Source: Nitrospinota bacterium
GTDB taxonomy: Bacteria > Nitrospinota > Nitrospinia > UBA9942
DNA length: 38,017 nucleotides
Reading direction: 5' to 3'
NCBI GenBank assembly: GCA_016207035.1
Contig: JACQQJ010000054.1
Coordinates: forward strand, 1-38,017
Position numbers and translations under genes: made by a program. Of this stretch, positions 1 to 38,017 are shown in pieces. The notes under the pieces were generated by a model. The model was given only the letters and a program-made list of their open reading frames with translations, had not been told where the DNA came from and searched no databases. Positions within the stretch are counted from its first letter, which is position 1, and every line of letters starts with the position of its first letter.

Positions 1-158
1 ACTTAACATTTGTGAGGTAGAAGTTACGAAAACAACCAGATTACTCACATGAGAATGGTGTTAGATGAGTAAATTGAAAGTAATTTTAAAAAATTTTACC
101 TCTCGGTGGGGAAAGGTGTGTTTTGATGCAAGATTCAGGTAATAAATAAGGTGATTAT

Positions 159-764
159 TCAATCATGCCAATTTTTTAGCTTATTAAAAATACTCTTTAT
201 CTGTATCAGTGTATTCTCTATGCTATTACTGTTATTTATTACAAAATCAGCTCCTTTAATCTTTTCATTTAAAGGCATCTGTGAGTCTATCCTCTTTTCG
301 GCATCACCCCTGCTTAATTCGTCCCTCTCACATAATCTTTTTATCTGAGTCTCCCTGTCGCTATAAACAACAATTAATGTATCCACCCTCAAATGCCCTC
401 CTGCTTCAATCAGAAGGGCTGCATCTATGACTACGATAGCATCAGGATTTATTTTTTTATACTCCGCGATCCTCCTGTTTTCCTCTTCTATGACAACCGG
501 ATGAACAATCTCTTCTAATCGCTTTTTTTTGACAGGGTCATTAAACACAATTTCACCAAGTTTTTTTCTATTTATTTTCCCGTCATTATTAAGAACATCT
601 CTGCCAAAAAACTCTACTATCTCAGTCCATGCAGGTGTATAAGGTTCTACGACCTCTCTGGAAATCTTGTCTGCATCAATGATATATGCACCCAGTTCTT
701 TAAGGGTCTTTGAAACCAGGCTTTTCCCTGTTGCTATACCACCGGTGAGTCCAATGAGCAACAT
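159..764 (-). CDS. coaE: Dephospho-CoA kinase
   Basis: N-terminal P-loop MLLIGLTGGIATGKS, DADKISREVV and full-length 201 aa typical of CoaE. Confidence 0.95.
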   Translation of the reverse strand: MLLIGLTGGIATGKSLVSKTLKELGAYIIDADKISREVVEPYTPAWTEIVEFFGRDVLNNDGKINRKKLGEIVFNDPVKKKRLEEIVHPVVIEEENRRIAEYKKINPDAIVVIDAALLIEAGGHLRVDTLIVVYSDRETQIKRLCERDELSRGDAEKRIDSQMPLNEKIKGADFVINNSNSIENTLIQIKSIFNKLKNWHD

Positions 765-823
765 AAACTCCCCCTCAACTTATAATCTTATAGGCTGAAT
801 GGTCAATTCAACTTTCGTATAAA

Positions 824-1714
824 TCAGATTTTAAAAGGAACGGGGATGAATGTTATGATAAAAATTATGATAGCAACTATACCGAGTATTTTATCTTCAT
901 CCTCAAGAGGGGTTATTTCGTCAACTAATATTGGATGTCTCAGTCCAAAGAGAAGTACAGCCATAATCCAGAATAACCACCCCTGCCAGAAGTATGCCAG
1001 TGGAAAAAGGGAGATAAAGGTAATCAACGACAGAATCTTATGACGCCGTTTGAATAATGAATATACTATATGTCCTCCGTCTAATTGACCCATGGGAAGA
1101 AGGTTGAGTGCAGTTACAAACAGACCTATCCATCCGGCAAATCCAATAGGGTGAAGGACAATATCAACAGAGTCATCTGAAACTCCAAGTATGGTTTTTG
1201 TTAAAAAAGAGAGGAGGATTGATGAACCGAGGGATATGCCACCCTTCATCTGAGAGGGTTCTTTGATTTCAGAGAGCCCCAGTCCTATAATCGTTGCAGG
1301 TAATGCAATGATAAACCCTGCCAATGGACCAGACACACCTATTTTCAATAAAGCCCTTCTATCAGGTATCGGTGACTCCATTTTAATAAATGCCCCAAAT
1401 GTGCCGAGGAGCGATGGGGCAGGGATAAAATATGGCAGGGTTGCTTTAACACCATTTCTTTTTGATGTAATGTAGTGTCCGATCTCATGTGTTCCGAGTA
1501 TGAGCATGAGAGTTAAAGAAAATGGCAGGCCTTTATATATTAAGAGCGGCTGTCGTAAAATATCAACCCCTTCCTGGAGTGCCCCTGCCAGCATTGTAGT
1601 TATAAGAGTTGCTATGAGAAGAAAAATGTGAAAAAAAGGGGGCTTTTTCCCCCCTGGTTCGTTTCTCTCGCTGCTAACCCCTGTTTTTATTTCAATCTCA
1701 CGCCATCTTTCCAT
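824..1714 (-). CDS. Site-2 protease family (M50) membrane metalloprotease
   Basis: HEIGHY zinc motif, NLLPMGQLDGGHI second motif, multiple hydrophobic segments. Confidence 0.9.
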   Translation of the reverse strand: MERWREIEIKTGVSSERNEPGGKKPPFFHIFLLIATLITTMLAGALQEGVDILRQPLLIYKGLPFSLTLMLILGTHEIGHYITSKRNGVKATLPYFIPAPSLLGTFGAFIKMESPIPDRRALLKIGVSGPLAGFIIALPATIIGLGLSEIKEPSQMKGGISLGSSILLSFLTKTILGVSDDSVDIVLHPIGFAGWIGLFVTALNLLPMGQLDGGHIVYSLFKRRHKILSLITFISLFPLAYFWQGWLFWIMAVLLFGLRHPILVDEITPLEDEDKILGIVAIIIFIITFIPVPFKI

Positions 1715-1796
1715 GGTGAATTTATGCTACAATACAAATACTTATACATCAAGAAAATTATCCCTTACAGCCCCTTCTCCCTTCCTTTGATTTAGG

Positions 1797-1958
1797 TTAT
1801 TTCTTTACCTTTATCCCCATTCTCAGAAAGAAAGAAATTACAGCTATAGCACATCTACCCTCCATGCCATCCCACCATCCGCATCTGCTCATAATGCACT
1901 CCTGTAGTTTTTTATTGTGGTCTGGTGGAAGGACAGGACATATCTTTTTCTCTGTCAT
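1797..1958 (-). CDS. Small Cys-containing protein (53 aa), below the ORF-track cutoff
   Basis: Manual translation MTEKKICPVLPPDHNKKLQECIMSRCGWWDGMEGRCAIAVISFFLRMGIKVKK; AAAAGGAGG ribosome-binding site just upstream. Confidence 0.5.
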   Translation of the reverse strand: MTEKKICPVLPPDHNKKLQECIMSRCGWWDGMEGRCAIAVISFFLRMGIKVKK

Positions 1959-2112
1959 ATTTACCTCCTTTTAAAAAAAAGAATAAGGAGAAATGGGGGA
2001 ATATATCCACCCCTCCTTAAATCTATTTATAATTTCGCTACCTTTTAAAAGATAACAAATTGAAATATTATATACTATTAAAAAAAGGATGTGGCCATGT
2101 TAAAATAATTTT

Positions 2113-2847
2113 ATGCCAATTCAGGAAAAGAAGGACATTTTTATCCAGGAGATGTTTTCACAGATAGCAGGACATTATGACCTCTTGAACAGGCTTTTAA
2201 GTATGAGGAGGGATATCTATTGGAGGAGATTTTCAGTAAGGGAGCTCTTAAAATCAGGAGGCGATAGTTTCGCTCCGCTCACTACAGGTATATTTTTAGA
2301 TGTGGCTACAGGGACAGGGGATTGTGCAATGGAAATCATACAGATAGGTGGTAAGGGGAACGAGGTAATCGGTGTAGACTTCAACATTGAGATGCTGAAT
2401 GTAAGCAGAAACAAGATTGAAAGGGAGGGATTTTCAGACCATATCAGGCTCCTGCAGACAAATGTCTTCGGATTGCCATTTGATGATAACTACTTTGATG
2501 GTGTTATTTCTGCTTTTGGTGTCAGGAATTTTTCTGATATAAGAAAAGGGATTCGAGAGATGAGAAGGGTTGTTAAGGAAAATGGGAGGTTTGTTATTCT
2601 GGAATTTACGAATCCATCGAATAAAATTTTTAAGAGGGTTTATCATCTTTATTTTAAAAAGGTTTTGCCCTTTATAGGTGGCATTATTTCAGGGAGGAGA
2701 TATGCCTATGAATACCTTCATGATTCAGTAATGGGCTTTCCTGATCAGAAAGAGTTAAAAAAAATAATGGAGGAGGAAGGTTTAAGGGATGTGCACTATT
2801 TTAATCTTACATTCGGTATTGTGGCGGTTCATGTTGGAAAAAAATAA
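2113..2847 (+). CDS. ubiE: Demethylmenaquinone/ubiquinone methyltransferase
   Basis: FSQIAGHYDLLNRLLSMRRDIYWRR and DVATGTGDCAMEI SAM motif, AFGVRNFSDIRKGIREMRRVVK. Confidence 0.92.
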   Translation: MPIQEKKDIFIQEMFSQIAGHYDLLNRLLSMRRDIYWRRFSVRELLKSGGDSFAPLTTGIFLDVATGTGDCAMEIIQIGGKGNEVIGVDFNIEMLNVSRNKIEREGFSDHIRLLQTNVFGLPFDDNYFDGVISAFGVRNFSDIRKGIREMRRVVKENGRFVILEFTNPSNKIFKRVYHLYFKKVLPFIGGIISGRRYAYEYLHDSVMGFPDQKELKKIMEEEGLRDVHYFNLTFGIVAVHVGKK

Positions 2848-3159
2848 CAATTTTTTCAGTTTTCGCAATAAAAAGCTGTTAGTTAAATTTCAAAAGTGGA
2901 CTATTTAAACATCTACCCAAATTTTGATGTAAGATTGAAACAATAGTAAAGCCACAAGGGAGGGCGAAAAGGTGGGGTTTAGAAAAAATAGAACAACAGG
3001 CACATTTTCTACTATGGTCGTATAGACAATGCATCTTTACCCCGTTACAAATCCCCGTGTGAGAGCCCACCCATTTGAAAATCAAAGACTTTCTATCGGG
3101 GTTTACTGCCCCTTTGGTCTTTCTAAACTTTGCCCATGGAAAGACCGCGAGGTAGAGGT

Positions 3160-3933
3160 CTATGGTGGAGGCATCAACAATCTCTGTCTCAGTATTTCAT
3201 AGAAAATGATAGAACATGCTGCAGAGACATTCAGGGAAGATACCTTCCCCTTCATCGGTATAGACACTAAATAATCGCATTTTTCCTTTGTTAATCTTCT
3301 CATCCCTCTTGACTCGCCTCCAAATACAACTGCTATAGGGTCATTGTAGGAAAATGAAAAACAGTTTTTTTCTGCCCCCAACTCAACACCCACCACCCAG
3401 AAACCCCGTTTCTTTAACTCCCCAATGGAGTCTGAAATGTTTGTAACCCTGATAATCGGGATATATTCAACTGCACCAGCAGACCTCTTAGCAACTACCG
3501 GGGTCAGGCCTGCTGCCCTATCCTTTGGAATTATTATACCGCCTATACCCAGAGCCTCTGCAGACCTTATTATAGCCCCTAAATTTCCCGGGTCCTCTAT
3601 CCCGTCCAGAATTGCAACAACTGGTTTACTATCCCTTTCATATAACTGTTCGATGAGTTCATGGAGGCTGATTTCTTTCCTTTGCGATACAACTGCTACA
3701 ACACCCTGATGTTTTTCTGTTCCAGATATGTTTTTAAGGTCAGAGTTGCTGGAGCCTCGTTCTATGGTAATATTTTTTGACCTTGCCAGTGATTCTATCT
3801 CATGAATTGACTTCCCTCTTGTTCCGGCAGCTATCACTATTTTGATAAAATTCCTCTCACCTGACCTCAGTGCCTCAAGGACAGAGTTAATGCCATAGAG
3901 GATACTTTCACCCTTTAACCTTTTATCTTCCAC
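3160..3933 (-). CDS. rlmB: 23S rRNA 2'-O-methyltransferase / SpoU-family RNA methyltransferase
   Basis: YGINSVLEALRSG N-terminus; DGIEDPGNLGAIIRSAEALG, VFGGESRGMRRLTKEKCDYLVSIPMKGKVSSLNVSAACSIIFYEILRQR. Confidence 0.92.
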   Translation of the reverse strand: MEDKRLKGESILYGINSVLEALRSGERNFIKIVIAAGTRGKSIHEIESLARSKNITIERGSSNSDLKNISGTEKHQGVVAVVSQRKEISLHELIEQLYERDSKPVVAILDGIEDPGNLGAIIRSAEALGIGGIIIPKDRAAGLTPVVAKRSAGAVEYIPIIRVTNISDSIGELKKRGFWVVGVELGAEKNCFSFSYNDPIAVVFGGESRGMRRLTKEKCDYLVSIPMKGKVSSLNVSAACSIIFYEILRQRLLMPPP

Positions 3934-5372
3934 TTTGTCCCCCGTGGTGTATCTTCAAGGATGATACCCTTGAGGCTTAATTCATTTCTTATCCTGTCGG
4001 CATCTGACCATCTTTTCTCTCTCCTTGCCTTCTCTCTTTCATCGATAAGCCTTAGGACCTCTTCCTCAGAGATACCAAGAGATGCAATTCCAATAGATTT
4101 TTCCTTTTCAAAATATTCAACGGGATCCTGGCCAAAAAGCCCCAATACCCCTCCTATATTTTTAAGGGTTGTAATCTCTCTTAAGAATTCATCTCTTACC
4201 TCTCCGCCTCTCTTACTGTTTAGGTGGTGCAGTTCACTATTTAAATGCCCTATCACCTGTGCTGTATTAAAATCATCATTCATTGCTTCCTCGAATCTCT
4301 GCATCAGTTCATCATCAGATCCCCCCTCTAAGATTTCCTCATCCTTCCCTTTAGTAAGGGGAGGCAGGGTAGGATTTTCCTTTGCCACCATATCATAAAA
4401 CAGGAACAGGTCATAAAAACGGTCTAAGTTAATCCTTGCCTCATTGAGGTTTTGATCTGAGAAATCTATGGGGCTCCTGTAATGACTGGAGAGCAGGAAG
4501 AATCGAATAACCTCAGGATTAAATCTCTTTACCATATCTCTAATGGTAAAAAAATTTCCGAGGGACTTTGACATCTTTTCCTTGTTGATGTTTACAAAAC
4601 CATTGTGCACCCAGTAGCGGACAGGGGGATTTCCCGTGGCAGCACAGGACTGCGCAATCTCATTCTCATGATGGGGAAATATCAGATCCTTACCCCCTCC
4701 GTGGATATCAAAAGATTGACCAAGATATTTCTGACCCATTGCGGAACACTCAATATGCCAACCGGGTCTCCCCTTCCCCCAGGGACTTTCCCACCATGGC
4801 TCCCCTGATTTACTTGCCTTCCACAGTGCAAAATCAAGGGGGTCATTCTTCTTCTCATTAATTTCAATCCGTGCGCCTGCAATAAGTTCGTCTGTATTCT
4901 TACCTGAAAGCCCTCCATATTCACTAAAACTCCTGACAGAAAAGAAAACATCTCCATCAGACTGATATGCATATCCCTTTTCAATGAGTTTTTTTATCAT
5001 ATCAATCATCTCTGCAATGTGCATCGTTGCTTTTGGTTCACAGGTAGGTGGCTCAATATTGAGGGGATTCATATCTTTATAAAACTCCCTTATATACCTC
5101 TCTGCTATCTCTTCAGGAGAAACCCCTTCTTCATGGGCCCTTTTTATAATTTTATCATCCACATCGGTAAAGTTCCTTACATAGGTTACCTTATATCCGA
5201 GATATCTCAGATACCTGTATATGACATCAAATACAATAGCAGCCCTTGCATGCCCTATGTGGCAGAGGTCATAGACAGTTACACCACATACATACATTTT
5301 TACTTCCCCTTCTTGAATGGGCTTGAATTCTTCCTTTCTTTTTGTAAATGTGTTGTATATAGATAGATTCAT
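3915..5372 (-). CDS. cysS: Cysteinyl-tRNA synthetase
   Basis: YVCGVTVYDLCHIGHARAAIVFDVIYRYL, HIECSAMG, KMSKSLGNFFTIRD. Confidence 0.97.
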   Translation of the reverse strand: MNLSIYNTFTKRKEEFKPIQEGEVKMYVCGVTVYDLCHIGHARAAIVFDVIYRYLRYLGYKVTYVRNFTDVDDKIIKRAHEEGVSPEEIAERYIREFYKDMNPLNIEPPTCEPKATMHIAEMIDMIKKLIEKGYAYQSDGDVFFSVRSFSEYGGLSGKNTDELIAGARIEINEKKNDPLDFALWKASKSGEPWWESPWGKGRPGWHIECSAMGQKYLGQSFDIHGGGKDLIFPHHENEIAQSCAATGNPPVRYWVHNGFVNINKEKMSKSLGNFFTIRDMVKRFNPEVIRFFLLSSHYRSPIDFSDQNLNEARINLDRFYDLFLFYDMVAKENPTLPPLTKGKDEEILEGGSDDELMQRFEEAMNDDFNTAQVIGHLNSELHHLNSKRGGEVRDEFLREITTLKNIGGVLGLFGQDPVEYFEKEKSIGIASLGISEEEVLRLIDEREKARREKRWSDADRIRNELSLKGIILEDTPRGTKWKIKG

Positions 5373-5431
5373 ATGTTCATTTTTAACTTAGATTTGAAAG
5401 ACAGTCAATTGTTTATTATACTGAAAGTAAT

Positions 5432-6811
5432 ATGAAGAGAGATTTAATTAAGAAACTTACAGATATTTCTGGCAGGGAGAATGTGTTAATTTCTGATGAG
5501 GACAGGATATGCTATTCCTTTGATGCTACAGGGAGAACAGGTATACCTGACATAGTCGTTAAACCAAAAGTTGCAGATGATGTGTCTGAAATTGTAAAAA
5601 TAGCACATAAGGAGGGGATACCTATTGTCCCCCGTGGTGCTGGAACAGGGTTTGCGGGCGGTTCAATCCCAATACATGGTGGCATTGCACTTGTGATGAC
5701 TGATATGAACCATTTAGTTGATCTGGATGGAGAGAATATGATTGCAGTTGTTGAACCGGGTATGGTGACATATAATTTCCAGCAGGAAGTTGAAAAAAGA
5801 GGATTATTTTATCCGCCTGACCCTGCAAGCCTGAAGGTTTGCACAATAGGCGGAAATGCCGGCACCTGTGCCGGGGGACCAAGGGCTATTAAATATGGTG
5901 TTACAAGGGACTATATACTTGGATTGGATGTTGTCTTGCCTTACGGGGAGATGCTCCATACAGGTGTCAGGACTGCAAAGGGCGTCGTAGGATATGACCT
6001 TACAAGATTAATGGTTGGCTCTGAGGGGACACTCGGTGTAATTACAAGGCTCAATGTAAGGCTCATTCCGCTGCCTGAGGCAATTAAAACAGCACTGGCA
6101 GTCTTTAAAAAAATTGATGATGCATCAAATTCTATATCAAAGATAATTGCATCAAGGATATTACCATCCTCTCTTGAATTTATGGACCAGGCAGCGATAG
6201 GATGTGTTGAAAATTATATACATGCCGGACTCCCGAGAGATGCAGAGGCTATTTTATTGATTGAAGTAGATGGGGATGAGATTTCGGTAGAGAGACAGAT
6301 TGCAAAGATAGGAGAAATATGCAGCCATTCAGGTGCAGGAGAGGTAAGGATTGCAAAAAATGATACTGAGAGGGAATTCCTATGGAATGCAAGGAGGGCT
6401 GTATCACCTGCCCTCGGACACCTTGCTCCAACAAAGATAAATGAGGATATAACTGTGCCAAGAAACAGGGTTCCTGATATTATCAGGAGACTAAAACAGA
6501 TTTCAGAAAAATACAGGCTCAATATTGTAAACTTCGGTCATGCAGGGGATGGAAATATCCATGTAAATATAATGACCGACCGGAGAAATGAGGAGGAGAT
6601 GAAAAGGGCAGATGAGGCAGTTGGGGAAATATTCAAGGCAACACTGGAACTGAAAGGGACAATCTCAGGGGAACATGGCATAGGTATAACAAAGAGCAGA
6701 TATATAAAGGATGAGCTTGGAGAAACAGGGATAGAAGTGACAAAGAGGATAAAGAGGGTCTTTGACCCTAATAATATTATGAACCCAGGAAAAATTTTAG
6801 ATCACATGTAA
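5432..6811 (+). CDS. glcD: FAD-linked oxidase / glycolate oxidase subunit GlcD-like
   Basis: PRGAGTGFAGGSIP, VGSEGTLGVITRLNVRLIP, NFGHAGDGNIHVNIM, GTISGEHGIG. Confidence 0.88.
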   Translation: MKRDLIKKLTDISGRENVLISDEDRICYSFDATGRTGIPDIVVKPKVADDVSEIVKIAHKEGIPIVPRGAGTGFAGGSIPIHGGIALVMTDMNHLVDLDGENMIAVVEPGMVTYNFQQEVEKRGLFYPPDPASLKVCTIGGNAGTCAGGPRAIKYGVTRDYILGLDVVLPYGEMLHTGVRTAKGVVGYDLTRLMVGSEGTLGVITRLNVRLIPLPEAIKTALAVFKKIDDASNSISKIIASRILPSSLEFMDQAAIGCVENYIHAGLPRDAEAILLIEVDGDEISVERQIAKIGEICSHSGAGEVRIAKNDTEREFLWNARRAVSPALGHLAPTKINEDITVPRNRVPDIIRRLKQISEKYRLNIVNFGHAGDGNIHVNIMTDRRNEEEMKRADEAVGEIFKATLELKGTISGEHGIGITKSRYIKDELGETGIEVTKRIKRVFDPNNIMNPGKILDHM

Positions 6812-6962
6812 TCTAAATTAATCGGAATTGATAGAACCTTTCTTTTCATATCGTGTTCTATTCCTGTCTATTCTTTCTGATTTTCCTCACTTTCTTCAAA
6901 GGGTAGCTTGTTATTCCAATTAATCAAAAAAAGTTGATAGAATTCCTACCATCCGCATTCAT

Positions 6963-6982
6963 CCCCACCCTGAGGGGTGGGG
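6963..6982. repeat. Perfect 8-bp-stem hairpin CCCCACCC-TGAG-GGGTGGGG
   Basis: Read directly; no T-tract, so not called a terminator. Confidence 0.7.
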
Positions 6983-7084
6983 CATTCTGCTGGTAGCTGG
7001 GTATACCTTGCGTAATTTGGGTTTATTTATTCCAGCCTGCGGTCGGGAGGAATGGTGAGAATGAGGAGCATTCGCACCACTATC

Positions 7085-7366
7085 TTAGCGAAGTATATCT
7101 TGCGAGCCGTGAATGACGGCCAAAACATCGATTTGATCAGGTTTGATAAGATAGATAATCCGGTATGGCCCTTCGATAACCTCTCGAATCTGCTCCATTT
7201 CGACTTCCGGCACTTTACGGCCAGATAGTGGAAAATCACCGATCTGTTGTTATCTTCTTGTCATGCAATCAACCATCCGCAGGGCATACTCCTGAGAATC
7301 ACGGGCAATATAAGCGTAAATTGAATCAAGGTGCCCTTCAGCCGTTTCTGTCCAATGGACTTTCAT
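7085..7366 (-). pseudogene. RelE/ParE-family toxin interrupted by in-frame TAA (codon 39, 7250-7252)
   Basis: MKVHWTETAEGHLDSIYAYIARDSQEYALRMVDCMTRR*QQIGDFPLSGRKVPEVEMEQIREVIEGPYRIIYLIKPDQIDVLAVIHGSQDILR; ATG overlaps the antitoxin stop as ATGA. Confidence 0.78.
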
Positions 7367-7602
7367 TCAGGAAGTCCGTATTTTGCACGGACTTCCTGAA
7401 CATCCTTTGTTCTACCTGCCATACTGTCAGCCAAGCCTCGCTCAATTACCTCACGCACGTAAATCTCATGCATGAGATCATCCCATGTGGCATTTGAAGG
7501 CATACGGTCAATGATTTTATGTACCTCTTCTTTTTTTATCAAAGTTGTCATAGCTTTCCCTCCGCTATTTAGGAGATTATCAAAATATCGAGGAAATATC
7601 AA
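7363..7602 (-). CDS. Antitoxin-like protein partner of the ParE/RelE toxin (likely start 7551, MTTLIKKEEV...)
   Basis: Small acidic protein immediately upstream of the ParE-like toxin, ATGA overlap. Confidence 0.7.
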   Translation of the reverse strand: MIFPRYFDNLLNSGGKAMTTLIKKEEVHKIIDRMPSNATWDDLMHEIYVREVIERGLADSMAGRTKDVQEVRAKYGLPE

Positions 7603-7610
7603 TTCTTATA

Positions 7611-7807
7611 GTCTAACGGGTCGCAGCTGAGCTGAGTCCCGAAGGGACTTCAGTCTCAAGCAGCGTGCAAACGCTTCAGCGAGTTGATTAAAAGTTTAAA
7701 CTAAAAATGCTGTATCGTAACACATGTTGTATATTAAATTCTTCACACTCAAAACTTTGGGCGCGTCGGCGGTTTGCACGTCAGCTTGAGCGACTGGTTA
7801 TACCGCA
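7611..7807 (-). repeat. attC-like site 1, including conserved repeat core 7614-7668 (TAACGGGTCGCAGCTGAGCTGAGTCCCGAAGGGACTTCAGTCTCAAGCAGCGTG)
   Basis: Read on the minus strand it starts GGTATAAC...TCGCTCAAGC and ends ...CGTTAGAC, matching the attC R''/R' layout; CGTGCAAAC/GTTTGCACG stem. Confidence 0.6.
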
Positions 7808-8310
7808 TATTTATTTAGAAGATGAAAAACTGTTTTCATAACATGTTTAGCATCCTTTTCAATTACACCATAAGCAAATTTATTTTGCATTAACGAACGG
7901 TACGAGATTGTATCACCATCAAGTGGTTTCCGAAAATGTGTAATTGGATTTCTGATATATTTCGCTCGGTTCAAATTTTTATATTCTGCTTTACTTATTA
8001 ATTTTTGGTTGCATGCTTCTTTTAATAACAAGGACACATTTGCACGTTCAAGGTCATCTCTACCGGCAGCATAGAAGAGGGCCGCTAATGTATGCTCAAT
8101 AAATGCAAAGCCTAATACAATAGTCGCTAGAAATTGCGCATAGACGAAGCAGTATCTTGCTTCATCATATAAATACTTTGATGTCTCACCACCGAAAAAA
8201 AAGATGTTCCCCTTTTTTGGTGTTTTATTTGCAAGCCAATCCAATCTTTTTATTCTGCCGGAACGACAAATTTTATCTTCTTTGTCGAGCCAAGTTTTTG
8301 ATTGAGTCAT
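7798..8310 (-). CDS. Hypothetical protein, possible HEPN-like (R-x4-H) protein, in a cassette bounded by attC-like repeats
   Basis: Helical protein with C-terminal AKYIRNPITHFRKP. Confidence 0.5.
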   Translation of the reverse strand: MTQSKTWLDKEDKICRSGRIKRLDWLANKTPKKGNIFFFGGETSKYLYDEARYCFVYAQFLATIVLGFAFIEHTLAALFYAAGRDDLERANVSLLLKEACNQKLISKAEYKNLNRAKYIRNPITHFRKPLDGDTISYRSLMQNKFAYGVIEKDAKHVMKTVFHLLNKYAV

Positions 8311-8323
8311 AGAATAAATGCGG

Positions 8324-8430
8324 TATAACGGGTCGCAGCTGAGCTGAGTCCCGAAGGGACTTCAGTCTCAAGCAGCGTGTTCGCCAGCCGCAGGCGTGGA
8401 ATACGCTGCCCTCAGCTGCGACTTCTTAGG
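8324..8430 (-). repeat. attC-like palindromic repeat, copy 2
   Basis: TATAACGGGTCGCAGCTGAGCTGAGTCCCGAAGGGACTTCAGTCTCAAGCAGCGTGTTCGCC...GCTGCCCTCAGCTGCGAC. Confidence 0.65.
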
Positions 8431-8451
8431 CGAATTCAAATATCTATCTTG

Positions 8452-8673
8452 TTATATCAGAGCCTCTTGCGCTTCGCGAGGTAGTTGGACAAGAATAAAA
8501 TAGGACTTGGGGTAAAGATAGTCTTCACCAGATTCATCAATAACTCTAATATATCCTTCCATTTCGGCATCGTCATCTGGAAGGACTTGATAAATCTTGC
8601 GTATTTCCAAATCTTCACAGTCTTTATTTCCTATACAAAGCGCAAATGTCTGATTTCCCTTTTCTCTTTCCAT
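8452..8673 (-). CDS. Hypothetical protein (73 aa)
   Basis: Acidic small ORF in cassette array, MEREKGNQTFALCIGNKDCEDLEIRKIYQVLPDDDAEMEGYIRVIDESGEDYLYP... Confidence 0.55.
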   Translation of the reverse strand: MEREKGNQTFALCIGNKDCEDLEIRKIYQVLPDDDAEMEGYIRVIDESGEDYLYPKSYFILVQLPREAQEALI

Positions 8674-8677
8674 ATTT

Positions 8678-8923
8678 TTAACCCAAAAACCTCTTGATTT
8701 TCATTTTCTTTCTGCCAATACCATGTGCTTCATACCAGTGTAACTCGGCATTACATATCCTTCCGTTTTCAAGACGAACTTTTCCAATACCTTTAAGCTT
8801 TCGCCAGCGACCATGACCAAATTGTTTCTGAATCCGCATTATATCTCGTATTCTTCCCCCTATGGCAATGGTTTCAATATCCTTAATTTCTCCTATTATC
8901 TCAAAATACACAGGATTTTTCAC
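8678..8923 (-). CDS. Hypothetical protein (81 aa)
   Basis: Same strand, 4-bp gap to the next ORF, basic C-terminus. Confidence 0.55.
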   Translation of the reverse strand: MKNPVYFEIIGEIKDIETIAIGGRIRDIMRIQKQFGHGRWRKLKGIGKVRLENGRICNAELHWYEAHGIGRKKMKIKRFLG

Positions 8924-9030
8924 CCTTATAATTTATAGTAAACGCAATTAATAAATAGGTATAAATTGTTTGCTATCCCACTAAATTGGCTATTACATGT
9001 CAACTTATTTATTTCGTTTACTATACATGC

Positions 9031-9134
9031 ATAACGGGTCGCAACTGAGCTGAGTCCCGAAGGGACTTCAATCTCAAGCAGCGTGTTCGCCCGCCGCAGG
9101 CGTAGAACACGCTGCTCTCAGTTGCGACCCGTTC
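9031..9134 (-). repeat. attC-like palindromic repeat, copy 3 (most complete)
   Basis: 17-bp perfect outer stem 9033-9049/9117-9133; hairpin AGTCCC-GAA-GGGACT 9053-9067; hairpin CAGCGTGTTC/GAACACGCTG 9079-9088/9105-9114. Confidence 0.8.
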
Positions 9135-9216
9135 CTCCCGAACACCTATTTCAATTTACAACTTTCTATTGTTCAACATATCTAACTATCTAAAATCAAG
9201 TTTCTTATTCATTATC

Positions 9217-9317
9217 GACTGCGGTCTGGAGGAATGCCAAAAATCAGCCGCCGCTGGAAGCGGCAGCGACGCGGGAGTACACGCTGTAAGCGGTCGGCTG
9301 CAAACCATTGTTAGGCC
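9217..9317 (-). repeat. Second type of attC-like element, the source of the NGLQPTAYSV repeat peptide
   Basis: Minus strand reads GGCCTAACAATGGTTTGCAGCCGACCGCTTACAGCG...CGCTGCCGCTTCCAGCGGCGGCTG; CTGCGGTCnGGAGGAATG also occurs near 7037. Confidence 0.5.
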
Positions 9318-10384
9318 GTAGACTCCTCACAGTTAGTCCCGCCATATCCGAACAGCGAGATGTCAGGGACCTCATTGTATGGCTGCGCACGGAAAATGGT
9401 AGTATAGAACACTTGTTCAAGAAGATTTCGCTCTTGTTCCGAAAGCCCATCAACGAATGCCGGAGATAACACGACGTTCTCGCAATGCATCGCGATCATC
9501 TTACTGAGCACACTCCGTAGTGCTGACTGGTCCAGCGATGCGAACTGTGAAAAGAACGGCGATAGATACCCGAGATGACGCTTGTGGTAGGTGAAGACTA
9601 CCCAGGTAGCCCTCTGCGATGGTAACACATTCAGTGTCACATCTGTTACATCGCTCCTAAGATGCAAGGTATTGAGCTGATGGCCTGCGAGGTCGAATTC
9701 GGGCGCAAATGCCGAGGCTGCTGCAACAGTTGGGACCCCAGAAAGTTGGAACAGCACCGTCTTGGTGAGGTGGAAGCGCCCAGTTTGCACTTGCTGATAA
9801 AGCGATTGAAACAGCCGCTTGATTCGTCTGGTAGAAACCTTTGTCCCGAGCAAGAATGGCTTCCAATCCTTCTCAAGCATCGGAGCCAGATGGACAGTAT
9901 CAGCATTTTCCAGGTTGAGCATGCTCCGCAGGGATTCGTAGTCCTTACGGTTGCCAAGTTCTACCAGACGCTCATAGAGTTTCTGATTGTTGAGCTTCAA
10001 CCAATACTCGCGGGCGGCTGCGCGAAGTGCCAATAGAACTACCTGCCGGAGTGAGGTTGGATCGAATGGTCTTGAGTGATCGAAATCCACCTCCCGGAAG
10101 AGACTCGAGTCATGTCTAGCACAGAAGCCAGTGAATGTCGTGGCCGTGCGATAGCCAACCAGTGACAGTTGATACCCCTGGCCAGTAGTTTGAAACATAT
10201 ATACATGTCCGTCTCTGGTTAGGTGCTCCATGATGTGAGCGCTTTGAATGGAGTGAGCTTGGATTACTTTACAGGCACAGCTCTCGTCATCTGCCAAACA
10301 TTGTTGCAACGCATTGTTACGACGCCACTTAACGACCGCAGCGAAGACTCGGTTGTAGCCTACTGTTGTACGTCGAGCCTGCAT
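9311..10384 (-). CDS. Hypothetical protein (357 aa), candidate integron cassette gene
   Basis: Long ORF between attC-like elements; N-terminal CLADDESCACKVIQAHSIQSAHIMEHLTRDGHVYMF (possible metal-binding Cys/His segment). Confidence 0.65.
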   Translation of the reverse strand: MQARRTTVGYNRVFAAVVKWRRNNALQQCLADDESCACKVIQAHSIQSAHIMEHLTRDGHVYMFQTTGQGYQLSLVGYRTATTFTGFCARHDSSLFREVDFDHSRPFDPTSLRQVVLLALRAAAREYWLKLNNQKLYERLVELGNRKDYESLRSMLNLENADTVHLAPMLEKDWKPFLLGTKVSTRRIKRLFQSLYQQVQTGRFHLTKTVLFQLSGVPTVAAASAFAPEFDLAGHQLNTLHLRSDVTDVTLNVLPSQRATWVVFTYHKRHLGYLSPFFSQFASLDQSALRSVLSKMIAMHCENVVLSPAFVDGLSEQERNLLEQVFYTTIFRAQPYNEVPDISLFGYGGTNCEESTA

Positions 10385-10418
10385 TTTTCCCTCAAGAATG
10401 TGTTTGTGCCTATGGTCC

Positions 10419-10520
10419 TATCGGGCCGCACTTGAGCTGAGTCCCGAAGGGACTTCAGTCTCAAGCAGCGTGTTCGCCCGCCGTAGGCGTAGAACACGCT
10501 GCCCTCAGCTGCGACCCGTT
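10419..10520 (-). repeat. attC-like palindromic repeat, copy 4
   Basis: TATCGGGCCGCACTTGAGCTGAGTCCCGAAGGGACTTCAGTCTCAAGCAGCGTGTTCGCCCGCCGTAGGCGTAGAACACGCTGCCCTCAGCTGCGACCCGTT. Confidence 0.7.
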
Positions 10521-10560
10521 AGTAAGAATTTATACTAATGATGCAAATAAGTCAATAAGT

Positions 10561-10713
10561 TATACACTAAAAATCATAGAAGGAGAGTTAGGTGTTGTGC
10601 GTGCAAACCAGAGATGGAGGCTCCCTGTGGTCTTAACCGCAAAAGAAGTAAAAAGTATTTTTGACCAAATAGCGGGCATACAGCGTCTCATGGCTATGCT
10701 AAAAATGCCATGA
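10561..10713 (+). pseudogene. Fragment of an integron integrase / tyrosine recombinase (IntI-like remnant)
   Basis: In-frame GVVRANQRWRLPVVLTAKEVKSIFDQIAGIQRLMAMLKMP* resembles the IntI linker plus start of catalytic domain (...RLPVVLT.EEV...G.hRLMA.LLYG...). Confidence 0.6.
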
Positions 10714-10751
10714 TGTATGCTATATTTAGGTATAGGAATTTCAATGAATGA

Positions 10752-10845
10752 ACAACCCCCTCAATCCCCCTTTGATAAGGGGGACTTAATACAAAAGAGG
10801 TAGAAATTTCCCCTTAATAAATGGGTTAGGGGGTTGTTTAAGATA
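10752..10845. repeat. MITE-like inverted repeat (AACAACCCCCT...AGGGGGTTGTTT)
   Basis: Terminal CAACCCCCT / AGGGGGTTG with internal CCCCCTTTGATAAGGGGG hairpin. Confidence 0.6.
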
Positions 10846-11014
10846 TGCAATTGCTGAAGTGCTACTGCCGAAGGCAGACTAAATTATATAAAAAATGCTG
10901 ATAACACTGCCAATGGTTGAAGCAAGGACTGCAAATGTAGTAAGAAGGTGAGCTGTATTATGATTGAATAAATTTCCATTGAAAAACCCCTTTGCTAAGT
11001 TTATAATCCACTCC

Positions 11015-11875
11015 ATGAAAAATCCTATCCTGATTGGATTAATCCAGATGTCAATGTCTTCCCATCGAGGTGAGAATGTTAAAAGAGCAGCTCAAATGAT
11101 AAAGGGTGCCTCTGAAAGGGGCGCACACATTGTTTGTCTGCCGGAGCTCTTTACAACCCTCTATTTTCCAAGGGAAGAGAAGATAGATGCATCTGGACTG
11201 GCTGAGACGATTCCAGGAAAGACAACGGATAGTTTGGCAAAGGCGGCACAAGAAAATCATGTTGTTTTAATCGGCGGCTCAATCTTTGAAAAAGAAGATG
11301 GTAAGTTTTACAACACCTCTGTTGTTTTTGATGAAAACGGCGGGATGATTGGAAAATACAGAAAAATGCACATCCCCCTTGACCCCTTCTTTTATGAAAA
11401 AGATTATTTTGAAGAGAGCAAGGACGGTTTCAAGGTTTTTCAAACTAAATACTGCAAAATTGGCGTCCTGATCTGTTACGACCAGTGGTTCCCTGAAGCT
11501 GCAAGAATCAACGCATTAATGGGTGCAGATATGATTTTCTACCCAACAGCGATAGGAGTCCCTGACGGGAATGAGGAGATTGAAGGCAATTGGCAGGAGG
11601 CATGGACTATTGTGCAGAGGGGACATGCAGTGGCAAATACTGTGGTTGTTGCATCGGTAAATAGAGTTGGGAAAGAAGGGAATATGAATTTCTTTGGAGG
11701 CTCTTTTGTTTCAGACCAGTTTGGCAAAATTTTAGCTCAAGGCGGCAACAAAGAAGAGATTATTATTGCAGAAATTGACTTGAATTTATCAAAACATATA
11801 CGGGAAGGGTGGCGTTTCTTTTATAATAGAAGGCCTGAAAGCTACAGTGAATTAATCAAAAGAGATAAAAAATGA
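11015..11875 (+). CDS. aguB: N-carbamoylputrescine amidase (nitrilase superfamily)
   Basis: LPELFTTLYFP, GKYRKMHIPLDPFFYEKDYF, GVLICYDQWFPEAAR; adjacent to agmatine deiminase; ORF open from 10964. Confidence 0.92.
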   Translation: MKNPILIGLIQMSMSSHRGENVKRAAQMIKGASERGAHIVCLPELFTTLYFPREEKIDASGLAETIPGKTTDSLAKAAQENHVVLIGGSIFEKEDGKFYNTSVVFDENGGMIGKYRKMHIPLDPFFYEKDYFEESKDGFKVFQTKYCKIGVLICYDQWFPEAARINALMGADMIFYPTAIGVPDGNEEIEGNWQEAWTIVQRGHAVANTVVVASVNRVGKEGNMNFFGGSFVSDQFGKILAQGGNKEEIIIAEIDLNLSKHIREGWRFFYNRRPESYSELIKRDKK

Positions 11876-12972
11876 ATAGACAAAAAAACTTGTCCCATTA
11901 TGTTTTTAAAAGGGATGAAACCCCTGCATCTTTGGGATTCAGGATGCCAGCTGAATGGGAAGGACATGAGGGGACATGGCTTTCGTGGCCGAAAGATCCT
12001 GTCACCTTCCCAGGAAAGGCCCGGGAAGCTGTGGAAGGGGTCTTTATCAAAGCAGTAAAAGCACTCCAGATGGGGGAGAAGGTCTTTATCTTAGCAGATA
12101 ATGAAGATAGGGAGAATTATATTAGGGACATACTGCAAACATCTGGCGTAAGTTCCAACAATATCTTCTTTCATAAAATAAAGAGTGTAGATGTCTGGAT
12201 ACGAGATTACGGGCCAACTTTTGTAAAAAATAGACAAACGAATACGGTAGCGGTTGTAAAATGGAAATTCAATGCATGGGGCGGAAAATACAAGGCATTT
12301 ATGCCTGATGATAGGGCAGGAATGGAGGTGGCAAGGCATTCTAAAGTTCAAATTTTCAAACCAGATATTGTGATGGAAGGCGGGGCAATAGAATCAAATG
12401 GAGAGGGGACTATTTTAACAACTGAACAATGTCTGTTGAACAAAAATAGGAATCCAGGATTAACAAAAACTCAAATTGAAGATTATCTGAAACACTATCT
12501 GGGGGCGCATACCATAATCTGGCTTAAAGAGGGAATTGAAGGGGATGACACTGATGGTCATGTAGATGATATTGCCAGATTCGTTGGGAAAAACAGAGTC
12601 CTTTGCGCCCTTGAAAATGACAAAAGAGACAAACATAATTATCAAGCCCTGAATCATAACTATAAACTACTGCAAAAAGCAAAAACTTCTCAAGGCGAGA
12701 AATTGGAGATAATAAAACTCCCAATGCCAGAACCCATCCTATTTCCTAAAAGACCCTTTGCAGGACCTCGCCTGCCGCTCAGTTATGCCAATTTCTATAT
12801 CGGCAACACCTGTATAATTATCCCTGTTTTTGGATGTAAAACAGATGACAAGGCATTATCCATCATGCAAGGGGTTTTTCCTGATAGGGAAATAGTCCCT
12901 GTGTATTCTCTGCCCTTTGTGTATGGTTCAGGTGCAATTCATTGCGCTACACAACAGCAGCCTAAATCGTAA
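11872..12972 (+). CDS. aguA: Agmatine deiminase
   Basis: RMPAEWEGHEGTWLSWP, DVWIRDYGPTFV, GDDTDGHVDDIARFV, C-terminal GSGAIHCATQQQP. Confidence 0.95.
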   Translation: MNRQKNLSHYVFKRDETPASLGFRMPAEWEGHEGTWLSWPKDPVTFPGKAREAVEGVFIKAVKALQMGEKVFILADNEDRENYIRDILQTSGVSSNNIFFHKIKSVDVWIRDYGPTFVKNRQTNTVAVVKWKFNAWGGKYKAFMPDDRAGMEVARHSKVQIFKPDIVMEGGAIESNGEGTILTTEQCLLNKNRNPGLTKTQIEDYLKHYLGAHTIIWLKEGIEGDDTDGHVDDIARFVGKNRVLCALENDKRDKHNYQALNHNYKLLQKAKTSQGEKLEIIKLPMPEPILFPKRPFAGPRLPLSYANFYIGNTCIIIPVFGCKTDDKALSIMQGVFPDREIVPVYSLPFVYGSGAIHCATQQQPKS

Positions 12973-13027
12973 TAAAGGCAAAAAATAACTTAAGAATATA
13001 ATCTGTTCCTCTGGCAATAGAGTACAT

Positions 13028-13342
13028 TTAATCTAAATCAATATCTCGAATATGCTTCTCTCCTGTATCTTCGCCTTTTTTCTTTAAAAGCTCGTCAAAC
13101 TGACGCTTTAAGATTTCGCCTTTATGTTTTTGTTCCTCCAGGGACTTTTTGAATTTTTCTTCTCTCTCGGTAGACTTCTCTTTGAGAAGCTCAATCCCCT
13201 CTTTAAGATCGGCAATCACCTTCTCTTGAGGAGATTCCACAAACTTTATAATTTTACCCATGTGTACATCAATGGTTAATTTCGCTTTACAGCATGGGCA
13301 CTCCAGATCAATTGTTTCTTTATCTATCATTTTTAACACCAC
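13028..13342 (-). CDS. Zinc-ribbon-like/coiled-coil hypothetical protein
   Basis: ECPCCKAKLTIDVHMGKI followed by a Lys/Glu-rich coiled coil. Confidence 0.6.
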   Translation of the reverse strand: MVLKMIDKETIDLECPCCKAKLTIDVHMGKIIKFVESPQEKVIADLKEGIELLKEKSTEREEKFKKSLEEQKHKGEILKRQFDELLKKKGEDTGEKHIRDIDLD

Positions 13343-13360
13343 CCATGTTCATTATATGTT

Positions 13361-14740
13361 TCATCCGCGTATCTCAGGAATCTCTCTGATATTCGTATCA
13401 ATCTGGTTTAGTTCTGGTAGTTCCTTTTCAGGGGCAGAGGCACCAAGTTCTTTTAACCTCTGAGCCCCTGGCATAACCCTGCTTTCCCATGAGCCTATCG
13501 CAGAGTTGTAGGATTTTACAGCCTTATTCAAACCCTCGCCGATCTCTCCGATATATTCTACAAACTTACAAATTCTGTCAAACAGCTCTGTCCCTGTTTT
13601 CCAGATGCGCTTTGAATTTTCTGCAACCTGCTGCTGTTGCCAGCTATAGGCAACTGTTCTTAAGAGTGCGATAAGGGTTGTAGGGGTCGCAAGGATAACC
13701 CTGCTTGCAATCCCATCTTCAATGAGACTTCGATCCTGCTCCAGTGCCATGCTGAAAAACGATTCACCTGGCAGAAAGAGGACTACGAAATCAGGGGTTG
13801 GATTGAATTGATTCCAGTATGCCTTTGAACTTAATTGCTGCATATGGCTTTTTACTGCCTTTGCATGCTGCATGAATAACATCTTTCTATCCTCGTCCTC
13901 ATGGGTTTCAATTGCCTCCATATACGCCTTTAAAGGAACTTTTGCATCTACGATAACTGTCCTTTCACCTGGCAGTTTGACAATCAAGTCGGGTCTTTTA
14001 CGCCCCTCTTCAGATCCAACACTCGGCTGTTCTTCAAAATCACAATACTGAGACATCCCTGCAACTTCAACAACCCTTCTTAAGGTTATCTCACCCCATC
14101 TCCCCCTGACCTGCGGAGTTTTCAGTGCTGAAACAAGGGCTGTTGTCTCTTTCTGAAGCCTTTCCTGCGTTACCTTGAGATCATGGAGATATACCTTTAA
14201 TCCTCCATATGCACCGTCTGTTTTACTTTCGAGTTCCCTGATTTGATTCTCATATCTTCCCAATACCTCCTTGAGAGGCTTTATCATCTGATCAATTGCC
14301 TCCTGTCGTTTACCCAGATCTCCTCTTGCCTCTGATAGATAGTTTTCCAGTGTCTTCCTTGCCAGATCTAAGAAAGCCGCATTGTTGCTTTTGAGTGCAT
14401 CTGAAGAAAGGGCGTTGAAGGTGTCTTTTAATTTCTGTGTCGCCTCCTCTAACACTCTTTTCTGTCCCTCCAGATTTTTCTGTGCCTCCTCCAATCTGGT
14501 CTCTGCAGTAACCTTTTCAGTCTGTTCTGATTTCAATTGTTCAGATAGTTTTTTTATTTCTCCTGTCCTTTCCTGTAACTGGCTTCTCAATTCTGTAATT
14601 GTATTCTCAGCACCACGGGATTTAATCTCAATATCAGTAATTTGAGATGTAAGAGCAGCTTTTGTATGTGACCTTGCCCAGAACCAGGCAATTCCCCCAC
14701 CGACTAACAAACCTAAGATTAAATAAGATACCTCATTCAT
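13361..14740 (-). CDS. rmuC: DNA recombination protein RmuC
   Basis: N-terminal TM plus coiled coil; RGRWGEITLRRVVEVAGM, RPDLIVKLPGERTVIVDAKVPLKAYMEA, FVVLFLPGESFFSMAL. Confidence 0.93.
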   Translation of the reverse strand: MNEVSYLILGLLVGGGIAWFWARSHTKAALTSQITDIEIKSRGAENTITELRSQLQERTGEIKKLSEQLKSEQTEKVTAETRLEEAQKNLEGQKRVLEEATQKLKDTFNALSSDALKSNNAAFLDLARKTLENYLSEARGDLGKRQEAIDQMIKPLKEVLGRYENQIRELESKTDGAYGGLKVYLHDLKVTQERLQKETTALVSALKTPQVRGRWGEITLRRVVEVAGMSQYCDFEEQPSVGSEEGRKRPDLIVKLPGERTVIVDAKVPLKAYMEAIETHEDEDRKMLFMQHAKAVKSHMQQLSSKAYWNQFNPTPDFVVLFLPGESFFSMALEQDRSLIEDGIASRVILATPTTLIALLRTVAYSWQQQQVAENSKRIWKTGTELFDRICKFVEYIGEIGEGLNKAVKSYNSAIGSWESRVMPGAQRLKELGASAPEKELPELNQIDTNIREIPEIRG

Positions 14741-14991
14741 ATATAATAGCGATTATAAAAACTTGTATATAAAAGAATATCTCCTCAAGGTATTTATAAT
14801 GGCCAATACCCTGAACAACCCTTATTTAATGATGTTAAGGTAACGGCCGCTATAAATTTATGATGCTGCAGAATTAATTAAAGCCATATTAACACCCTGA
14901 ATATGGTCTGTCAAACTGCCTCGCAATTAGCTTGCTTTTGGGTAAATAAAAAATTATAATGAAAAAGAGTTTTATAGGAAAGGAACGATTT

Positions 14992-15243
14992 ATGTTAAAA
15001 ACGATCAATGCCATATATGAAGATGGTGTCTTTAAACCTCTTGAACCGATTTCACTGGATGAGCATGAAAAGGTTAGGCTGGAAATAAATCTTGATGAGC
15101 GTCTGCGTAAGCAATTAAAAGAATTGATAGAAAATATTTACAAAAGGACGGATAAGTATTCATCTAAAGAAATAGAAGCCAATATCACAGAAGCATACAG
15201 AGAGGTTCAAGAGATATATCGTGCCAAAAATCGTTCTGATTGA
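14992..15243 (+). CDS. DUF104 / AF2212-like antitoxin
   Basis: MLKTINAIYEDGVFKPLEPISLDEHEKVRLEI; RBS aggaacg; followed by PIN toxin. Confidence 0.8.
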   Translation: MLKTINAIYEDGVFKPLEPISLDEHEKVRLEINLDERLRKQLKELIENIYKRTDKYSSKEIEANITEAYREVQEIYRAKNRSD

Positions 15244-15661
15244 TACCAATGTATGGGTATAAGCCTTTATCAATGGAAAAGGGTATCCCGCCAAAGTAAA
15301 GGAGAAATTTCTCAAGCAGGAATTTGAGGTAGTCATATCCACTCCACTTCTTAAAGAACTTTCTGATGTATTCAGACGCCCCAGAATAAAAGATCAGTAT
15401 AAAATAACCGATGAAGATATTAACCTATTTATTGAAATACTGGCAGGAACATGTCACAAGGTATATTTGACGAATGACATAAATGTATGCAGGGACCATA
15501 AGGACAACATGGTTTTAGAAACTGCTATTAAAGGTGGTGCGGGTTATCTGGTTACTCGTGATGATGATATTAAAAAAGACTCAAGACTAATAGAGGAGAT
15601 GAAAAAATACGATATTAATATCGTAAGTGTTTCAAGGTTTCTTGAGATATTGTCAGGATAA
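15221..15661 (+). pseudogene. PIN-domain toxin interrupted by in-frame TAA (codon 14, 15260-15262)
   Basis: GTG start: VPKIVLIDTNVWV*AFINGKGYPAKVKEKFLKQEFEVVISTPLLKELSDVFRRPR...NMVLETAIKGGAGYLVTRDDDIKK. Confidence 0.82.
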
Positions 15662-15937
15662 CAATATCGACCTAAATTACATTTCTTTATTTTGTTAATT
15701 TCCCTCCAAATACTATGCATTAAAAATTTTCATGAATCCTGAGCTTGTCCTGAACTTGTCGAAGGAAAGGTTTTTGAAGGTGATATCAATTCTTCAAATG
15801 CCTAAAATCCCGGAATAAGTTAGGAGTGAATTACTTCTCTCCGAAGAGCAGGGCATCAAGGTGGAATATTAAATTTTTGAGGTTTTACGGATTGTTGTTT
15901 TACTGAATTCGGCTTTGGAAGATTATGTTTTTCACTT

Positions 15938-16141
15938 TCACCCTTTCGGGATTTTAATAGTAACTATATCATCAGGTATCTTCATTCCAAGACGAAGTCC
16001 AAATTTGTTAAGAGCTTCTTTAATTTCATGTGACGATTTTCTCCCAAAATTTTTCGCTCTAAGCAATTCATTTTCGGTTCTTTGTATCAACTCACCAACT
16101 GTTTTAATTTTGAGATCCTTCAAACAACAATATGCACGCAC
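15938..16141 (-). CDS. Stand-alone RNA polymerase alpha C-terminal-domain-like protein
   Basis: [57 protein letters not shown] matches the alpha-CTD pattern. Confidence 0.65.
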
Positions 16142-16156
16142 AGCAAAAGGTCCTAA

Positions 16157-16464
16157 TTAATCAATAGACATCTTAAGAGTTTCTGAGAAATGATTAAAGT
16201 CTTTATTCAAACCCCCTAATTTTGAAAAATGATTCAATATGTTTCTAATCTGTAATAAATATTCCGTTAACTCAGTTACTTGGCTTTCTTTGTCTTTAAT
16301 CAAACCCTCTAAAAAACTTTACTGTAAGACCGTCCTTTTGATTTTGCATCTAAAGACTCAATCATACCATCAATAAGTTCTATATCCTTTTCTCTAATGG
16401 GCAAAAGATCATTTATGTCTCCTCCAGTAATCTCCAAAATTAAATTAACATAATTATCATTCAT
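16157..16464 (-). pseudogene. Frame-disrupted hypothetical gene upstream of the alpha-CTD-like ORF
   Basis: MNDNYVNLILEITGGDINDLLPIREKDIELIDGMIESLDAKSKGRSYSKVF* then -1 frame LEGLIKDKESQVTELTEYLLQIRNILNHFSKLGGLNKDFNHFSETLKMSID*; junction at a TTTTTTA run. Confidence 0.5.
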
Positions 16465-16549
16465 TATAATTTTCTCCAGAGGGTCTAAAAAAGTTTTTTA
16501 TTTGACATATCACAACCAACTGACAACCATTGGTCGGTCTTATTTATAA

Positions 16550-16700
16550 TTATTCATACTCCCTCAACATCGCCTCCATCTCCCCTGTTATCTCATTTCT
16601 CAATTCACACGGGTAGAGTATTTTACAACTGGGTATCCAGTGGTATATCCATCTTTTAAGCTCAAGTGTCCCTGAACTGTTACCTTAAAAATATTGAGCC
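16550..16700 (-). pseudogene. WYL-domain regulator C-terminal relic, copy A
   Basis: LELKRWIYHWIPSCKILYPCELRNEITGEMEAMLREYE*; upstream FKVTVQGHL in a shifted frame. Confidence 0.6.
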
Positions 16701-16704
16701 ATCT

Positions 16705-17109
16705 TTATTCTTCAAAATCAATACCGATAGCTGACAAGACAGCATTTGCTAATGCATTTAAAGTTGTACGATTTAATGTTCCATATTTTTTAAGCAGACG
16801 GCTTTTATCTATTGCCCTCATCTGGAAGCATAAGGCAACAGAATCTTGAGAAAGTCCACCATCTCCCTTCTTTATAAAGCAAGTTCCTATTATAGACTTA
16901 CGAGAAAGATTGGTAGTTAGAGGTATGCAAAGATATGTAGAAGTAAATCGGTTAAGAACTGGATTCTGGAATACAATAACGGGCCTTTCTCTCCCCTGCT
17001 CTGAGCCTTTTACAGGGTCAAGATTTGCAAGAAATATATCTCCGGTTTTAGGATGAATGGTGTCAATCTTTATCATCCTCATCTTTAAGTTGTCTTGCCC
17101 ATTCGTCAA
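16705..17109 (-). CDS. MazF/PemK-family toxin (likely start near 17082)
   Basis: KTGDIFLANLDPVKGSEQGRERPVIVFQN...CIPLTTN... Confidence 0.85.
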   Translation of the reverse strand: MTNGQDNLKMRMIKIDTIHPKTGDIFLANLDPVKGSEQGRERPVIVFQNPVLNRFTSTYLCIPLTTNLSRKSIIGTCFIKKGDGGLSQDSVALCFQMRAIDKSRLLKKYGTLNRTTLNALANAVLSAIGIDFEE

Positions 17110-17569
17110 CGCCTGCTTCTGCCATCTCCTTAAATTCCAGTCTGTCTTCCTCTGTAACCGCAGGCTGTGCCATTAAACTGTTTATATCAAGACCAAGTGC
17201 ATCTGCAATCTTCTTTAAAGTGGTCAGTGTAGGGATATGGCGACCCTGTTCTATACGGACAAAATTTGGCCTTGCAATCCCTGTCTTTTTTGCAAGGTCT
17301 TCCTGCTTTAAACCTTGCCTTTCCCTTGCTTCTTTTATCCTTTGTGCAATTGCCCATGCAATAATCCTTTTAGGGTCTTCTTTGGTAAGAATGCTAATTT
17401 TTTTTTCATGCTGAAAGGACATTCCAGGATTAAATTTCCTGTCCAGTTTTTCTACTCTCCTGATAGCATTTTTACTAAAATTACTTTCAAAAATAACATT
17501 TACTGCTTTTAATGTTATTTTTTTAAACTGTGTTTGTTTTTTCATTAACTCAGAGACAGCAATGTTCAT
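17063..17569 (-). CDS. XRE-family HTH protein, putative antitoxin
   Basis: IAQRIKEARERQGLKQEDLAKKTGIARPNFVRIEQGRHIPTLTTLKKIADALGLDINSLM. Confidence 0.82.
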   Translation of the reverse strand: MNIAVSELMKKQTQFKKITLKAVNVIFESNFSKNAIRRVEKLDRKFNPGMSFQHEKKISILTKEDPKRIIAWAIAQRIKEARERQGLKQEDLAKKTGIARPNFVRIEQGRHIPTLTTLKKIADALGLDINSLMAQPAVTEEDRLEFKEMAEAGVDEWARQLKDEDDKD

Positions 17570-17937
17570 TTTGATTCTCCAATAGTATTTAAACCACCTT
17601 TTCTTCTCAGGGGAGAAATACCAGATTTCCTGTTTTTAAGTTTTATGATTGTATTTTCAGCTTCAGCAAGTTCTTTTAAAAGACGGTTATTGAGGGCAAT
17701 AAGCCCTTCATTTGCCCTTTTTAGTTCAAGGTTTTCATTAGAGACCTGTCTTTCACGCACTCTGATATTTTCATAAAACCGTCTCAGTTGTATAACATAA
17801 GCCTTTAAAGCCTCATGCTCTGCTTCCAGTGATTTCTTAGATGCAATTTGAAAAATATTTGTTATTAAACTCCCCAAAGCAACGAGTCCCAGGATGTCTT
17901 CTCCCTCTTGTTTTTTAACAACCGTTTTTGTACTCAT
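17566..17937 (-). CDS. Coiled-coil hypothetical protein, first gene of the XRE-MazF operon
   Basis: ATGA overlap with the XRE gene; heptad-rich sequence after LGLVALGSLITNIF. Confidence 0.65.
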   Translation of the reverse strand: MSTKTVVKKQEGEDILGLVALGSLITNIFQIASKKSLEAEHEALKAYVIQLRRFYENIRVRERQVSNENLELKRANEGLIALNNRLLKELAEAENTIIKLKNRKSGISPLRRKGGLNTIGESK

Positions 17938-17965
17938 ATTTCCCTCCTCTAACTCTTAACAAAAA

Positions 17966-17981
17966 GTATCATACTTGATAC
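17966..17981. promoter_or_regulatory. Palindromic putative operator GTATCA-TACT-TGATAC
   Basis: Perfect 6-bp inverted repeat about 30 bp upstream of the coiled-coil/XRE/MazF operon. Confidence 0.5.
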
Positions 17982-18099
17982 ATTATGTCAAACGGTTTAC
18001 AGATTTATTTAATTTTTTTTGTATGAAAATATCCAAAGATGGAAACTTGAAATGCACTTTAGGAGTTGAAAAAGCTACACAGTCATAATAAGTGTAGAC

Positions 18100-18861
18100 C
18101 TAATATTTTTTTACCAGGGAACAAAAGTCAGGCCATAGCTCTTGTTCAATATTCATGGTTTCTAATACCTCACGATATTTTTTTATAAAATATTGCGGAT
18201 CTGGAGGTTTGCTTGCCAGCTCCTGAATAATAGGCAATACTCTCTCACCTACCAATTTTAGGTCAATAAATTTATTCTTAGAATAGGCCCTACTAAATCT
18301 CTCTTGCCAATAAGAACTGTTTGATTCTACTTTAAACTTAATATAATTCAAAATCAGCGATACCTGGTCTCCCTGAGATTCATTCTTTCTGTTTGGAAAC
18401 TTATTTTTGAGAAAATCAACAAGCCTTTGATTCCCCACTCTGTATAAGTCAATTCCGTAATTGTTCTTTAGCCATGGATAAAAAATAGCATGCTCCATAA
18501 CCTCAAGTAAAGGGCCAAACAAAGAATCATATCGTTTTTGCTGTTCATCAGATATGTTCCTATTTTCCCTCGGAAAACTATGTAAAGTCAGCCATAAATG
18601 ACCCATTTCGTGAGAAACAGGTAGCTCTTTCTCAGGCGTCATTGGTGCTAATGACTTTAAACAGATAAAGAACCTTTTTTCACTGCCGGTGAAGCATGCC
18701 TCATCTTCTGTCAATTCAGGAGATTTGCCTGTGATTATTTCATATTCTAACTCATCAACAAAGACTAGTGGACGCCCATCAGAGTGTGAGAGAATATCAT
18801 CCATCAGTTTTTGAAGAGTAGGACTAAGTTGTGACCTAATATCTTCGCTATCCATTAACAC
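18100..18861 (-). CDS. Hypothetical protein with HExxH motif (metalloprotease-like)
   Basis: PVSHEMGHLWLTLHSFPREN. Confidence 0.55.
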   Translation of the reverse strand: MLMDSEDIRSQLSPTLQKLMDDILSHSDGRPLVFVDELEYEIITGKSPELTEDEACFTGSEKRFFICLKSLAPMTPEKELPVSHEMGHLWLTLHSFPRENRNISDEQQKRYDSLFGPLLEVMEHAIFYPWLKNNYGIDLYRVGNQRLVDFLKNKFPNRKNESQGDQVSLILNYIKFKVESNSSYWQERFSRAYSKNKFIDLKLVGERVLPIIQELASKPPDPQYFIKKYREVLETMNIEQELWPDFCSLVKKY

Positions 18862-18930
18862 ATCTACATTTTATTATTAAAGTATGTTACAAAATAACAC
18901 AACTAACTGACAACCAATGGTCAGTCTTAT

Positions 18931-19077
18931 TTATAATTTGTCATACTTCCTCAACATCGCCTTCATCTCCTCTGTTACCTCTTTCCTAAGTTCAGGGGAG
19001 GACAAAATCTCAACATGAGGTATCCAGTGGTATATCCACCATTTAAGTCCTATATTCCCCTTATACTGGAAACAGAA
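18931..19077 (-). pseudogene. WYL-domain regulator C-terminal relic, copy B
   Basis: GLKWWIYHWIPHVEILSSPELRKEVTEEMKAMLRKYDKL*; near-duplicate of 16510-16650 at DNA level. Confidence 0.6.
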
Positions 19078-20301
19078 TTATGAGCAACGGAACCAGGGGC
19101 GCACCACAAAATTTTCACGGCTATATAATGTTTCACCACCGTGAATCAGCACCCCTGTTTTTGAAGCTGGGGGACCAAAGGTAGTGTAATATCTGAGTCC
19201 GTCAAATAATGATCTGCCAATGGTCTCTGTAGATTTTACCTCTACAGGGATTAGTTTTTTCCCTATATCCATCACAACATCAATCTCATGCCCCGTCCTG
19301 TCCCGCCAGAAATAGAGGGGCGGTGCCTCTCCCCTGTGGGCAAAGGACTTGTAAAGCTCTGCCAGAACAAAGGTCTCAAATATCGCCCCCTTCATGGCAT
19401 GGTCAGCGATATCCTCAGGCTCTCGTATCCTGAGGAGATAACACAAGAGGCCTGTATCGAGGAAATAGAGCTTTGGACTCTTTATTATCCTCTTTGAGAA
19501 ATTTGTATGATGAGGAGGAAGAAGGTGTATGATAAAACCTGCCTGGAGTATTGAGGTCCAGTGTCTTGCAGTAGTATGGGATATCCCGCAGTCTGCCGCA
19601 ATGGATGATAGATTAAGCAATTGCCCTGTTCTGCCTGCGCACAGTCTTACAAACCTTTGAAATGTCTCAAGGTTGCCGATATTAGCCACCTCCCGCACAT
19701 CCCTCTCCACATAAGTCCTGTAATATGCAGAAAGCCAGTCATGAGGCTCTAATCCCCTGTCATGTATGCGAGGATAAAGGCCGGAGTAAAGTATCTCTTC
19801 CATGCTGAATGCAGGCTTCTTTATCGCTGATGGCAATATTTCAATCTTCCACGGGTCAGATTCTAGTCTGTTCAACAGTTCATCGAGGCTTAAGGGGAGA
19901 AGTTGAACTATGGCGGTTCTTCCTGCAAGGGTCTGACTGACCTTTTCCATGAGGTGAAATTGCTGAGAACCTGTAAGTATAAATCTTCCCGGAGCTTCAT
20001 TACTATCAACAATCCCCTGGATATAAGAAAGAAGTATCGGCGCTTTCTGAATTTCATCAAGAATTACACCACCGCTGAATCTCCTCAGGAATCCCTTAGG
20101 GTCAGCAATGGCAAACTCTCTCTCATGAGGCTCTTCAAGACTAACATAGTTGTGCTTCTTAAAAAGTATCTTTGCAAGGGTTGTCTTTCCAGACTGACGG
20201 GGGCCTGTTATGGATACAACCGGGAACTTCCTTACAAGGTCAATTAGCTTTCTGGATAGGGTTCGTTTAAACATGGATAAATTATAAATCAAACAAGGCA
20301 A
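19078..20301 (-). CDS. AAA ATPase with DUF4143 (likely start 20277, MFKRTLSRKL)
   Basis: VVSITGPRQSGKTTLAKILF, GVILDEIQKAPILLSYIQGIVD, FILTGSQQFHLM, C-terminal DRTGHEIDVVMDIGKKLIPVEVKS. Confidence 0.92.
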   Translation of the reverse strand: MPCLIYNLSMFKRTLSRKLIDLVRKFPVVSITGPRQSGKTTLAKILFKKHNYVSLEEPHEREFAIADPKGFLRRFSGGVILDEIQKAPILLSYIQGIVDSNEAPGRFILTGSQQFHLMEKVSQTLAGRTAIVQLLPLSLDELLNRLESDPWKIEILPSAIKKPAFSMEEILYSGLYPRIHDRGLEPHDWLSAYYRTYVERDVREVANIGNLETFQRFVRLCAGRTGQLLNLSSIAADCGISHTTARHWTSILQAGFIIHLLPPHHTNFSKRIIKSPKLYFLDTGLLCYLLRIREPEDIADHAMKGAIFETFVLAELYKSFAHRGEAPPLYFWRDRTGHEIDVVMDIGKKLIPVEVKSTETIGRSLFDGLRYYTTFGPPASKTGVLIHGGETLYSRENFVVRPWFRCS

Positions 20302-20303
20302 TA

Positions 20304-20336
20304 TGTCAAATTGAAAGCAATACTTTCAATTTGACA
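20304..20336. repeat. Perfect 14-bp inverted repeat TGTCAAATTGAAAG-CAATA-CTTTCAATTTGACA
   Basis: Read directly; sits just upstream of the DUF4143 ATPase start. Confidence 0.85.
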
Positions 20337-20462
20337 GAACACGGATGGTTGAGGATTTGTGGTATAAGGGTAGGATAGCTGCTGAAGATTATCTTTTATG
20401 CTATCTCAATATCGATATAACCTGCAATAAATCCTTTTCCTTTTTGGACTTAAACATTCACA

Positions 20463-20491
20463 TTGACAACTCTTTTGTTAATCTATAATAT
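20463..20491 (+). promoter_or_regulatory. Sigma70-type promoter TTGACA-17 bp-TAATAT for the isoprenoid/Cys-rich island
   Basis: Consensus -35, 17-bp spacer, near-consensus -10, about 50 bp before the first gene. Confidence 0.65.
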
Positions 20492-20540
20492 TAAAAAACA
20501 GCTTCCTGCCAGAATCCTGAATAAAAGAGGCTAAATTACT

Positions 20541-21473
20541 ATGGAAAATCTCAAAAAACTTTGGTGGCCTAAAAAGAGGCATCTATCCAACATTAACTCC
20601 ATAGTAAAGAAGCACAGGATAGGTGTGGAGAAGAATCTTTTTCCGCTGGTCAATGCCTATTACCCGGTATTGGTGACCAAACATAGCGGTGAGTTCCGCA
20701 AGATGATCGAGCTTACCACCAAGATGACCATGGTGGGCCGCGCCTGTACAGAAATTGCCGGCTACCCATTTGATGAAAGACGGCTGAAGATAAGCAGTCT
20801 CTTCGGTGCATGTTGTTTCCTTGCAGATAGTTTTATTGATGATTTTGGAGAGGAGGCTTCAAAGGAATACATCGAACGCTTTGAGCTCCTCCTTACAAAG
20901 GGATGGTTTGAGATAAGGACAAAACGGGAGGGGCTCTTCTATATTATCGTGTCGAGGATCTTTGCAGAGAGAGATGTGCTCGATACAGTAATCAGGCAGG
21001 CTATATTCTGGCAATTTATGGCACAGAAGAGGGATATCGGTTTGCGCCTCAGTCTGTTGCATTTCTCAAAGCTATCTCATTCAAAGAAGCTCAATCTCTT
21101 AAGGGAGTGCGGACGGGATAAAGGGGGCTGCGTTGCCTCGGTTTTATCACTCCTCCTTGTGCCAGAGATACCGCTCAGATATCGGCATCTGTTCTATATG
21201 GCAGGCATGCTCTTTCAGTATATTGATGACTATGGTGATTATCATTACGATCGGTATTACAATAGGATGACTTACATGAATCAGGTACGATATCCCTCAG
21301 GCACCCTGCGCAGAATATTATATAAATATATCCAGATACTGCACGAAGGATTGCCTGGATGCATGGGCAGGGATATTCTGCTCACATTCCTCCTAAGGTA
21401 TTTTGTTACAAGGATTGAGAAGCACAGGCTTGAACAGTACAGGGGAGAATACTCCTGGACCACCTATGAATAG
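20541..21473 (+). CDS. Class I isoprenoid-synthase-fold-like protein (divergent)
   Basis: Helical; FLADSFIDDFGEE and FQYIDDYGDYHYDRYYNRMTY resemble the two Asp-rich motifs of prenyl/squalene-phytoene synthases; RDKGGCVASVLS between. Confidence 0.55.
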   Translation: MENLKKLWWPKKRHLSNINSIVKKHRIGVEKNLFPLVNAYYPVLVTKHSGEFRKMIELTTKMTMVGRACTEIAGYPFDERRLKISSLFGACCFLADSFIDDFGEEASKEYIERFELLLTKGWFEIRTKREGLFYIIVSRIFAERDVLDTVIRQAIFWQFMAQKRDIGLRLSLLHFSKLSHSKKLNLLRECGRDKGGCVASVLSLLLVPEIPLRYRHLFYMAGMLFQYIDDYGDYHYDRYYNRMTYMNQVRYPSGTLRRILYKYIQILHEGLPGCMGRDILLTFLLRYFVTRIEKHRLEQYRGEYSWTTYE

Positions 21474-22110
21474 GCAGCGTAAATGGGGCTTTACCGCGAT
21501 AGGTGATGCCATCGCAGTAAAACTCCAGACCCTGCGGGGAGAGGGGAAGATTAATGATGAACAACCCCTCCTTAAGCTTGATTATAGAGATCAGGGGGCA
21601 AAGGCGCCGTTCCAATACGATGTAGCAAACGCTACAGTGCATAGAACCGGATGCAGTGCAATTCCTGACAGTTCTCAATATGCGCTGTATGCCATGTGGG
21701 AACTGAAGGAAAGGGACAGGAAGTTCACCTGCAGAAAATGCCGACCTGAATTAATAAAAGACAACGGTATGAAAAAAGATAACGCCTCTGACATTCTGTA
21801 TGGTTTTCTATCCATTCTGGACCAATTTGGTTCAGTCCTTGCCGAAAGGGGAAAGGAATACCGTAATTCCAGACATGGAAAACAGGTGTCAAATACTATT
21901 GATACTATTTTATCGGAACTCGACAACCAGCAGAGAGAGGGGATTAAATTTGCATTTTCATCCATAGACAGTCTGTTAAGGCTTATTCATGAGTATAATA
22001 ATACTTTGGAGAATGGGGCGAATAATGGTCGCAAAGTTAGCCTGAGACGGAACAACGGCCGAACGATGAAAGCGTCACAGAAGAGTAAGGGATCGAAGAA
22101 AAGAGATTGA
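21466..22110 (+). CDS. Hypothetical Cys/His protein (214 aa)
   Basis: Overlaps upstream stop; VHRTGCSAIPDSSQYALYAMWELKERDRKFTCRKCRPEL. Confidence 0.7.
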   Translation: MNRQRKWGFTAIGDAIAVKLQTLRGEGKINDEQPLLKLDYRDQGAKAPFQYDVANATVHRTGCSAIPDSSQYALYAMWELKERDRKFTCRKCRPELIKDNGMKKDNASDILYGFLSILDQFGSVLAERGKEYRNSRHGKQVSNTIDTILSELDNQQREGIKFAFSSIDSLLRLIHEYNNTLENGANNGRKVSLRRNNGRTMKASQKSKGSKKRD

Positions 22111-22167
22111 AAAAAACTTGACAATACATAAAATTGTGCAATACTTGGTGCAAGGAGAACTCGCCCA

Positions 22168-22383
22168 TTGTCTGCCCTAATAATACTTAAAGTGAGATTA
22201 GGTCCTCTTGTATCGCTGGAGGTAACCGGAGAGAGCTGCAAAGAGATCTGCGAGGCGCTGAAGGGCTATGAGGACCTGAACAAACAGGTTGATGCCATGT
22301 GCGCTGATCTTGCTGAACGTGTCTACCCTGAAGGTGATGAACCTGCCGTTAAACAAGAACAGGAGGTGCAGAATGAAGTTTAA
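22168..22383 (+). CDS. Hypothetical small acidic protein (TTG start)
   Basis: 71 aa; overlaps start of the next gene. Confidence 0.5.
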   Translation: MSALIILKVRLGPLVSLEVTGESCKEICEALKGYEDLNKQVDAMCADLAERVYPEGDEPAVKQEQEVQNEV

Positions 22384-22801
22384 AGCCCAGGGTGTTATGA
22401 AGAGTTGCCCCAACTTTGCAACAGATGTAAAGGCGGGGCCACTGGACTTTGAGATCACTGCAGGTGCAAGGCTTGAGGGGGCTTTAGGCCCCGTAGATGC
22501 CTCTATGGATGAAATACCCATAAGGCTGGCTATCCCTTTTCTCAGACGAACCAATAGACCTGTAGTTGCGTCCATCGGTGGCTTTAAAGTAAAACTTAAT
22601 CCCTTCGGAATAAAGGTTGAGCTGGCAAATGTGAATGTAAAAGGGATACTCGGCACAAAGGGGATACAGGTAAAGGCTGATGCCCGTGTGGACTGCAAGA
22701 CAGATATGAAGCTGAAAGGTGAGTTGGCCGGGAAAGGTGGCGTAATAGAGGTTAATCTTGGCGATGAGGATTTAGATTTTGATGAGCATGAATGCAAATA
22801 A
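22373..22801 (+). CDS. Hypothetical beta-rich protein (142 aa)
   Basis: Internal start 22373 preceded by AGGAGG; MKFKAQGVMKSCPNFATDVKAGPLDFEITAGARLEG... Confidence 0.7.
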   Translation: MKFKAQGVMKSCPNFATDVKAGPLDFEITAGARLEGALGPVDASMDEIPIRLAIPFLRRTNRPVVASIGGFKVKLNPFGIKVELANVNVKGILGTKGIQVKADARVDCKTDMKLKGELAGKGGVIEVNLGDEDLDFDEHECK

Positions 22802-22816
22802 AACGGAGGACTTTGT

Positions 22817-23527
22817 TTGAACTGCCATATACCCTCTCGAAGAAATTTTTGTATACCGACGGTTAAGCACCATGTTATATGCCGGCATCAGATTGAAGTG
22901 GAGGTTGTGCCCGCCCTTGCAGAGGTCTATTTTCAGGATGAACGTTATGAAGACGCGGTTGATACACAGGTGCGCTTTACTGCATCAGTATATAATGCAC
23001 CGACAGAAAAAGTCTCATGGCAGGTCTTGAGTTTGGCAGGCGGTCCTGGCGCAGGCACTATCGATGCGTCAGGGCTTTACACAGCCCCCCTCAAGGGAGG
23101 TCACCCTTTTACAGTAACCGATATCATTGTTGCAACTTCCGTAGATGACCCCATGAGAAAGGCCTATGTTCGGGTTACCATCGTAGGTAGAGGACCCGAA
23201 CCTTTGCCAGTGCCAAAACTTGAGGTCTTTCCTAAAACAGCATTTCTCTATTATCCTGAAGGGGCACACAACAATCATATAGATAAAAGCAACACCATGC
23301 AACTCTTCCGTACGAGGATACACAATGCCCTCAACCCTCAGATTAAGTGGTATGTGGATAATACTGAAAAACAGAGCGGTTACCAGGACTGGTATCTTTA
23401 TGAGCTCAGCGGTTCGGGGGCTCAAAAAACCGTCAGGATAAAGGCAAGTATAACAATAGGTTTAAATACAATACAAGATGAGGCAGTAGTCATGCAGCTT
23501 AATTATTCATGGCCGGGCATAGTATAG
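22817..23527 (+). CDS. Protein with Cys/His N-terminus and bacterial Ig-like domain
   Basis: TTG start with CGGAGGA RBS; NCHIPSRRNFCIPTVKHHVICRH then VSWQVLSLAGGPGAGTIDASGLYTAPLKGG...ATSVDDPMRKAYVRVTIV. Confidence 0.7.
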   Translation: MNCHIPSRRNFCIPTVKHHVICRHQIEVEVVPALAEVYFQDERYEDAVDTQVRFTASVYNAPTEKVSWQVLSLAGGPGAGTIDASGLYTAPLKGGHPFTVTDIIVATSVDDPMRKAYVRVTIVGRGPEPLPVPKLEVFPKTAFLYYPEGAHNNHIDKSNTMQLFRTRIHNALNPQIKWYVDNTEKQSGYQDWYLYELSGSGAQKTVRIKASITIGLNTIQDEAVVMQLNYSWPGIV

Positions 23528-23551
23528 CAGCGGTCTGAGAGCGATTTTCTT

Positions 23552-24322
23552 ATGGCAACGGATGTCAGGATTACATCAGATTCTAAGATAGGGATTAAAG
23601 GTGTTGATGGTGCTGATCATCTCCATGTAGATATCAACTATATAGACCCTTTACGCATAAGCCAGGTTCAGAAAATAGCCCCTGTTGCCGTCCATATAAA
23701 AGAGGTCAATCATATAGATCCCATATCAGTGGAAGCCCTGAATGTAAGCGAGGTCAGAAATATCGACCCCATAAAGGTTGAAAAGTTCAGCGTAACAAAC
23801 CTCCCCATGGTAAATATGTCCCTGCGACAATTACCGCCGGTTGATATGAATATAAGGAAGCTGCCGCCTCTGTCTGTAGGCACACATCAGGATTTTCATG
23901 TCCCCTCAGACTACACGGTAAGCGGGAGGCTTCTTGGGATAGAGTTCTTCCGTATCCGGATTGACGGCTGCACAAATATTATTCCGAGGGAAAGGTTCAG
24001 ACAGGAACAGGAGAGGGTGCCCAGCAGAAGTTTTCCAGTCCCTGCTGCAGGAGGAAACAAGGCCATTCCATCTGTCTGCAGGGAGACCTCAGTAAGCACC
24101 TCGCATATTTCATCATGCAGGCATGACCACAAGGGATTTAAAATGAAAAAAGACCTTACAAACTTTCACAGGGGGACTTATGGAAGCAGTCTACATGCTG
24201 TGTCTCCGTCTGTTGAGAGAAAAGGCTCCATCTCCTTTGGCATGCCGCATACGAATTTTTATATGTCCGGGACGAAAACAATAGATACAACCAGTGAGAG
24301 TTCAGTAAGCAGTGGAGATTAA
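23552..24322 (+). CDS. Repeat-containing beta-strand-rich protein (256 aa)
   Basis: Recurring [IL]-x-P-[ILV]-x-[VIM] units: NYIDPLRI, KIAPVAV, HIDPISV, NIDPIKV, NLPMVNM, QLPPVDM, KLPPLSV. Confidence 0.7.
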   Translation: MATDVRITSDSKIGIKGVDGADHLHVDINYIDPLRISQVQKIAPVAVHIKEVNHIDPISVEALNVSEVRNIDPIKVEKFSVTNLPMVNMSLRQLPPVDMNIRKLPPLSVGTHQDFHVPSDYTVSGRLLGIEFFRIRIDGCTNIIPRERFRQEQERVPSRSFPVPAAGGNKAIPSVCRETSVSTSHISSCRHDHKGFKMKKDLTNFHRGTYGSSLHAVSPSVERKGSISFGMPHTNFYMSGTKTIDTTSESSVSSGD

Positions 24323-24325
24323 GAT

Positions 24326-24604
24326 ATGCATCAATTCAGCCACACCAATTATCAAGGACAATGCTGCAAACCTGTCCATTATCCAGGACTTGCAGGTATT
24401 TTCAGCGGTATTATAAATCTGACGACAACAGCACTATACGGTGGCACAAGTATTGTGAGGAGGATCGTGGAAGGTTCTGTCTGGCATGGGGTATGTGATT
24501 GCTGCTCACCATGGTATAATCAGTGCAACCGCTGTTGTCAGCCAGAACGCCACTGTTACTGCATTGAGTGTGAGCCAACGAGTTATACATCCTGCTGTCG
24601 CTGA
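24326..24604 (+). CDS. Small Cys-rich protein (92 aa)
   Basis: HGVCDCCSPWYNQCNRCCQPERHCYCIECEPTSYTSCCR C-terminus. Confidence 0.7.
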   Translation: MHQFSHTNYQGQCCKPVHYPGLAGIFSGIINLTTTALYGGTSIVRRIVEGSVWHGVCDCCSPWYNQCNRCCQPERHCYCIECEPTSYTSCCR

Positions 24605-24675
24605 TGATATGGGTTAAATCTCCCTGCTGAAGAGAGGGGGCGGTAATCTCTCTTCATGAACATTTTGGGTGAGAT

Positions 24676-25395
24676 ATGAAATCAACTGAAACAGATAAAA
24701 GACAAAAAAATTCCAGAAAAAGGAAGACATCCGGGAAAAGGACAAATAAATCTGATGGCAAAACATCAAAGGGCTCACCAGCAGGCAGATTATCAGCACA
24801 TGAACTTCTAAGCCGAACAGAACAACTGAGTTCTATTCTCACCAAAGGGCTTGATCTGGCTGAGGCAAGCATAAGGCTTGGAATAAATCTCGTGAATAAA
24901 TTTGGCTCTGTTGCACAGGGACAGATTATCGACAGGCTGTCAGGCCCTATTCTTCATGGACCTGCGCCGTATCAGAAAAACCCTGAGGAGCAAGGATCCT
25001 CTGCCCAGGGCTATCAGAATACCGAAGAGGCCGGCATTCCTCAACCATCTGATACGCATAAAAACCTTTATATAGTAAACCGCCTGCCGCTTTTTTCAGG
25101 GAGTCCTGTACAACTCTCTTTTTCGATTAATAATGATTCAGCCTCTGCTGCAAAAAAGATTCACCTCGAGATAGAGGATTTCATCGGGGCAACCAGCCGT
25201 TTTAAGATAAAATCTAAAATGTTTTCAATAAAGCCATCAAATATCATAATAGCACCAATGGATTTTGAGAAATTTGTCCTGACAGGGAAGGTCCCGGCTG
25301 AAGCACCTGCAGATTCCTATAATAGCTGGATAAAGTTCTCAGGCGAAGAGGAGATAAAGATACCTGTTATTCTGGCGGTAAGTGCTCAGCCATAG
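24676..25395 (+). CDS. Basic N-terminus, amphipathic helix and C-terminal beta-sandwich-like protein
   Basis: ASIRLGINLVNKFGSVAQGQIIDRLSGP; PVQLSFSINNDSASAAKKIHLEIEDFIG...VPAEAPADSYNSWIKFSGEEEIKIPVILAV. Confidence 0.68.
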   Translation: MKSTETDKRQKNSRKRKTSGKRTNKSDGKTSKGSPAGRLSAHELLSRTEQLSSILTKGLDLAEASIRLGINLVNKFGSVAQGQIIDRLSGPILHGPAPYQKNPEEQGSSAQGYQNTEEAGIPQPSDTHKNLYIVNRLPLFSGSPVQLSFSINNDSASAAKKIHLEIEDFIGATSRFKIKSKMFSIKPSNIIIAPMDFEKFVLTGKVPAEAPADSYNSWIKFSGEEEIKIPVILAVSAQP

Positions 25396-25431
25396 AAGAA
25401 TGCAATTTATTTTATATCTTTCGGTCATACT

Positions 25432-26874
25432 ATGGTTTTCGATGTCATAATAGTCGGCGCAGGGCCGGGCGGAAGTAGTGCTGCTACATTTTTGGCCGCT
25501 CAGGGTATATCAACCCTGCTTCTGGATAAGGCAACTTTTCCGCGGGATAAGGTATGCGGTGATTGCCTGGCACCGCAGGCTCTTTACTGGCTTGATGAAC
25601 TGGGCTGTGTAGATGAGGTTCTGGATCAGGCAGATTCATGCATCACCGCAGGTTATATCTTTCTGAACGGAAAATATTTATTCACAGGGGATTTTCCGCA
25701 GAATACCCGGTATCCAGGTTTCTGTACACTCCTTGAGAGAAAAAAGCTGGATTATATTATGGTGAAAAATGCAGTAAAAAAAGGTGCGATTTTCAAACCA
25801 GGTTGTCTCGTAAAGCGGATATACAGAAATGATGATTATATTATTGTAGATGCTGTATCCGAAGGCACAGATATACAGTTCAAAGGCAGGCTCCTCATAG
25901 GTGCGGACGGTGCGAATTCTATAGTTTCTCGTTCTATCGGCAATGTATTGAGGGACGGTACCACTGCTGTTTCAGTGCGGGCATATTATGAAAATGTTCA
26001 TGGAGAATGGCCCCAGATACAGGTATATATCGATGAAAGGTTTTTCCCTGGCATCGGCTGGGTATTTGTAAATAACAGGGGAAGGGCCAATATAGGTATA
26101 GGCTATATCTTTGACAAAAATTTTCCTGTGAAGGATAACCTAAGAAAGGTTTTTGATGATTTCGTCAACAGGGATTTGAAAAGATATTTAAAGGGTTCCA
26201 GGCCAGCAAGCCCAACCGCAGGGTGGTGGGCCTCATTTTTCAGGCCCAGAACAGTGATAGCTGACAGGGTGATGCTTATCGGTGATGCAGCTAATCTTGC
26301 CGATCCTATAAACGGCGCAGGAATCCATAAGGCTATGGAAAGTGCTTATATAGCTTCAACATCGGCAGTGCATGCTGTTGCGACAGATGATTATTCTGTT
26401 GCTGCCCTGAGGAGATATGAAGCACTCTGGAGAGAAATGGACGGATTTGACTGGCAGGTGCGTCAGTTACTGCTTTCCATCGCAAAAAATCCAAACCTTA
26501 AGGAGGTTTATCTGCTTCTTATAAAGTATATAGCGAGGCTTGCAAGGGCGGATGCACGATTTCAGGGTTTTTGCGGAGGGGTCTTTAGCGGCATCATACC
26601 TGCTGGTGATTCTATTTCACCTGCTGCCTTACTGGATGCTATTCCCCTTGATCCGGCTGTATGGTTTTCTCTGTTCAGGGCCTCAGACAGGTCAGTATCT
26701 CTCCCTGTTCATGATACAATCTTAGCCGGGCTGAATGTTATAAAAACTGTTGGCAGATTTGCCTCGAACCCATCTGAGAACATCGACTGGGGGGTCGAGG
26801 TTTTTAATAACGCAATTGGAACAGCATCCGGCATTATGCAGTTGCCATTGCTCGCTGCAGGTATTGAAACATAA
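25432..26874 (+). CDS. Geranylgeranyl reductase-family FAD-dependent oxidoreductase, copy 1
   Basis: VIIVGAGPGGSSAATFLAAQGISTLLLDKATFPRDKVCGDCLAP; LLIGADGANSIVSRSIG; MLIGDAANLADPINGAGIHKAMES. Confidence 0.88.
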   Translation: MVFDVIIVGAGPGGSSAATFLAAQGISTLLLDKATFPRDKVCGDCLAPQALYWLDELGCVDEVLDQADSCITAGYIFLNGKYLFTGDFPQNTRYPGFCTLLERKKLDYIMVKNAVKKGAIFKPGCLVKRIYRNDDYIIVDAVSEGTDIQFKGRLLIGADGANSIVSRSIGNVLRDGTTAVSVRAYYENVHGEWPQIQVYIDERFFPGIGWVFVNNRGRANIGIGYIFDKNFPVKDNLRKVFDDFVNRDLKRYLKGSRPASPTAGWWASFFRPRTVIADRVMLIGDAANLADPINGAGIHKAMESAYIASTSAVHAVATDDYSVAALRRYEALWREMDGFDWQVRQLLLSIAKNPNLKEVYLLLIKYIARLARADARFQGFCGGVFSGIIPAGDSISPAALLDAIPLDPAVWFSLFRASDRSVSLPVHDTILAGLNVIKTVGRFASNPSENIDWGVEVFNNAIGTASGIMQLPLLAAGIET

Positions 26875-26923
26875 TTTGCTGAGATACTATTTTAGTATTG
26901 ACTTCAGGACTTAAACAGACCCT

Positions 26924-28372
26924 ATGATTTATGATTGTATAATAGTTGGTGCAGGACCTGGGGGAAGCAGTGCTGCTACATTTTTGGCCCGCCAGGGGAT
27001 ATCAACCCTGCTCCTTGATAAGGAGGTTTTCCCGAGGGATAAGGTATGCGGAGATGGGCTGGCACCACAGTCACTCTACTGGATTGATGAGCTGGGGTGT
27101 ATAGATGAGGTCCTGGATCAGACAGATTCATGTATCACCACCGGTGACATCTTTATAAACGGTGAGCATCTATCCACGGGAAGATTTCCTCAGGATGCCC
27201 AATACCCGGGTTTCTGTACCCTCCTTGAAAGGAAGAGGCTTGATTTTATCCTGGCAAAGAATGCAGTAAAAAACGGTGCAGTCTTTAAACCCGGTCATAT
27301 GGTAAAGGAGATAGACCTGACAGGTAAATATATAGTGGCGCGTGCAGAATCCGATGGAAAGATGGCTGAATTTCAGGGGATGCTTCTCATCGGGGCAGAC
27401 GGCGTAAATTCTGTAGTTGCCCGTTCTATTGGTAATATATTGAAGGAAGGTACATCTGCTGTATCCGTAAGGGGATACTATGAGGGGGTTGATACAGGCA
27501 GATCGCAGATACAGATCTATTTCAACGAACGGTTCTTCCCGGGCTATGGATGGGTATTTACAGACGATAGTGGAAAGGCAAATATTGGTATTGGCTATGC
27601 CATCGACCGAAACTTTCCGAAGAAGCGAAATCTCCAGCATGTCTTCGATGAGTTCCTCGGGAAAGATCTGAAGGGGCTGTTAAAAAATGCAAGACCGGAT
27701 GGCCCTACGGCAGGCTGGTGGGCGTCTTTTTTCCGTCCAAAATCAATGGTTGCTGAGAGGATCATGCTTATAGGGGATGCGGCGAATGTCGCAGATCCAA
27801 TCAACGGCGGGGGGATACATAAGGCTATGGAAAGTGCATTTATATCATCACAGGTTGCTGCCTATGCACTTTCATCAGGAGATTTTTCTGTAGAGACCCT
27901 GCGTACATATGAAATGCTCTGGAAAGAACATGCCGGATTTGACTGGCGTATCGGCGAGTTCCTGCTTACGATTGCAAAGAACCCTGACCTGCGGGAGCTT
28001 TACCTTTTTCTTTTGAAGAATATCGCCAATCTGACAAAGGGGAATGTGCATTTACAGGAATTCTGCAGCGGTGTTTTTCTTGGCATGATACCACTCAAAG
28101 ATGCCATATCCCCTATTGCACTGTTGAATGCCATCCCGCTTAAGCCCTGTGATTGGGTTTCAATGCTCTATTCGTCCGGAAGAGGGGGTTCTCTTGGTCT
28201 TTATGATGCCTTCTCAGCAGGGGCAAATATAGTAAAAATGGCAGGCAGGATTGCTGTTAATCCGCTCAGTCATCTCAATTGGGGGGCGGAAGTCCTCAAA
28301 AAGTCTATCGGTCTTGCAGGAAATTATATGGATGCTCTGACTTACCAGGGTGTCATAGGATGCATACAATAA
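26924..28372 (+). CDS. Geranylgeranyl reductase-family FAD-dependent oxidoreductase, copy 2
   Basis: CIIVGAGPGGSSAATFLARQGISTLLLDKEVFPRDKVCGDGLAP; strong full-length similarity to the preceding ORF. Confidence 0.88.
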   Translation: MIYDCIIVGAGPGGSSAATFLARQGISTLLLDKEVFPRDKVCGDGLAPQSLYWIDELGCIDEVLDQTDSCITTGDIFINGEHLSTGRFPQDAQYPGFCTLLERKRLDFILAKNAVKNGAVFKPGHMVKEIDLTGKYIVARAESDGKMAEFQGMLLIGADGVNSVVARSIGNILKEGTSAVSVRGYYEGVDTGRSQIQIYFNERFFPGYGWVFTDDSGKANIGIGYAIDRNFPKKRNLQHVFDEFLGKDLKGLLKNARPDGPTAGWWASFFRPKSMVAERIMLIGDAANVADPINGGGIHKAMESAFISSQVAAYALSSGDFSVETLRTYEMLWKEHAGFDWRIGEFLLTIAKNPDLRELYLFLLKNIANLTKGNVHLQEFCSGVFLGMIPLKDAISPIALLNAIPLKPCDWVSMLYSSGRGGSLGLYDAFSAGANIVKMAGRIAVNPLSHLNWGAEVLKKSIGLAGNYMDALTYQGVIGCIQ

Positions 28373-28399
28373 TTTTCATGTGCATCAAAGGAGGGGAAC

Positions 28400-28579
28400 A
28401 TGGCAATAAAAATTTTAGGGCCGATCAATGAAATTATCAACAAAACTGCCACCGCAATGATAGACAACAAGATTACAGAAGATACGGCAAAGGTATTAAA
28501 TACCCTGATTACTGCCAGTTTTGATGCGGTAAACGAGACCTTAAAAAAGGTTCAGGATATTACAAAATCTGAACCATAG
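28400..28579 (+). CDS. Small helical protein (59 aa), below the ORF-track cutoff
   Basis: AAAGGAGGGGAAC-ATG; MAIKILGPINEIINKTATAMIDNKITEDTAKVLNTLITASFDAVNETLKKVQDITKSEP. Confidence 0.7.
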   Translation: MAIKILGPINEIINKTATAMIDNKITEDTAKVLNTLITASFDAVNETLKKVQDITKSEP

Positions 28580-28655
28580 GTGTAAGGCAAATCTGAGTTG
28601 CAGTAATCTTGAGTTCTGTGTAATCAATTTAATGTATAGAAAGGAGGGGCTGAAT

Positions 28656-29105
28656 ATGTATCATGTATGCTGTAACAGGCAGAAGCCGGTTTTCGTGTAT
28701 TATCCCTATTACGGCTGGCCAGGATATCCGCCATATTATATGCCTGCGTGTTGTCCGGTCTGTTCTATGCCGTACTATCAATGCACATGCAAGGGTGAAA
28801 AAACAATGATGCTGCCCGAGGAACTAACTGTTGATACGAGTTCTCCAAAGGAGGCATTTATAGGTGGTAATGAAGATGTGAATCTTACCCTAGAATATAT
28901 GTCAGATGGGGGAACCCCGGCAAGCCGTAGTGTTAAATTGACAATAACAGGAACCGGCGGGACTACAGTTTGGGAGGAGACGAATATCACCGACGGCTAT
29001 CATGTAAAGAACGATTTTGCATCTATTCCACCGGGCTCAATGGTCAAGATTGAGGTTAAGAACTGCAAAGCCCGTTTGAGGTGGTGTGAGTCAGTCTGTT
29101 GTTAA
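28656..29105 (+). CDS. Cys/Tyr/Pro-rich protein with C-terminal beta domain
   Basis: RBS AAAGGAGGGG; MYHVCCNRQKPVFVYYPYYGWPGYPPYYMPACCPVCSMPYYQCTCKG...LTLEYMSDGG...GYHVKNDF...ARLRWCESVCC. Confidence 0.75.
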   Translation: MYHVCCNRQKPVFVYYPYYGWPGYPPYYMPACCPVCSMPYYQCTCKGEKTMMLPEELTVDTSSPKEAFIGGNEDVNLTLEYMSDGGTPASRSVKLTITGTGGTTVWEETNITDGYHVKNDFASIPPGSMVKIEVKNCKARLRWCESVCC

Positions 29106-29155
29106 TACGATGGAAAAGAATTCCTTAATTGAGAAAATTAAATCGGAGGTCTGCC

Positions 29156-29815
29156 ATGAATGGAAGAATTCATAGAACTGCATCCTTAGGCCCTATAGCC
29201 ACTACTCATAGACAGAGCGGGCAGGTGCTGGGTTTTCCGCACCATCCACCTGTCTATCACGGTAGTTTCTGCACATCATGCTGTCACCCTGTTTCAAAAT
29301 GTTGCTGCAACAGGGAATGCATAAAGGAGACAAAGGAGTTATTGGTAAAACCAGCAAAGAAAAAGACTACTGCAGGGATATTAAATTTGTTAAAAAGCAG
29401 GATGGTATCCTTTTCACCCGCTGAACAGCCGGAAGAGAAAACGGAAGAAAGAGAGGAAAGGGCTGGGTCGATCCTATCTACAAACATTTCAACCTTAACT
29501 ACCAATCTGCAGGCTGGAAGGGTTGCCTGGGGGATGGATGATGCCGTCATCGGTGGCGGGTGTTGTGTTCATCTGTCTATAGAATACATGCAAAATATAG
29601 ATGAAACCTCGCTTATATCAACGAATGTCATTTCTATTGTAATGGCAGATGTGCTGGACACGGAAGGCACTCTCCTTTTATGGAGCAAGTTTAAATTTCC
29701 TTCTGGCTATCACATAAAAGAGGGAATAATTACCACCAATCCTGGCGCTAAACTGACTGTAATTGCATTGAATGCCATCGCGCGTGTCAGATGGTGTGAG
29801 ATCTTTAGTTGTTAA
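29156..29815 (+). CDS. Cys-rich protein with C-terminal beta domain, paralogous to 28656-29105
   Basis: RBS CGGAGG; FCTSCCHPVSKCCCNREC; LSIEYMQNIDE...GYHIKEGI...ARVRWCEIFSC. Confidence 0.75.
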   Translation: MNGRIHRTASLGPIATTHRQSGQVLGFPHHPPVYHGSFCTSCCHPVSKCCCNRECIKETKELLVKPAKKKTTAGILNLLKSRMVSFSPAEQPEEKTEEREERAGSILSTNISTLTTNLQAGRVAWGMDDAVIGGGCCVHLSIEYMQNIDETSLISTNVISIVMADVLDTEGTLLLWSKFKFPSGYHIKEGIITTNPGAKLTVIALNAIARVRWCEIFSC

Positions 29816-29850
29816 ATTTTATATAGAACAAATATTCAGGAGGGGATACC

Positions 29851-30360
29851 ATGCCTAAAAAGACCGACAAGAAAAATAGTAAAGGACCTGAGCCTTTTCC
29901 AGAGATGAATAAGGCTAAGGAGGCCTTTAAAGAATATAAAAATCGAATGGCAGCCGATACCAACAAGATGGGGGGTAAGGATGTAAAATTCAAACAGCCT
30001 ATGAGCGGGGAACCAGTAATGCAGCCGTTTATACATATGCCTCAGCCTCAGTTTCAGGGGCAGACAGGTAATATGCCCCACCCATTTCTCTATAATCCGC
30101 ATGCACCTTATATGCAATCTATGGGAAACTTAGAAACGCCTCTATTCAGCAGTTTGGGCAATATGTTAAAGCTCGGTGTGAATCTTATAAATGCAGGCCT
30201 TGCCGGCGGACTCCAGCTTATAGAGGGTTTATCAGGCGGCGCTTACTGCAGTGATTCTCATGCAAGCTGTTCCTCTTGCTGTGAACCTTGCAGTTGCTGC
30301 GAAAACACATCCTGCTGCGAGCCATGTGACTGCTGCAATCCGAGTGTGCATAATTGCTGA
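29851..30360 (+). CDS. Cys-rich protein with amphipathic helix
   Basis: RBS AGGAGG; LGNMLKLGVNLINAGLAGGLQLIEGLSGGAYC then HASCSSCCEPCSCCENTSCCEPCDCCNPSVHNC. Confidence 0.75.
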   Translation: MPKKTDKKNSKGPEPFPEMNKAKEAFKEYKNRMAADTNKMGGKDVKFKQPMSGEPVMQPFIHMPQPQFQGQTGNMPHPFLYNPHAPYMQSMGNLETPLFSSLGNMLKLGVNLINAGLAGGLQLIEGLSGGAYCSDSHASCSSCCEPCSCCENTSCCEPCDCCNPSVHNC

Positions 30361-30383
30361 TGACCATAAATCTTTTATTTAGA

Positions 30384-31445
30384 TTAAATAATCAGCATGG
30401 CGTCGCCATAGCTATAAAATCGATAGCCTTTCTTTATAGCCTCATGGTAAGCATTCAATATCAAATCCCGTCCTGCAAAGGCACATACAAGCATTAAAAG
30501 GGTTGATTTTGGCAGATGAAAGTTAGTTATGAGTGCCTTCATAATTCTAAAATTGAAGCCATTATAGATGAATAGGTTCGTATAACCCTTTATTGCATTG
30601 ACTTTGTCATTATATACATAAGATTCAAGTGCCCTGGCAGTAGTCGTCCCTGCTGCAATTATTCGTTTTCCTGATTTGACTGCACTATGAACCTTTTCAG
30701 CTTCCGATTCTGTTATCTCATAGTATTCAGGGTCAATCTTGTGCTCCTTGATAATTTCTTTTTTTACAGGTTTAAATGTCCCATACCCCACATGGAGTGT
30801 CACCTTAGCAATATCTATCCCCTTTTTTTCTAATTTATCAAGGAGTTCTTCTGTAAAATGAAGGCCTGCAGTTGGTGCAGCTACTGCACCCCTCTTTTCA
30901 GCATAAACTGTCTGGTATCTTTCATAATCGAGTGAGGGAACTATATCTCTTTTTATGTAAGGAGGGAGAGGAACTTTACCATATTTTTCTAATAATTCAT
31001 ACATATCACCATCGCATTTAAATATAGCCTCACTTCCAGATAGTCTGCACTCTAAATCACCCTCACCAAATATAACCTCTAAATTCTCCTTATCTCCTTT
31101 GCATTTTACCATGACCCCCCACCTGCCTCCCCTCAATCCCCTCTTTCTAAAGGAGGGGAAAGGGGTGGTTGATTTTTCATCAGACATCTCCTTTAGTAAA
31201 AAGACCTCTACCATCCCGCCTGTATTTTTTTTTCTGCCAATCAGCCTTGCAGGGAAAACGGATGTGTTATTCAATACCAGAAGGTCAGAGGGGGTAAGAT
31301 AGTCTGTTATATATTTAAAAATTGTATGTTCAACCCTCCCGTCCTTTCTGTCCAGAATCAGGAGCCTTGAGCCATCCCTTTCTCTTGCTGGATATTGGGC
31401 TATTAATCCTCTGGGTAAATAATAATCAAAATCAGAAAGTTTCAT
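30384..31445 (-). CDS. queA: S-adenosylmethionine:tRNA ribosyltransferase-isomerase
   Basis: MKLSDFDYYLPRGLIAQYPARERDGSRLL, RGAVAAPTAGLHFTEELL, NFHLPKSTLLMLVCAFAG. Confidence 0.96.
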   Translation of the reverse strand: MKLSDFDYYLPRGLIAQYPARERDGSRLLILDRKDGRVEHTIFKYITDYLTPSDLLVLNNTSVFPARLIGRKKNTGGMVEVFLLKEMSDEKSTTPFPSFRKRGLRGGRWGVMVKCKGDKENLEVIFGEGDLECRLSGSEAIFKCDGDMYELLEKYGKVPLPPYIKRDIVPSLDYERYQTVYAEKRGAVAAPTAGLHFTEELLDKLEKKGIDIAKVTLHVGYGTFKPVKKEIIKEHKIDPEYYEITESEAEKVHSAVKSGKRIIAAGTTTARALESYVYNDKVNAIKGYTNLFIYNGFNFRIMKALITNFHLPKSTLLMLVCAFAGRDLILNAYHEAIKKGYRFYSYGDAMLII

Positions 31446-31538
31446 AAAGAGTAACCAGGAATAGAGAAGACAGAATTCAGAAGATAGAAGTTTTTTTATT
31501 CTGAATCCTGACTCCTTACTCCTGAATTCTATATTCCT

Positions 31539-32756
31539 TTATTTAATCCTCTTTATCTCAATTCCGGGATAATAATATTTCAGGATATCAATAAAGCTGT
31601 AACCTTTCTCTGCCATCCCCTTTGCACCCCACTGACATAAACCGACGCCATGCCCCGAACCCCTGCCGTAAAATACAAAACTCCCTTCATTTTTTTTAAT
31701 TCTAAAAAGGGTGCTCTTTATCTCATCATAGCCAATAATCTTTCTGAAATTTACTCCACTGATTCTCTCTACACCATTCCTGTGCCTTATCTGGAGTTCC
31801 GATACCCTTTTAGAGGAGGTGAATGAAGTTGGTTCAATGGAGAAAATACCATCCACCTTTATGCCATTCTTTAACAAGGCTATCTCCATATCCACAGCAT
31901 CTATCTCTGTCTCCCAGTGATAATTCGGTGCATCTTTGTCAAATTCACACTTAATACTTTTAAGATAACCTTCCCCTTCACCACCCCATACATCTGCTAC
32001 ATCCTCTGTAATACCTCCGCTGACAGAGTGGTAGAATGCCTTTGCAAATTTACCCCTGTAGGTAAGGACAATCCCTTTTGTATCTTCTATTGCCTTATTG
32101 GTCATTTCATTCTCATTCCTTACTCCGCCATATACCTGATCAGCAGTTGTAGCCTCCATATGATAGAGATTGTTCTTTCTATTCTCTTTCTGATAAAGGG
32201 CATAGGTTCTTGCAACTACTGCCTGTGCCTTTAGAGATTCAGGATGCCATTTTGCGGAGATCTCTTCATTGATAACACCTTTAAGATACTCCTCCACATC
32301 CAGTTCATTTATCACCAGGAGCCCACCTTTATCATCCTTTACAATTTCAATACCCCCCCTGTAAACATTCTTATCAACCCTGATTAAAGAATCCTCCTGC
32401 GACGGTATCTTTACTCTATTACCAAACTCAGTGTTGTTGATAGTTATACCTGGATTTGATACCTTTACATTCAGTTTCATGATGGCCTTTGTAACAAAGG
32501 TGCGTCTGGATGCAATGTCAATAATCCTGGTCCTTTCCATAAGTACCATTTCTATGTTAGGTGATTTTTTTAAAGCAATACGAACAAGGTTCACCTTAAC
32601 ATTGTCGAATCTATGTGCACCTTCTGATACACTTGTAAACAGGAGGAAGAAAAGACAAAAGGCCTGAATGAAAAATATATACCTGGAGGGGTTGCATGCA
32701 AAATCAAAAATAGAAAATAGTTTACACTGAGTTATTTTAGGCTTTATTCGTGCCAT
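31539..32756 (-). CDS. SpoIID/LytB domain protein
   Basis: DVEEYLKGVINEEISAKWHPESLKAQAVVARTYAL, FYGRGSGHGVGLCQWGAKGMAEKGYSFIDILKYYYPGIE. Confidence 0.9.
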   Translation of the reverse strand: MARIKPKITQCKLFSIFDFACNPSRYIFFIQAFCLFFLLFTSVSEGAHRFDNVKVNLVRIALKKSPNIEMVLMERTRIIDIASRRTFVTKAIMKLNVKVSNPGITINNTEFGNRVKIPSQEDSLIRVDKNVYRGGIEIVKDDKGGLLVINELDVEEYLKGVINEEISAKWHPESLKAQAVVARTYALYQKENRKNNLYHMEATTADQVYGGVRNENEMTNKAIEDTKGIVLTYRGKFAKAFYHSVSGGITEDVADVWGGEGEGYLKSIKCEFDKDAPNYHWETEIDAVDMEIALLKNGIKVDGIFSIEPTSFTSSKRVSELQIRHRNGVERISGVNFRKIIGYDEIKSTLFRIKKNEGSFVFYGRGSGHGVGLCQWGAKGMAEKGYSFIDILKYYYPGIEIKRIK

Positions 32757-32801
32757 GTATATATTCGTGAGACCCCTATTTCTGTATTTTATACATCAAG
32801 C

Positions 32802-33026
32802 CTACTTTCTGCTAAAAAATGAGAAGATAAGGGTTAGTATAATACTTATAATTATGGATGTGGCAATGGGGAAATAGAAGGTGAAATTCTTTTTCTGTAT
32901 AAAAATATCTCCTGGAAGCCTCCCTATCCATGGAATCTTATCAGCTAATAAGATTGAACCGCCTATGATGATAAGGATTACACCAAAAAAAATGAGCATC
33001 TTTCCTAAGGGATAAAGTTCAAACAT
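32802..33026 (-). CDS. DUF2905-family small membrane protein
   Basis: GKMLIFFGVILIIIGGSILLADKIPWIGRLPGDIFIQKKNFTFYFPIATSIIISIILTLI. Confidence 0.85.
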   Translation of the reverse strand: MFELYPLGKMLIFFGVILIIIGGSILLADKIPWIGRLPGDIFIQKKNFTFYFPIATSIIISIILTLIFSFFSRK

Positions 33027-33064
33027 ATAAAATTAAGCTCAAAGCTCAAGGCCTTTTCGAGCTT

Positions 33065-34027
33065 TCAGCTTCTAACTCCTTGATATGAACCTCTTCTCTC
33101 CATCGCTCCATCAATAGCCATAAGGATATCTGTTTTTTTCAGTGACCAGAGTGGTGCAATGAGCTTCTTCATCGGGGCATCTCCAACCAGCCTCTGAATT
33201 ATTATATCATAGGGCAGAAATTCAAGGAAATCGCATACTAAATTTACATATTCATATTCATCAAGAGTTTTAATTTTCCCATCAAAATAGAGTTCCTCAA
33301 GGGGTGTACCTCTAAGAACTTGAAGTTGATGAAACTTTATTCCCTGTATTCCAAGCCCCCTTACTACCTTTGCAGTTTCCATCATATCAGCAGGTGTCTC
33401 ACCGGGGAATCCAAGAATAACATGGATGCATATACTGAAACCCCTCCCTTTTGCCCTCTTGACGGCATCTAAAAATTGCTCAAAGGTATGCCCCCTGTTA
33501 ATAAGTTTGAGTGTCCTGTTATGAATGGATTGCAGCCCAATTTCAAGCCAGAGGTAGGTTTTTGCACCATATTCCTCAATGAGGTTAAGGGTTTCATCTG
33601 AGAGGCAATCAGGTCTCGTCCCTATAGAAAGACCTACAACTCCATCTATATTCAATGCCTCGTCATAGAGACCCTTAAGGGTATGTAAGGGGCAATAGGT
33701 GTTTGAATATGCCTGAAAGTAGGCAATAAATTTATGAATATTATTTTGACCTCTTATCTTTGAAATTGATGAAATCAGTTGTTCCCTTATCGGAAGTCTT
33801 TTATAGGGATGGGGAAGGTAATTGCTTCCTTCACTGCAATATATACACCCCCCTGTCCCGACCCTCCCATCCCTGTTGGGACAGGTAAATCCTGCATCAA
33901 GGGGGACCTTCCATACCCTCTCTCCAAATACCTCTTTGAGGTGATGGCTGAAATGATGGTATCTCATCATTCCTGCCTTGATATTGCCTCGTATTAAATT
34001 CTCAGGGGTTCTCCTGATTAATTCCAC
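33065..34027 (-). CDS. TIGR01212-type radical SAM protein
   Basis: VWKVPLDAGFTCPNRDGRVGTGGCIYCSEGS, YFQAYSNTYCPL, SIGTRPDCLSDETLNLIEEY. Confidence 0.9.
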   Translation of the reverse strand: MELIRRTPENLIRGNIKAGMMRYHHFSHHLKEVFGERVWKVPLDAGFTCPNRDGRVGTGGCIYCSEGSNYLPHPYKRLPIREQLISSISKIRGQNNIHKFIAYFQAYSNTYCPLHTLKGLYDEALNIDGVVGLSIGTRPDCLSDETLNLIEEYGAKTYLWLEIGLQSIHNRTLKLINRGHTFEQFLDAVKRAKGRGFSICIHVILGFPGETPADMMETAKVVRGLGIQGIKFHQLQVLRGTPLEELYFDGKIKTLDEYEYVNLVCDFLEFLPYDIIIQRLVGDAPMKKLIAPLWSLKKTDILMAIDGAMERRGSYQGVRS

Positions 34028-34028
34028 A

Positions 34029-34202
34029 TCACCTATACTCCTCTACCCATGTATTTTCCTTTGGAGGTATTGGCGGGGCTTTCTTACCGCATCCTGTTAC
34101 AATAATAAATAATGAATGGTAAAAAGTAAGGAGGAATAAAAATATTAAACAGCCTTTCCATATCTTGTTTACGACACCTGATACATTTCTCTCTCTATTC
34201 AC
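34029..34202 (-). CDS. Small lipoprotein (LptM/YifL-like), 57 aa, below ORF-track cutoff
   Basis: GTG start overlapping argH stop (GTGA); [57 protein letters not shown], lipobox-like TGC; argH-adjacent position typical. Confidence 0.7.
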
Positions 34203-35596
34203 AATTTTATTTCCCTTTCTATCTCCTTCAATCTTTTCTTGACACCCTCTAATGCTGTCCCACCCCCTACCTTCCTGCTATTAACCGATGCCTCTATAGA
34301 AATCACCCTTTTTATATCTTCATCAAAGGTCTTTGAAAACCTCCTCCATTCTTCAGATGATAAATCCTCCAGTCCTTTTGATGTCTTGATGCAGTAAGCA
34401 ACAACCCTGCCTGCAATTTGATGACTATCCCTGAAGGGGATCCCCTTTTTAACCAGATAGTCTGCCACATCTGTTGCAGTGAGGAATCCTCCTTTTGCAG
34501 CATCGAGCATCTTTTCCTTATTTATTGTCATCGTTTGTAATAAAGGAGAAAAGATTTTAAGACAATCCTTTAAGGTATCAACAGTATCAAAAATGGCCTC
34601 TTTATCCTCCTGCATATCCTTGTTGTAAGCAAGCGGCAGACCTTTCATGGTTGTTAATAGAGAGAGAAGATTTCCATAGACTCTCCCTGTCTTACCCCTT
34701 ACAAGTTCAGGGACATCTGGATTCTTCTTCTGCGGCATAATGGATGAGCCTGTAGAAAAGGCATCAGATAACTCAATAAAACCAAATTCCTGAGAGGACC
34801 ATAGGATTATCTCCTCGCTTAACCTGCTCAGGTGCATCAATAAAATAGATGCTGCCGAGCAAAACTCAATACAAAAGTCCCTGTCACTTACAGAATCAAT
34901 GCTATTGTCTGTGGGCTTCGAAAAACCCAGCTCCCTTGCTACAAACTCCCTATCTAAAGGATAGGGGCTTCCTGCCAGTGCCCCGGCACCGAGAGGCATA
35001 ACATTCACCCGCTTAAGGCAATCTTCAAACCTTTCATAATCCCTTTTCAGCATTTCATAGTATGCTAACAGATGATGACTGAAAAGTATTGGCTGCGCCC
35101 TCTGGAGATGGGTATAGCCTGGCATTATGGAGGTCAAATTTTTCTTTGCGACATCTGATAATGTTTTTTGCAGGTCCTTTATTAAGCCTTTAACCTCCTT
35201 AATCTCATCCCTCAGATATAATCTCATATCAAGTGCAACCTGATCATTTCTGCTTCTGCCAGTATGCACTTTCCCGCCGACTGAACCAATTTTTTCAATC
35301 AGCCTTTTCTCAATTGCCATATGGATGTCCTCCAGATCAGGGGTGAATATGAACTTACCAGAGTCAATCTCCTTTTCAATTGCCTTAAGTCCAGAGATAA
35401 TTCTATCTGCCTCTTTATTTTTAATAATGCCCACCCTTGCCAGCATCTTCGCATGGGCAATAGAACCTTTAATATCACACCTAAACAGCCGCTTATCAAA
35501 ATAAATAGATGCATTAAACTCTTCAACAAGTTTATCTGTGTCCTGTGTAAAGCGACCTGACCATGGTTTTGATGTTTTGGATTGCTTTTTCATCAA
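34199..35596 (-). CDS. argH: Argininosuccinate lyase
   Basis: [55 protein letters not shown]. Confidence 0.97.
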
Positions 35597-35610
35597 TATT
35601 TCAAGGAATT

Positions 35611-36039
35611 TTACACTTTGGCATATCTCATTGAGGCAATTTTATCAAAATATTCGAGAACAGGTTTAAAATCAAGATTCATATTTATAACATACGATTC
35701 ATAATCTGCGGTAATTCTTGAATCTTCTTCAAACAAAACTTTTGCCTCCTTAATTGCACTGTATTGAAATGGAAGAGGGGAGATTTGCAGGAACACAATA
35801 TCAACTTTCTTAGCCAGGTAAAGCCCCTGAAATATCTCGTAAAGGACAGTGTATAAAGCCCTTGTATCTTCAAGTGCCAGAGAATCTTTCACTACTACCC
35901 CTATATCTATGTCACTTAATGGCGTAGTCAGTCCGATTGCTTTTGAGCCAAAGAGATAAACAATTGAAATACCCAGTTCTCTAAGTTTTATCCTGATTTT
36001 TTTATTCATACACTTATAACAACCTCTCCTGCAATTCAT
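35611..36039 (-). CDS. MNT-type nucleotidyltransferase domain protein (likely start 36009)
   Basis: [25 protein letters not shown]. Confidence 0.85.
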
Positions 36040-37048
36040 CCTTTGGTTTTATGCCAAAGTGTTCATAGGCAATCTTTGTAGCAACCCTCCCCCTCGGGGT
36101 TCTGTGGATGTAGCCTCCCTGAATCAAGAATGGCTCATAAACATCTTCAATAGTATCTCTTTCTTCGCTGACTGCCATTGCAAGTGTTTCAACACCAACA
36201 GGTCCGCCATTGAATTTTTCTATAATGGTAAGGAGTAGCTTTCTATCCATCTTATCAAAACCCAGTTCATCAACCTCAAGCATCTTTAATGCCTCATCCG
36301 CAACCTCTTTTGTAATGACACCATCAGCCCTGACCTGTGCATAATCCCTGACCCTGCGGAGGAGTCTGTTGGCTATCCGTGGTGTCCCCCTTGAACGTCG
36401 GGCAATCTCAAAGGAGCCATTTAAATCAATAGATATGTTCAAAATTTTTGCAGACCGCTCGACGATAATCTGAAGTTCTTGTTCCTTGTAATAATCAAGA
36501 CGGTGAATTACACCAAATCTGTCTCTCAGTGGTGATGTAAGTAACCCTGCCCTTGTCGTCGCACCTATGAGTGTAAAAGGTGGCAGGTCAATCTTTACAG
36601 AGCGTGCACTGGGTCCCTGTCCAATCATGATGTCGAGCTTGAAATCCTCCATAGCAGGATAAAGTATCTCTTCAACCACATGATTCAGGCGGTGTATCTC
36701 ATCAATGAATAGGACATCATGTTCCTTGAGATTTGTGAGGATGGCTGCAAGGTCACCTGCCCGTTCAATGACAGGCCCTGAAGTTCCCTTTATATTTACG
36801 CCCAGTTCAGAGGCAATAATATTTGCTAGTGTTGTTTTACCAAGTCCTGGGGGTCCATAAAAGAGGACATGGTCTAATGCCTCAGACCTCTCCCTGGTTG
36901 CCTGAATAAAGACCCTGAGGTTCTCCTTAATCTTCTCCTGACCGATGTATTCATTTATAGTTCTGGGACGAAGGGTTGTCTCAAAACTAATATCATCATC
37001 TTCTTTTTTTGGTGTTATAAATCGGTCTTGCATCTCAATGTGTTCCAT
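36014..37048 (-). CDS. ruvB: Holliday junction branch migration ATPase RuvB
   Basis: [65 protein letters not shown]. Confidence 0.97.
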
Positions 37049-37063
37049 AAACGCTATTCCTTC

Positions 37064-37297
37064 TCAGCATAATGCCTGCCAACCCTGAATCAATGCTGAA
37101 ACAAGTTCAGCACAAGGTTCAGAGCAAGCTATTGAAGTGATGAATATGCCCTGCAAGCTCATCAAACTCATGTCTTCTACAGCTTCTTTATCCTCTTCCT
37201 CATTTTGAGCCTCTACCTCAATGTGTCCAGTAAACTCAAAATCTACAAAATATTTGGGCATGAAACTATTCCTCCAGTATTTTACGATTTGCACCAA
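37064..37297 (-). CDS. Hypothetical small protein (likely start 37261, MPKYFVDFEFTG)
   Basis: Small ORF; C-terminal SEPCAELVSALIQG looks repeat-derived. Confidence 0.5.
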   Translation of the reverse strand: MVQIVKYWRNSFMPKYFVDFEFTGHIEVEAQNEEEDKEAVEDMSLMSLQGIFITSIACSEPCAELVSALIQGWQALC

Positions 37298-37535
37298 GAT
37301 AAAAAGTTTTTGAAAACTTGTGGTAATTCTTATGCCTTAATTCATATCCAATTATCTCATCAAAGTTTGTTTCAAGAAGATATTCATTTTCTGATATTAA
37401 ATTACCAAAAGCATCTTCTAAATCTTTACCATCGGCAAATCCGATTACCTGGCAATTCTCAATATCAGGTTCTGGAGATTCAGAATTAGGCTGATAAGTA
37501 AAGCCTTCAGTGGTTACAAAGATGAATGATTTCAT
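37266..37535 (-). CDS. Conserved-looking hypothetical protein (89 aa)
   Basis: MKSFIFVTTEGFTYQPNSESPEPDIENCQVIGFADGKDLEDAFGNLISENEYLLETNFDEIIGYEL. Confidence 0.65.
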   Translation of the reverse strand: MKSFIFVTTEGFTYQPNSESPEPDIENCQVIGFADGKDLEDAFGNLISENEYLLETNFDEIIGYELRHKNYHKFSKTFYLGANRKILEE

Positions 37536-38017
37536 ACATTATAATGTTGTAAAAGTTCCGCTATATTTGGGTCATCAGGGGTCTGAAGATTTTTAAAATT
37601 ATTCTCAAAAACAATATCGTGAAATTTCTTTTTCTGATTTGAATTCAAAGATGAATAAATACCTTCTCATTCACCTGCCCCATTAAATCTATGTTCTTCT
37701 CGGTAGATTATATAGTCATCTGGCATTAACAAAAGCTTTTTGAATTCGTTAATATTCTTTCCGAATGCAGCCTCAATAAATTTTCTTTTTGGTCCCACTA
37801 CCCCATGAGTTGCGTTGAGTATACATTGTATACCTCTTAAATATCTGGGATTCCAATGTTTCCCAACAAATTTTCTATCCTTATGCGTGACCGGGATATA
37901 TTTCATCGGAAATGAAAATATTTTAGTGCCTAATCTTTCATTAAGTTCAACATTTATTTTTAATCTCTCATAAAAGTCTTCAGGTATATCATCTTTATAG
38001 TTAAAAAGAAATATAAT
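37532..38017 (-). pseudogene. Partial protein (possibly radical SAM-associated C-terminus) running off the window, interrupted by in-frame TGA at 37667-37669
   Basis: IFLFNYKDDIPEDFYERLKINVELNERLGTKIFSFPMKYIPVTHKDRKFVGKHWNPRYLRGIQCILNATHGVVGPKRKFIEAAFGKNINEFKKLLLMPDDYIIYREEHRFNGAGE*EGIYSSLNSNQKKKFHDIVFENNFKNLQTPDDPNIAELLQHYNV*; second stop overlaps next ATG. Confidence 0.6.

Follow-up and report, generated by a model that had tools for sequence, protein, structure and literature searches.

An orphan operon encoding geranylgeranyl-reductase family flavoproteins and cysteine-rich proteins in a Nitrospinota bacterium

The gene block and its flanks

The locus lies in a window of 38,017 nucleotides, the whole stretch of DNA that was analysed, from a Nitrospinota bacterium of a sparsely sampled group (contig JACQQJ010000054.1 of assembly GCA_016207035.1). 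The ORF map bears out the first-pass annotation in that 14 plus-strand genes follow one another in an unbroken, densely spaced run from 20541 to 30360, that neighbours overlap, namely, genes 1 and 2 and genes 3 and 4, and that minus-strand genes lie on both sides, an AAA_14/DUF4143 ATPase gene (19078-20271) and queA (30384-31445). The ORF that brings the count to 14 is gene 11 (28400-28579, plus strand), which is located behind AAAGGAGG and codes for a 59-aa protein that appears by eye to be amphipathic and helical. With 14 flanking genes as its training set, a codon model scored 13 of the 14 ORFs, including gene 11, best in the frame assigned to them and the only exception was gene 7, in which 14% of the residues are Cys. 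A near-consensus promoter had also been claimed, and a sigma-70-like site, TTGACA-17-TAATAT with 10 of 12 matches, is present 5' of gene 1 (20463-20491, plus strand); since promoter-like sites are common in the region (34 were found compared to 22 ± 5.7 in shuffles) this site has suggestive value only. Family matches were found for none of the 11 genes other than gene 1 and the two geranylgeranyl reductase (GGR) genes. The 14-gene block is a genuine, orphan operon.

The operon, referred to here as the island, is situated between queA and RmuC in a slot that is variable in relatives, and in genome G003 this interval is occupied by restriction/methylase-like genes. The GC content of the island is 45.0%, which is about 4 points higher than the 40.7% of the flanks. 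The operon was probably acquired horizontally. No direct repeats of 10 bases or more were found at the island ends in the stretches tested. A PemK/MazF-like toxin gene with an HTH partner adjoins the island, as does the AAA_14/DUF4143 gene. A misbinned or chimeric contig was considered and is unlikely because genomes of the same family match the flanks and the island is internal to the contig.

Enzymes of isoprenoid metabolism

Gene 9 (GGR1, 480 aa, 25432-26874, plus strand) and gene 10 (GGR2, 482 aa, 26924-28372, plus strand) code for two flavoproteins of the GGR family, as had been proposed, because they score 172.7 and 175.8 bits, respectively, with TIGR02032, whose curated cut-off is 158.8 bits. 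The family, which includes MenJ, BchP/ChlP, and the archaeal DGGGPL reductase, is known to saturate double bonds, either in a single step or in two. GGR1 and GGR2 are 61% identical to each other and both have motifs described for the family (PMC10821996), namely, the FAD-binding GxGxxG (GAGPGG), the catalytic-type Cys in KVCGD, RxxxD, and LxGD (LIGD). In the catalytic-cavity motif PxxYxWxFP the P, W, and F are kept as P-x3-W-x-F but the last Pro, which 57 of the 61 GGRs in the comparison set have, is replaced by T or V. The two proteins also differ from the rest of the family in being a tandem pair and in sharing a C-terminal extension of about 80 residues that is essentially absent from 59 other GGRs. 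Alignments of GGR2 with other GGRs stop by residue 417 and therefore this extension is particular to the pair. Differences between GGR1 and GGR2 are biased to the third codon position, which suggests that both are under purifying selection. The menaquinone reductase MenJ ranks among the better NCBIfam matches but scores far under its cut-off, and the same is true of all the named GGR equivalogs.

Gene 1 (20541-21473, plus strand) codes for a 310-aa protein that is class I isoprenoid-synthase-like. The two Asp-rich motifs that had been noted in it are present, IDDFGEE with its DD at residue 100 and GMLFQYIDDYGD with its DD at 229, and their distance is that expected of prenyl synthases (129 residues, with 127 in 31 of the 35 compared). 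The pattern of these motifs did not occur in any of 200,000 shuffles, and hhalign of gene 1 against the 35 prenyl synthases gave a score of 29.95 while the best of 60 shuffles gave 20.2. Thus gene 1 resembles the trans-polyprenyl synthases (PF00348) in having GxxFQxxDDxxD with a DD motif the same distance upstream; it differs from them in that the first motif is DDxxEE, in that there is no downstream RR, and in that the polyprenyl_synt profile gave no match. No match was found in Pfam, NCBIfam, PHROGs, or PDB either. The structure model of gene 1 is helical with a pLDDT of 43 and no fold match, and it was discarded because of this low confidence. Judged by these sequence comparisons, membership of gene 1 in the polyprenyl-synthase family is not supported.

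Cysteine-rich and orphan proteins

At least four Cys-rich proteins had been described, and the Cys content of the products of genes 7, 12, 13, and 14 is indeed 14.1, 7.4, 4.8, and 7.7%, respectively, compared to 0.95% in the flanking genes. Gene 7 (92 aa with 13 Cys, 24326-24604) has a hydrophobic/amphipathic segment and CNRCCQPERHCYC, and gene 14 (169 aa with 13 Cys, 29851-30360) has an amphipathic segment and a Cys-rich tail; these and the genes that follow are on the plus strand. Gene 12 (149 aa, 28656-29105) has a Tyr/Pro/Cys-rich N-terminal arm (CPVCSMPYYQCTC) and a 94-residue beta domain ending in RLRWCESVCC, while gene 13 (228 aa, 29129-29815) has a Cys-rich arm (CTSCCHPVSKCCC) and a beta domain ending in RVRWCEIFSC. 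That these two domains are paralogous holds up with a Z of 19, and the C-terminal domain of gene 12 is predicted in a confident model (pLDDT 85) to be all-beta with eight strands. Three of the four Cys-rich proteins, those of genes 7, 12, and 13, share a 13-residue Cys-Pro module, C-x2-C-x2-P-x3-C-x-C, which has only four DNA matches in the whole genome. The module is also present across the class, where many genomes have it in zinc-ribbon-like stretches of the CPGCGNPVNQCTC type, and for this reason its role may be to bind zinc and not to cross-link.

Among the other proteins, gene 2 (214 aa, 21466-22110), which overlaps gene 1, has a possible small metal-binding motif HxxxC...CxxC (HRTGC, CRKC) and no family match, gene 3 (71 aa, 22168-22383) has a TTG start behind AAGGAG, and gene 4 (142 aa, 22373-22801), behind the RBS AGGAGGTG, looks beta-repeat-like by eye and has no family match. 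Gene 5 (236 aa, 22817-23527) looks Ig-like by eye but the bacterial Ig-like domain claimed for it was not borne out since the only match was to I-set at E = 0.07, with 13.6 bits against a cut-off of 23.7. Gene 6 (256 aa, 23552-24322), also with no family match, has an N-terminal half that is beta-repeat-like with repeated I-D-P-[LI]-x-[VI]. Gene 8 (239 aa, 24676-25395) has no Cys and has the helix motif of the gene 14 type followed by a C-terminal part that appears beta-rich by eye. The claim of a shared helix motif stands for genes 8 and 14, where none of 2000 shuffles was as good, and is weaker for genes 7 and 14 and for genes 7 and 11. No phasin or lipid-droplet family match was found for the island proteins. 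As had been noted earlier, there are no obvious signal peptides, in that hydropathy, used here in place of a dedicated predictor, showed no signal-like hydrophobic stretch at the N-termini.

From the predicted structure, genes 12 and 13 resemble the Bacillus endospore-appendage (Ena) subunits in layout and not in sequence. Like Ena1A/B, Ena3A, and ExsL/Ena1C (DUF3992), they have a small beta domain with an N-terminal Cys arm, a Cys that falls at the final strand or beyond it, with [IVL]-R-[YW], and no signal-like N-terminus. Cys residues are found near the start (GGGCC in gene 13) and the end (RWCE) of the beta domain as well as in the arm; in Ena1B, whose beta domain is an eight-stranded jelly roll, Cys10/11 of the N-terminal connector are linked by disulphides to Cys24/Cys109 near the two ends of the jelly roll (PMC8619143), and ExsL/Ena1C has a broadly similar layout of beta domain and Cys arms (PMC12921279). 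On the other hand, neither gene 12 nor gene 13 has a Pfam match, DUF3992 included, at E <= 10, their arm is much longer, the island lineage is not known to sporulate, and isoprenoid enzymes are in the same operon. Foldseek of the domain against PDB placed Ena3A (8pdz) at rank 49 with E = 0.023, prob 0.63, and TM 0.33, and GOLD, Cry domain III, C1q-like, and tail-fibre folds rank equal to or above it. Membership of genes 12 and 13 in the Ena family is not supported. The small Cys-rich proteins of the island are also like the self-assembling CsxA, ExsY, and CotY of the exosporium and coat in their CC motifs and in being apparently unexported, and no sequence relation to these was found. A dedicated terpenoid with a protein coat, as proposed for the island, has a parallel in the sporulene/curcumene of Bacillus subtilis. 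Sporulene is made by another synthase and a cyclase without a GGR, and its genes are not known to share an operon with coat genes. Curcumene/sporulene occur in Bacillus spores, whose protein coat contains terpenoids (PMC11708026), and there is precedent for Cys-rich arrays that are assembled inside cells (PMC7333573).

Relatives of the island and its possible function

Searches with gene 1 in 100 relatives, with the domain of genes 12 and 13 in the 78 genomes of the class, and with eight small proteins as a fused query in 387 genomes returned only the window itself or nothing; the fused query is insensitive over part of its length because the gene 12/13 domain was unlisted even in its own genome. 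GGR2 in the 387 genomes gave, beyond the window, general GGRs only. Genes 1 and 6, fused, had no relative in 49 GGR-bearing named genomes, a set without a positive control, nor in 329 genomes (the phylum of a Thalassobius) and 271 genomes (the phylum of a Chloroflexi MAG), neither with an internal positive control; one phylum search covered two genomes only. A GGR-pattern scan of 85,462 species gave at least 80 general GGRs, the best being about 35% identical among the matches listed, and no orthologue was listed, but orthologues may have been missed because the patterns are N-terminal and only the matches listed were seen. Viral contigs, phages, and plasmids gave nothing related except general GGRs. 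The genes around the nearest GGRs (L010, L107, L118-L120, and Bacillus plasmids) form unrelated contexts, and these loci were rejected as relatives of the island. Thus, the conserved gene order and the co-occurrence of GGRs with Cys-rich proteins that the first-pass annotation had proposed to look for in other genomes did not emerge among about 1,000 genomes, plasmids, phages, and viral contigs, and since the gene set was seen nowhere a second time, co-occurrence lends the proposal no support. This weakens the proposed function and does not refute it because the sensitive searches covered a small part of the known genomes.

It is possible, and we put it forward tentatively, that the operon makes a dedicated reduced isoprenoid together with an accompanying Cys-rich protein assembly. 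The absence of a second copy in the searched genomes counts against this, as do the failure of gene 1 to match the polyprenyl_synt profile, its low-confidence model, the possible zinc binding by the Cys-Pro module, the missing last Pro of WxFP in the GGRs, and the failure to identify any marker of sporulation or of granules. If the Ena-like layout of genes 12 and 13 and the Ena3A match were taken at face value, these proteins could polymerise through disulphide arms into fibres or sheets of a resting-cell or surface coat or appendage, the isoprenoid being a hydrophobic dressing as sporulene may be in Bacillus spores; with no Pfam match, a TM of 0.33 that other folds equal or better, and no sign of spore formation in the lineage, this is somewhat unlikely. 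The common amphipathic segments, the neutral-lipid enzymes, and the signal-less N-termini would also suit cytosolic droplets of reduced polyprenoid with genes 7, 8, 11, and 14 as an amphipathic, phasin-like coat, which we consider distinctly unlikely since no phasin or lipid-droplet family matched and since Cys-rich arms and beta domains exceed what is known of droplet coats.

The Cys residues could instead hold metal: the spacing C-x2-C-x6-C-x-C suits a four-Cys site, gene 2 has HxxxC...CxxC, and MenJ is among the better, though far sub-threshold, matches of the GGRs. The operon would then modify a terpenoid or quinone side chain, giving a membrane isoprenoid or a small molecule, with the Cys-rich proteins as zinc- or iron-binding accessory or redox factors. 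This leaves the beta-rich repeat proteins, the Tyr/Pro-rich arm, and four separate Cys-rich proteins unaccounted for and is unlikely. Lastly, the variable slot, with restriction/methylase-like genes in its place in G003, the higher GC, and the adjoining toxin pair and AAA_14/DUF4143 gene would fit a mobile or defence-type accessory island in which lipid enzymes and orphan proteins have no single common function. However, the single strand, the overlaps, and the motifs common to genes 7, 12, and 13, to genes 8 and 14, and to genes 12 and 13 favour one function, and none of the eight island proteins tested matched a PADLOC defence model, so that such an island is very unlikely.

For the coated isoprenoid, the mechanism would be as follows. 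The class I prenyl-synthase-like product of gene 1 would make or condense a polyprenyl chain whose double bonds GGR1 and GGR2 would saturate in one or two steps. Genes 12 and 13 would supply beta-domain subunits with Cys-rich arms. Together with the products of genes 7 and 14, each an amphipathic segment with a Cys tail, the amphipathic-helix proteins of genes 8 and 11, and the beta-rich proteins of genes 4 to 6, these would form a layer, granule coat, or fibre made in the cytosol and held through Cys by disulphide or zinc, with the amphipathic segments docking the protein layer on the lipid. The enzymatic half of what had been inferred earlier, that an isoprenoid is made and reduced, gains from the GGR membership and from the order of the Asp-rich motifs of gene 1 and the distance between them, and the structural half gains from the all-beta domain with Cys arms, the Cys module, and the signal-less N-termini. 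The substrate, the assembly, the contact of lipid with protein, and the location of the product are inferred. A coated reduced isoprenoid is compatible with the data, and a mechanism joining isoprenoid and protein is a tentative proposal that we favour over the other readings. A new organelle or coat, that is, an operon-encoded shell or fibre that beta-domain and Cys-rich proteins assemble in the cytosol and that has its own saturated isoprenoid, produced by a dedicated synthase and a reductase in two copies, with the whole mobile between lineages as one island, is rather unlikely.

If the inferred mechanism were true, a single operon would provide a robust coating with both its lipid chemistry and its protein parts, in a lineage that is not known to form spores, the way in which saturated terpenoids and Cys-rich proteins build resistant layers would become testable, and the gene set would be self-contained for reconstitution in E. 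coli. Regardless of this, the island offers a pair of GGRs that carry an additional C-terminal domain, together with several orphan families, for structural and enzymological work.

The gene block and its genomic slot

The window is contig 12 of a draft genome that totals 2.12 Mb in 239 contigs and is 82% complete. It carries 14 plus-strand ORFs, at 20541-30360, between an AAA_14/DUF4143 gene and queA, both on the minus strand. When a codon model was trained on the 14 genes flanking this island, the stated frame scored best in 13 of the 14 ORFs. The exception was gene 7, a plausible effect of its 14% Cys content. Clear Shine-Dalgarno sequences lie upstream of genes 3, 4, 5, 11, 12, and 14; the same test found none for genes 2, 6, 9, and 13, and the start codons of genes 2, 4, 12, and others were picked by context. 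Together, the codon-model scores and the Shine-Dalgarno sequences make it very likely that these are real genes. Their packing suggests one transcription unit, possibly with internal promoters. A perfect TTGACA-17-TATAAT site at 20281-20309 is on the minus strand and points towards the AAA_14/DUF4143 gene, away from the island.

In G003, of the same family, restriction/methylase-like genes lie between queA and RmuC; in the window this interval holds, from the queA side, the island and then a small toxin-antitoxin-like region. In G006, of the same order, different genes adjoin queA. Nucleotide similarity of the window to G003 and to the comparison genome G001 ends at the queA stop codon, and that to G003 also ends at the RmuC start. 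Because the queA neighbours differ and similarity breaks off, the slot, on this comparison, is variable among relatives. The GC content of the island, 45.0% against 40.7% in the flanks, fits acquisition without proving it.

A 154-base repeat, present in two copies 80% identical (16507-16660 and 18894-19047), encloses genes for a PemK/MazF-like toxin and an HTH antitoxin-like protein together with their neighbours; this may be a miniature mobile element. Beside RmuC, at 14959-15661, are remnants resembling a small antitoxin and a truncated PIN-type toxin. A possibly foreign 357 aa ORF (9311-10384) lies within the highest-GC stretch of the window (50% at 9-10 kb), and a gene pair at 10964-12972 resembles N-carbamoylputrescine amidase and agmatine deiminase.

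Candidate isoprenoid enzymes

The geranylgeranyl-reductase (GGR) family flavoproteins GGR1 (gene 9) and GGR2 (gene 10) share 61% identity, and each scores above the GG-red-SF cut-off. Their differences by codon position (0.29, 0.20, 0.50) suggest that both copies are under purifying selection. By the motif definitions of PMC10821996, both retain the FAD motifs, P-x3-W-x-F, and the Cys of KVCGD, and the last Pro of WxFP is missing from both. Their C-terminal 65-80 residues (39% identity) are peculiar to them because alignments to 59 other GGRs stop by residue 417 in GGR2 and 401 in GGR1. Since the equivalog models for MenJ, ChlP, and DGGGPL reductase all scored far below cut-off, the substrate is not readable from sequence.

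Gene 1 is a probable divergent class I isoprenoid synthase. It had no match in Pfam, NCBIfam, PHROGs, and PDB sequence searches and was missed by a PF00348 profile search of its own genome. When 35 aligned prenyl synthases were compared with it in hhalign, it scored 29.95 (best of 60 shuffles, 20.2; reversed sequence, 18.3), the match covering only 14 columns at the second Asp-rich motif. Its DD-to-DD distance is 129, compared to 127 in 31 of the 35 synthases and 127-137 across all of them. The single-sequence structure model was too poor to confirm the synthase assignment.

The Cys-rich proteins

Genes 7, 12, and 13 contain a C-x2-C-x2-P-x3-C-x-C module that has four DNA matches genome-wide, three of them forward and one reverse, against none for the reversed control pattern. 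These genes presumably account for the forward three, the window being in forward orientation on its contig. The module may serve as a cross-link, and a zinc site is no less likely because in many class members the same module reads CPGCGNPVNQCTC and similar. A zinc-ribbon-like stretch of the CPGCGNPV[NK]QCTC type is conserved in many class genomes (e.g. G024, G025, G026, G034, G037, G043, G061, G064), and the module pattern also matched Cys repeats of the CPIC/ACPIC type, arranged in tandem, in a genome that is unrelated (G203:C113:53570-53755). Genes 8 and 14 have a common motif, RLGINLVNKFGSVAQGQIIDRLSG / KLGVNLINAGLAGGLQLIEGLSG, equalled in 0 of 2000 shuffles. On visual inspection only, genes 4, 5, and 6 look rich in beta structure.

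The C-terminal domain common to genes 12 and 13 (29% identity, Z = 19) was modelled from these two sequences alone, with eight strands, mean pLDDT 84.6, and pTM 0.75. Both genes resemble Ena, the Bacillus endospore appendage, in layout: a Cys-rich N-terminal arm, a beta domain, and a Cys at the domain end, with a further Cys near the beta-domain start in gene 13. Their last strand ends L/V-R-W where that of Ena1B has I-R-Y (PMC8619143); its Cys is one residue off, which would put it on the opposite strand face. Foldseek gave no match to the model at E < 0.001; GOLD domains, Cry domain III, carbohydrate-binding, and C1q-like domains came top and Ena3A (8pdz) ranked 49. Therefore, the resemblance is mainly one of layout. 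Membership in Ena is unsupported.

Distribution and proposed function

GGR2 searches returned general GGRs only; in a scan of 85,462 species, made with two short GGR patterns from the N-terminal part, the same held among the matches listed. In the searches made, the island turned up nowhere else, and we do not claim uniqueness.

The gene company, the motifs, and the analogy with spore coats (PMC11708026, PMC7333573, PMC8619143, PMC12921279) make it most likely that the operon would make a saturated polyprenoid and that a Cys-rich protein assembly would hold or cover it; we infer lipid-protein contact, polymerisation, location, and biological role of the products. The first-pass annotation had proposed a reduced isoprenoid coated or packaged by a Cys-rich, intracellular, self-assembling protein shell or granule. 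What it said of the enzymes and of the character of the proteins stands, the link between them is putative, and no conservation of gene order was seen, the orphan genes having no relative in ~1,000 distinct genomes or in plasmids, phages, or IMG/VR; the idea is therefore partly supported. Known from a single occurrence, the island is a clean, as yet unexplained operon, for which the hypothesis is coherent.
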